Below are positions 1 to 64,000 of a stretch of 64,000 nt of DNA, piece after piece. The notes beneath the pieces were generated by a model. It was not told the origin of the DNA, searched no databases, and saw only the letters and a list, made by a program, of their open reading frames with translations. Position numbers and translations under genes: made by a program. Position 1 is the stretch's first letter. Every line of letters starts with the position of its first letter. The DNA is from Ascidia mentula. Its lineage: Eukaryota > Chordata > Ascidiacea > Phlebobranchia > Ascidiidae. The DNA lies in the NCBI GenBank assembly GCA_947561715.1, contig OX387197.1, positions 23,028,266-23,092,265 on the forward strand, in the 5' to 3' direction.

Positions 1-2
1 AC

Positions 3-763
3 TCTTTTGCCACTGATTTAGCTGAGAAAGATTTTTTTTTGATGATGGATCTGGACATCACATGAGCCATTTCCGTATCATCAGTGTAGTGTAACATCCA
101 TGGTTTGTCTTAAATTAAATTTAAAATGTATTTTTATGTTTATGATATATATATAGGCTATACCAGACTGGAAAAAATGTCGTGCGCGGAGGATTTATTC
201 TCCACTTTTGCGAAAATTCGCCGATAATCCACGCAATATTAATTAGCTAATGCATTAACATACAAAAACCGTTGTGATCATCCGCACAATTAACGATCGC
301 CGAAACGAAATCCTCCGCGCAAAAAACAAACTTTCCAATCTGGAGGCTATATATGTTTAATATTGGTATTGTCACATGTATTGACAGACACTGTTTTCCT
401 TTCAAAACAACCAAGCAGATGCTAAATGTGCTTTTGATACCAGAAAATCTTTAAGGTGATATAACAACATGGTCTATGTGTACTTTTAGCACCATGCCTA
501 ATATGAACTTGAAGCTATGCACGAATAATAAGTAACATGCTATAAAAGTAAACCAGACCCATTAGATGTACACACGAACACGTTATTTACTTGACTTCAA
601 TACACTTACTTTGACTTGGTGTAAATGACTTTACTTGTTTGTCTAATTGATCCAGTTGGTTAAAACTGACTGGTGCCCACATAACCTCAAATGGTGCACC
701 CATACAGTCACCAACCAATCCACCCAAAAAAGCACCCCGGAATCTTGATAAACTAAGTTCCAT
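3..763 (-). CDS. ADPRS: ARH3-type ADP-ribosylhydrolase, 5' exons of a paralogue cut by the window edge
   Basis: Two exons on the minus strand match the start of ARH3, which removes ADP-ribose from serine and degrades poly(ADP-ribose). Exon 1 (763 to 610) starts MELSLSRFRGAFLG and holds the ARH N-terminal GDCMGAPFE segment. It ends at a GTAAGT donor in phase 1. Exon 2 (108 to 3) continues KPWMLHYTDDTEMA, containing the TDDT metal-binding motif of the family. Its donor falls at bases 1-2, so the rest lies outside. Both exons are nearly identical to the complete copy at 37723-40242, so this is a recent duplicate. Its exon 1-2 intron carries a MITE that the other copy lacks. Both exons are open; whether the whole gene works cannot be judged here. 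Confidence 0.85.
163..343. mobile_element. MITE, hAT-like, in ARH3-copy intron 1
   Basis: A 181-bp element with imperfect terminal inverted repeats: CCAGACTGG at the left and CCAATCTGG at the right end. A second matched block, TGCGCGGAGGATTT, lies further in on both arms. It is flanked by a perfect 8-bp direct repeat AGGCTATA (155-162 and 344-351). Eight-base target duplications are typical of hAT transposons. No transposase is inside. The paralogous intron near 39820 has only an AT microsatellite here. Confidence 0.7.
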
Positions 764-1107
764 TTTTTGGTATTTGATATGACAAACTATTGTGCAGGTG
801 TAGCGACACTGGAAAATACTGTTAAACCATGTTAAATTCCAATATTTCTGTTGAACCAATAGCCCTTAGGCAAAAGTTTTCTACTAAACACGGCAATAAC
901 TCCTAAATTTGTGAACCACAAAAATTAAATAACAAACTTAAGAGAACACCAGACCCCTTTAATGAATAATCTCCGTCACTCCTCGCAGGGTTTTGGCGTT
1001 TCGGGTTTCGGTTGCCAGCAACAAAAAGTTTGAAATTTCTGGTTTGACGTAAAACATTACAGGGAAACTCCCTACATGATCACGAATAAAAGTTGGAAAA
1101 TACTACT

Positions 1108-1339
1108 ACACGGGGTCACAAAGTTTTCTCCAAACTTGATCCACGTATAAGTCTGTGTAAAACAGAAATCTGTAAGAATTTTATTGATTGGGTGTAAACA
1201 GGGCCACTACCTGTTATTTTTGTTTACAAATTTGAGTTGAAATACTACACGAAATCGTAGCGTTGATATTCGCACAGATTTCTATGTTACATAGGCTTAT
1301 ATGTGGATCAAGTTTGGAAAAAACTTTGTGACCCGGTGT
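1108..1339. mobile_element. MITE / foldback element with ~65-bp inverted arms
   Basis: The left arm begins ACACGGGGTCACAAAGTTTT (1108) and the right arm, read on the minus strand from 1339, begins ACACCGGGTCACAAAGTTTT. The arms stay similar for about 65 bp, including CCAAACTTGATCCAC. The paralogous flank near 40550 lacks roughly 320 bp at this place, so this is an insertion later than the ARH3 duplication. No clean target duplication was seen and there is no coding potential. Confidence 0.65.
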
Positions 1340-4019
1340 AAAAGTATATTCCATAAAAGTTTGGAAAAACTTTACATTACAGACATGATATATTTTTTTC
1401 TTTTTTGCGATTGAAACTGTTGAAATTAAATTCGCTGCATTTGACATTATACAACATAGCAAACTATAACCCAAATAGTTTTATACGTTTTTCATTTTAT
1501 ACGACGAACTCAACAAAAGTCAACGTCATCGTGGACAGCTCTCTTATCATCAATTGGCACGCTCATGGCTTTTGCTCCGTGTATTTACTCACAACAAACA
1601 ATGATCTGAGATAGACACCAAATAAAGTTGCAATTGATGTTTCTCTACTGATATTGTCGAAAAAAAAAGAAATTTTTAATCCGATTTATGTTACGTTGTG
1701 AAAGTTTAGAAAATTACAATGCATTTTTACAACTCCACCAAGAAGAACCACCGGTACAAAAACGTAAATTGTGTTCGATCAACGTTTTGTCTATCACGAG
1801 GCCTTACTTCGACCAGGCACAGCAATTAAACCATGTACCACGCGAAACACGGGAAATGCACATGAAAAGCGAGCTAATGCAATGATGGAAGCAATAGGTG
1901 GCGCTAAACTACAGTTAGTCTTGGAGTCCGTTAACCCCACTCTGACTAACACCGCTTGTAGCGAAACAAAGTGATGTTAAATGCGGAAAAATAAACACAT
2001 GCTACTTGTCGTTGTTTAATTGCTGCGCCATAAGGTTGATAACGTCTCGTCATATGAAATAATCGTTTCTTTACAATTATGTTGGCCTCAACAGCGGCAG
2101 CAAAATGTTTCCGTAGGTGTATCTGTGTTGTGCAATTTCCCTTTTCAAGTTTAAAGTCTTTGTAACAAATCACATCCGTATGTTTTGTCGACGCCGATGT
2201 ACGAAACCCATATCACCAAACCCGGTTTCGAATCTCTTCAAACATTTCCAACACAAAACGTTTGTATTGGCGACGACAATTATCGAAGTTTTAGTAAGTG
2301 CTTTGTGGCGGACACTGAATAGTTGGGAACCACGGACAATGACTTGTATCGTTGGTTAAAGTGTGTTATGCTATGATTAACAAGACATTTATCACGTTGA
2401 AAGTTTGGACCCAAATATTCAAACATTTTTACAGTTATTTTTTACAAATGCAACAAAGAGGGGTTGTTGTGGCATTCGCACAACCATCACAACAAACACC
2501 TGAGCAAAAATTTAATCAAGATAACGTCCGTGAAACCAAACCCTTTCTTTGTGAAGTCGGTGAATATTTGTTGGTCTGGACTGTTGTTCTCAATGTCAAC
2601 AATACGACAGAACGTAATTTGTCTGCGCTTTGTCGCATTTTGTTCTGAAGTTGATCACGTGATATGCTTGTGCTTAACTTTTTTGTTTTTATTGCGTGCC
2701 TTGTATTTGCGAATAGTTCCAATTAATCGTAGATTTGTGCAAGAGGTAGGGCTAGGTAAAGTAAATATTTATATAAATACTTTCTTGGAAAACTTTACGT
2801 ATTACTTCGTCAGGTTTTGCTTTCAGAAAAGCCTTGATTTAGAACTACACTACTTTGCAATAAACTTAATAACACATGGCGTGCTTCAGAGGTAATTGAC
2901 AAAAGTAATTGAAGCATTCGGTGAACGGATTTTTGTTACCGATTATTTAGTGTTTCTCACATTTTTTGGTTACGTTCAAACGTATTAAACATTGCGGCAA
3001 TATATTCTCCCCACATTGTTCGCTGCATTTGTGATTTTGTTTTTTTCCTAATAATTATTCAAATATGATAAAATATCTCACTTTGGAGATGACGTCAAAG
3101 AATGAAAATTGTCAAAAAAAGTGACGGTAAGACTGCCAGCCAGATGATGGCCAGTGTAAGTTGGAAGCAAAATAGATATCAACAAATGAATTTTCAAAAC
3201 CCTTCCCCCTTTATTCATCCTTTCAAAAAGAATTTTATTTAACTGGAAACAACTTTTACATTCGCTTTAATTAGGTGGCAACCAAGTAATACATTATAGG
3301 CCATCGTTTTGGTACATTTGATCTCAAGTACAAATATTTTGGTGAGTCCGTGTTTTGTCAGCACTACGTGACAATCTATAATGCATGTAGCCCCAAAATA
3401 CCAACATATACCAAACAATAATCAACCATAATAACTCTAACCTATACAAACTCGCAATGTGTGCTGGGAACACGCACTTTGGTATACTGTTGTAGTCATA
3501 TGCGGCCGCTCATGACGACGGCATGATTGTCACGTACTACGAACAAAACATAAACTTTTGCTGCCCTATGCGACTGACGGCAAATAAAGCCGATGTCTTT
3601 TGTTTTGCACAGAACATGACGAAATCAATCGGTAACAAAGAGCTTCTGTCGTGAAGGGTAGCAAAAGTCGAGGAGGTGGTTATGTGTAACAATATACTTC
3701 TTTTGTTTCTGACAGCTCGCGCCAATCCCGTTCACAAAAGTTGGTCTTTCTTGTTATACCAGTCAGAGTTTCATGAAACTCGAAGTTAGATGCGAATCAG
3801 CACGTAGCGCGGTGGAGTGTCACAATTGGATTTGTAAAGTACAGAGAAGTAAAAACCTGTCTTTGTTTGTATAGGTGCACGTGTAATATCAAGGGTACGC
3901 AGAGTGATAGAAGCAGGCACTATTTTGTGGAATTATTTACATCCCTTATTGCAATCCAGTTATGACTGTCATTGGTTAAACTAAAACGCTTAACACGTAT
4001 AATGTTGCCAGGCAATATA

Positions 4020-4100
4020 TAAATAAAAAGTCTCAATGAGAGCTGCAGACAGGTGTACACACTGTTTCGACCTGTAAGATCTTATCAGGGTGGCTATGTT
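4020..4100 (-). repeat. Retroelement 3'-end fragment with hammerhead-like fold
   Basis: Read on the minus strand this stretch gives CUGAUAA, a stem II GAUC/GGUC closing a UUACA loop, then GAAA. A stem III ACAG/CUGU follows, with a C at the expected cleavage position (core 4048-4089). It therefore resembles the hammerhead motif known from Penelope-like and other retroelement termini, but the core reads CUGAUAA instead of CUGAUGA. The plus-strand tail AATGAGAGCTGCAGACAGG recurs near 29832, so it is a dispersed repeat. Activity is doubtful. Confidence 0.4.
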
Positions 4101-5017
4101 GATTGATACCTAGTTTGGTACCCAACATATCGACGATTGACCGAAAGTTACCACAAAGTAAAATCTGCTAGCATGTGCCACAGTTACAGTTACTTGACCG
4201 ATGATGTTGGCAATCGTTGGTGTATGGGTTGAAGGCCATGACCAATTAACCACCGCTATGATAAGTGTTTACAAAAAAACAATGAACTCTATCGAATCCA
4301 AACATGTCATATTATTGATGATAGCAAAGAAAAATCTTTTTTTTCGCAAAGCTAATGGTGCCCAGGTGCAATGCAGATATCACTTTTATTGCGTAAAGGA
4401 TTTAGCAAAATCTTGGGTGATAAATCGTTTCTTCTGCTCAAACGTGATGCCGCGGCCGCGCAAACGCCGTAAAGAAGCGTGCTGCAGACAAACCCACCAT
4501 GCCATGCTCCACAAATGGAATTCCGTATTGTTAATGGTGTTTTTACTGTTACCTTGCCAATATGAACAAAAGCGACCAAAGTTCTCATGACAGAACAAAA
4601 GCATTAAGTTTCCATTCAATTTTTTGAAGGACGTGTTGACCCGATCTGGTGCAGATGGAAACCACCCCAACCACGATAAGCTCATTGTCCACAACAATAT
4701 GACTTTCGTAACTTTTGTGCCAAGAAAGGGATTTACCGCGTTGCACAAATATATACTTCGAATCGGCCGTTTGCTTTCAATAAGTTTGGATGTTTAGTCT
4801 TGTGGCATGTAATCTTTATAGCTCTTTGCTGGAAAGAATCAGTACTTATTTTTGATACTTTTAGCGTTTAGCGATTATTACCTTAAGTCGGAATATGGCC
4901 TCATAAAAGCCTAGGTTTAATTGATTTAAACCCAAAGTAGATGTTTCAAATTTTCAGATTAAAATATACGAGCTGACTATTGGGAGAAGTGAGTTAGTCT
5001 CTTGGTATTTTGAGTCG

Positions 5018-5023
5018 ATATAA
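5018..5023 (+). promoter_or_regulatory. Possible TATA box of the giant gene
   Basis: TATAAA lies within GATATAAATG about 150 bases before the chosen ATG at 5175. In such AT-rich DNA this can easily occur by chance. A pyrimidine-poor TTTGTAG near 5145-5151 could instead be a trans-splice acceptor, as tunicates use spliced leaders. No decision is possible from sequence alone. Confidence 0.2.
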
Positions 5024-5174
5024 ATGTATTTTTACCAAAGAAATACTCAGACACGAGCACCATTTGAATAAAATAGTGAAAGCTATATTTGGTAAGCCTT
5101 AAATTGTATTTAGCTGTCGTTTAGCTAACATACGACGTTTAAAATTTGTAGGAATTCATTGTTACACTTACGAA

Positions 5175-8100
5175 ATGCTGGAGGGTTGTCAAACAACTCT
5201 AGGGCGACACAATGCGGCGATTTGGTGCCGTGTTGTCTTTTGTTTACTTTTGTTTGGGAGTTTGGTTCACGGACAAGACGGTGAGTTACTATCTTTTCTT
5301 TCGATAAACGACCGTTCTATGCAAGATCTAGCGCTAACGAATCGCAAATCATAATTTTGTCAAGGTGAAGTGTTAATTTCATTGCTATTCAACTAATTTT
5401 CAAGAATATTTTCGCAGTCGCGTCTGAAACAGATGTGATCGTGCAGAGGCTCACATCCGCAGATTTGACAAGACACATTCCATATTTTCACCGCTACCTC
5501 TACGACGACCCGTCCACCCCCATGTATAGAATTCAGAGTGGGGGGAATGTCATGTACTACGGTGGCAACGAGGTTAGGTGATTTATATTTTTACGAACAT
5601 CTTTGAAACGCAGATAATGTTCTATTTTACAACAAAACATACATGGATGTTTGCATGCAACAAATTTTATTAATGCAAGGCGATAAAAGCAGGCATAAAA
5701 CTGCCCGTTAGACGAAGCGTGTTGAAACAATTTTGCACTTTACCTTCCATTGATTTTTTACTCGACATCGCTTGTTTTTGCGCAGGTGCATTATTCAGCA
5801 GAAGGGGGAACTAGTCTGGTCGCATATAACCAAACATACAGGTAAATAAAAAAAATAACTAACGTAAGGTAGTATTTAAAAAGAATAACAGAACTGAAAA
5901 GTTGTATCTTTTGATAGTGGAACAAACTACACATTCACCACGCTCGCTGTGCATCCTTTTCATGCCTTCTTCTACATAAATTCGTCTGATGAAGCATCAT
6001 TTGCTATTCAGGTAACTCTACCATTATAATTTTAACATATATAGTTGGTCCAAAAAGAAAAAACCCACACTTTTTGACTACGACTCTCGTGTTATTTACG
6101 CAACCATAGGTAAGGTCATACCTTGCAACATACGGCGAAGTAACTTCAGACAGCTTTTCTGGCTCGGTATCAAGCGAAGATTACGTGTTGACGTTCGAAG
6201 GAAATCAAGTCCACGATGTATTTTCAGCAAGTGTGTGCGAAGTCTACTTTTACATTGCGAAGGTACGGATATACACACAACCTTTGCGTAAATACTACTT
6301 TAATACATTCCTTTGTAGGTGGTGCCTAAACTACCGCCATTTTGCTTAAAATGCTTTCAGTACATGTTTTTGCGCACGATTATTCCAACGCCAACGTAAC
6401 AAACATTTTTAAATTTTCCAAATTAATAATGACAAAACTGCAAGCTCATCGAATAAATTTGGTAATACTTTTACCTTCAGAAAAACAACGACTTGTCGTT
6501 CAAGTTTTCTGCACCGTCGCAATCGTACTGGAACCGACAAACTGGAGCTTCTCTCAGCGGAACACCCAATGACGTCATCTTCGGATTTGTTCTTCTTTCC
6601 GCGTAAGTCATTTTTTTAATTAATTTTCTCCTGCAATAGTGTCGAGAACCTCGTGTCTGCCAAAATTTGTTTCAGTCACGACTGCTCTTCGCGCATAAAC
6701 GAACGCACTTTATTTTTCGTAAACCACGCAACATTCAAAGGCACAAAAAGAAAAAAAAGGACACGCTAACACCGCTTGTGAAATCACGTGATGGGGCACA
6801 TAGGGAGGCGCTGCAGTTACAACAAGTTGTTGTATGGTGCCGGAAAATACACGCATTGTTGTTAATCATTAGCAAATCCGCTGTTTTCATGTATGGACCA
6901 AGAAAGAGCCGTTTGCCCAACGTTTTGGAGAAAGGGTTGGACAATGGCAAAGTACAGTAATTTATGCCAGAAGAGCAGTCGTGTTAAACATGTGGTATGC
7001 CTGGCAGCAAAAGTAGCAAAAAATTTATTTTGAAAGTGGGTGCCCGTAGACAAACACCTTGATCAAATTACTTTTTATTTTGGTTTGTACACAAGGTTTT
7101 AAATTAGCATGAATGCAGCTAGCAACGTCCATTTCAATGATGAAAGCCTCAGTATTGCTTGTTTGTTGTGGTCATTTTTGTATGTACTGTTTTCGCAGCA
7201 TGGTTATTTGCACTCCCTTTGTAGATGTTTTCGAAGTTTTCGAATCACATACATGAACTTTTAACTTTCTTTGTTGTTTTTTTTGAAGTTTTGATCCAGG
7301 AAGTCAAATCACACAATCTCAGTTGGAAGCAACCATGCTCGACATGCTGACTACTGTTACTACAGGCAGTGGTACAACTTTTGTCTTAGGCTACCCTGTT
7401 TTTCTGGCTTTACTTCAAAATTGTTTTTATTTATCATGGTTTTTCACAGACTCTAACAAGTGTTGTGTTTCTCACAAATATTAAATAGCGATTGTCTCGT
7501 GGTTTACATTAAAAAGTTTTAGACATTTTAACAATCATTATATTCATTTGTCTGTAGGCACTGTCACCACTACGACACGACCTGTAACGACGGATGAAGG
7601 AAGTGAGTACTTCGAAGACTGTTTACGAAGTGGAATAAATATCGTGAAACCGTTATCGTATTTCATTTGCAGTTACGAGGGAAACACAATTAATTTTGGA
7701 TCGTCTAAAATCGTGGGATGTAACCTGTCACTTATCTGATTTCCAATATTACTTATACGATGACGTCACACCCCCTATCAACAAAATACATACCGGACAT
7801 TACGTAAGATATTGGAAAGCTTATGCTGGAAAATTTGTACAAGTAACTATATTTTTTTGATAGATATCATTCTTAAACGACAACGAGGATATAGTTTTTG
7901 CCGACTACAACCAAACATACAAGTAATCGTAAATTCCCAGCGAGTGACTTTGAGTACAATCGCCCCATTTTGTCTCCGCAGTCGATCGGGATATTCCTTT
8001 TCAACGCTTGCAGTCCATCCGTTCAGTGCATTTTTCTACATTAACTCCACGGACCAAAAAGAAAGGAGTTACACTATAAAAGTAACATGAGTTTTTAATT

Positions 8101-11100
8101 TTTTACCCTATAACTTACTTACTTGTTACGGAAAGGTTTCGATTTTTGTGAAAAAAAACATACAAAAAAAACACCCATTTGGTTTGGAAACTCGATTTCT
8201 TTTTGCAGGTCTTTTCAAGCCAGCTTTGGGGGTTATCTTGGCGGTCACGGTCATCGACATTTTCTGGATCGGTTTCAAGCGGAGATCACGTGTTGACTTT
8301 TCAAGGAATCCAATTGTTCGAAGGTTTCACACCGAGTGTGTGCGAAATCTTTTACTTCGTAGCAAAGGTAAACAACCGCTCCATCGCCTGTTTTCAAAAA
8401 TAATCTTGCTTCGGTAACAGCAACAGCAGATTTAAAGGGGGGGGGGATATTTTTGCTATTAGTTCTGCAGTTTTGCACGTTACTGCCCATGATGTCATTT
8501 GTAAGGCACTTATCTTTCCTTCTTTCTTATATTATTTTTATTCGCACCAAATTATATGGTCACGAATATCATCACACAAAAAATGAAAAAACGACAACAA
8601 AATGGACCGAAATGTTTCATAAAAATAGATAATCCTAGATCTGTCAAAAAATGGTTTTGTATTTGAAACAGTAGTATTTTACAAAACGATATGTTTTACT
8701 GTCCTCTTTCTACAGGAGGAAAGCGGTCTAGAGTTTGCTGTTAATGCAGTTCCAAACTATTGGACCAGAAACAATGAAGCCTTTCTTTATGGAAACGCAA
8801 AAGATGCCATATTGGGTTACACGCTTTTGTCCACGTAAGGTTTCTCGAAAATTTCAAATCAGTAAAGGAAAAAAATAGTAATGTTTAGATTTTAAACTGA
8901 AATATTTGCTTTTAGTTGTTTATAACCATGTTATAATCATGTTTGAATTTTAGCCGGGAACCAGGTGGAGAAATCACGCAAAAAGAACTTGAAGAAATAA
9001 TGCTGGGTATGCTCAATGTCATCACTACTGGAAAAGGTAGACAATTTTGTCCTACTACAAGTTTTGTACATAAAGTATAATATAATTTTATGTTGTAGAC
9101 ACCGCCAATTGTAACGGAGAACTGCAGCAGAATGTGACTGGTAAACATTTAATGAGGAAATTTATTAACAAATTTTCTAAAGAGTTCTGCCATTGCTATA
9201 CGAATTTTTTATATTTATAGCTTTGCCGGAAGTAGATGTTATTCTGCAGCGACTTAGCTCATCCGATTTGACACATGACATTTCGGATTTTTATTTCTAT
9301 GATTATCACTACAACGATTCAACTTCAATGTACAGAATCGAAAATGGCGGTGATAACATGTACGAAGCAGGAAACTACGTATGGGATATTTTCTTTAGTT
9401 TTGTCCTATTTTTGTGACGCACAATCTTTGTGACTCAGATATATTACATTGTCAACGAAAAGCGAGTCCAAGCTGAGTACAATAAAACATACAAGTAAGT
9501 GACCGAAACACGAACTTTTGACGCAAACTTGTCAAATTACTTTGTAGCTGATCCATTTTGTTATGTATTTGATATTTATATCGCCTACTTATCGTTGCAG
9601 TGGTTCTCACTATTCGTTTATAACGTCCGCACGTCACCCATTCACCGCCCTTTACTACATTAACTCAACTGATGAATCGCAAGAAACTTTTGAAATTGAG
9701 GTAATGAATAATCTTGTTATGAAAATCATTCACCATTATTGATTAATCCCACTGTAGTTTGTTCTTTCTTTACTTTAACTGGGTCAACATACTGCAAAGA
9801 TACGTGAAATGCATACGTACCTCATCGACTAACATGTTTCAAAAAGTAAAAATTATCAAGGTGATTTCGCGAATTGGAAACGTTGAGCAAAACTGGAACG
9901 GAATCATAGAGAGTAGACTTTCTGGGAACGTATCGGACGACGAGTATGAATTGAATTTCCAAGGAATTCAAATATCTGAAGGATTTGCACCAAGCGTGGT
10001 TGAAGTTTTTTTTTACATTGCAAAAGTAAGTACGATCACACAGTCTCACACATCGTGTCCATTATGGTTTTTGTTTACTATGTTTTTATTAGTCTACAAG
10101 CGGACTGGATTTTACTTTCGTGGATGGTCGGTTATGGGATTGGCAGGATAGGCGACATAGAGCAACACTTACAGGAAATCCTAAAAACGTTTATTTTGGT
10201 TACATACTCCTTTCCACGTAAGTGCACTTTACACGATATATGGGTACAGATGGACGAATTTTCCTTTTCTGATGGCGTATGTTTTGTAGAATATTACCTG
10301 GCCGAGAAATTACTCAGGCTCAGTTGGAGGCCACAATGTCAAATATGCTGAGCGTTTTAACAACAGGCGTTGGTAAGCGAGAGGACAATATTGTTACTGT
10401 GAGTACTCGAATATTAGTTGATAAGACAAACAACTTTTTTGCGTAGGAACAACTTCAAGCAGTGCGCCACAACAAGATCCTGATGGTAACACCTTTATGT
10501 TTTTATTGATATATTCCTTGTTGGATTGATTAATGTTCGTTTTTGTGACTTTTGTGCACCTTGTTGTAATTTAGGCATTTTTTGAATTGTCAGCAACTAA
10601 TGTTATTTTGTATCAGTCACTGAGAAAACTGCGGCGATTTTGATGCGTCTGCAATCTTCCAGTTTATTGAGACACATTTGTGATTTCCATAACTATACAT
10701 ATGATGACGTCACACCGCCGATCAACAGTATTATCAGCGGAGGAGATGACATGTTTAACCGAGGAAATATAGTAAGATTTAACATTGGAACAAACGTTCG
10801 AAGTTTTCAATGTTTTGCAATGTTTCCTAGATATATTTTGAAGCGGACGAGGAAACTAAACTTGTCGAATATGATCGCACTTACAAGTAAGTGTTTTGTA
10901 CGACAGTAAATGCCAACTAACCATGCATTACTCGATTGCGAATCGTTTTGGCTTGTTATGTTCTAGCCACCTAGTGTATATGATTTTCTGAGCAACTGCC
11001 CCTTTCTTTGCTTTCAGCGGTTCAGATTACACATTTACAGCCCTCACCATTCATCCGTTCATTGCAATGTTCTACATTAATTCCACAAATCAGACGGAGA

Positions 11101-14100
11101 AGACATTTGCCATCCAGGTTTAGTTTAAGATTTAAACATTCTGTGTTTACCTGCAATGAATAATGTATTTCCACTATGTTTTAAAATGTCTGCACACTCT
11201 GTCTACATAACAATCCTATGTATCTTAAGGTGTGGTCACGATTTTTTAACGGGAGGCAAAGAAGGACCCAAAGTGGTTCTGTATCAAACGACGACTACGT
11301 TCTGACCTTCGACGTTGTCCAAATGTTTGAGGAATTTCAGCCTAGTGTAGTTGAAGTCTTTTTCGTCATTACTGAGGTAATTGGAAACCAATGACAAGTT
11401 TTTTTAGCGCAATGTATGGTTAACTATCAAAGCGTAACGACTAACAACTCAATAGAATGCAACCTAACAAAGCGCATACTTTACTAATATTTTCCGTGAA
11501 AAGTTAACCCAACAAACTCTCTGAAAGCATGGAAGCTAAGTGTATTAAAGTAGTTTGGTTTTTGGATTCGTGTGGCGAAATCGTTTAAACAAATATTTTT
11601 TTTATATACTATTATCCGTCAGAAAGCTAACCAGTACAAAAAATTTTTGTTTACTCACACATTTGTAGAAAAATCAAACCGAAACCATGTTGGTGGTTGA
11701 TGACTGGAATCGAAACAATCAAATTCGAGCAACACTCACAGGCATTCCTCGAAACATCGTATTTGCATACATGCTGCTTTCAACGTAAGTCTTTTAACAT
11801 TTGCTTAAATACGTGCTGATTTGCGGTGATCAGCGCCAATTATTTGACGCAAAATATCAATTTTTATGAGATGAATTTTAAATTCGTTGTGGAAAATATA
11901 GTACTTAAGCTGGAATCCAACCTAATGTATTTTAGTAAAAGCCCAGGAGAGGAAATCATGTTATCACAACTGGAAGCAACCATGTTAGACGTATTGGTGA
12001 CGATTACGGGAGGCAATGGTTAGTGTATATTGTGCATTTTTTCTGGAACCCAAATCGAATTGGTATCCATGTCGTATGCCTCAACCTCCAATAGCATCAG
12101 GAGAAAATTTATGTTTTTCCAAAGCTATATTTGTTTAGTTTTTGATTTAATCATCAATGTTTTTTTTTAGTTTCACTTGCTGAATCAGAAGAACCAATCG
12201 ATCAATCGGGTAAGTCATTGTAATGACCTTGAGCATCCACGCAGTTCCAAAGCATAAATCAAAATTTCACAAAATACTTATGCCTCCGTGACTGTTGCTG
12301 TTGTAACAAACGTGTCATGCTGCAGTTGCCCAAGAAGCAGAGTTGCTGAAACAACGCCTTGAACCCGGAAACTTCACCCGACACCTTCACGACTATCACC
12401 AATACACGTATGATGATAACGACAGTTCATCAATGAACCACATTAATAATGGAGGAGAAAACACGCTGCGAGAGGGAAATTATGTGAGTTGTTTCACTTT
12501 CACATCTGCTTTGATCTCGTTGGTTTGATGTCTCCTTAATTTTCAGGTGTTCTTTATCGTCGATGAAAAAAGGATCCTCGCTACATACAACGAAACATAC
12601 CTGTAAGTTAAGATTACACGAAACTGTTGCGATATCGCAATGTATTTAGTGCATATTCGTCTTTGGGGGCAACCACATGGTCTTTTTTACAAACATGTAA
12701 CTTTGTTCCCTGGTTTAATTTTTGTCAGAGAAAATGTGATTGCACCGATGCAGATTAAACGAAGCTAGGAACTAAATATAAAACTTGTTTTGTTTTACAG
12801 TGGGTCGAATTATTCGTTTATAACGCTTGCTGGTCATCCATTTCTTGCCTTTTTCCACATTAACTCAACCCAGCAGACAACAAGAAGCTATTCAATCGAG
12901 GTGATGTATTTTGTTATAGTCATTGTAGAAAACCACAAGAGACCCGAATTATTCCTATTGATCAGGTTGTTTCAAGATTGTCATCGAGCAGTTCGTCCAT
13001 GAAACATGGTTTAGTTTCATATGGAGATTATACTTTAACGTTTGAAGCATATCAAGAATTTTCCGGGTTTAGCGCCAGTTATTGTGAAGTATTCTTTCAT
13101 GTTACAAAGGTAAGTGGTGTTTTTCAAAACGTTTTCAAAAACTTTGGACCATAACAGGTCCACTTGGTTTAAAGTGATATTTAAATCTTTACCTGTGGCC
13201 CAGTTCATTTCAATGCTTCACTTTGTTCTTTAGAACCAAAGTGGAATTCAAGTGTCCTTTTCCATACCTTGGACCAGTTGGGAAAGACGAAGCAAAGTTA
13301 CTCTTAATGGGTTTGCTTCAGCCGACATTCTGGGTTACGTGCTGCTATCTACGTATGAAACTCGATGTTAACAAATTACTGATACTTTATAATTTACTCT
13401 TATCAATTGATTTTTGACCTTATAACTCAGTTCATTGTTTGGTTTCTTACAACTGTAACATGCGAACACGTTTTGAAATCAATGTCATCGCAAGATGATG
13501 CGAAAAAAATCTTTAACATATGGTTACACACCAAATTTTATTTGTTTCAGTAAAACACCCGGCCGTGAAATCACTTTGCCTCAACTTGAAGCAATAATGC
13601 TTGATATGCTGTCAACCATGATTAGCGGCCAAGGTTGTAGCCTATTGGGCGTATCTCAGTGTTTTTGAAATTAACCTTCCTTGGTTTTGTTACAGGGACG
13701 GATTCAGTCGAAGAAACAACTGATCCAGAAGGTTAGTGCAGCTTTAATAAACTAGATGTAGCACAATGTTTGCGAAGTAGGGCTGGAGGACATGATAAAC
13801 CCATTTGTTGGTCACCCATCAAAATCATGACATTTAATTACAATTATTTATGTGACTGGTAATAAAACTCATTATAAATGTTAGTGGAAAGCTTTTGACT
13901 CGGGTGTAAATATTTTATTAGAATAAAGTGGAATCTGAAAGCCTGGGTAAAAATGTTTGATATCTACAGGTTTCGCAGATAATCAAAACAGTTTTTGCTC
14001 CACAGTTGCCCAGCAAACAGCACTTATTTCACAACGATTGGAATCTTGGGATATATCTGGACTATTTCCTGATTTTAACCGCTATCGTTATGACGACGTC

Positions 14101-17100
14101 ACTCATCTTAACAACTTTATGGTGAATGGAGGGTCCGGAGGAACGATTAATGGATTTGACCAAGCAAACTACGTAAGTCGGTTATTCAATTCTGCTTAAA
14201 CAACTATGGCGTCAATATAAAAGCGAAAGACTTGATAAGTCTAAAAAAGTGATCGATTTAAAACATTTTTCTAGAGTGAATATGCAAACTTCTCATATGA
14301 AGCTTTTTTATATGTGTTAGATTATCTTTGACGTGAACGGACACAGTGGTTTGGCAGAGTACAACAAAACATACAGGTAAGTACAAGTGCATGAGAATTG
14401 GTTTTATAATCGTGGTAACAAGTATTCATGCATTTTAGTGGTCCCCACAGCACGTTTACGACGCTGGCAGTTCATCCATTCCACGCGTTCCTCTACGTCA
14501 ACTCAACAAATCAAACCGAAAGTAGCTACAGCATTGAGGTTATTTTGTCTGATTAAGATTTTAATACTACGTTCTAAAATAACATGTTCGATTCCGTATT
14601 ACATTCATAAATTGAGTTTCTTAATAAGTCCATGTCTATATCTTAATAAGTCCATGTCTATGTGAGTCAATGCATTCAAACTGGATTAAAGTCACTCACA
14701 ACCTGCTTTGGCATGCAAAAAGTGGATGACTTCTGCTTACGTCATTGTTTTGTTTTCCTTTTTGCGTTACACATTTTGTGACATTATGTTATTGTTTCAT
14801 TCATTACATGGTTATACTTCTATATTTATAGGTTTTGTCAAGGTACATTTCTGTGTACCACCAAAATGAACTGAGTGGTGTTGTTTCAATCGGTGATTAT
14901 ATGTTATCCTATCAGGCAAGACAATCTTACGGGGGATTTCAATCAAGTTTTATTCAAGTATTTTACTACATTTCTAAGGTAAGCAGATTGCAATCTTGAA
15001 AATAAATTTTAAAAAATACCTAAAACATGCTCAATTCACTTAGCGTCACGCGGAGTGGAAATGCTTCTGAACAAAATACATATAATGTAACACAGAAAAA
15101 ATAATTACACCCAACTATTGTTCTTTAATTGTAGTTTAGGAATGTTTGTGTGTATGCAAATGTGACATATTTTTCTTTTCAAAGAAAGTTTTTTCTGTGT
15201 CTTAGAACGAAATTGATTTTGAAGCTAATTACCCATGGTACAATTGGCCAAGGCAAAACAAACAGACTCTTACTGGAAAGGCCCAAGATGTCATTCTTGG
15301 TTATACTTTACTATCAGCGTAAGTGGAAACTCAGTTTCGTCACCTTTAGTTTTTTTTGAATGGCACCTCCCGACTGGCAAAATATACAAAAGGCAGTGAT
15401 TGACAGTGAAACTAAATCTGAACCCACATATGATGCGACGTTCCGCGTGGTTTTGAAGGTTTTCAATAACAATAAACATGACCTGAAACACCTTTAATAA
15501 TACTCTCAGTCATAAACAGACGCCATTGCGTTATTTTTATAGGCAGGACCCAGGGCGTAACATCAGTCACGAACAACTCGATAGGATAATGGAGGATTTG
15601 TTGTCTATCGTGACTACAGGCAACAGTAAGACAAAGATGTGTTGATACTGTGTTTTTTAGTGAAATTCGTTTTGTTAACATCATATGCCCTAAACGGTGT
15701 TTATTTTTATTATTGTGAGAGAAAGAGTGTGTTTTTTCAACATTTCGAAATTAAAGTAGTTTGTACACTACCTGGGAAACGGAATATTAAAAGTTAACGA
15801 AAAAAGGTTTGATTTTTTTTTAACTTGGTAAATAGAAGTCGGATGTATTTCAGGTTCTCGCCAAAATGAGGAACAGTACAATCAAGAACGTAAGTAACAC
15901 CTCATCGGTTTTGTATTCTTCGAAAATTTGACTCTAATTTCACCCAGCAAAATAACTTTTTGTACTACTGTAATTGTCATTGAACCTTTCGCGTGTTTCC
16001 AGTTGCAGAAAAAAACGGGATTATTGCAGAGCGGCTTGAATCCTCTGATTTAACAAGATGGTTGCCAGATTTTTATGAATATTTTTACGATGACGTCACC
16101 CAACCTATAAACCACATTGTGAGCGGCGGAGAAAACATGTTTACCGACGGAAACTACGTAGGAACTGATTTTTATTTTATGAAAATTATACTGGTTTGAT
16201 TTTATTTTATTTTTATTTTCTAGATACTTTTTGGTGCAAATGAAGAAACGATTTTAGCGGAATACAACAAAAGTTACAGGTAAATTTAACAGGGCAACTG
16301 TATTTTAAAAGGGCACAATCATCCCTGACCGGTTTAGCTCAGTCAAATTGCCGTCCCGGAAGCATCGCTGATGGCTTGTATGAGTCCTTTGCCTCGCACT
16401 ATTACGCGTATTAAGATGATTGATGAATGGCATTTAGGAAATTCCAGCTAAATTTGCCAAACTTTTGATGTGTTTTATGAAGCAGTTACCCACTTTTTTT
16501 ATTTGATAGTGGCGCACATCACTCTTTCTAATAACCACGCCAAAAAAACACACTTTAGAAGACACAAACGTAAACACTAGAGGCGTAAAGGAGCTGACGA
16601 TAAAATGCGTGTACCATTTTGTTCCCTAGTGTTTCTTTTGATGGTAGCAATATTGTCTTGAACTTTCAGCGCTTCAGATTACTCGTTTACAACGATGGCT
16701 GGTCACCCTTTTATTGCAATAATGAACATCAACTCATCAGCTCAAACGAATAGCAGTTACTCTATCCAGGTAATTCAAAACTCTTTAAAAATGTCTTCGA
16801 AACTTTTTGTCTTATTCCCATAAAAATCTTGTTTTTCATCAACCTAAAAACATTAGAATTACTGAAGGCAATTTCTAACGATCCTGTAATATATCCTTTT
16901 TATGCAATAGATGTCGTTGTACTTCGGTGTTAAATGCCCACTGTACATGCCCAGGATATCCTGGGTTCAAATCCCGGTGTGGTCAAAAAAAAAATAAAAA
17001 AATAAAAAAAAATGCTAATTGTTTCTCACTTCGTGTGTCTTCAAGGTTTGGACTGAACAAATATCTTCATATGAAAGGAATGAATTTACAGGATCTGTGA

Positions 17101-20100
17101 CCAGTAACGGTTACGTTTTGTCGTTTCACGGAGTTCAGTTTTTCTATGGATATACCCCAAGTGTTTGTGAAGTCTATTTCTACGTAACAAAGGTAATTGA
17201 ACCATAAACACTACATGTTTGTCAATGCAGAAAAAACATAAAATTTACCCTATAACCTAAAAAACAAATATTTTTTCTTAAAATCCACAGACTACATTTA
17301 AAAATAAACAAATTGTCTGATTCGACCATTTTATTTTTAGGCCCAACTTCAACTTGACATATCACTTTCTTTGATATCCTATGGTACCTGGCACAGACAA
17401 AGTGGAATTGCCTTAAACCAAAATGCCCATGATGTTATCCTTGGATACACACTTCTTTCAACGTAAATACAAATACATCAGCCTTTCTTGTTTCCATACA
17501 TCAACGTAATTTCGTGTTCCCAACCACTTTTCTGCTACATTTCAGACAGAAAATAGGGCGTCAGATCACAACATCCCAAATGGAGAAAACGATGCTTGAT
17601 TTACTGACGACTATAGTTGTTGGGAATGGTGAGTGGCTTTTATCGTTCTTGATAAATTTTGTTTTACCGCATCACAATTTAGAATCTGGGGTAGACCTTT
17701 TTCTTGCAAGAGAAAAAAAAGTGTATGTGTTTTCCAGACGTATTTGAATGAAATATTTTTTCTTGGTGGTTTTTTAATTTTCTCATTTTCTGTTCAAATA
17801 TTACACGAAATAACTAAATCATGCAATGTTTGTGCAGTGACTGCATTAGATCAACCGGACCCAACTCGTAAGTAAATCATTCACACATTCAGTTGTAAAC
17901 GCTCAACAAACATTCACCAATATTTCTCCACTTTCATGTTGGTAATGATGTCTAGTGGAAAGAAAAGCGGAAATTCTTTCAAGAAGCCTTCAGGCTTTGG
18001 ACTTAACGAAGCACATCGAAAGATTTTACAATTATCAATATGATGACGTAACCCCTCCCATTACCAACCTCATGACTGGTGGAAGATCAATGTATCATGA
18101 AGGAAACTTTGTAAGACTGCTTCCTCCCAATTTGTAACCAAATTAGTAATAGATGTGATTCTTAGGTGTATTTGTGCGCCGACGACGATAAGTTTTTGGT
18201 AGAGTACAACAAAACGTACAGGTATGTTGGTCTGTGCTTTGGTCAGTAATTGTTTAGGAATCAACTTTCTAAACATTCTATAGTGCGGCAAACCACGTGT
18301 TCACCACATTCGCTGGCCATCCATTTACTGCACTTTTGTACATCAACAACTCAACCGATCAAATCGAAAAAAGCTTCTGTATTGAAGTAAGTCAGAAATC
18401 GTCAATCTTTGCTTCGCATTCTTTTGCTGCTCTTCATGTTTTGACGGTTTTTAATGAAGGTGTTTTCGAATGTCCAAAGTCAATATTACTGGTATGGTAA
18501 TGGCGAACAATTCTCCCTTCCTTTCAACGGATCTGTGTCAAACGACGATCACCTTATGCATTATCAGGGAATTCAGTATATTGGTCGATTTGATGCCAGT
18601 GTATGCGAAGTTTACTATTATATTTCGAAGGTAATCTACGTAGTTTTACTGGTCGGTTGTTTAGACTGTGTCTAATCCTGAATCGTAAATGAATACTTCA
18701 AATACTTTTGTTTGTTTTCAGAGCTCAGCTAACATTGATTTCACCTTTACGTATCCTCCATACTATTATGGACGAGAAGGAAACAAAGCTGTTGTCAGTG
18801 GCGATCTTCGCAATGTTATTATGGGTTATACACTATTTTCAACGTAAGTCATAAACCTTGGATTTGATTGTAAACCGTCACAATACGTTGCGAAATTTTT
18901 ATCCATAAACTGTGTGCTTGTTGGCAGCCGTAGGTGTTTTATATAAAGTGAATAGCAGATTCTATCATTGTTCTCACATTCACGTTTGTAAACAATTCCA
19001 CAGCAAAGAATTTAATGCCAAAATATTTCTACAGTAAATTATGCATGAGCATTTGTTACTTATTACTACAATTGTAAAATATCTAAAATAACTGTTGTTG
19101 TTCCGTTTTACATTTTCACGACGTTATCGCTTTTCTCCCTTAAAGATTTCTTCCACGCGAAATACCGAACGATGAATTGGAGGCAGCCATGCTTGAATTA
19201 TTGGAAGTGCTTACCTGTGAAGGTATAAAATATTCCGTGATTTTGCAGAAACCGATAATGCCTTAGTGGGAAAAACGAATTTTTCATTGTTTACAATAAA
19301 CTAGATGACTCCAATCCGAAGCACCTTGTTTCTGACTATTTAATTCTTCGAAATTTATGTAAATGACCTTAAAGTTTTCAATGAAATTACCACTGAAAAT
19401 GTGAACATAAGTTTTTGTAATAATTACAATTTGAATTTCATTCACAGCGCCATGTTTTGTTTTTATTTTTAGATTGCGATCCAAAAGAAGAGACAACTTC
19501 AGGTTTGAAAAGCAACTTATTTTAATCTAAAAATAAATAGTTTTTTAACAGCGTTTCATGCCCTACAAATGTTACGATTGTAGGCTGAAATTAGTACAAA
19601 ACTCATGTAACAAGCTTTAACGTTTTGCAGTGGATGGCTACCCAGGCACAAACGTGATCCTATTGGCTATAATCAAAAAGAATGAAACCACGGCAACGCG
19701 CACCTATTTCATTCAAGTCACTGGCGGAACGGAAACAAAATCCCTCACGGCTTTTGACGTCGAAACATTCTTGATCACTGATCTAACGCCGGAAGTAACG
19801 TACACGGTTGTGGTGTCTGTTCTTAACGACGGCCTGCTTGACACCGCCTTAACTCTAACTGTTGCCACCAGTAAGTACCAGGTGGCTGGTTTAATCTACG
19901 TAACTGGTCGGGGTAAACCACTTGCAAAATTGTATGTAAAGGATTCAATTGACCGCAGAAAAACAACATTCAAAAGCTTGTTGATAATACCAAATTTCTT
20001 TCTCTTTTTCACTTTCCAGGTTTATCTGTGCAGTGTGTCTGTGCAATGCAATGGCATTCACAAATCAGTTCTAAATAATAGAGTGTGATTTTCAGTGAAA

Positions 20101-23100
20101 ACATAAATCATAAACATTCACCCGTAGAATGTGTATGTAATTTTAACCTTCTCACACCGTTCCAGCGAAAACCTGCACCTTGTCCTGTACAAACGCCAAC
20201 TGCATCGCGTTCAACTCCACAAGGACAGAGTGTGTTTGCAAGGTTGGATACGAAAAACACCCGAATCAGACCAACGTATGTTTGGATATCGACGAATGCC
20301 AACTATCATCTTGTCCTGAAGATTCAACTTGTTCCAACAGTGATGGCTCATTTGCATGTCGTTGTCCCACTGGTCTCCAGCTATTCGATGGCCAATGTGT
20401 GGGTGAGTATTGTTATAATTAACCACATATATGTTTCGTTTTGAATAAGACAGAAACTGAAGATGATGCCATCAGGCGAAATTAATATTTCTTAAATAAA
20501 GATCTTATGCTGGTGTGATCGCCGGTTACTCCTTTCGGAGCCCTAGGAATTAACCACATATATGTTACGAATTCGAACACTCACATATTGCATGTAATAA
20601 TGAAAAAAAACATTTACTTATATGTTGAAATTAACAAACCGATCTGTAGAAAGCTCAGATGGTCGATATTTTTTAGAAAAATATATTTCGCCTAAAAAAG
20701 GCATCATCAGTTTCTCCAACTTCTTTGAATAAAACTGGATTGATACGTTGCGCGATCGACAGGGGCCGTCAAATTGATCCATTTTTTTCATTCTGTAATC
20801 AGACTATAAATTTTCTCATTGGATTTTTTTTTTGTATGTTACAGAAGCCAATATTTGCAACCAGGAACCTTGTGAAAACGGGGGAACTTGCACGACGGGT
20901 AACAGTAGTTACTCCTGTAGCTGTCCCGAACATTTCTTCGGTCCACGGTGCGAGTACTACACAAGCCCATGTCTGAACGTACCTTGCCAAAACGAAGGAA
21001 CCTGTGTTGATTTATCCGGAAGTTTCAGATGCGACTGCATTTCAAACTACACAGGTTATTTATTACTGAATTCAAAATAAATTTATAGCAAACTATATTT
21101 TCTTGACTGTGGAGAACTTCGCAGTTGCTTCGATAATGTTTACAAATGAGAAATCTTTCAAAAGACGGTTTCTTGAGGTTTTTTGAGGTTCCTTTTTCCT
21201 TAATTCCAACAAAAACATATTTTGACCACGTTCTAAGCAAATTTGGAGTACTTACTTTCCTACGCCAAAACTAATCTTTGAACGATATGCTTATGTGTGT
21301 TTTAACTCAATGTTACAAACAGGGTCGGTATGTGACGTAGATGTGGACGAGTGCCACCAGGGTACGTTTAAATGCGATCCCAATTCTCAATGTCAGAACA
21401 CAATTGGTGATTATAAGTGCAATTGCAACGATGGATACAGGTATGTTCTACCAATTCCGTTTGTTGCGGAGTAGTAGTTTTATGAAAGTCACACCATAAT
21501 TAATTTTAGCGCCACAGAAATATAAAGAGTTCTGTGTCATCAGTTTCTCGGTTCTATCATCAAAATTATCTAGTTACTGATTAGCTAATCCATTTTACAG
21601 AGGTGACGGAAGAGATAAATGCTACTTCATAAGATTATTTGCTTATGGAGAAAGTGTGAACGACGAAGTTTTGACGATTTCAGACGACGTTGCTTCTCCC
21701 GTACTCAAGTATATTCATCACATTAAATTATTTTACCTCAAATGCAACAATTCTGATCATTACTGTTCAAAAAGTATGAATTGTAATAATTTCAAGATGG
21801 TCAACACCAACGAGAAAGAACTGGGTTGTTATCCCTGTTCTGTTCAATATAACGCACTTAAGGGCCCAGGTATTAAGCCACTTTTTGTACCACATCGCAT
21901 ACAACCATACGAAGTACTACCACCATATGTCGCAACAACGTAGTGTGTAATGTCGCGAGTCTTTGCTGTGGATTCGGTTCAAACTTTGTGATCCACTGGT
22001 TGAATTAATCGTTTCAGGGCGTCGTTTGATATTCCCTTTGGAACTAAGACCTTCAGCAACATGCGCGTGACATCGAACGGTCTTATAACACTTGGACTTG
22101 GCTCCTGGTTCGTTCAGTATCTCAGCCGTCCCTGGTACAACGGATTCAGCTTCTTTGACATCGGGATGATTGCGCCGTTCTGGGACAACTTTCATCCGAG
22201 TACAAATAACAATGGACGCGTTTATTATCAGGTACTGACATCATTATTACCTGTGATGCTTTCTCGTGTCGCAGCTTTCTAAGTCTAAGTGCCCAGTTTG
22301 TTTATCCGTTCAGTATTATTTTGCATGTTGTCTGTTCAAATCGTCTTGTTATGCTTTGTTGTTGTTTGGTTTTCTTTTGCTGTTTATGTTGTATTTTCTG
22401 TCGTTGTTGTTGCTTAACAACTGACCTTCTGGCCTGCTATGCATTGAGGCTTCATCAGGTTTATTTGTGCCAAGTTCAATTTCTTGGACGTCATTCAGGT
22501 CACGGTCATTTGCTTTAAACGTTGTCTTTTGTTTGAAGGTCTATAACAAAGGAGAGGCCACCTTGACGGAACAAAGTGAAGCTGTGGTCGGAGAAATTGC
22601 AACGAGAATCAACAATCGGTTCGATCGCCAAGATTTCAATCCACTGTTCGTGCTGAAAGCTACCTGGAATAAAGTTGTCATGCACGACGAGTTCTATCAT
22701 CGAGACTATGTAATATGAATAAAAGTTTGCATTGGCAGACGTACTCATGGCAAATGTTTCACAAGTACATCCTTATTGGCTTCACTGTCAAGAACACCAC
22801 ATTTCCAACTTGGTAACCTAAATATAAAAGCCATGTAAAATCAAGTGATATACCAACACTTCTAAACCGAAAATGTCGATAAGACTTTTTATAATTTATG
22901 TGCAAGCGAATACTAACATTGAAAATCAGAATTTCACGAGTTCCTGATTTTATCAAAGTTATGTACGCAGCCAAGTACGTTTCAAGCCATCATAGCAAGC
23001 GACGGTGCCGACACCTACCTTATCTACAACTACAAGGAGGATGCGATGATGTGGGACACGCGCAGAAGATATCCGTGGGGAAACCGAGCTCTGATTGGAT

Positions 23101-26100
23101 ACAGTTTTGTTTTGGGTCAAAGTTTTGTTGAAGTTCAGGGAGATTATAGACCCGACCATAGAAATCAAACCGGAGGTGAAACTTTTTAAGTTTAGTTCGT
23201 ATATTTTACGCGAAATGAGACAAGTTTCAGGGTAAGTAATCCGTGCAAGTCTAAAGAAAGTGGAAAAAGTGCTAAAACATTTCATCCTCTTCATGGCGGA
23301 TTTAATAAGACATTTTGCGTCCTGTCATTTAAATTAATACTAAAATCGGTTCGAACACAATAGCGTACCATTTTACTTAGCAATATTTTTTATATACGTT
23401 TTTTTTCAGATGATTATACGTTTTATTGTTTTGCAGGCGGCCCGACCGGTCAATACTTTTACCACGTGGCGAAAAGAATCACGAACATACAACGGGCAGT
23501 AGCCACTCTCGAATGCGTCTCGTGGTATGTGAGAGAGTCAAGCAACCCTTGGGCACCCGATTATGAACCATGTCCTTGCACAAGTTTGCAAGCTAGAAGA
23601 GATCCAAGCTTCACGTGGTCAGTGGACGTGCGGCTGTACTGGAATGCAAGAGTTAACAAGTACCATCCCGACTACTACCGAACTGCCAGTATTGAGGAGT
23701 GGGCTTACGATGAAGGTACGTACATGCTGTCAATACTGCGTGACTCTTTGCTTACAATTACCGACCAAACATGATTATTTTTACCTTCAACAACAAGGAT
23801 TAAAGATTTAATTTCACACCACTTACAGTTAGTTGAGTTTATGTTTAATCCAATTGTAAGTTGCAGGCGATAGATCACTCAATTTATTCTGTAATCTTAT
23901 CTAGATACTTTAAAATGGTGAAACTATACAGTTGATTACCAAAATACCAATCTACACAATGAAACGTGTTATAAACCACATTTTGCAGTGGGACTCTACA
24001 ACTGCTACCAACCACGAGTAAACACTGGTCCAAGATGTTGTTACTCCCCACGATCCAACACCTTCTCACCGTTCTGGGGCTGGTGGAGTCAAAGCCCTCT
24101 CATATCTGGGCCTCTGTCGAGTCGCTACGAGCGGAGTCAAATCCCTATCTTTGAAAGAACTTCGTGGTGGTCCTGGGTTTCCTTTAGAGATGAGGAACTG
24201 TTCAGCGCGCAATTCAACTCATCCATGCGTAAGATTTGGGGGATTTTTTTTATGAATGACTGTTTTGTGAGCTTGCTTTTTTCGCTTGGATTGAACTATG
24301 ATACACAAAATAAAAAGCAAAATTTTATTTTAGTTTATTTCGATAGAAAACGATCTCATTCCAAGACGTCAATGCTGTGTGGAAAGCCAAAGCCAAACTT
24401 TATGCGACTTATATAAAGCTCTGCGCCCACCGGCGAATTGTACGGGATACGTTCCACGGAGAATTTGTGAGTTTTGACGGTTAATAGTATGGTTTTATCA
24501 CAACAAGTTTTACTATTTTATTTACCCTAATTACGTTTAAAATGTATTAAATTGTTTTCAATCAGATTTTTTGAAGACAAATTGTTTTGAACACAGCAGA
24601 TGAAAAGCTTTAGTTTCTAAAAGTGGCAATTACACTTTTTGTTTCAGCGTTCTTCTGGGGAGACCCTCATATTACGACCATCGACGGCGTGACGTACAGT
24701 TTCAACGGTTTGGGGGAATACCACATGGTTTACGCACCAGGAGTTTTCTCCTTGCAAGCCCGCACCAAAAAGGCAAAGAAGGAAGACATGACGGACTCGG
24801 ACGCAACTGTGTTCGTGGCATTCGCAGCGAAGGATCTCGCATCAGCCGACTCCGGCACAGTAAACTGCATTTTGAATTCTTATACCTCATAGCCAACGAC
24901 CTGTTTATGCAACCGTTAAAACAGTTTCCTTACAAACGGATTCGAAAACAAATGTTGTTTTTTCTTAAAAACAAAACATTCTGAAAACCATGTAAGTTAT
25001 CTTAATTGAACAGAAAAATACATGATTGGTTTATTGTGTTTAAAGCTTCAATTTGAAGTTGACTTTGACAACGAGAATGGCGACGGTGTGATTGTCAAAG
25101 TGGATGGAAGCGTTGTGAACAATATTACGGACAGTAAGTAACGAACCCCAATTTTGATGTATAAAATCCTACGTGATTGCGACGTAAGTTACATGTTAAA
25201 TGTTTCAAATTTCTACCCGTACAAAGACAGCTTTCCCAATCTATTTGTGCATAGGTAAATACCTTTAATAATGCCGTATTTTTGACAGTGTACCCAACGT
25301 ATCAAATTAAAACACAATTGTTTATTTCCGGTGGAACAAACTACTCTTGCTATACGAAATACGTTGTTATCCAAAAGGCTTGTAGGTTAGCGGGCAATGC
25401 TTTTATAAACAATATTCATGCTAAAGGGTACTGTATGCAAAAAATCCCTAACCTTTAACTCACTTGCTTTATAATGATCATTACTCGAAACTTACATATT
25501 TAATAATCGTTGTTGTGAAGGTGAAACCATTGTTAGTGAATTGAGTTTAACCCAAGAAAACGGAACGTACACAGCTGTTTTTCCATCCTCCCAATCCCTC
25601 ACCATCACAGCGAGCAACTATCTTCTTGCCATGCAGTTTACCGGCGACACAAAGTCCATGCAAAGCATCTCGAAGGGCCTTTTGGGTGAGAAAAAAGTAT
25701 TTTCTTTCAGCAAAGACAAAATACTGCACGACATGTCAATTGCAAACTTTTTTTTTTTTAAATTGTAGTTTTTTTTAAAAAAAAAAGCTTTTTCGGTTAT
25801 GTTCTGATGTCCAAGTTTAACTTTGACTCTTTAAACTTCCAAGTTTAACTTTGACTCAAGGATACTGGGACGGTGATAAACAAAACGACTTTGAGATGAG
25901 GAATGGAACGACCATGAATTGGGAATCCCTACAACCTACAGAAAACCTGGACATCTTGAATGGAACCCTGTCAGAGAGGTTACTGTATCCATTTGGATTA
26001 TCATGTGAGAAAAAAGTTCCAAACTTTTACTTTTATCAAAACGCTATTGCATTAAAAAACAATCGGGACCTTAAGCAAACTAGGAGTGTTCACACAAAAG

Positions 26101-29100
26101 TGAAAATGCTAGAGGCCCTGATCTTCCGAAAATTGTGCTTTGACAAACCTGAACATGCTTACAAACCAAAAGGTCCATTTAGGCCAAGCAAAACCAAGTT
26201 TTTTATGGGTCTACTTTTTTGACAGGGAAATTGCACAACGCAAGCGAAAGCTTTTTCAGCTACAGCAGTGATTCAATGGACACATTTGAAAATCACAATC
26301 CAGTTAATGGGGATGCGCCTCCTTTCCTTGAGGATCTCGTCATGGATCAAAGAAATTCGAGTCACTTTGCACAAGTTCTGTCAAACTGCACGACCAACGG
26401 CGTTGTTTCAACCACTTGTCTCTATGATGTTTTGACAACAAACAGAAGCGACATCGGAGAGAACACGAAGTCCGAGGCGGAAAGCACAGAACAAATATCG
26501 AGGGCAAACGGTGAGATTCGAACAGATTTCCATGCGCTCGGGTGAAAGAATTTGTCGTGTTAAATTCGCTTGAAGCATATGCTATAATAGTAGGATAAGC
26601 CTAAAGTTTTAACCCGCCCATTGTCCATCGTCAATTTCTGTAATGCAAAAGCAACATATAACAATCAAATAGAAAAGCAAAACGTTTACAAGAAATTAAA
26701 ATCTGCCACAGCTGCACATTTGCCTAAATTACTACTAATCACTGCACATTGATACGCGTAACACAAATAAGTCAACAAATTGTGTTTTCTCTAATTTGTA
26801 TTCATTGCAGCCAACTCCTTGCCCGTTCTGGCCGTATTGGCGTCCACGAACATACAGATGATGAACGGTAGATACACCCTGATGGCCCAGATTAACGAGA
26901 TTACAACTTTCGCTGTGACAGCTGATGATGCAGACGGGCACGACGTCACGTTCGCTTTGCAACCGGAGGATTCGATCCAGGGAGTTTCTATAAACATCAG
27001 TGAGTCACATAGTGGCACGCCTAGAACTTACGTTAGTGCAGAAAGTGATGATAGGAAAAGCAACAAGTGAAAGGTCATGTGATGTAATACCCAAAGGTAA
27101 ATGGTCCCTATAAGCCCCGTAAATTATTTTTCACTGCGTCGTAATAAAAACTGGCAATATCATGAAAATGATAAACTGCTCGATAAGGTCTTGGAGTTGG
27201 AGTTGCATGTTGTTTAAGTCACCAATATGATTTTATCGGTTTTCTTTCAGCCAGTGGAGTGGTTACTTGGACACCCACGACCGACCATCGGATTACGAGC
27301 ACGACAAATCGTACACTGACGGTGATAGGCACTGACAGCTTGGACGGACAAACTATCCTGCCGATCAATGTGAAACTTTGCGTTTGTCAGAACGGAGGAA
27401 CTTGTCTCTTCGGCGATCCAGTGTTGGGCAGCGAAAATTATCAGGTTTCAAAATGTTGTGTGGTGGTAGGATAATTGTCCCGTAGAGTTCTAAACACACA
27501 GAGATGTTGTGACTATTGTAGCACCGAATCCCATCTTAATATCAATTGGTTTATCATGACCCTGTGTGGAAAAGCGAAAATTATCAGGTTTCAAAATGCA
27601 TGTAGTTAGATCAGAGTTGTAGAGTTAATATCTTCATGACCATTGTGCACAAGCTCCAAAGCCGCGAGAGTACCGTATCTTGCATTGGTTAATGTTGTTA
27701 CGTCTCTTAATAAGGTCAATAGATTCATTTATTTTACGGGAAAAGGGCAATTTTTGGTAAACTAATCGGTAAAAAATTATCGGTGTAAATTTATTATCGT
27801 TGAAAGATTGTCGACTGCGAATGCACTGACGCCTGGACTGGCGCAGACTGTACAGAAGATAGAGATGGTTGCCGTTTGTCACCTTGCTTTAGTAATGTTA
27901 CATGTGAAGATGTGCCAGTTCCAGGAGCCGGAGAAGCGTGCGGGGATTGCCCTGAAGGAACAACAGGTAAATTTATTTTGGTCAGAAGATTATTGTGGTT
28001 TGTGTCAAATCCGATTTGAGGAGTTTTGTTTGTACTATAGTCGATGTATAGTGTAGTGGTGTAGTTGCTATCAATATCGAAAAGTTTATGCTAAAATGTA
28101 TTCTAAATATTGGTAAATTTGGTATCTCTCTTACAAGCTAGGACACAAGTTATAAGGAAAATATAAGGACAAAGGCTAGCAATTAACAAAACATTATTAT
28201 ATTTCGCCAATTCAGGTGATGGGAGAAATTGTACGAACATTGACATGTGCAGCTCGAATCCGTGTGAACATAATTGTGAACCACTCTACAACGCCTTCAC
28301 ATGTTCTTGTAACGAGGGATACGTTTTGGTGAACACAACACAGTGCCAAGATGTGGATGAATGCAGTTTGGGAAACCCTTGCAGCGCTGTACACCACACG
28401 TACTGCGTTAACACGCCTGGAGATTTTAAGTAAGGTTTTTTTAAAGTCTATACCGATTAAATCAATAGTTTCTGAATCATCTTTTCTTGTGGATCAACGC
28501 AAGGCAAGTAACAAAATTAGAAAAACAATTCGGAATAAGAGCAAAACTTTTACTAATGTAAACAAAATTAACATGACTAACATCAACAAAATATTTTCTT
28601 TTATATTTTAGTTGTCTTTGCAATCCCGGGTTTGACGACAGTTCAGGAAGTTGCATGAACGTAGACGAATGTTCAACAGGAACCCACAATTGTTCTCTAG
28701 CTACAACCAGCTGTCAGGACATTCCAGGATCCTTCGCTTGTCCCTGTTTGCCAAACTACGCAAGGTGGTTCATGTCATTTAATACTGATATACAAAACGG
28801 TCCAAAAATGTTGATTTAAAACAAATTGTGATTTTTGTTATATTCTATCCATAGAAAACTTTAATTTTGGAAATTCATTAAAAAACAAAACATAATGAAA
28901 TGAATCATTTTGTTGGGGAAAACCTTTGCCTGCGACCATCGAATCTTCGTGATAATTTTCAGTTATTTTTTTTAGTTAATAAAGTGTAATGCTGTAATGG
29001 AGGACAATGAAGTTTTTTATTTTCAGCCAGCATCACTGGCTAAAGTACCATAACGTACTGAAAATAAAGTACCATAACCATATAGTTAAATTCGTACAAA

Positions 29101-32100
29101 ACTCTAGGCCTTACTTTTAGGAATGCCTCGGAAAGTGACGAGACCTCCTGCGTGGATTTAGACGAATGCATTGCAAACTTGCACACTTGCGATCGACAAA
29201 CCGAAGATTGTATAAACGAGAGCCCTTTGTTCAAATGCATTTGCAGGTATGGGAGTAAATGCATCTCAGCATCCAACCTTAGCACAAATACGGATTGCAA
29301 TCAGTTTTAAATGTCCATCGGTATACCTCAGGTCTGGTTTCGAAACGGTTAATGGAACTTGCCTGGATATCAAGGAATGTTCCAATCCGACTTTGAATAC
29401 ATGCAACGGCAACGGATCACTCTGTGTCGAAGAGGAAGGGAGTTTCCACTGCGAATGCTTGGCTGGTTACAACATGAGTGAAGACGGGGTAAGTGTTGAT
29501 TTTCGTTTTAATTAACGCCATACGAATTTCTCATCAAATTTGTATTTTTTTAATCCTGTCACCCTTTCAAATTCATATCTCTATTCAGAATCATATGACA
29601 CGAATCTGCTAAATTTTACAACACAAACACCTCTAGAATGTCCCGAAGCAATTTACATTTAAACGTATTAAAAAATTATTCATGTATATTGGAGAATTGT
29701 TAATGTAACAAATGAAAGTATTGATCGAAACAAATTAGGGTGTTTCTTATATTTTATAACCACTTAATTGTCAAAAAAAAGTTAATGTAGGTTACAAACA
29801 CAACACAAAAAATACAAAATAAAATTTATTAATGAGAGCTGCAGACAGGGTGTATTGATTATTATAGCTCTTTTGCGCATATAAAATTTATTAAATTTTG
29901 TGAAAATTAATCAATATTTAAAGAAAATAAACTTAACGTTTATCTAGACTTGCAACGACGTCGACGAGTGCGCGGATGCTAACATCTGCTCAACAGGAAT
30001 GATTTGTTCTAATTTCCATGGAGGTTATGGATGTTTGTGCTCTGCCGGTTTCTCAATAAATGCAGCGGGGGTAAGCAAAATTATGTTAGAAATATACGTA
30101 GAAATTGTGCATACAGTTTGAGAATTAATATACCATTTGTGTTTACTTAGACGTGTTCCGACAACGACGAATGTACGGATCAAAGTATTTGTCCTCAAGG
30201 CTCGTCGTGCTTTAATCTTGATGGCGGATACGAATGCAGATGCCAAGTTGGTGTCGAATGCACCAGTGAGTTAAAAAGTCACAAACCAATTCAATCTTTC
30301 TGTAAAATAGGCTTGTGCGATAATTACTTTGAACTAGTCTCAAATTGAAATACCAACACTTACGTTACCGATAATTTAAATCTAAGTACGTTTAAATTAC
30401 CATTGAACATTTCCCAAGCATTTTCAGTTCTAAACCTAGAAACATCCATAAAGAATAGAGTAAATTGACCCTTACATTTTTGTGCAGTTAACCCGCAGTT
30501 GGACCAGGCAACTTTGTTACAAGTTACAACTGATTCGATCACAGTGACTGTGGACGCACTTGACTTATACGATCAATACGAGGTGACTATGTTACATTTG
30601 TCTGGTGCAAAAGATGTTTTGCTTTCTGAAACAAAATTAATGTAGTCTACCAACTTAATACCACTAATAATTGTAGTAAAAAAGTGACTTCTTATCAAAA
30701 AGGTTTCATGTTATTATTGTTCAATTAAATCTTTAATTTTTGTTTAATTGTGTCGTTTGTCGACCACAACTCATTGATTGGTATTTCAACATCTTTGTAT
30801 TATAAGTCAACAGTTTACTTTATCGAATATTTTTATGGTTAGTTGCAAGCTGTGGATTCCGATGGAACGGTGACCACCAATACGTCAACTGGAACATTTG
30901 CTTCAATCACTGGCCTGAAGCCAAATACAAACTACACGATACGCGCGAGAGTTCTAAAACTGAAAACTTCCGACCACATTTATGAGGAATCGAATTTCAG
31001 CGAACCTCTAATCGTCACCACCAGTAAGCTAAACTTCGCGCCTGCAGTTATTGAAAACCTGAAAATTAGTTCATTTGATGGTTCAAAAAACTTGTCTGTG
31101 GGCGTTGTGGTTTTATTTACGTTTCAGATTACAAACCTAATATTGGTGATTACAACAAAGACAATTGCTGTTCATTTTGACTTTGACGACACAGGTCACA
31201 ATACCTGCAATACAAAACACTAAAAATGCGCATGAAGTTTTTTGATCAACAAAATCATCAAAAATCACATACAAATGTGTCACCCAATTACAGAACAGGT
31301 GGACATATAGTAATTATTGCACTGTTAATTTCAGATGCAATTGATTTGGCGTTGGTTGTGACGTTGGTCGGTGAAGTTTACAGTCAAGATCTAACTGACA
31401 TCTCCTCTACTCAATCTCAATCATTGCGCAACGTTTACGAAAACGCGTTGAGGGAGCAACTCAAGTCGGTTGTGGGTGGCGTAACACTACGATTCAAAGC
31501 AATTACTTTCATTGCCTTCAGGTGGGACTTAAACTTAAAACACTCAATGCAAAAGAAGTAGAAACGTGCGGTGCAAAACTATCGATATATCGTTGTGTTT
31601 TCGGTAATATAAAAATCATACGTGACTGAGAAATGTTTGCACATTGCTTTTTGGTAATATTATTCGTTGTAACGCCATGTAGAAGCGGAAGTGTGGTCGC
31701 ATCAGCTGTTGGAGCTCTGGACACCAATGATCCAAGTCACCGAACAGCCGTTGCTGACGGAACCGACCTTGATGCGGCAACATTCCGAGACTTTTCACCC
31801 AGTAAGGATATACTAAAAACTTCACAACTTGAAGAACAACTTTACATTTTGAAATATGTTCATAGTTAGAACCATTCCTTCGTCTCCATCAAACTTGCAA
31901 GTTACCGACGCTACAACCAGGTCACTGACGTTCGGATTCGAACAAGTTTCTAATTCGATTAGCTATGAAGTCAAACGTAAGTTTAAACGCCTACTCTAAA
32001 ACATACAACCCCCATCTGCGTGTTGCGAATTACAAATAGCGCATCAGATTCCTAAATTTCCTGGTTTAGTAACTTTTCCTGGTTTAGTAACCTCAGCCTA

Positions 32101-34910
32101 ATTTTTATGCCAACCTGTTTTAAATTAGTTGCTTTTCGGTTTTAGTAACTTGTCCCTCACAATCCTTCACCGAAACGGTTTCCACCTTCCAAGCTACTCT
32201 CACTGGTTTGACGCCTGACACAATTTGTTCCGGAGAAGTGAGGGCACTGGTTGATGTTGGATCAAACGCGGTCGCTTTTACTCCGTACAGCAATCCGGTT
32301 GTCACATCCACAAGTAATACAAAAACATAGACCACTAGAACATGTTCTGAAATAGTTTATATTTTTCGGGAAAAGTCAGATATACAAACTAAAGTGTAAA
32401 AATTTTCGCGTTGCGTTCAACGGGAATACCAGGCTATATTTATTGCTTACCTATTTTTAACCTTAGCACCCGAAATCGCTCAAATCGTCGTATCTTCTAT
32501 CACTGAAACTTCACTCTCTATCTCGTTTGCTGCTGTATCCCGCGCTGTCACTTATCGTGTGAGCGTCGCCGGGGTTACTCTGGTTCAAGTGTCAGCGTCC
32601 ACCAGCACCAGCGGCAGTGTTGTCAACATCCCGGTAACTGGTCTTGAACAAGGCACTGAATACGTGTTCACAATAACGGCTGGGACTACTGATGCTGCCG
32701 GGATGCAGAGAAACGCAATCGCTGAAGTTACTGCCACAACCAACGGTGGGTGTTTGATAATGATGTCAGTACATTATATGACGTTGTTGTAGTTACATGT
32801 AGATGCCGAGTGGTCAAAATAAATTAATATTGTTGAAAAACAGATCATTGAGAAAACTATATTTTGTTGTTTGAAAATTTGCAGTCTTTCGTTCTTGTCG
32901 AAAATATTGTTTGGAATTTACAAAAGCAATAATTTGCGGGACGGTTTTTGTCTATTAATAAGACCCCAAACCGAGCAAAATCTGTCTTACTCCCATAATG
33001 GAATATTTGTTTTCAGATCTCAACGAGTGTTTAACAGTCGTGTGCCAGCCTCACGCAACGTGCAACAACACAGTTGGAAGTTACAGTTGTGTTTGTAACG
33101 GTGGTTTCGTCTCCGACTCTGCAGGAAGCTCTTGTCTTGGTGGGTGCACATGCAATCCATTAGTTTGCGTGCCCGGACTTGTTTCTAATCAATCCCACTA
33201 TAAATGAATTGCACATAAATATACGCGCAAGTGTCCTTTGGTAATTTGTACAATGACAGTCCTGTGCGTTTTTTAGTTTTCAGTAGCTATAAATGTGCTT
33301 TCATGTGGGTGATATACGTTACATTTAAAACCGGGGCCAATTAAAAATGATTTCTCAATAAACCCAACTGACAAAAATATAATGTGTCTAGCTGCGCGCC
33401 ACACTCGGTTGTCATGTTTTTACTGGAATCCCAAAGAAAATCTATAGGATACTATCACATGTAAATAATTTGTTTGGAGCCCCAAGTGTGAAGTTTGGTC
33501 GAACAATTTTGTTGCAAACAAGAATACAAGTCAATACGAATGAAATACGAAAAATAGTTATAAAAATTATATTATAGATATCGACGAATGTTCAGCCAGC
33601 CACATTTGTCCATCACTCTCAACTTGCATGAACACACCTGGAAGTTATCTGTGCGATTGTAACAGCGGTTACGCACTTGACGTGGCTGGGGAGTCTTGCG
33701 AAGGTATGGTTTGGTTTAAAAACGAGTTTTCTTATAAATACAATAATCTAGAATCGTAACTACTTTTCCGCAGTAATGAATTAAGATAAATGTCGAGGAC
33801 CGTAAAAGTGTGATGTCATCAAATTTGTTTTTGATTTGTTTGAATCTTGGCATTTTTTTCTTTAAAGAGTTTTACAACATGGTTGCCAAAAAATGTTTAC
33901 TTATCTTTGTCAATGTTGTCACATGTTCAGACATAGACGAATGTGCCCTCGCAACGACAACGAGCGTGTGTCCGAATCATTCAACCTGCACGAACGCGGT
34001 TGGCAGTTTTACCTGCACTTGCGTAAACGGCTACACCTACGATTCTGCCACAAGTACCTGCCTAGGTAAAAGTGAATTCCTGCTCGTATTTTTTCCCTTT
34101 CTCGCTTTGGTAAATCAGGATACGAATGTTTGTATATTCTTTTCCGATTTAAAAGGGGGCTGCTCATTTGTGCAAACCCCGTTTGATTTATTTTAGAATT
34201 GAACATCGTAAATGTGCATGCGGGTAATGCAACTTTGTCGGCATGACATATGTGATTTATTTTCACACCAATCAGGAGCTAACTTATATCAATATTTTGT
34301 GACAGGTCCTTGCGAAGTACAAACAAGTTATTGTGCAAATGGGGCAACGTGCAGAAACCAGGAAGGCGGTGGAAACCCGGTTTGTCTGTAAGTTATCAGC
34401 AAAACGTTTACCCAACAAACTAGTTGTGATAACGCATTTATTTCACCCCGGTCAGTTGACTATTTTTTACGTTGTTTTGTTTTTGAAAATATACTGTATA
34501 CCCGCGATTAGACTGGATTGACTCGCCACACTGTTACTTGAACTTCAATCATTTAACCGCTATGTGTTTTTGCAGTTGTGCAGCTGGTTACGTGGGTGAT
34601 CGGTGCGAAGGGACAGGTTTGTAGTTTCTGACACTATTTCCACCACAACTGTATAAATACCTGATACAGAAAACAAGCTAAGTTTGTTTACACGAAACGT
34701 TTTTTCTTTTTTTTCTGCTAAGCAATATATCGAAACTAGGTGGCGTAGGACATAAGTGGTAAGACACGTTACATCTTTACAGACGGATCAAACGACGTTT
34801 GGAAGATCGTGGTCGGGGTTTGCGGTGGAATTATCTTCCTGGTTGTTGCCGTTGTTGTCGTTTACAAGATGTGTGGAAGCGGTAGAAGTAGTGTGTACGC
34901 TGACATTTAA
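5175..34910 (+). CDS. Giant multidomain type I membrane protein (8 novel repeats, NIDO-AMOP-VWD, SEA, EGF, FN3)
   Basis: Ninety-five exons, all bounded by AG and GT and all phase-compatible, sum to 11,976 coding bases including stop, about 3,991 residues. Exon 1 (5175-5280) encodes a signal peptide, WCRVVFCLLLFGSLVHG, with likely cleavage before QD. This decides the ATG at 5175 over the one at 5211, which is out of frame. Order: eight tandem unknown modules (5418-19502), FN3-like, five EGF, NIDO, AMOP, VWD, a cadherin/Ig-like segment, about nine EGF, FN3, SEA, FN3, four EGF, transmembrane helix, tail GSGRSSVYADI. NIDO-AMOP-VWD is the core of MUC4 and SUSD2, so a mucin-like or adhesive cell-surface role is likely. 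The N-terminal repeats are not part of those families. No in-frame stop or frame break was met. Ligand and tissue are unknown. Confidence 0.85.
5418..7602 (+). other. Giant gene: unknown module, repeat 1
   Basis: Seven exons: 5418-5572, 5786-5841, 5918-6011, 6110-6262, 6481-6602, 7289-7371, 7558-7602 (236 codons). Exon b carries the sequon in AYNQTY. Exon c reads TLAVHPFHAFFYINSSD with the invariant HPF and a second sequon. Exon d ends ASVCEVYFYIAK. Exon f reads EATMLDMLTTVTTG. The last exon is a Thr-rich linker, TVTTTTRPVTTDEG, the most mucin-like of the linkers. Intron phases are 1-0-2-0-0-2-1-1, repeated in every later copy. Confidence 0.85.
6677..6983. mobile_element. MITE inside an intron of repeat 1
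   Basis: CACGACTGCTCTTCGCGCAT at 6677 is matched, on the opposite strand, by a nearly identical copy ending at 6983, giving inverted ends of about 22 bp around 307 bp. It accounts for the unusually long intron between the fifth and sixth exons of repeat 1. The target duplication is unclear and no transposase is inside. Confidence 0.5.
7673..9140 (+). other. Giant gene: unknown module, repeat 2
   Basis: Exons 7673-7803, 7864-7922, 7982-8081, 8209-8367, 8716-8834, 8954-9036, 9099-9140 (231 codons). It starts TRETQLILDRLKSWDV and reads YDDVTPPINKI, then is shorter than its siblings because the usual GGENMF part is missing. HPF, both sequons (YNQTY and INSTD) and SVCEIFYFVAK are kept. Its linker contains one Cys (TANCNGELQQNVT). 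Confidence 0.83.
9221..10485 (+). other. Giant gene: unknown module, repeat 3
   Basis: Exons 9221-9378, 9439-9494, 9601-9700, 9861-10025, 10093-10217, 10290-10372, 10447-10485 (242 codons). It has ENGGDNMYEAGNY, AEYNKTY and ARHPFTALYYINSTD. The fourth exon ends SVVEVFFYIAK, so the Cys of the module is Val here. The linker is TTSSSAPQQDPD. Confidence 0.83.
10617..12209 (+). other. Giant gene: unknown module, repeat 4
   Basis: Exons 10617-10771, 10831-10886, 11018-11117, 11230-11376, 11669-11784, 11936-12018, 12171-12209 (232 codons). It keeps YDDVTPPINSI, SGGDDMFNRGNI and TIHPFIAMFYINSTN. The first sequon is lost (YDRTY) and the module Cys is replaced (SVVEVFFVITE), but a Cys appears in RHICDFHNY. 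Confidence 0.83.
12326..13731 (+). other. Giant gene: unknown module, repeat 5
   Basis: Exons 12326-12483, 12547-12602, 12801-12900, 12966-13109, 13234-13352, 13551-13633, 13696-13731 (232 codons). It contains NNGGENTLREGNY, ATYNETY, AGHPFLAFFHINSTQ and SYCEVFFHVTK. The sixth exon has the typical LEAIMLDMLSTM helix-like segment. The linker is acidic (TDSVEETTDPE). Confidence 0.83.
14006..15889 (+). other. Giant gene: unknown module, repeat 6
   Basis: Exons 14006-14172, 14321-14376, 14439-14538, 14832-14978, 15206-15318, 15543-15625, 15854-15889 (234 codons). The GG loop is expanded (NGGSGGTINGFDQANY). Sequons YNKTY and VNSTN and the HPF are kept. The fourth exon is the most divergent: ARQSYGG replaces the FQG motif and FIQVFYYISK lacks the Cys. 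An upstream AG after 13960s would extend the first exon in frame by about 36 bases. Confidence 0.82.
16003..17867 (+). other. Giant gene: unknown module, repeat 7
   Basis: Exons 16003-16157, 16224-16279, 16670-16769, 17046-17192, 17341-17462, 17546-17628, 17838-17867 (231 codons). Motifs seen: AERLESSDLTRWLPDF, YDDVTQPINHI, SGGENMFTDGNY, YNKSY, AGHPFIAIMNINSS and SVCEVYFYVTK. Its long internal introns carry SINE-like sequence. Confidence 0.83.
16911..17012 (+). mobile_element. tRNA-derived SINE
   Basis: A pol III B-box-like GGTTCAAATCC (16963-16973) within a T-arm-like hairpin, CTGGG/CCCGG, is followed at once by an A-rich tail of about 28 bases (A9-T-A7-T-A9). The 5' part does not pair with the TGTGGTC 3' arm, so this is not a working tRNA gene. 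It lies in the intron before the fourth exon of repeat 7. Confidence 0.55.
17956..19502 (+). other. Giant gene: unknown module, repeat 8
   Basis: Exons 17956-18110, 18166-18221, 18284-18386, 18460-18630, 18722-18843, 19146-19222, 19473-19502 (238 codons). It keeps YDDVTPPITNL, TGGRSMYHEGNF, YNKTY, AGHPFTALLYINNSTD and SVCEVYYYISK. It is the most Cys-rich copy (YLCADDD, SFCIE, LTCE and a Cys in the linker), as if adapting to the EGF-rich part that follows. Its sixth exon is 77 bases instead of the usual 83. Confidence 0.83.
19631..21440 (+). other. Giant gene: FN3-like domain and N-terminal EGF set
   Basis: Exon 19631-19870 has an FN3-like core (TYFIQVTGG, LTPEVTYTVVVSVLNDG). Exon 20166-20402 has an irregular EGF followed by a calcium-binding type EGF beginning DIDECQLSSCPEDSTC. 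Exon 20845-21054 holds two EGFs (EPCENGGTC, VPCQNEGTC). Exon 21323-21440 starts DVDECHQGTFKC and finishes in the next exon. DxDEC starts imply calcium-stiffened tandem EGFs. Confidence 0.8.
20453..20715. repeat. Intronic element with inverted hammerhead-like ends
   Basis: The left end reads GAAACTGAAGATGATGCC on the plus strand. The right end reads GAAACTGATGATGCC on the minus strand from 20715. Both continue into AGGCGAAAT. The right end contains CUGAUGA, a GCCU/AGGC stem, GAAA and an AUAU/AUAU stem followed by C, the order of a hammerhead core. A further direct repeat, ATTAACCACATATATGTT, occurs at about 20419 and 20550. Family unknown. Confidence 0.45.
21601..23175 (+). other. Giant gene: NIDO domain
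   Basis: Exons 21601-21708, 22018-22231, 22539-22709 and 22971-23175. Family-typical segments are LFAYGES near the start, FDIPFGTKTFSNMRVTSNG, IAPFWDNFHPS, ATWNKV and FQAIIASDGADTYLIYNY. NIDO is the extracellular nidogen-type domain found next to AMOP and VWD in MUC4-like proteins. Stops in the flanking intron frames confirm the borders. Confidence 0.85.
23437..24466 (+). other. Giant gene: AMOP domain and following Cys-rich region
   Basis: Exon 23437-23715 contains CVSWYVRESSNPWAPDYEPCPCT, shown here only as the hallmark CVSWYVRES and EPCPCT of AMOP (adhesion-associated domain in MUC4 and other proteins). Exons 23989-24228 and 24347-24466 continue with GPRCCYS and RRQCCVES cysteine pairs, as in the AMOP-VWD linker of MUC4/SUSD2. 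Confidence 0.85.
24648..26510 (+). other. Giant gene: VWD domain with GDPH motif
   Basis: Exons 24648-24859, 25046-25133, 25521-25685, 25861-26004 and 26226-26510. The domain opens FFWGDPHITTIDG; GDPH is at 24659-24670, the site where several VWD proteins cleave themselves between Asp and Pro. SKGLLG, then YWDGDKQNDFEMRNGT and LHNASESFFSY, match the VWD end seen in MUC4/SUSD2. A Cys-containing CLYDVLTT stretch follows. Confidence 0.87.
26811..27444 (+). other. Giant gene: cadherin/Ig-like segment
   Basis: Exons 26811-26999 and 27251-27444. It reads VTADDADGHDVTFAL and SGVVTWTPTTDHR, ending in LTVIGTDSLDG before an EGF starts (CVCQNGGTC). The pattern is like the cadherin-type or Ig-like repeat that follows VWD in SUSD2-related and MUC4-related proteins. 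The assignment to one fold is not certain. Confidence 0.6.
27807..30265 (+). other. Giant gene: central EGF array
   Basis: Exons 27807-27966, 28216-28429, 28612-28764, 29121-29246, 29332-29488, 29948-30070 and 30151-30265 encode about nine EGF-like domains. Most begin DVDEC, NVDEC, DLDEC, DIKEC or NDEC, the calcium-binding class. Several exon borders split a domain after its third disulfide loop. The intron 29489-29947 contains a 19-base stretch shared with the element at 4030. Confidence 0.82.
30488..31023 (+). other. Giant gene: FN3 domain
   Basis: Exons 30488-30582 and 30843-31023. The second shows the FN3 core ITGLKPNTNYTIRARVL, ending EPLIVTTS at a phase-1 border typical of FN3 domains. 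The first supplies the A-B strands (SITVTVDALD). Confidence 0.75.
31335..31801 (+). other. Giant gene: SEA domain
   Basis: Exons 31335-31521 and 31683-31801. The first has the SEA-like start DLTDISSTQSQSLRN and LREQLKSVVGG. The junction of the two exons creates RSGSVVASAV, similar to the G-S-V-V-V site where SEA domains of mucins break themselves. If active, the protein would be a non-covalent heterodimer at the surface. Confidence 0.65.
31866..32745 (+). other. Giant gene: membrane-proximal FN3 pair
   Basis: Exons 31866-31976 and 32146-32313 form one FN3 (SPSNLQVTDATTRSLTF, LTGLTPDTICSGEV). Exon 32467-32745 forms another (ITETSLSISFAAV, LEQGTEYVFTITAG). The phase-1 borders suit shuffled FN3 modules. 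At 31866 the first of two nearby AG sites is used because only it keeps the frame. Confidence 0.78.
33017..34616 (+). other. Giant gene: membrane-proximal EGF set
   Basis: Exons 33017-33139 (DLNECLTVVC), 33578-33703 (DIDECSASHIC) and 33931-34065 (DIDECALATTTSVC) are three one-exon calcium-binding EGFs with phase 1-1 borders. A fourth EGF is split over 34306-34387 (YCANGATC) and 34576-34616 (CAAGYVGDRC). Confidence 0.82.
34783..34910 (+). other. Giant gene: transmembrane helix, short tail, stop
   Basis: The last exon reads IVVGVCGGIIFLVVAVVVVY, a clear membrane helix with one Cys. KMCGSGRSSVYADI and a TAA stop follow. The tail is only about a dozen residues and has no tyrosine signalling motif beyond SVYADI. 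An ATTAAA at 34929-34934 may serve as poly(A) signal. Confidence 0.85.
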
Positions 34911-35668
34911 TCCACGGTCGTGTTTTCCATTAAAATTTCTGCTTAGCAGGTTTAGTTTATGTGTTCCATATTATTTGTTTATGTGTGATGTGTCGTCTTG
35001 TTCGCCGGCATCTATTTCAGCCACTTTTAACTCAGCACATCAACTGCACTTCGTTTTTATTTTATGAAATGCATTTCACAACGGCATAAGAATTTTATTA
35101 ATTACATGCACTTGTAATATCGAATCCTTCTATGTTTCGTTCTTTAGTATTTCCCGGAAGTCACTTTCTTGTAGTTTCTTTATTACGCCCCATAAGGTGA
35201 TTGCGAATATGTGATAAAAAAAACACTTAAACTTAAAACAAATGTACATATTTTACACTTGTTATGAAAATACAAGTTACTGAATCGTGCTTTTCTAACG
35301 TAGTTTAAAATAAATTTTTTGTGTGAAATTATTGGTTTGTATACACTACCTACACTGCGCAGTGGGGCGATCCTGCCTGTCATGCCATTGCATGTAATAT
35401 TACTGCACTACCTACACTAATATACTTAAAATTGTTGACCCAAAGCTGCACCCTAAACTGTTCATTATAACAAAAAATGAACACAGAGAATGGAAATTTA
35501 TCAATTTGTTTATTTATATATTGGTTGCGCTACAGACATTCGCAATCCTGGAAACCGTTAGTTGTTGATAGTCGAGATTGGATACTTAATATGGTTGTAA
35601 AATGAAAGAACACATAATAACAGTGAAAAGAAAAGAAATAATTTTGCACTCGTTTGTTTCATCAAATT
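34911..35668. other. Intergenic spacer between convergent genes
   Basis: AT-rich sequence between the plus-strand giant gene and the minus-strand receptor exon. No open frame of interest, tRNA or element was seen. Both 3' UTRs must lie here. Confidence 0.6.
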
Positions 35669-36141
35669 TTAAAGACCATCACAGACTAACCCTTGCCGGT
35701 CCCACTCTCTTCTCATAGAAACTGGTGTTTGCTGGTCCAACACTCCCCTCATAGCAACTGGTGTTTGCTGGTCTAACACTTTCTCATAGCAACTGGTGTT
35801 TGCTGGTCCAACACTCCCCTCGTAGAAGCTGGAGTTTGCTGGTCCAACACTCCCCTCATAGAAACTGGTGTTTGCTGGGCCAACACTTTCTTCAAACAAT
35901 CCTGGATGTGAGCCACGTGATTCTAAATGCAAGTGACTGTAGTTGTCACGTGACGACGGCGTTTCGTTTATGTCATCGATGCAGTGATAAACGTGGTGGT
36001 GATTTTCGTCAACTACATTTTCTCGTTGAACTTCCTTGACATCACTAGCGCCAACGTGAGACCTTCGCCACCTTTTGCAAGCGATGACGTATATTAACGC
36101 CAACGCAACAAGTAGAAAAAGTGAAGAAATTACTCCGATTG
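35669..36141 (-). CDS. Last exon of an unidentified membrane protein, repeat-bearing tail
   Basis: Read from an AG acceptor near 36142 downward, the exon begins AIGVISSLFLLVALALIY, a membrane helix, then basic CKRWRRS and a His/Asp-rich tail. From about 35905 the tail is made of a 12-residue repeat, SVGPANTSFYEG, about two to three times. It is then read in another frame of the same DNA repeat as VLDQQTPVAMRG. The stop is at 35669-35671. Upstream exons are not identifiable in 36142-37722, where expected, so the protein family is unknown. The helix and charge order suggest a type I receptor tail with Tyr-Glu motifs. It is not part of ARH3, whose stop lies 1.6 kb upstream. Confidence 0.5.
35700..35885. 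repeat. 36-bp coding minisatellite, about five copies
   Basis: The unit, plus strand, is like CATAGAAACTGGTGTTTGCT followed by GGTCCAACACTCCCCT. Most copies are 36 bases apart. One copy around 35780-35800 (ACACTTTCTCATAG) is a base shorter, which changes the reading frame of the tail exon it lies in. Confidence 0.75.
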
Positions 36142-37722
36142 CTATGTTATTTAATCATGGTGAATCGTCTTTCGTGAAATGTTTCACTAAATGGGAAAAA
36201 TGTCTGCTCAAAAATTTACAAGCTTGCTTTTCAAAAACAATATTTAGCAGAAGTTGTCATTATTTATATATTGGGCATATGGTAATGCATCAATACACAA
36301 ACAATTGGTCTTACATCATCAAGTTGCTTCATGTACACAAAGCCACTGTATCCATACTTCTGTATTTGAAAAAAAAAATACATTAAAATATGTAGGAATA
36401 ACTAATGCCTTGAAAAACTAATTACACATTATTGATTTATTAGAAATAAGCAAGAATGGAAAGTTCTTGAAATGCAAGAGGATTTTTAGGCAAAGGTTGT
36501 GTGGATTGGCCAACGTTTTGTAAATATAATGTACTGGGTTATTTTTCTTTGCATTTGCTGAAAAAATTGTGACATATTTTCCAATCAGGCATAGAAGTAC
36601 TGTACACACATTGTTAGAATCTTTGAGGAAATGTATGTAGTTACCTCATCCAAATCTGGCAGGTTTTCAGGCAATATGTGATTGTGAATGTCAATTTTCA
36701 TTTGGATGTGCTGACAGCCAAGACACACACGTAAGATAACAATCAAGCTATAGCTGAATGTATGTATACATTCACAATGCGTTCATTCATAATTTATTTA
36801 ACAAACCATGCGTAAACCCATTTTTTCAGTTTTAGTTTTGCATATTACATAGTTGATGTGTGTTTTCAATTTTTACCCGAGTTTACCCGTTAGTAAACAG
36901 CTATTATGTACGGTGATGTACTGCACTTCCTCGTGATAGCTAATAATAACACGTGTGCTTTTCTTGCGACATTACGGGTTACGGTCTGCTGCACATTTAC
37001 CAGCACCATAACTTTCAACTGCGCGATCCGATTTTTCGAGAACACGAGTCTTTCATGAAACGTCTTTGGACCTTAAACGAGGGTTCCTTGCGAATTGCCG
37101 AAGCCACCACAAGAAGTAAATTTTTGTTTGTGGAACTTGGATACGCACCACTCATATGGATCAATTACACGTAAATCAGCAGCAAGAAAATATTTGATGT
37201 AACGTGCCTATAATATTCACTGGTTTGACGAACGAATGTCTGTTAAAAGGTAGCATGTAGGTCTATTGTAGCTGTGATTACTTTCAATATTCTTACATGC
37301 ATTTTGTTGGCTTTCATTTTTTAGTTTTGGTTTTGATTCCTTGTAAAACCTCTCCAAGACAGACAACCAAAACATGCAATTGCGGAAATTAAATTAACAG
37401 ACATGATGTTGTAATTTATCTATTTGTGCAAGGAATGGAAGAAAATGGCCTTTAGGTGTTTAATTAATCACAAATAATACACTAGACAAAGCATACATTA
37501 ATAAACACTCAAATACAACATATACAAAAAGTGCATGTTCAACAAACAGTACACGAAAGATAATTTTTGCACATATGTCTTTCACCATAATAAATGTTAT
37601 ACATAAATAAGCTGCCAGAGTTGGGTTGCTAACCATGGTTTGTAAAAGTGCATTTTTTGTGGCAAGGTAGTTGCTTACAACATTCAAAAACCCTTTCCTT
37701 GTACATACAACAAAACATGCAT
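36142..37722. other. Spacer with one unexplained coding-like patch
   Basis: Mostly AT-rich. Bases 36953-37174 (plus) are more GC-balanced and open for 73 codons (for example ITGYGLLHIYQHHNFQLRD), unlike their surroundings. No family is recognised and no splice partners were found. The missing exons of the receptor at 35669-36141 should be here but could not be placed. Confidence 0.3.
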
Positions 37723-40242
37723 TTAACTGCGTTGGTCAACCCTTTTCAGGTACATGGAATGAAGTTTATCTGCCAGCCACAATGCAGTTTCCTTTCCTTC
37801 ACAAGCTTCTATCCAATGTTTGGGCACTGAATCCTCCCCGCAAAATGCCCCTGCTATTGCACCAGCCATGGTTCCTATCGTATCTGTGTCACCACCCAAT
37901 GATATAGAATAGTAGACAGTCTGCTGAAGAAGATTCCCAGTTTTGAATTCTATTGGCTGACGGTTGGCAAGACAACAGAGAAATGAAAAAATTGCCGCTG
38001 ATATAGCCTCAGTAGCCATGATTCCAACACCTGGAAAAAAAAAACACTCTCAAATAAAATGAGGAAAGAAAACTTTGCAAAAGAAGTGAAAAACAATAAG
38101 CATTGTGTAATACATTTCGAAAGAAAGTCATCTGTAAGAATTTTGACAAAAATTATTTTTATCTACTTTTAGGCATACTCTTACTTTCTGTTGACAGTTG
38201 AAATTATTCTTATATGCCAGCCTTTTGGATTATTAACTTTGCTACTAAACTGCTCTATAGGCTGCTTTCAATGTCTTGTGAAGTTATTAATATAACATAA
38301 AAATATGTTTGATGGTCAGTAGGATTATACTTTGCAACAATTTTACCTATTTGCTTTTCAATTTCTTCATTGCAAATCTGAGTATCACCTTTAATTAACT
38401 TGTGCATTTTGTCAAGCCTCTCATTGTATGGCCCACTCCTGTCAAACAAGATTTCTTCTTGTAAAAATGACAAGGTAGTAATAATTTTTTTTTATAGTTT
38501 TCTGCGTACAAACCCATTTGATGATCCTGTTTCTAGTTTCCTGCATAAATCTTTCAACTTTTGCCACATCTCAAGCCATGTGGTTTGTGAATTACTTTCC
38601 ATTGCAAAATGAACAGCAGATGCTTGCAATATGGCACCATTTACAGCGTCAACATGGCTGTGAGTTAATCTTGCACTGTTGCCGGCCAACTGCAAATATA
38701 ATATGTTTTTCAATAATTTGTAAAATAAAAACAACTACCTAATTGTTTGGGATGTGCTAAATGGAATATGACACATAAGATGTAAACAACCAATGCGTGT
38801 TTTTTGAATTAAAAGCAACAAATACAGAATGAAAAAGTTAGAGAAAAAAACACCCTGGTTCAACATACCTCTTTCAACATTTCCATGTCATTGTAGCAGA
38901 GAAGAGCAATTGGAAAAACCCTCATTCCTGATCCGTTTCCATAGGAACCATCACCATTAAACTGGGTCTGAGCAGGGGCATATGGGTCACATGTGTAGTT
39001 TGAATCCCGTAATGCAGAGAAAACAGCGGGCACGCTTCCCCCATAGTAACGTGCAGGTATGGATTGAAAGTATGCTTTTGCAAATCTGAAGGAATTGATC
39101 AAAAAATTATTGAATGTACACACATGCATTGTTAATGCGGGAGTTACTGCTGTTTATTATTGGTTTGGGAAGCAACAAAACCTACTACAAAAGGAGTTAC
39201 AAAAACAAATTAAGCCAAAGCTTCTGTAGTTGTGGCTATGTGCAACAGACTATCAAACAGCTAAACAATGGATTTTGTATTGAGTGCCATGCAAGTCACA
39301 GGATACAAAGCATCCTCAACCAGTGTTTTTGTTTTGATTAAGTTTTAAAGAATATTCAAGAAAAGAAAAGTGAATTAACATGCCAAATCATAGTGGCATC
39401 CCAGGGGTTCAAAATTTGTAGCACTCACAAATGTTTAAAGAGGAATAGTAGGCCAATGCATGCAAAATAGTTTTTTGTTTGTTTTTTTGACCACATAAAT
39501 GCACATTTCATCCTTTTTTTGGTTACAAATATATTCAAGACATTTTTTTTAAATTAATTGTGAACTATGGCCCAACTACTACCGCTAAAACATACATTCA
39601 TCATTAATGTTACAATTAACTGTAAGTAAATTGATTACCGCTATTATTAACTAATTGTTTATTTTAAAATCAGCTTACTCTTTTGCCACTGATTTAGCTG
39701 AGAAAGATTTTTTTTTGATGATGGATCTGGACATTACATGAGCCATTTCAGTATCATCAGTGTAGTGCAACATCCATGGTTTGTCTTAAATTAAATTTAA
39801 AATGTATTTTTATGTTTATGATATATATATATATATATATATGTTTAATATTGGTATTGTCACATGTATTGACACTGTTTTCCTTTCAAAACAACCAATG
39901 CTAAATGTGCTTTTGATACCAGAAAATCTATGAAATGATATAACAGTATGGTCTATGTGTACTTTTAGCACCACACCTAATATGAACTTGAAGCTATGCA
40001 CGAATAATAAGTAACATGCCATAAAAGTAAACCAGACCCATTAGATGTACACACAAACACGTTACTTACTTGACTTCAATAAACTTACTTTGACTTGGTG
40101 TAAATGACTTTATTTGTTTGTCTAATTGATCCAGTTGGTTAAAACTGACTGGTGCCCACATAACCTCAAATGGTGCACCCATACAGTCGCCAACCAATCC
40201 ACCCAAAAAAGCACCCCGGAATCTTGATAAACTATGTTCCAT
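37723..40242 (-). CDS. ADPRS: ADP-ribosylhydrolase 3 (ARH3), complete
   Basis: Six exons read on the minus strand: 40242-40089, 39784-39679, 39085-38869, 38689-38514, about 38460-38346, and 38030-37723. The product of about 365 residues matches ARH3 length. Motifs in order: SLSRFRGAFLGGLVGDCMG, YTDDTEMA (metal ligands), QFNGDGSYGNGSGMRV, THSHVDAVNGAILQASAV, and SLGGDTDTIGTMAGAIAGA (second metal and ADP-ribose site). ARH3 hydrolyses serine-linked ADP-ribose and PAR chains in nucleus and mitochondria. Exact borders of the fifth exon are uncertain; the obvious AG sites do not give the expected phase. Its start lies about 785 bp from that of CTL1 on the other strand. Confidence 0.88.
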
Positions 40243-40730
40243 TTTTTGGTATTTAATATGACAAACTATTGTGCTGGAAAATACTGCATTTCCACCATGT
40301 TAAATTCCAATATTTCTGTTGAACCGATAGCCCTTAGGCAAAAGTTTTCTACTAAACACGGCAATAACTCCTAAATTTGTGAACCACAAAAATTAAATAA
40401 CAAACTTAAGAGAACACCAGACCCCTTTAATGAATAATCTACGTCACTCCTCGCAGGGTTTTGGCGTTTCGGGTTTCGGTTGCCAGCAATTAAAAGTTTG
40501 TAGTCTCTGGTTTGACGTAAAACATTACAGGGAAACTCCCTAGATGATCACGAATAAGTTATTTGAAACTGTTGAAATTAAATTCGCTGCAGTTGACAAT
40601 AAACAACATAGCAAACTATAACCCAAATAGTTTTATACGTTTTTTATTTTATACGACAAACTCAAGAAAAGTCAACGTCATCGACATCGTGGACAGCTCT
40701 CTTATCGATCCTCTATCATACGCTCAACGA
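39676..40730. repeat. Duplicated ARH3 5' segment, second copy
   Basis: This stretch matches 1-1560 almost base for base, covering exon 2, intron 1, exon 1 and about 480 bp of upstream flank. Differences are small substitutions plus two insertions in the left copy, both MITEs (163-343 and about 1087-1405). The two copies are in the same orientation, 39.6 kb apart. Confidence 0.85.
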
Positions 40731-41027
40731 AAGTGTCACAAGGTTAACGCGGTTTTGAGGTTGAATGGCAATACGTGACGTCATGTATACAATTAGTGGC
40801 ATCAACTTCACAACCCTGATACGTTTGGTTTTAATTGTTATATTTAATTCTTGTTGACTTTGTGAACCCGGAAGATGCCTCATGGTTTTCTCTTCTCTTA
40901 TTCACTTCCACTGTCTAGTTTTTGTGGGGATAAAAACTTTCGGCGTTTGGGGAACAGGCGCATAAATATATCCTTACAGGATTAAGTTGACGAAAAGTTT
41001 TACAATTACTGCTCTGCAAATTAGTTG
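40243..41027. other. Divergent intergenic region ARH3 / CTL1
   Basis: Holds the duplicated ARH3 flank up to about 40730, then about 300 bp leading to CTL1. The final 60 bp (GGATTAAGTTGACGAAAAG and onward) recur before the other two lectin starts at 46610 and 55385, so they belong to the lectin promoter or 5' UTR. No gene seen. Confidence 0.6.
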
Positions 41028-44000
41028 ATGTCAATCATAACAGGAATGTTTTGGTGGTATTGTGTTCTGGTGTTTACTTTCTTTCAACAAGGGTCCACGT
41101 GGAATGTATTTCAACAAGACGAATATCTTATTGTGTACGATGTTGTTACGTCATACAGCCAAGCTGAACGTGGATGTGAGGCAAGAAATGCTCACCTTGC
41201 AAATGTTATAACAACCGAAATATTCAACTTTCTAGTTAGAAAAAAGGACACTTCTATTGTAACACGTCGGGGTCACCATTTGTAGGCACGACTGCTTTGC
41301 GTCCGTTTATTGCGAGTCACCCAAATGGAATGACGATTGCGCGCAATAAAGCAACATAAGAAAAGACGCGTGTCGCAGGTCGCGTGTGACGTGATGTCGC
41401 GAAGACGCTACAATACCCCCCCACCAGTGTTCAAGTCATGCACGATAACGTAAAGGCAAATTGACAACACGACCAGAGCGGGTAACTGTCGAACGATAGG
41501 GTACGTTTGGATGCGGAACATGCGAAACACGATTGCCAGAAGTCTGCGATGTAAAACTTTGTTCGAAGTATGGTTTAAGGCGATCACACATATCTTGTCG
41601 ACCATTCATCTCAAGACAAAAGTATTTAGCGTGTTTTCGAATTACTTTAAATGGACCGTCTTATGGACATTGCAAAGGTGTTCGGTGTGCGTCGTTTCGA
41701 ATGAAAACAAACGTGCAGTTGCATAATAGACCGTCCACCCTGTCGTAGGAATGTCGGTGCCAGGATGTCGGAGTCGGTCGCAAGTCCCGCATTGAATCTC
41801 TTAATTTTGACAAAAACGACCTTGGATCTTGGGGTTCGGCCGAAGACGCGAAAAACTCGCCGGGCAATTGCAGTGTAGCACCAAACACCAACTCTGCAGC
41901 AGAACACCCGATGTCCTCCTTTATAGCTGATCTCATGCCGAGTAATACAACGGGAAGATGATCAAACCAATCGTTTGTTGTCAAGCGCGCTGTCAACGCG
42001 GCTTTAAGCTGACGGTGCATTCTTTCCACAATGCCGTTGCACTGAGCGTGGTAGGACGTTGCTCGTTGCCGATGGGCACTTAGTAACTTGTTAAGGTTGG
42101 CCCAGAGTGTTGATTCAAATTGGCGTCCTCTATCCGACGTTATGGTTTGAGGGGTCCCGAAGCGCGAAACCCATAAAAGCAAGGCTCTTGCGCAAGATTG
42201 CGTAGTTGCATCTGCCATGAGGATAGCTTCAGGCCATCGAGTAAACCGATCGATGCAGATAAATAAATAGGTATATCCCTGGGAAATGGGGAGATGTCCG
42301 ACGATGTCAACATGAATATTTGCGAACCTTCTGGTCGGAAGTGCAAAGGAACTAAAAGCAGCAGCAGTGTGTTTCTGGATTTTAGCTTTCTGGCATTGCA
42401 AACAAGTTCGTACCCAGTTACCAACATCCTTATTCAAACCATGCCATACAAAGCGATCGGACACAAGTTTGCGAGTTGCGCGAATGCCTGGGTGTGACAA
42501 ATTGTGAACAGCGTCGTAAGTTTGGCGACGGTAAGCATTGGGAACCACAGGGCGGGGGTAACCTTTCGATACATCGCAAAGAATTGTCAGTTCAGTTCCA
42601 AACAATGGTACATCACAAAATCTGAGTGACGTGATTGAGGTGCGAAAGGCTTTAATTTCCTCGTTATTTCTTTGTGCGAGTGGCATTTGAGTGAAATCAA
42701 TAACAGATGATGACATAGCATTAATATTGGCCCTCGACAATGCATCAGCAGCCAAGTTACTGTGTCCCTTTATGTTGTGTACGTCGGTGGTAAACTCACA
42801 AATAAAACTTAAATGGCGAACTTGCCGAGGTGACAATGCACTTGAGTTCCTTTGAAAAACATGAATTAAGGGTTCGTGATCAGTTAAAACAGAAAATGCT
42901 CTACCTTCTACGAAGTAACGGAAATGGCGAATAGACAAATAAATAACAAAAAGTTCACGCGTGTTTCTGGGGATTTTTGTTTTCTTGAAAAGAAACCTAT
43001 CGCTTTCCATTGACCGTTGTGTCGCTGCTCCAGCGAAGCACCGACTCCAATGCCTGAAGCGTCAGCTGTGATTCGTGTAGCCGCGTCTGCCTTGGGGTGA
43101 ACAAGCATCACAGACGTTACGAGTGCTTGTTTTGATGCCACAAATGCAGCTGCGCAATCCTCAGTCCATTTAAAATCCTTCTCTGTGCCTGCGAGCGCCT
43201 GGTGTAAAGAATGCAAAATTTTTGCAGCCCCAGGAACAAAAATAAGAATAAGTCCCAGGTATTCTCTCAGGCTTTTCGTGGTCGTTGGTTGAGGAAATTT
43301 GTTGATGGCTTCAACCCTGCTTGGCAGTGGCGAAATACCTTGTGTTGTAATTTGATGTCCCAAAAATTCAATTGTTGTGCTGCCAAACTCACACTTATCA
43401 GGGTTGACAACAATCCCATAAGTTTGAAGCCGCTTAAAAAGCAGACGTAAGTGTTTGCGGTGAGCAGGAGCCGAGGAGCTGAAAACCAAAATATCATCAA
43501 GATAAAGAATAATAAAATCCAAACCTCTGCACACTTCGTCCATAAAGCGTTGAAAAGTCTGAGCTGCGTTACAAAGGCCAAACGGCATTCGTGTATTCGA
43601 ATAAACCGAAAGGCGTGATGAGTGCCGTTTTGGGAATATCATCTAACGCAACTGGAATGTGATGATATGCTCGTACAAGATCAATCTTGCTGAAAATAGT
43701 AGCGCCGTGTAGATTGGCCGACGAATCTTGTATCAAAGGAATAGGGTAGCGATACGGTATAGTGCTATTGTTGAGTTTGCGGTAATCACCGCATGGCCTC
43801 CACTGGCCGGATTTTTTACGCACCATATGTAGCGGTGAGACTCATGTGCTTGATGAACGGCGAACAATTCCCAGTTCCAACAAATTTTGAAATTCTTCTT
43901 TCGCACATTTTAACTTGTCTGGAGAAAGGCGACGAGCTTTAGCATAAGCTGGAGGACCTTTGATAACAATGTAATGCTTGACATCGTGTTTCAAGGAAGC

Positions 44001-46535
44001 ATCGTTGTACACCGCACTTTGCAAAGTTGGAAACTCCAGGAAAATGTTTTTAAATTCATTTATGTTGCTGGTAGCCGCCATTAAACCAAGCGCGGTGGTA
44101 TTTGAAATGCCGGTTTTGACGCTGTGAAAGGTTTTAGCATTTATTAGCCTATTTCGGCTCAGATCAATGAGTAATCCGAAACGTCTAAAGAAATCGGCAC
44201 CAAGAATCGGTTGCGTGACCTCGGCAACAACAAAATGCCACGAAAAATTTTCACCTAAACCTAAGTTAAGGTTGATTTTTCGGGTGCCAAATGTTGCAAT
44301 AGTACTTCCATTTGCTGCAACAAGCTTCAAGTTTCTTTGACAGCCATTGCGATCCATTCTGTTTGCAGGAACCACACTTACTGCGGCACCAGAATCAACC
44401 AAATATCTCTGACCAGTTGTTTTGTCAGTTACATGCAGGAGGCGGCGAAAACGAGCAGAGGCACAAGCCGCCATTAGTGACAGGTCTCGGTGTTTCCCTT
44501 GCGGCTGCAGGGAGGAACGCATTTTCTTGCATCGTTCCCAAAGCGTCTGTGGTACCAAAACAAAGTGGAAAACGTGTTTCTTTGCAATGGCCGTTTGCTT
44601 GTATACGCTGTGTTTCTTTTTAACAGCGCAACATCTTGATGTAGTTTGTCTACCTCTGCCAATGTAGGCTGTGGGTCAAGCAGGTCCATAATACTGTCTG
44701 CTTTCTCGGCGGGTTCATTTAAGTCCAAATCCAGCGTGGCAAGAACAGTTCGTAGATTTTCTGAAAGTCTTTGCAAAAACAACTCGCGCAGGATATGCTT
44801 AGCTTCCACGTTACCAAGTAGATGTTCCATGTCGTGCAACATTTGTTCAAGGTTTTCCATCGCCTAGTTCTTCGGGTTGAAGAAATTTTTGAAGTCTTTG
44901 GGGCTGGGACATACCCACTCTTCGTAACAAGGCATTCTTGAGGCCTTCGCAGGGATCCTCGGTAGATGGGTTTTTAATAATGTCTCTAACTACTGTCGCA
45001 ATCTCAGGAGTAACAGCGGAAACAATATGATTAATTTTGTTGATGACTGTGTCACACCTCTGACGTTGAATTGCTCCTCCACTTGCAGAAACCAGAGTTC
45101 TGGGTCTTGTGGCCAAAAAGGCGGAATTTTAATTGAAACCGCTGTCACTCTGCTTTCTGTCATGATTGAAGAATTATCTTATAGCTATCCTACAAATCTA
45201 GCGAGATAACTCAGTGACTCACGTCGGGGTCACCATTTGTAGGCACGACTGCTTTGCGTCCGTTTATTGCGAGTCACCCAAATGGAATGACGCGTGCGCG
45301 CAATAAAGCAACATAAGAAGAGACGCGTGTCGCAGGTCGCGTGTGACGTGATGTCGCGAAGACGCGAAGACGCGAAGACGCGAAGACGCGAAGACGCGAA
45401 GACGCGAAGACGCGAAGACGCGAAGACGCGAAGACGCGAAGACGCGAAGACGCTATAGTAGCAAGTAAGAAGACGGTAGCGTTTCTTAAAAAGCACGTAA
45501 TTAGATGGGGTTTTTTTCAGACAAACCTAATGAGTTTTTCATTGGAGCAAAAAGAATTTTAAACACACGAAATTTTCAATGGACCGATGGATCAATTTTT
45601 AACGTAGCAAAGTGGAGGGGAGGAGAACCGACTTTTGAGTGGGATGGAGTGGATGAGAGCTGTGTGGTCATGGGATTTAGCATTCCATTTGATCCCACAT
45701 GTAAATGGAATAACGTTCCGTGTGATAATCGGCTCAACAGATATAATTGTCAAAGAAGAATCAAAGGCATTAAGTTTAGAATTAAAATGAGTGGCAAATA
45801 CGTAACTTATTTGTTTTACCTTTTGTCCTGGTCAACAACGGCATTTCCAAGCAAAACTGAAACCACACCAATATGTAAGGTTGCCTACACGTTTATCCGT
45901 TAAAAACAATTACTTTCCTAAACCCCACTGTAACGTATTGGACGAACCTTGCAATTACTGTTACAATTTTATCGTTTTTAACCTCTCATGTGTTTTGACA
46001 ATGGCCCGTTCCTCACTCAGGAAGACTTTAAATTATTTTCTTCAGTGTCAGAAACAACCACAACATCTACCAGCAAAACCGAATCAAAACAAACGCCATC
46101 AACCGCACCAATAGTTGAGGTGTGTACCAATACCATGAAGCCGACTAATTTGTATCTTTTGTCAAAGCCAACAACGGCATCTACAAGCAAAACGGAAATC
46201 AAACCAATAGGTAAGGTTGCCTACACGTTTACCCGTTATTAAAATAAGGACAATTACTTTCTCAAATCCAAACCAATTCTCAGTACTTGTTCTGTTTGCA
46301 GGTTGGTCAACATCTTTAAACAGAACCGAAGCAAAAAAACGTCATCAACCGCAACATTAGGTAACGTAAAAAATCAGGATATTCATCTTCTCAAATTCAA
46401 ATCAATTGTTGACACGTGTTCCTGTTGCAGATGTGTCAACATATTGGACGAACGTAGCAATTGTCATTTCCATTTCATTGGTTGTCATCCTGCTATGTGC
46501 TATGACAATGCTCGGGTTCTACCTGAGGAAGAAAG
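41028..46535 (+). CDS. CTL1: C-type lectin receptor gene interrupted by a gypsy element
   Basis: Exon 1 (41028 to about 41260) encodes a signal peptide ([15 protein letters not shown]) and the lectin-domain start ([19 protein letters not shown]). The retroelement sits where exon 1 should end. Exon 2 (45521-45766) holds the rest of the domain: [22 protein letters not shown] and YNCQ. The EP and WNN motifs are of the carbohydrate-binding type. Thr/Ser/Lys-rich stalk exons follow (about 45830, 46046-46109, 46160-46209, 46303-46359). The last exon is a membrane helix, [15 protein letters not shown], ending LRKKA-stop, with no tail. The donor after exon 2 reads GC instead of the GT in CTL2. With the insertion, normal expression is doubtful. 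Confidence 0.7.
41262..41280 (-). repeat. Primer-binding-site-like sequence outside the left LTR
   Basis: Minus strand TGGTGACCCCGACGTG precedes the left LTR and is the same sequence that lies just inside the right LTR (about 45221-45237), where a tRNA primer site belongs. Its presence outside the element is unusual. Confidence 0.6.
41281..41412 (-). repeat. Left (3') LTR of the gypsy element
   Basis: 132 bp, from TGTAGGCACGACTGC to GACGCTACA, so with TG..CA ends. A C-rich run on the plus strand (polypurine tract on the minus strand) follows immediately inside, as expected for the 3' LTR of a minus-strand element. Confidence 0.75.
45238..45457 (-). repeat. Right (5') LTR with expanded 8-bp tandem repeat
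   Basis: Matches the left LTR over its first 125 bp. It then continues with about twelve copies of the 8-mer GAAGACGC (about 45358-45454), where the left LTR has one. It ends near GACGCTATA. The expansion makes it about 220 bp against 132 bp. Confidence 0.75.
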
Positions 46536-46550
46536 CATAAGAGATCAGTA

Positions 46551-46950
46551 TAGTTGAACAATCGGTTATATTTACTTAACATTATTCCTAGTCAACATAA
46601 ATATAACCTTACAGGACTAAGTTGCCGAAAAGTTTTAGAATTACTGCTCTGCAAATTAGTTGATGTCAATCATAGCAGGAATGCATAGGTGGTATTGTGT
46701 TGTGGTGTTTGCTTTCCTTCAACAAGGATCCACCTGGAATATATTTCAACAATACGAATATCTTATTGTGTACGACGTTGTTATACGTCATACAGACAAG
46801 AGGCAAGAAATGCTCACCTTGCAAATGTTAAAACAACCGAAATATTTAAATTTCTCGTCAGGTAAAATTGATACTTTTATAATCAGAGGTAAAACCTGCG
46901 GTGTTTCTACAAAAGAACTTGGTAGGATTATGTTCAGTCGGAACTAAAGA
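46551..46950 (+). pseudogene. Lectin receptor exon-1 pseudogene
   Basis: From 46551 the sequence equals the 5' flank of CTL2 (from about 55318). At 46663 it starts MSIIAGMHRWYCVVV, the same signal peptide and lectin start. About 17 bases around 46795 are missing relative to CTL2 (the part encoding QAERGC) and the frame shifts. Remains of the exon-2 border (TTCAGTCGGAACTAAAG) follow near 46935, but no lectin exon 2. A dead partial copy made by the tandem duplication. Confidence 0.75.
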
Positions 46951-47122
46951 TGTAACTTTTTTTACGAATACGATGGTGCGTTGATTTTGTGCATTTATGT
47001 ATTCTTTCGTCGTGGTCGAAACACAAGCAACTGGAAGTCATCATATTGTTCACAAGTTATGGCCATAAAATTTCATCTGTAGTTGTCTAGCTTGTAAATC
47101 ACTGACCTTACATTCCTTGAAG

Positions 47123-48361
47123 GTTATCAATTTCTACATGGAGTTAATAGTGGAAAGATCAAAGAAGATTGACAACCTTCCCACAGCTCATGCGATAAAC
47201 ACGTTTTTCTACCCCAAGTTAACCAAGCAAGGTTACAAGTCTGTGAGAAGATGGACAAAAAAAGTTGACATCTTTTCGAAGTCCCTTGTTCTGTTTCCTA
47301 TTCATTTGGGCGTACATTGGACGTTGGCAGTAAGTTATGTGTTGTAATTTAGTGCGGCTTAACTCAATGTGTTGTTATATGTCCACTGTATAAATCCACT
47401 GTCTGTGCTGTTATACGCGGATCAGAAATCACCAAAACCCTTCTAACTAAGAACACTAACAACGGTTTTACTCATAATTCTGAGAATAAACAGACTGGCC
47501 CATTGTAATGAAAACATTGACATGTTTCATTGATTTACAAGGCGTTTAGACAAAAACTTATCCCATCATCAATTTAAAATGGCGTAGTTAACTCCACAGT
47601 TACTTAGAACTGGCCTGACTGACGTCACATTTCGTAGATAACTTGCAACTAATCGGTGGCTTTTAACTTACATGCTTTAGCATCGCAAGGCAGAAAATCT
47701 CCTACACGTATGTAAAGGTCGCCTGACAAATTGTGAGCTTGCGCACCAGTGTACCTTGGCCACAATATACCCCGTGAAACCGCTGAGCTCATGTAGCTCA
47801 GTTTGTAGAGCGTTGGGCCTGGTTAGCCTAGGGTCGAGGGTTCAAACCTCACCAGGAGCTTGATTTTTTAGATCTCGCTCCGATTTGTGGATGATCCAGT
47901 TTGGCTGCAATGCCTTGTGTTGCGACCTATTATGCCAAATATATATGAGTCTCGAATCGGTTCTTAACAACATTATTTATGATCGATGGAAAGTCTATTT
48001 GATTAACGCATTTGACATTAGTATGTTTTGAACATATTTGGCTAGTTGCATTTTAACCATGTATTTTTGCTCCATTTCTTCGAATAAACAAACAGAATTG
48101 ATTAAAAATTTAAAATCAACCCATAGCTTTATCGTGTACAAAAATATTTCCATTCCAAAAGCAGGTAGGCTGTATTTTATATGATTCAATTTCGCACAGG
48201 AAATACTTCAGCAGATGAACGGTTCCGACTGCGGGGCATTCACCTGCACTTTCGCCGAATTCATCAGCCGTGATTCTCCACTGAACTTTACTCAGTCCAA
48301 TATGCCTCTACTGCGCAGGACAATGGTTTGGGAGATATTGAAACGAACCCTCACAAGATGA
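47123..48361 (+). pseudogene. SENP1-type SUMO protease fragment, copy A
   Basis: Exon 47123-47329 encodes [24 protein letters not shown] and [11 protein letters not shown], with the catalytic His of peptidase family C48. Exon 48200-48361 encodes [16 protein letters not shown] with the catalytic Cys, and [12 protein letters not shown]-stop. The exon between, which in copy B carries the catalytic Asp, is absent, as is the upstream WLNDE exon. Joining these two exons could not give a working protease. AATAAA at 48372-48377 follows the stop. Confidence 0.75.
47787..47859 (+). ncRNA. tRNA-like sequence (SINE head or tRNA pseudogene)
   Basis: Exactly 73 nt with a plausible cloverleaf: acceptor GCTCATG/CAGGAGC (one mismatch), D arm TAGCTCAGTTTGTAGAGC, anticodon stem TGGGC/GCCTA with loop CTGGTTA (anticodon GGT), T arm CGAGG/CCTCA with GTTCAAA. 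A GGT threonine anticodon is not used by eukaryotes. No oligo-T terminator follows at once. A worn copy is at about 59770-59840, so it moved with the block duplication. Confidence 0.4.
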
Positions 48362-49909
48362 CAAGTTCTCAAATAAAATTTACACATTTTCACTTGTGCT
48401 TCTTTGTTCCACTTTTGCATAGCAGCTAACCTGTATGTTGTTGAAACCAAATCGGGCGGGCGGTTAAACACTGGCCTCACTGTCTGTTGCTATGTTTGAT
48501 TTCGGAATATTTAAGCGTGATTGGGTTTTGGCGAAAACATTTTTGTTGGCTAATTTTGAATATTGTTTTTGTGTTTATTTATGATAACTGTGTTGGATGT
48601 TTAAAGATAAATAACTTTAAACCAGGGGTTTTACATAACGTAACATAACCTTAACCGTTTCAAAGATTCCCAGACAAGAATATGAAAAACACGTGTAGAT
48701 AAATGGGAGAACGTTGTCTTGTCTTTTTTGACACAAGAATTTTGCTATATTGGTACAAATTGTCGGCAGAATATGATACGGAGTCCACGTTTATTTTCAC
48801 CGCAACGAGTTTTTCTCCTGTCTTTGGCGTTCCTGGCAATACAATCATACGTTACAAACTTCACTATACAGCTCGGTCTTCTTCCGTTCCAACAACACGG
48901 TTACTGGTTGTTTACCACGGAATCACAAGTACACATTCTCTCTGTCAGGGATTTGTAAAACTTTTTCAGCTGATGGCACACATGCATAATCTAAAGTCGG
49001 ACTTGCTTAATAGCTGTAGAAGAATCTGGCACTTGGCTAGGCAAAAACGCACGCTAACAAGTGATCGTAAAATCCAGAAGCAATAAATGCGACCAAAAAT
49101 GGAAATAATTCTCCATTATTTTCATGTTTAGTCGATGAAGTTCACAGTTTAAGCTTTGAGAAGCTGACGATGATTATGGTAACCTACATAAGCGAAATCG
49201 ATTTTCCAAAATAAAATCTGCTGACGAAAATCAGAGGTTTGTTGCTTCACTATATACACCAACTAAAGTAATTTGTTGTCGCAGACAAATAAACAATGTC
49301 CAACCGATGCTCAGATCCCTCTACAGCTATTAAGCAAGTCCAAAATCAAATCATTTTTATTTTCACTTTACAACGTACTTGAACATGAAACACGAAATAG
49401 TTTGGGCACCGATAAAACCATAAGGGTTATCGAGTCAGGCGCCCATGTGAAGGTGATTTACTCACGGAGAATCACAGTCTGTCACAGGATCGCAGCTAGT
49501 TGCACTGGGAGGTGATCGATTGCAACCGACTGCTTTGGACGTTATATAGCGAGGAGTAACACATGATAATTCACATGTGAAAACAAGATTCGCAAAAGAC
49601 ACACAAGTATTGAACATAATGCACAACCTGACCTATTGTAGTATTGGTATTTATATTTTCGTAGCAAAATCACATTAAAAATCGACAAAAGGAATAAGTT
49701 CTATTTTGCGGAGAACTGTTATTATCACAAAATACACCGGCTTTCATACACATATACATGGTTTTGAAATGATTCACAACGCGTTGCAAAATTAGAAAAC
49801 AATTTTTTAAGTTGCATGGAACGATATCTTACACAAAACTTTTATTTGAGCATCTTTTTCCGTGAGCAATCACAGTTAAATATCAACTACACCCAAATAT
49901 GGAAACATA
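48362..49909. other. Spacer of block A between SENP fragment and KLHL
   Basis: Highly similar to 60517-62170 in block B. An open frame around 48703-49086 has a counterpart near 60837-61106, but indels between the two change frame and length, so coding is unlikely. No element or RNA recognised. Confidence 0.5.
49841..49846 (-). promoter_or_regulatory. Poly(A) signal of the KLHL gene
   Basis: AATAAA on the minus strand about 65 bases beyond the KLHL stop codon. The duplicated sequence near 62125 has lost it. Confidence 0.5.
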
Positions 49910-52900
49910 TTAAACAGCAACAACAGTCGCACAATAAACTGGTTTGTCAAGATCAAAAGCATGTGTCCAGACATCTGAGGTTTGATCGTAAACTTCAACT
50001 GATGTGAGTCCACCCCGGTTTCTATAAAACAAACATCATACAGTTTCATGAATCAGACACACAACAAACAAAGGCAAGGTTTCTGCACCTTTTTTTTAAG
50101 AAGTAATACAACCTATCCCACTTGTCCCAGTTACTCAACATTTACATTTTCACATAAAACGGGAAACAGTGGACTATAGTGACGTCATAATAGTAATTCT
50201 TACCCCGATCCACCCACAACATAAATCCTCCCATCAATAACACAAGCAGAGTGAAAGGAACGAGGTTTTAGGAGAGGAGAAACATATTTCCATTTGTTGA
50301 CTCTACGTTCGTATTCTTCAACTGTTTGCAGGGGGTCACGACCATAACCTCCTGTCAGATTTAAAGTAAAACTTTTTATTGTTTTTAGGTTAATACTTTA
50401 TAGTTATATCTACCAGTTTTTATGTTTAGGATTCTTTTCAGGAAACTCCATTATATTTACCACGTGATACATTCACCGGTGACGAATATGAATTTGTATT
50501 TTATAAATTTTACATAACAACAAAACTTACAGTTAATTTTATTGCTTAACTTTTCATCACTAACCAATTGCATAGATCTTCCCTTCAATTTCTTCACATG
50601 CTAAATTCCATCTTGCTTCATTGAGAGAAGCGATTCTTGTGGAGGTTCCTACACGAGCATCGCGGAATTCACATGATTGCAAGTGTTGCCTGTCATCATC
50701 CCTTCCGCCCACAGAAAACAAAACATCTGAAGAAATTTCCAAATCGCTTGTGTTAATATTTATTGTGACGTCATATTACGATTATGATGTAATGTTACGT
50801 AACAAGCAATGAGGTAAGCTCTGTGTTTCTTACAAATAAGCGATATCCTTTAAATCGAGGTTTTAATTGAAAGTAATCAATATTATGGTTGATATTCATG
50901 CAATAAAGAACTATCAAATAAAGATGGAATATTTCCTGCATTTCTGTCAAGTTAAAAGTCGGCGTTTCACAACATTTTTATGTCTAAGAGTGAATATTGT
51001 TGGGGTAAAAAGTTTAAATTTACTGATTACTTAAATTTGTGGTTTCTGGGTATTTATGTCGTTGTTTTAGATGCATGTCAATTATTTGAACCTGAATCCA
51101 GTAATGAGAATAATCTACACAAAAATGAATCCAGATACATTCTTACTGTCAATTGAAGCCATTCCATGTAAATATCTTGGTTGTAACATGTCGAAACTAC
51201 TTCTCCATCTGTCTTCTTGTACAGAATAACACAAAGTTGATGAAAATGCTCCTTGGTTTCCAAGACCCCCCGTGAGATACACGTCATCTAAATTTGTTTG
51301 TAATTAGTGAAAACAAGGTTGTCCATAAAAGTTATAATTGTTGATATATACAACACACAAACACACACTATTGGTGAACGAAAATCAATTTTTACAAAAC
51401 ACTTTTGTGCGTTGGCCATGAATTTTTGTGTGTGGGTTCACAAAACGTAATCCTGTAACAGCCCCTGGTTTAATGATAAACAATTTCTGAAATAACAAGA
51501 CCAACCTCCAACAACAGCAGATGCAGAACAACTTCGACCTTCCAACAAATCAGCAATTTTTACCCAGTTTTTACTTTCCGACCAATTCCACCCATTACAT
51601 AAACATTTTCACCAAATTTGACTGAAGCTGAGTTCACTCTGTCTGTGATCATTTTCTAAACAAATTTGGATGATGATTAATAACACATTAAGACAAAGTG
51701 ATTCACAAGTTTCACTAAATAACAGAAATATTTGTCCTAAAAAAATTAAAATACCCAGAAAATATGAAAAGTGACTTGTCTTTTGTTTCTCTAAATAATG
51801 GCTATATGTTATTTGCTGTTGTGCTAACGTTATGTCAAGCTTTTATATTACTTGTACATACAAAGAGCATTAAGCAAAATACTTAATAGAAAAATAAGTT
51901 AAATAAGCAAAACCATATGACAGCCAGCAATGTACATACTGGGTAATGTTCATGTTGTTTTGTGGTAACATTCCATTTTACACAATCTCGCTTTGAATCT
52001 TCTCCACCAATGAGAAGAAATCCTGACAAATCTGCAACATAAATATTGCTTGCTATGGGTTCGCTTGAGAAAAATATATTCTTACGGTATTAAAAGTTTT
52101 TTGATTCAGGCAAAGTTGTTACTTTGTAAATACCAACATTGAATGTAGTTGGTATTTGTGTTAAATTGACTACAGTTAAAGATTTAATTTAAAAAAATAA
52201 CATATTTTGTAGATGTGGTTTTGCAGTGAAATCTGTTTTCAGAACACATATTTCCAATATTAGATTCCATTTGTAAATGTTAGGTGGGAAATGAAATGGG
52301 GCTTAAAGTTATGAAAGTACAAATGCTACAAGGATGGTGTAAATATGGCAGATGTAACATATTGCTGTGAATGTGACATAAAATAAACAAATCTTGCACC
52401 TTTTTTGACAGAAGTTGCTTTTCCACTTGTTCCTGGTTTTTCAAAGTTCGTTGATAAAACATCCATCACTGCATGACAACATTCAAAATTACTTCTCACA
52501 AGAGGCTGAAAAATAATAAAATATTTCAGTTCATTGCTAGGAAATCAATTTAAACCAAATTTACTTCATTTCTAACTGTAGTTGCAACAAACTGAGTGGA
52601 AATAGATGAAAGATCAAGTTGTGAGAAAAGATTCACAAACAAATCCTCTCGAAGGGAAGGATTGAAATTGACCCATCGAACTATTCCAGTAAAAATAGCT
52701 TCTTCCATCTACATTCAACAACTAATATGTAATAACAAAGCAAGTTAATTTTCAAAGAAGTCATAAAGAAGATAATGACATGAGTGTCTGCATTAAATAC
52801 AAAATTAAAACCAAGAACATGAACAGAGGCAAAATGTCACACAGAAAGTTTAATCACTTCCAAAATAACTTGAAACAAATGTTTTGACATAAGGTTGTTG

Positions 52901-54844
52901 AAAAACAAACAGTTAAAAATCATTTCATGCCATAATCTCGGCCCTGTCATATAATCTTCAAAGAATGTTTGTTGCAAATATCACACCATTGCATGTTGCG
53001 ATGCGGTGGCATGCCAATAAACCAACTCAGATATACAGCAAAGTACATGAGTTCTTGTAAAGTTACAGCCTATGTTGTGTAAAATGCATGTTGAATTATG
53101 ACAACAATTATCACTGGAATACATTTCTACTGCTGTGAGACTAAATAAGAACAAACAACAATTGAAACCGACGGCTGTGGATGGGGAAATGATGATGTGC
53201 TTACCCAACTTTTAAGCCCAACAACTTGCGTAGATAAACAAATAAACTATATACATGTACACAGGAAAAAAAACATAAAGAAAATGAATCATAATTACCC
53301 CTTTATTTTTCTGCTTGATGATTGCAGACACATCACCAACATCAAGTTGCATGAAATCATCATGTTGTACAACTGTTGCAATGTTATCAACAATCATTTG
53401 GTTTGTTTTCTTTTCCACATCAACAAGATTGTATCGAGTAGCATAAGCTCTAAGATTCAAACAGTTGTCGGTTGAAATCATTTTAAGGATGACTCGACAA
53501 CAAAATGACTTCAACTCTGAAAGTGTGAATAAAACACAGTGTTGTCTGTCTCACTTCTCTATTAATTACAAATAATTTGTTTTGTCCCAGGTTTATGGGA
53601 AAAAGTAGCACTCAGTACAAAGATAATAATATCCCTCTAGCATAGTAACAGTAGTTAAACACAAAAATATTTATTACACCTAATAATTTGCGAAATTGTC
53701 AGGGTTGGCACTAACAAAATGATATACATGTAGAATGTATATATTGGAATAATCATTCTTAACACATTAACACCAGTGAAGATTAAAGCTTGTAATGTTT
53801 ACATACCTTCCATCTGTGTATAATCAGCATCTTCCAACACTTCCAACACATTTTTCTCGGATAATTCAATATCACCAGTGTAAATACAATCCAATACACT
53901 TTCCAGTCTTTTTGGTGGAATATTGTCAACCTTGATAAAATCGCTGTATTTTTCGCTCATCTAAAAGAAAACAAAGTTAACAAATCACAACAAACACAAC
54001 ACAATCTGATCTCAAGAACTACAGATAAGTCACATCTTTATTGGTTCAGAAATATATACATCAGTGAAGTTTCTTAAAGTCACAAGTATTCGTTGAGTGT
54101 TTACAATGGCATCTCATTACTTCAGTGTTTTTTAGATAATAACTCTTTTTCTGTTTCTTATAGAAAATGCATGTACACACTTGCATGTACACATTTGCAT
54201 GTACGCATATGCATGTACACATTTGCATGTACACATTTGCATGTACGCATATGTATCTACACATGTATCTGTGCATTCAAGTCCATGAATATATACTTCA
54301 TGATAGTACATGTTGTTTGACATTCTTATAGCTGACTAGTTTTCGCGCCAAGACTGTAAATATACTGTTAAACACAGTGACTGTTTAAGATAAAACATAA
54401 AGCACACTAACCAATAAATTTGAGTGACATAACAATATTGTTATTATTGACAAAAAATAACATTAATGTGACAATACAATACAAAATAAAAGTTACTGAA
54501 ATGATTTGTTATTTAAAGATCATATCTTAACTATGTAATTACAGACAGGTGACAATCAAAAAAGGCAAAACTTAAGATTCATTATATTTCTACATAACAA
54601 ACACTTACCTCAACACCAAGTAAAGCATTAAAATAATCTGACATAGAACAAACAACAGCATCATGAATTGAATAGTTTTCTCCTTGGGAACAAAGTGTTC
54701 TGTTGCAAAATCGTTTTGTTTCTTTTCTGTCACTAAAATATCAATAGTTTTACTTTAATAAATCACCATCAATTAAACTTACTTGTTTAAAAAATTCATC
54801 ACTTTCTGATGATGCAAGTTTATTTCTTCTTGTGTTCGTTTCAT
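49910..54844 (-). CDS. BTB-BACK-Kelch protein (KLHL family, CUL3 adaptor type)
   Basis: Twelve exons on the minus strand: 54844-54783, 54732-54609, 53960-53807, 53516-53299, 52708-52565, 52505-52400, 52031-51940, 51655-51506, 51287-51147, 50726-50565, 50351-50204, 50021-49910. BTB: YSIHDAVVCSMSDYFNALL and VLDCIYTGDIELSE. BACK: CLNLRAYATRYNL, IFTGIVRWVNFN. Kelch blades: LIGGEDS, VYVMGG, VYLTGGLGNQG, FSVGGRDDD, IYVVGGSG, ending YCATVVAV-stop. About 537 residues. KLHL proteins recruit substrates to cullin-3 ubiquitin ligases through BTB-BACK. The eighth exon is 150 bases where flanking phases need 3n+1, and after VYVMGG the Kelch frame (WSESKNWVKIADLL) resumes one base off. So this copy carries a one-base loss, real or an assembly error. 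Confidence 0.85.
54160..54262. repeat. Minisatellite, GCATGTACAC-ATTT type
   Basis: About seven units of TGCATGTACACATT or the variant TGCATGTACGCATA in a row, inside the KLHL intron between the second and third exons. Units vary by a base or two. Confidence 0.75.
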
Positions 54845-55432
54845 GATGGAGACAGAAAGGTTAACTGTCAGTGGATGAAATACCAATAATTATTATAAGT
54901 TGCAGATATGTAATGTGTTTGCAAAACAAAATAGTTTAGTGTACTTGTTTGGTTTAATTCAGGAACTAACCTAATTTCCAGCGTTCAAGGTTTTAAATGT
55001 TACAAATTACAGAAGTGCAATAAAACGTCGGCCATTTATTTTTTGCAGCTGCTTTCATTTTTTGCAGCATTTCTGTCAACAAAACTTAAGTCTTACCGGA
55101 GGGGAATACCCTCATACCATGCCTGAGTGATCAGCAAGTAATATTTGATTTTTTGGGGGTAAATTAATTTAAAAGTGCTTGGACCACTCCAAGACCAAAC
55201 AACGGTGGCATCTACTTTCACAACCCATATAGCCTACGTTTGGTTTCCATTGTTTTATTTTATTTTGTATATGGGACTGATGTAAGAAGCTTTTTGAATC
55301 GTTAATGGATAACAACGATATAGTTGAACAATCGGTTATATTTACTTAACAAATTACCTAGTCAACATAAATATATCCTTATAGGATTAAGTTGACGAAA
55401 AGTTTTAGAATTACTGCTCTGCAAATTAGTTG
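54845..55432. other. Divergent spacer KLHL / CTL2
   Basis: About 590 bp between oppositely oriented starts. From about 55318 on it is the lectin upstream flank also present at 46551. No separate gene or RNA seen. Confidence 0.55.
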
Positions 55433-56430
55433 ATGTCAATCATAGCAGGAATGCATTGGTGGTATTGTGTTCTAGTGTTTGCTTTCCTTCAACAAGGGTC
55501 CAAGTGGAATGTATTTCAACAATACGAATATCTTATTGTGTACGACATTGTTACGTCATACCGACAAGCTGAACGTGGATGTGAGGCAAGAAATGCTCAC
55601 CTTGCAAATGTTAAAACAACCGAAATATTCAACTTTCTCGTCAGGAAAATTAACACTTCTATAATCAGAGGTAAAACCTGCGGTGTTTCTTAAAAAGAAT
55701 ATTTTTTTATTCAGTCGGAACTAAAAATTTATTGATTGGAGCAACGAGAATTCCGAATACACGAGATTTCCAATGGACCGATGGATCCACTGTCTGTTAA
55801 CGTAGCACAGTGGAGGAAGGGCGAGCCGTCTTTCAAAGATGGAACGATAGATGAGAACTGTGTGGCCATGGGTTTTAACAATCCATATGATCCCACATTT
55901 AAATGGAATGACGTCCCGTGTGATAATTGGCCACACAGATATATTTGTCAAAGACAAATCAAAGGTATGTTCACAAAAGAAGTATGATAGGCCTGTGAAC
56001 TCCTCAATAAAATTATTTTTCTCCAGTGTCAGAAACAACCACAACATTTTTCAGCAGAACCGAAGCAAAACAACCGCCATCAACCGCAACATTAGGTAAC
56101 GTAAAAAATCAGGATCTTCATCTTCACAAATTGAAACCAATTGTTGACACGTGTTCCTGTTGCAGATGTGTCAACATATTGGACGAACGTCGCAATTGTC
56201 ACTTCCATTTCATTGGTTGTCATCCTGCTATGTGTTATGGCAATGCTCGGGTTCTACCTGAGGAGGAAACGAAGAAGAGATCAGGAACAACCTGACAACC
56301 GTGGATGGCACCATAGTGCAAATAATTTAAATGAAATACAAGAAAATCTATACGAAATTCCTATTTGCAATACCAGGGGACAGGAAGTCAACATGGGTTT
56401 GTTATTGTATGATATTATGTGTTTTTTGTA
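55433..56430 (+). CDS. CTL2: C-type lectin receptor with cytoplasmic tyrosine motif
   Basis: Exon 1 (55433 to about 55670): signal peptide [16 protein letters not shown] and lectin start ([16 protein letters not shown]). Exon 2 (55715-55964): FQWTDGS, WRKGEPSF, FKWNDVPCD and YICQ, a carbohydrate-type C-type lectin domain. A Thr-rich stalk exon (VSETTTT) follows at about 56026. The last exon (from 56166) has the helix [15 protein letters not shown], a basic stop-transfer RRKRRRDQ, and a tail with NEIQENLYEIPI before a stop near 56430. After TDGS in exon 2, four bases more than CTL1 are present (CTGTCTGTT versus ATTTT), so the frame is shifted and meets a stop. This allele may be a pseudogene or mis-assembled. 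NLYEIPI is a YxxI motif but not a strict ITIM. Confidence 0.7.
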
Positions 56431-58112
56431 AATTGCATCAGTGACTCTTATCCCTTAAATATGAAATACGATGGATTCCAACGTAAGAAACAATGTCTGC
56501 GGATTGTGTTTGTTCATGGCTTCAACCACAAAACGTTTAGTCGCCAAATTTCTAAAATACAACCATAGGTTATTGTATAATCTTACAAGTTAAGCCTTTG
56601 ATACATTTAATGTGTTTACTATAACAGTAGGAAATTTTTAAGAAACTAATAAAGTGAACCAAAGTGTTACCAAACACACAACCTAGTGTTTATATTTCAG
56701 CCACTTAACCTGTGGTTTGTTTTTTGGTTCATCCCATCTTCGTTCGACGAAAATAATCTGCCTACGTCAGCCATGCTCAATGACAACGTGAGGAAAGTGT
56801 CCGATCGTAATTGAAACACGTGAACACACTGATTGGTTGACTTGGACAAGCGTTCGTGTGCCGTAATTCGTCTTGAACAAAATGTAAATAATATGTAATA
56901 TAAACATATTTGTTTGAGGATATTGTGTAGTTCCCGTGTACTCGGTTCGTCTTACTTACGAGTGATGTCGGACAAACGTGGAACAGAATTTATCAAAACT
57001 AAATTTCTCATCGCTATTTTTCAGCCTCCCGTTGAGGTTCTGTGGGTTTCGGTATTCAACCCTGATAAATATTTTCCCATTGTTCTGCCCAGGGGCCTTA
57101 ATACTCAAACCGTTTACGTCACTTCCGTGCATTCCTTCAGCATATTTTCAACTCTCTTATTTTCCATTACGGAGTGCTAACAGCAAGCTAGTTGTAAATA
57201 AATATGAACTGATATCGTTTCCCGCCATATATTTCTTGATTTGTCATCGATCGCCAGTCGTTTCCATTTCTGTTCAAGATCAATTAAAGCAATCTTTTGT
57301 TAGCGTTGATGTTAGTTTGTAAATAAACTGTGGTAAACTTACTTTATGAACTCTTTCTTCTTTGCTTGGATTTAACATACGACAGGCAGAGAATCGATAA
57401 ATCTATCTGGCAAAAAAACAATCTGATGTTCCAGTTTTGATTGCTCTAACCACAGCTAGGTGGAAATAATTACTGTGTAAGCTGCATACAGATGGCCGCC
57501 GGCCAAGCAAAGACTTCCACTTTGTGGTAAATATACAACCATCGTCATCCGTAAGGCACCAAACTAGGTGCAACTTCACGGAGAAATAATTATGTTTCTT
57601 GTCACCAGTCTGCCAATAATTTTATGAAACCAAGCACAATTATTTACAACCAAACTCCCGTCAATTGTTTGTGAAGGATTAGTGTTGCTGCATGTAAAGC
57701 GATATTATGATATATAAAACAACCGAAATATTCAACTTTCTCGTCAGGTAAAATTGATGCTTGCATACTCTGAGGAAAAAGCTGCGGTTTTAAGTGACAT
57801 CATTGAGAACTTAGCAAGCTTATTTTTATATTCAGTCGGAACTAAAGATTTGTTTATTTTTATTACGAATACGATGGTGCGTTGATTTTGTGCATTTATT
57901 TATTCTTTTATCTTAGTCGAAACACAAGCAACTGGAAGTCATCATATAATCATTATGGCCGCAGTTTTTAGTGACTTTATTAAAAAACTACGGCCGTCGT
58001 TCAAATCAAAGCAGATTGACTGTCGTTGACTGCCATTATTTTGCCACCTCAGCATCAAATCTCTTCATCGATGCAAAATATCTGGCAACTTTTTAACATA
58101 CTTTCGTTGTAG
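56431..58112. other. Block B left part: spacer with lectin remnant
   Basis: 56431-57715 has no recognised gene. An 88-codon frame at 56914-57180 has no domain. Bases 57715-57960 repeat the end of lectin exon 1 (AAAACAACCGAAATATTCAA) and the exon-2 border (CAGTCGGAACTAAAGAT), matching 46830-47040. This marks where block B begins to parallel block A. Confidence 0.55.
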
Positions 58113-58299
58113 GAAGTTGAGAGTAAGGTTGATGATGCTTTGGTCCTTTTCCCTCCCCAACAAGTGTTGGTTGAAGCTTTTAACATCAGCATTACGAGGG
58201 AACACATGGCGACGTTAAGTGGTCTCAACTGGTTGAATGACGAGATGGGTGAAAGTTTCCCTCGTGGGAAATAACCTTAATGGAAGCTTAGAAATGTCA

Positions 58300-58400
58300 C
58301 ATTTTGTTGCATCCTGAAGAAGGCTGCTGCATAGCAACGAAAACGTCGACACTTACAACTATTTTTGCCAGATGAGCTGTCTTGTAGTAATAAATATGCC
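58300..58400 (+). repeat. Penelope-like terminus fragment
   Basis: CTGAAGAAGGCTGCTGCATA then GCAACGAAAACG (from 58314) has the order CUGANGA, a mostly paired GCUGCU/AGCAAC arm, and GAAA. That is the shape of the hammerhead-like end of Penelope-like elements; compare 63472-63517, which has the GCUGUUGCAU loop in common. It lies in the first SENP intron of copy B. Confidence 0.4.
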
Positions 58401-59619
58401 TGGCAGCATCAGCAGTGAACCTCCTAAAGATATCTTTTGCAGATTAAATGAACTTGTGGCTTTATAGAGGGGGGAATTTATTACACAGTGGCCTGTAGCA
58501 TGGCTTGAAACCCAACCAGTACCATCATAGTGGGTAATAGGCCATTGTACTTAACTCTGCTTAATGTAGTAACATTGTATGATTGGACAAGCAGTTTCAA
58601 TCCAAATAAACTTCACAAGTTGTGGCCATGAAATTTCATCTGTGGTTGTCTAGCTTGTAAATCACTGACCTTACATTCCTTGAAGGTCATCAATTTCTAC
58701 ATGGAGTTAATAGTGGAAAGATCAAAGAAGATTGACAACCTTCCCACAGCTCATGCGATGAACACGTTTTTCTACCCCAAGTTGACCAAGCAAGGTTACA
58801 AGTCTGTGAGAAGATGGACGAAAAAAGTTGACATCTTTTCAAAGTTCCTTGTTCTGTTTCCTATTCATTTGGGCGTACATTGGACGTTGGCAGTAAGTTA
58901 TGTGTTGTAATTTAGTGCGGCTTAACTTAATGTGTTGTTATATGTCCACTGTATAAATCCACTGTCTGTGCTGTTTTACGTGGATCTGCCCTGTCCTGCG
59001 TTACTGTTTAAACAAAATTTTTCCTTCAATTTAATTCGTTAAACACAAACAAAAACCATCGACAACTTACAAACCACGCACCAAATCGGTGTAAATATCT
59101 CGTAAACAATATCTCGTACAACGAGGCAACAATCAACCAAATTGTTTCTTGATCCATTCTTTGACTCTTTCTTCTTGACTGACTCTTGTTGACTCCTTCC
59201 AGCACTCTCTGGTTACTTGATGAATATGCATGGAATATATAGCCAGGGCGAGTGCAGTTAATTGAGTTCAGGTAAAAGGGAAACGTTGGTGTTGACGTAT
59301 GACGTTGATAAATTGTTGTCACACGTCTTGATGAGGTAGACAGGGCGCAGCATGACTTGAAATGACTTGATAGATGCAGATCAGAAATCACCAAAACCCT
59401 TCCAACTAGGAACACTAACAACGGTTTTACTCATAATTCTGAGAATAAACAGACTGGCCCATTGTGTTGAAAACATTGACATGTTTCATTGATTTACAAG
59501 GCGTTTAGACAAAAACTTATTCCACTATCGATTTGAAATGGCGTAATTAACTCCACAGTTACATAGAGTTGGCCTGACTGACGTCCCAGATCATAGATAA
59601 CTTGCAACTAATCGGTGGC

Positions 59620-59648
59620 TCGGTAAATCGGTAAATCGGTAAATCGGT
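59620..59648. repeat. Short tandem repeat (TAAATCGGT)
   Basis: Three to four direct copies of a nine-base unit (CGGTAAATCGGTAAATCGGT). Block A has a single copy (ATCGGTGGCTTTTAAC near 47655), so it expanded after duplication. Confidence 0.7.
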
Positions 59649-60516
59649 GCAGAAGTATTACCATGCTTTCGCATAGCAAGGCAGGAGATCCCCTATGTAC
59701 GTGAAGATCGCCTGGCAAGTTTTGCGCTTGCGCACCAGTATACCTTGGCCACAATAATCCCCCGTGATACCTTCTGTATATCTGTTGGTAGAGCTTTGGG
59801 CCTGCTTAGCCCAGGGTAGTGAGTTCAAACCTTGATTTTTCAGATCTCGCTCCGACTTGTGGATGATCCAGCTTGGCTGCAATGCCTTGACTGTGAAGCC
59901 TGTGAACGTAGTGTATTATTTTTAGTATATTATATTTGTTACAAACAGGTAAACCTTTGCCTTGTCTGCATTCCAACTCACACAGTAACTCATAATTTAA
60001 AGGTGGCAGATTTCCGGTGTAAGGAACTTCGTCATTACGACTCGATGGGAGGTTCAAACACGGAATGTCTTTCAACACTAAGAGATTATTTAGCGAGCGA
60101 ACATTTGGACAAGAAGAAAAACAGTTACGTGGTGACGGATTGGAAAACCATCAGCAGTTCGCCACAGGTTCACTTTTAGTATGTTTTGAACATATTTAGC
60201 TTATTGCATTTTAACCGTGTATTTTTGTTCCATTTCTTCGAATAAACAGACAGGATTGATTAAAAATTTAACATCTACCCATGGCTATTATCGTGTACAA
60301 ATATATTTCCATTCCGAAAAGCAGGTATATTTTATATGATTCAATTTCGCACAGGAAATACTTCAGCAGATGAACGGTTCCGACTGCGGGGTATTCACCT
60401 GCACTTTCGCCGAATTCATCAGTCGTGATTCTCCACTGAACTTTACTCAGTCCAATATGCCTCTACTGCGCAGGACAATGGTTTGGGAGATATTGAATCG
60501 AACCCTCACAAGATGA

Positions 60517-62170
60517 CAAGTTCTCAAATAAAATTTACACATTTTCACTTGTGCTTCTTTGTTCTACTTTTGCATAGCAGCTAACCTGTATGTTGTTGGA
60601 ACCGAATCGGGCGGTCGGTTAAACACTGGCCTCACTGTCTGTTGCTATGTTTGATTTCGGAATATTCAAGCGTGATTTGGTTTTGGCGAAAACCTTTTTG
60701 CTGGCTAAATTTGAATATTGTTTTTGTGTTTATTTATGATAACTGTGTTTGATGTGAGAAGATAAATAACTTTAAACCAGGGGCTTTACATAACGCAACA
60801 TAACCTTAACCGTTTTAAGGATTCCCAGACAAGATTGTGGAAAACACGTATGGATCAATGGGAGAACATTGTCTTGTCTTTTTTGACAAGAATTTTGCTA
60901 TATTGGTACAAATTGTCGGCTTCAGCCTGGAATATGATACGGAGTCAACGTTTAATTTTACCGCAACGAGTTTTTCTCCTGTCTTTGGCGTTGCTGGCAA
61001 TACAATCATACGTTACAAACTTCACTATACACCGCTCGGTCTTCTTCCGTTCCAACACCACGAATACTGGTTGTTTACCATGGAATCACAACTACATATC
61101 CTCTAGGTCAGCGGTTCTTAAAACTTTGCAAGCACACATGGATAGTCTAAAGTCGGACTTACTTAATAGCTGCCTTATATTTCATGTGTTTAGGAGGCAG
61201 TTTACTATCGAAAATTAGCGCCCATTAAATTGTATGATGACAATTAAGGCTTGCCTACGTCACAGTCCGGTAAGTTTTTGTGGCGCTGTACATAGTGTCG
61301 TGCTGAAATTTTTGTTACAGAAAACCTCGTTATTTTGAGTGACGCGCGTATTTTGACTGGATAAAAAACTGTTTACTAGCACTGGTAGTTGTGGTAAGCG
61401 CTGCCAACGTGTGCGACGTAACAATTACTATTATGTAATATTTTGCAGAAACTGGCGATGCTTTTGGTAACCTATATAAACGAAATCGATTTTTCAAAAT
61501 AAAATCTGCTGACGAAAATCAGAGGCTGATTGCTTCGCTACATACACTAACTAAACTAATTTGCTGTTGCAGGCAAATAAACAATGTCCAACCGATGCCC
61601 AGATTCCTCTACAGCTTTTAAGCAAGCCCAAAATCAAATAATTTTTATTTTCACTTTACGAAGTACTTGAACATGAAACACGAAATAGTTTGGACACCGA
61701 AAAAAGGTTTTTGAGTCAGGCGCCCATGTGAAGATGATTTCCTCACGGAGAATCACAGTCTGGAACAGGATCACAGCTAGTTGCACTGGGAGGTGATCGA
61801 TTGCAACCGACTGCTTTGGACGTTATATAGCGAGGAGTAACACTTGATAATTCACATGTGAAAACAAGATTCGCAAAAGGCACACATGTATTGAACATAA
61901 TGCACAACCTGACCTATTGTAGTATTGGTATTTATATTTTCGTAGCAAAATCACATTAAAAATCGACAAAAGGAATAAGTGCTATTTTGCGGAGAACTGA
62001 TATTATCACAACATACACCGGCTTTCATACACATATACATGGTTTAAAAATAATTTACAACGCGTTGCAAAAATAGAAAACAAATTTTTAAGTTGCATAA
62101 AACGATATTTTTGACAAAACTATTAATTGAGCATCTTTTTTCATGCGCAATCTCAGTTAAATATCAACTA
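60517..62170. other. Spacer of block B
   Basis: Parallel to 48362-49909 with indels, including an extra stretch at about 61210-61460. No gene, RNA or complete element is recognised. Confidence 0.5.
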
Positions 62171-63165
62171 CTATATATGGAAACATATCAAACAGCAACA
62201 ACAGTCGCATAATCAACTGGTTTGTTAAGATCAAAAGCATGTGTCCAGACATCTGAGGTTGGATCGTAAACTTCAACTGATGTCATTCTTTAAAACAAAC
62301 ATGATACAGTTTCATGAATCAGACACACAACAAACACAGGCAAGTTTTTCCACAACCTTTTTATCAAGAAATAATTTTATAAGTTAACAAAAACAAACCA
62401 ACGTACACCCGCAGACCCCTTCAACACTAAACCAAACCACAAATACAACCTTGTATAAAGCAAAGTGTTTTAAGTTTAATTTTAACAAACGCTTTATGCA
62501 AGTTGTTAATCAAGTATAACATCGTATATCCCACTTGTCCCAGTTACTCAACATTTACATTTTCACATAAAACGGGAAACAGTGGACTATAGTGACGTCA
62601 TAATAGTAATTCTCACCTCCTTCCACCCACAACATAAATCCTCCCATCAATAACACAAGCAGAGTGAAAGGAACGAGGATTTAGGAGAGGAGAAACATAT
62701 TTCCATTTGTTGACTCTAGGTTCGTATTCTTCAACTGTTTGCAGGAAGTCACGATTACCTGCACCTCCTGTCAGATTTAAAGTAAAACTTTTTGTTGTTT
62801 TTAGGTTAATACTTTATAGTTATATCTACCAGTTTATATGTTTAGGATTCTTTTCAGGATACTCCATTATATTCATCACATGATACATTCACCGATGACG
62901 AATATGAATTTGTATTTTATAAATTTTACACAACAACAAAACTTACTGTTAATTTTATTGCTTAACTTTTCATCACTAACCAATTGCATAGATCTTCCCT
63001 TCAATTTCTTCACATGCTAAACCCCATCTTGCTTCAATGAGAGAAGCCATTCTTGTGGAGGTTCCAACACGAATATCACGGAATTCACATGATTGTAAGA
63101 ATTGCCCGCCATCATGTCCGCCCACAGAAAACAAAACAACTGAAGAAATTTACAAATCGCGTGTT
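62171..63165 (-). pseudogene. KLHL 3' fragment (last three Kelch exons), copy B
   Basis: Minus-strand exons correspond to KLHL exons 10-12: about 63140-62990 (SVGGHDGGQFLQSCEFRD and LACEEIEGKIYAIG), about 62770-62625 (LQTVEEYEPRVNKWKYV and CVIDGRIYVVGG), and about 62290-62190 (TSVEVYDPTSDVWTHAF, ATVVAV-stop). They stay open and similar to 49910-50726, but BTB, BACK and the first Kelch blades are absent. Homology to block A ends near 63432 at Penelope sequence. A truncated duplicate; transcription unlikely. Confidence 0.75.
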
Positions 63166-63436
63166 AATATTTATTGTGACGTCATATTACGATTATGTTG
63201 TAACGTTACGTAACAAGCCATGAGGTAAGCTCTGCGTTTCTTAACGTACAAATAAGCAATCAGCTTTAAATCGAGGTTTTAATTGAAAGTAATCAATATT
63301 ATGGTTGATATTCATGCAATAAAGAACTATCAAATAAAGATGGAATATTTCCTGCATTTCTGTTAAGTTTAAAGTCGGCGTTTCACAACATTTTTATGTC
63401 CAAGAGTGAATATTGTTGGGGTAAAAAGTTTAATTA

Positions 63437-63525
63437 CTGAATACTGCCCTTCTGTCAAACTTTATTTTATTTACGTTTCTCAGCGTTTCGGCTGTTATGC
63501 AACAGCCTTCATGAGGATGTAAGAA
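63437..63525 (-). repeat. Penelope-like element terminus with hammerhead-like motif
   Basis: Read on the minus strand: CAUGA, a 7-bp stem GGCUGUU/AACAGCC with loop GCAU, then GAAA, a short ACG/CGU stem, and a tail AAAUAAAAUAAAGUUUGAC. This order fits the hammerhead-bearing ends known for Penelope-like elements; the core reads CUCAUGA rather than CUGAUGA. Confidence 0.55.
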
Positions 63526-64000
63526 ATGTAAGTTTAACCAAGTGGACACATTTGAGGCACATAAACAAAAAAGGTTAAAAGAGCACCAAAGAGACGTGAA
63601 AAACCATGAAGATAAAACAGCTCTTTCTAAACATGCGGTGGAATTCACAACAGGTTTTTGAACGTCCGGCCGCTACCCTGCGTTCCTTAATATCGCACCC
63701 AAAAGACTGCATGCACGATAAGCTCGTCACGAGGGGTGTGGTTTATAGCATTCCCTATGGTGGTTGCAGCGGCATATACATTGGGGAAACTGGCAGTGCG
63801 CTGAGAACAAGGTTAAAAGAGCACCAAAGGGACGTAAACAACCAGGAGGGGAAATAGCTCTTTCTAAACAAGCGGCTGAAACAGGGCATGCGGTGGAATT
63901 CACAAGAACGATCATTTTGGAACGCGAGTCCGATAGGTACAAGAGGATGTTTTTGGAGTCAGTGAACATTAATACGCATGCGTCATCACTCAATGACAAC
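63526..64000 (+). mobile_element. Penelope-like retroelement, GIY-YIG region, cut by window end
   Basis: A plus-strand region encodes VVYSIPYGGCSGIYIGETGS then LRTRLKEHQRDV, the GIY-YIG nuclease domain that Penelope-like elements carry after their reverse transcriptase (GIY appears as VVYSI, YIG as GIYIG). The piece RLKEHQRDV plus AL-SKHAVEF occurs twice, at about 63570-63650 and 63811-63905, so two partial copies lie head to tail. The terminus at 63437-63525 is in the opposite orientation. The copy is a fragment and continues beyond the window. Confidence 0.7.

Follow-up and report, generated by a model that had tools for sequence, protein, structure and literature searches.

Within the window, a stretch of 64,000 nucleotides from contig OX387197.1 of the ascidian Ascidia mentula, we find a gene whose product is MUC4-like and in which an array of repeated units occupies the position of the MUC4 mucin repeats (Table 1). 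Spliced alignment resolves, between positions 5418 and 19502, eight tandem units of about 235 residues and seven exons apiece. The interpretation that we tentatively favour, at somewhat under an even chance, is that the protein is a MUC4-like type I membrane glycoprotein and the unit a NIDO-type beta domain, strongly diverged and multiplied as a cassette. NIDO ancestry of the unit, as judged from sequence comparison, is suggested but not established.

Table 1. Features of the gene, which extends from 5175 to its stop codon at 34908-34910 (positions within the window).
Feature	Positions	Strand	Evidence
Initial coding exon, carrying the ATG and a hydrophobic signal peptide; phase-1 end	5175..5280	+	Sequence, exon model; tandem copy 95% identical
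Unit 1, 7 exons including Thr-rich linker exon 7558-7602	5418..7602	+	Spliced alignment, exon model
Unit 2, 7 exons; first exon ends at 7803 or 7836 (60-nt intron at 7804 or 27-nt intron at 7837)	7673..9140	+	Spliced alignment, exon model
Unit 3, 7 exons	9221..10485	+	Spliced alignment, exon model
Unit 4, 7 exons	10617..12209	+	Spliced alignment, exon model
Unit 5, 7 exons	12326..13731	+	Spliced alignment, exon model
Unit 6, 7 exons; start ambiguous, 13970 or 14006	13970..15889	+	Spliced alignment, exon model
Unit 7, 7 exons; start ambiguous, 16003 or 16009	16003..17867	+	Spliced alignment, exon model
Unit 8, 7 exons	17956..19502	+	Spliced alignment, exon model
FN3-like exon past the array, with adjoining GTAAGT donor	19631..19870	+	FN3 by eye only, no Pfam match
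EGF / calcium-binding EGF domains	20166..21700	+	Pfam EGF_CA 2.8e-16
Canonical NIDO, exons 22018-22231, 22539-22709, 22971-23175	22018..23175	+	Pfam PF06119 6e-24
AMOP-like Cys-rich region	23437..24466	+	AMOP E 0.0074, under curated cut-off (16.9 bits against 25); covers 4-143 of 143
VWD domain, ends approximate	24648..26004	+	Pfam PF00094 1.3e-7
GDPH motif of VWD	24659..24670	+	Present in both gene copies
Mucin-4-like C8-3 domain	26226..26510	+	Pfam PF23263 2.1e-6
EGF_CA, three fn3, possible SEA-like stretch, further EGF	26811..34616	+	Pfam EGF_CA 1.4e-58 (9 stretches), fn3 2.3e-16 (3 stretches); SEA-like E 0.035, below cut-off
Final exon, encoding the transmembrane segment and a short cytoplasmic tail; stop 34908-34910	34783..34910	+	Read from sequence

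The organization of the array is highly regular. A family-trained exon model predicts 57 exons between the start of the signal-peptide exon and the end of unit 8 (a count that excludes a spurious 96-nt exon at 16312, inside an intron of unit 7, which was removed by hand), with GT-AG boundaries at all 56 introns and the intron phase string 1020021 repeated eight times over. Exon 2 measures 56 nt everywhere except in unit 2 (59 nt), and exon 6 measures 83 nt everywhere except in unit 8 (77 nt), so that the eight seven-exon units and nearly fixed exon lengths described in the initial annotation are confirmed. Its further claim, that a phase 1-1 cassette multiplied whole, is supported by the identical phases in all eight units; in-frame duplication of the seven-exon block is the most likely route. 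The HPF motif, also said to be invariant, is so in 8/8 window units; across 28 units, Pro is retained in 28 and Phe in 27, and His in fewer than 90%. Pairwise protein identity among the window units is 34-47%. Across its 1,886 residues the array has 37 N-glycosylation sequons and 13 Cys, and Ser plus Thr make up 19%. No read-through frame occurred in the 19 chains checked, the unit existing as spliced exons only. By eye its sequence has a beta-rich look, and it reads as Cys-poor and extracellular.

The unit array represents a multigene family rather than a single odd gene: 54 matches to its first exon, on one contig, are grouped into seven arrays of 3, 6, 10, 11, 9, 8 and 7 units, each with a NIDO downstream on the same strand. 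A GH6 match gives modest support for the tunicate origin of the DNA. A tandem copy of the gene lies about 69 kb downstream, and comparison of 1,885 unit codons between the copies reveals no stops, 72 synonymous and 68 non-synonymous differences, and a dN/dS of 0.254; the unit reading frame is under purifying selection. Intron lengths differ between copies at 50 of the 98 introns of the gene, and the aligned parts of unit exons are gap-free. The low dN/dS, ungapped exons and length-variable introns together argue for the predicted unit frames and splice joins. The NIDO domain shows no non-synonymous difference between copies.

These comparisons also bear on a functional alternative, compatible with either origin of the unit, in which the arrays are not structural or adhesive elements but recognition receptors, for allorecognition or immunity, whose units differ from one individual to another. 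Several tandem genes of 3-11 units each, and the far greater divergence between copies of units 4 and 5 (dS 0.16 and 0.14, as against 0.01-0.05 elsewhere, a pattern as after conversion or recombination), would suit such a role; point estimates of dN/dS below 1 in all eight units (0.13-0.38, most based on few differences) and the lack of a positive-selection signal between the two copies speak against it, and we consider it improbable.

Searches for relatives of the unit in Pfam, NCBIfam, PHROGs and PDB sequences yielded no match at threshold for any unit tested, and sub-threshold matches were spread across unrelated families. The profile check proposed initially was run with the eight units and found nothing significant among PDB sequences (best E 0.21). 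Pfam NIDO (PF06119) matched none of the eight window units, nor their consensus, nor nine further units, at E values up to 10. Viral contigs and phages contained no close relative, and a unit profile applied to 30 NIDO-bearing bacterial genomes gave three matches, all marginal (best E 0.23); one (L174) falls inside a domain that is NIDO-like by eye and has no Pfam or NCBIfam match, in a register unlike the HPF/APFW one proposed below, and the other two are not in NIDO-like domains. The earlier statement that the unit matches no known family therefore stands for curated families and solved structures at threshold; it does not extend to unrelatedness, since the unit may be a diverged NIDO. Derivation from some other known extracellular beta-sandwich family, beyond the reach of sequence profiles, would accord with the beta-rich (by eye), Cys-poor, extracellular character of the unit, and such links are missed by design in sequence-only searches. 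The failure of the eight-unit profile against PDB sequences and the scatter of sub-threshold matches count against that derivation, to which we assign a low probability.

Evidence for NIDO ancestry comes from motif order, profile comparison and gene structure. The units and NIDO present the motifs YDD, x-NG and HPF (APFW in NIDO) in the same order. Scored with an HMM of the units, windows holding bacterial NIDO come out above the remaining windows from their loci (AUC 0.875), with NIDO supplying 12 of the top 20 (121 of the 1,964 windows are NIDO); the HMM also places bacterial NIDO above reversed (AUC 0.64) and shuffled (0.69) NIDO. The significance of this ranking and of the reversed and shuffled tests is overstated because NIDO windows are mutually related. 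Among the 115 best alignments, APFW is placed on a model position in 20, and on HPF in 19 of those. Column shuffling reached the score of the local unit-NIDO profile alignment in 5-18 of 600 trials; with block-12 and block-20 shuffling the figures were 11-46 and 8-25 of 600. Over the favourable profile tests, weak as they are, about 1-12% of shuffles attain the respective score. When NIDO families were built in the same manner as decoys, four of five outscored the best of 10 unrelated families. A phase-0 intron coincides in the two to within 1-2 residues: it lies between SYSIE and V in the units and between VYYQ and V in NIDO, the latter in all eight Muc4-like NIDO domains read and in neither of the two other NIDO genes read (L001, L004). 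A PG-then-helix arrangement at the C end is a possible further common trait.

Other results run against this ancestry. The units have lost the Trp and Asp of the APFWADVD core and kept PF alone (in NIDO set A2 the invariance of APFW-A-D-V-D is by construction, its loci having been picked by that motif). Comparison by hhalign gave E values of 0.033-0.77 across settings and NIDO sets, with a probability of at most 1.5%; of 150 shuffles of each kind, 8 column-wise and 22 block-wise ones reached its score. The unit HMM did not significantly separate NIDO from half-swapped NIDO (AUC 0.54), a control that retains local patterns; 95 of its 115 best alignments leave APFW unplaced, and several high ones adopt another register. 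In split-half tests, which were mixed in outcome, the score was reached, for Muc4-like NIDO, by 168-216 of 400 shuffles of the N half and 48-102 of the C half; for bacterial NIDO, by 12-22 of 400 and 214-336, respectively; and for the C half of nidogen-type NIDO, by 109-320. The fifth NIDO family of the decoy comparison scored under two unrelated families.

The weakness of these profile tests, the empty searches of Pfam, NCBIfam, PHROGs and PDB sequences, and the want of a close viral or phage relative or of more than marginal matches in the 30 bacterial genomes would all be in keeping with a domain family unrelated to NIDO, having its own fold (or stemming from a family that has left no sequence trace), which originated in or was acquired by this lineage and gained copies within Muc4-like genes. 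Against such independence stand the colinear NIDO motifs, the common intron near HPF/APFW and the position of all seven arrays with first-exon rows upstream of a NIDO; we regard it as possible but doubtful. It is rather unlikely that an undescribed extracellular family with its own fold, of some 54 copies in the genome, took the mucin-repeat place in MUC4-like genes, exchanging a disordered glycopolymer for a rod of folded, N-glycosylated repeats.

Under the favoured reading, a diverged NIDO in a MUC4-like glycoprotein, the chain of units would be N-glycosylated, with the EGF/fn3 stalk projecting it beyond the epithelial surface. Self-clipping at GDPH in the VWD domain could yield an outer part (units, NIDO, AMOP-like region) and a membrane part, non-covalently joined, and the repetition of units may let the protein bind mucus, tunic matrix or neighbouring cells multivalently, or space them. 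The cleavage, location and adhesive or barrier role of the protein are inferred. PMC10880436 presents GDPH in this type of VWD as a known Asp-Pro autocleavage site. If correct, the gene would specify a MUC4-type surface protein, one of a multigene family, whose mucin part was replaced by an array of folded domains that were repeated through whole-cassette duplication. Were the units derived from NIDO, parent domain and far-diverged descendants would reside in one gene, a good case for the origin of unrecognisable domains; were they not, they would constitute an uncharted domain family.

Compared with NIDO (PF06119), the unit is alike in motif order, in HPF on the APFW register and in one phase-0 intron; it is unlike in lacking a Pfam match and the Trp/Asp of APFWADVD, and in having a different intron set. 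The NIDO fold, as modelled for a bacterial NIDO, is mostly beta (pLDDT 92.5). The gliding adhesin RemA (PDB 8gl6), the sole PDB chain below E 0.01 for a bacterial NIDO profile (E 3.5e-10, a sequence match only), is not matched by the units. The fusion to a MUC4-like NIDO-AMOP-VWD protein proposed in the initial annotation is borne out for NIDO and VWD, AMOP falling under its cut-off. The domain order of MUC4, a vertebrate transmembrane mucin, is given as NIDO-AMOP-vWD-EGF-TM in PMC5354666. With MUC4 the present gene shares the order of NIDO, VWD with GDPH, C8-3_MUC4, EGFs, one transmembrane segment and a short tail, with an AMOP-like region below the AMOP cut-off between NIDO and VWD; it differs in being far richer in EGF and fn3 domains and in carrying, instead of Ser/Thr-rich mucin repeats, eight folded-looking units.

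The eight consecutive seven-exon units proposed in the initial annotation are borne out by two approaches: a purpose-written spliced aligner recovered all eight as homologous units, and an exon model trained on the splice sites and codons of the family returned the same cassette in a chain of 57 exons that opens with the signal peptide and closes with unit 8, once a single spurious exon within unit 7 had been removed by hand. GT-AG boundaries occur at 56 of 56 introns in this span. Intron phases, claimed to be identical in all units, indeed run 1-0-2-0-0-2-1 eight times over, and exon lengths are as nearly fixed as described (seven of eight units have an exon 2 of 56 nt, and seven of eight an exon 6 of 83 nt). 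Identity between units is 34-47%, and the 1,886 residues of the array contain 19% Ser plus Thr, 37 sequons and 13 Cys. One intron of unit 2 can be read as 60 nt or, with every aligned residue coding, as 27 nt, a choice present also in the gene copy downstream.

Coding potential can be assessed from this copy, which lies in a block of about 34 kb recurring some 69 kb downstream at 87-97% identity (aligned pieces of at least 400 bases). Unit exons align to it without gaps in their aligned parts; introns of the gene differ in length in 50 of 98 cases, only eight of these 50 by a multiple of three. Across 1,885 unit codons there are no stops and dN/dS is 0.254. The NIDO domain has no non-synonymous differences, and dN/dS is 0.10 for the AMOP-like region, 0.17 for VWD and 0.69 for the FN3-EGF stretch 5' of NIDO, where the copy has one stop, downstream of an exon end that is likely misplaced. 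Units 4 and 5 are far more divergent between the copies than their neighbors (dS 0.16 and 0.14, versus 0.01-0.05), as if conversion or recombination had acted on them.

A consensus search of the A. mentula genome (196 Mb, 79 contigs) gave 169 exon matches; of the best of these, every one listed maps to a single contig, C1. The first-exon matches among those listed number 54, in seven arrays of 3, 6, 10, 11, 9, 8 and 7, each with a NIDO hit 3' of it in the same orientation. Two overlapping rows in the array of 9 may represent one unit, and a spliced scan of the array of 7 found extra unit exons at 23106581, so that the total stays near 54. Among the matches listed, no unit precedes the NIDO at 19816906, and the minus strand carries three matches to later exons at 19.757-19.761 Mb, with no NIDO found close by; units are absent from the 10 kb stretch below them (up to 19.750 Mb), and a minus-strand NIDO gene at 20.0077 Mb has no minus-strand unit in the stretch examined to 20.02 Mb. 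Six exons with identical phases were assembled in 25 of 30 chains, two of these 25 fusing exons from units 4 and 5; the other five are partial, with phases in agreement. A tree of 26 units showed no supported separation of those in the window from the other cluster. The GH6 family, known among animals as a tunicate hallmark, has two matches in the genome, consistent with a tunicate.

The units had been held to match no known family. Searches of curated families and solved structures returned nothing at threshold, and to that extent the claim stands; it is qualified in that descent from a NIDO-type domain appears, from sequence comparison, likelier than any single rival, short of being demonstrated. 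Read side by side by eye, the units parallel the gene's own canonical NIDO domain in motif order: YDD with NDD, VYFSANG with VYVNNNG, IHPF with IAPF, and SYSIE|V with VYYQ|V, the last interrupted by a phase-0 intron (|) whose position agrees to within 1-2 residues. This likeness was spotted before any test was made. Prokaryotic NIDO proteins were gathered by a DNA pattern for APFWADVD (at least 117 stretches), and the unit HMM ranked the 121 NIDO windows used high (AUC 0.875, 12 of the top 20) and above reversed (AUC 0.64) and shuffled (AUC 0.69) NIDO. Of the 20 alignments that place APFW, 19 set it against HPF, and four of five NIDO families outscored the best of 10 unrelated, identically built families. 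Over a range of gap costs, the local profile alignment score was reached by 5-18 of 600 shuffles (11-46 of 600 for block-12 and 8-25 of 600 for block-20 shuffles). Kinship among the NIDO windows makes the p-values of the HMM comparisons too small.

Other tests run contrary. With hhalign, E ranged from 0.033 to 0.77 over settings and the score was reached by 22 of 150 block shuffles; the unit HMM did not distinguish NIDO significantly from a half-swapped control, several split-half tests of the likeness were not significant, and some hhalign and HMM alignments fall in other registers. Three marginal matches to the unit profile (best E 0.23) came from 30 bacterial genomes that carry NIDO; two of them, read after the search, do not resemble NIDO. 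The third, on bacterial stretch L174, lies within a domain (about 240-700, minus strand) that appears NIDO-like by eye (FAFDFYG, YGYLTFG, IAPIW, FTFQVVL) and has no Pfam or NCBIfam hit. There the GNYVYF..AEYN hairpin of the unit pairs with a strand pair beyond the APFW-like site (pairwise E 0.019, post selection), a register in conflict with that placing HPF on APFW. A bacterial NIDO domain, L127:5559-6203, has a high-confidence predicted structure, mostly beta, for which Foldseek returned no solved structure at E <= 0.001.

Features of the gene and its surroundings (window positions unless prefixed C1)
Feature	Position	Score or remark
Recurring block	1.6-36.1 kb	
Gene start and signal peptide	5175	
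Unit array	5418-19502	
Unit 2 alternative intron	7804-7863	
Units 4-5	10617-13731	copy at C1:23107962-23111077
NIDO		6e-24
AMOP-like region		E 0.0074, under cut-off
VWD		1.3e-7; carries GDPH
C8-3_MUC4		2.1e-6
EGF_CA		9 stretches
fn3		three
Transmembrane exon, then stop	stop 34908-34910	
C-type lectin-like exons	45580-45624; about 51.8-56.2 kb	one stretch E 6.6e-6; exon at 45580 E 0.0017, under cut-off
Partial recurrence	51.8-55.1 kb	~14 kb downstream, C1:23.094-23.097 Mb
Transmembrane segment with lectin-like exons	56192-56236	
tRNA-Thr (ggt)	47786-47861	
Ulp1-type C48 peptidase fragment, two copies	48200-48235; 60355-60417	E 1.9e-5 for scanned stretch; perhaps of transposon origin

The array is followed 3' by EGFs, NIDO, the AMOP-like region, VWD, C8-3_MUC4, EGF_CA and fn3. 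The fusion to a MUC4-like NIDO-AMOP-VWD protein is upheld in its NIDO and VWD parts, the AMOP part remaining a sub-threshold likeness. According to the initial annotation such a combination is not known to have been described, and our literature searches found no published description of the module. According to PMC10880436, GDPH motifs of VWD domains are self-cleaving and MUC4 is cut at its own. A long chain of folded repeats on a membrane-anchored, clipped glycoprotein, as predicted here, could serve in multivalent adhesion or form a structured coat of the surface; both roles would suit such an architecture. The domain order is that of MUC4 as described in PMC5354666; where MUC4 carries Ser/Thr-rich repeats, the gene described here carries the unit array.
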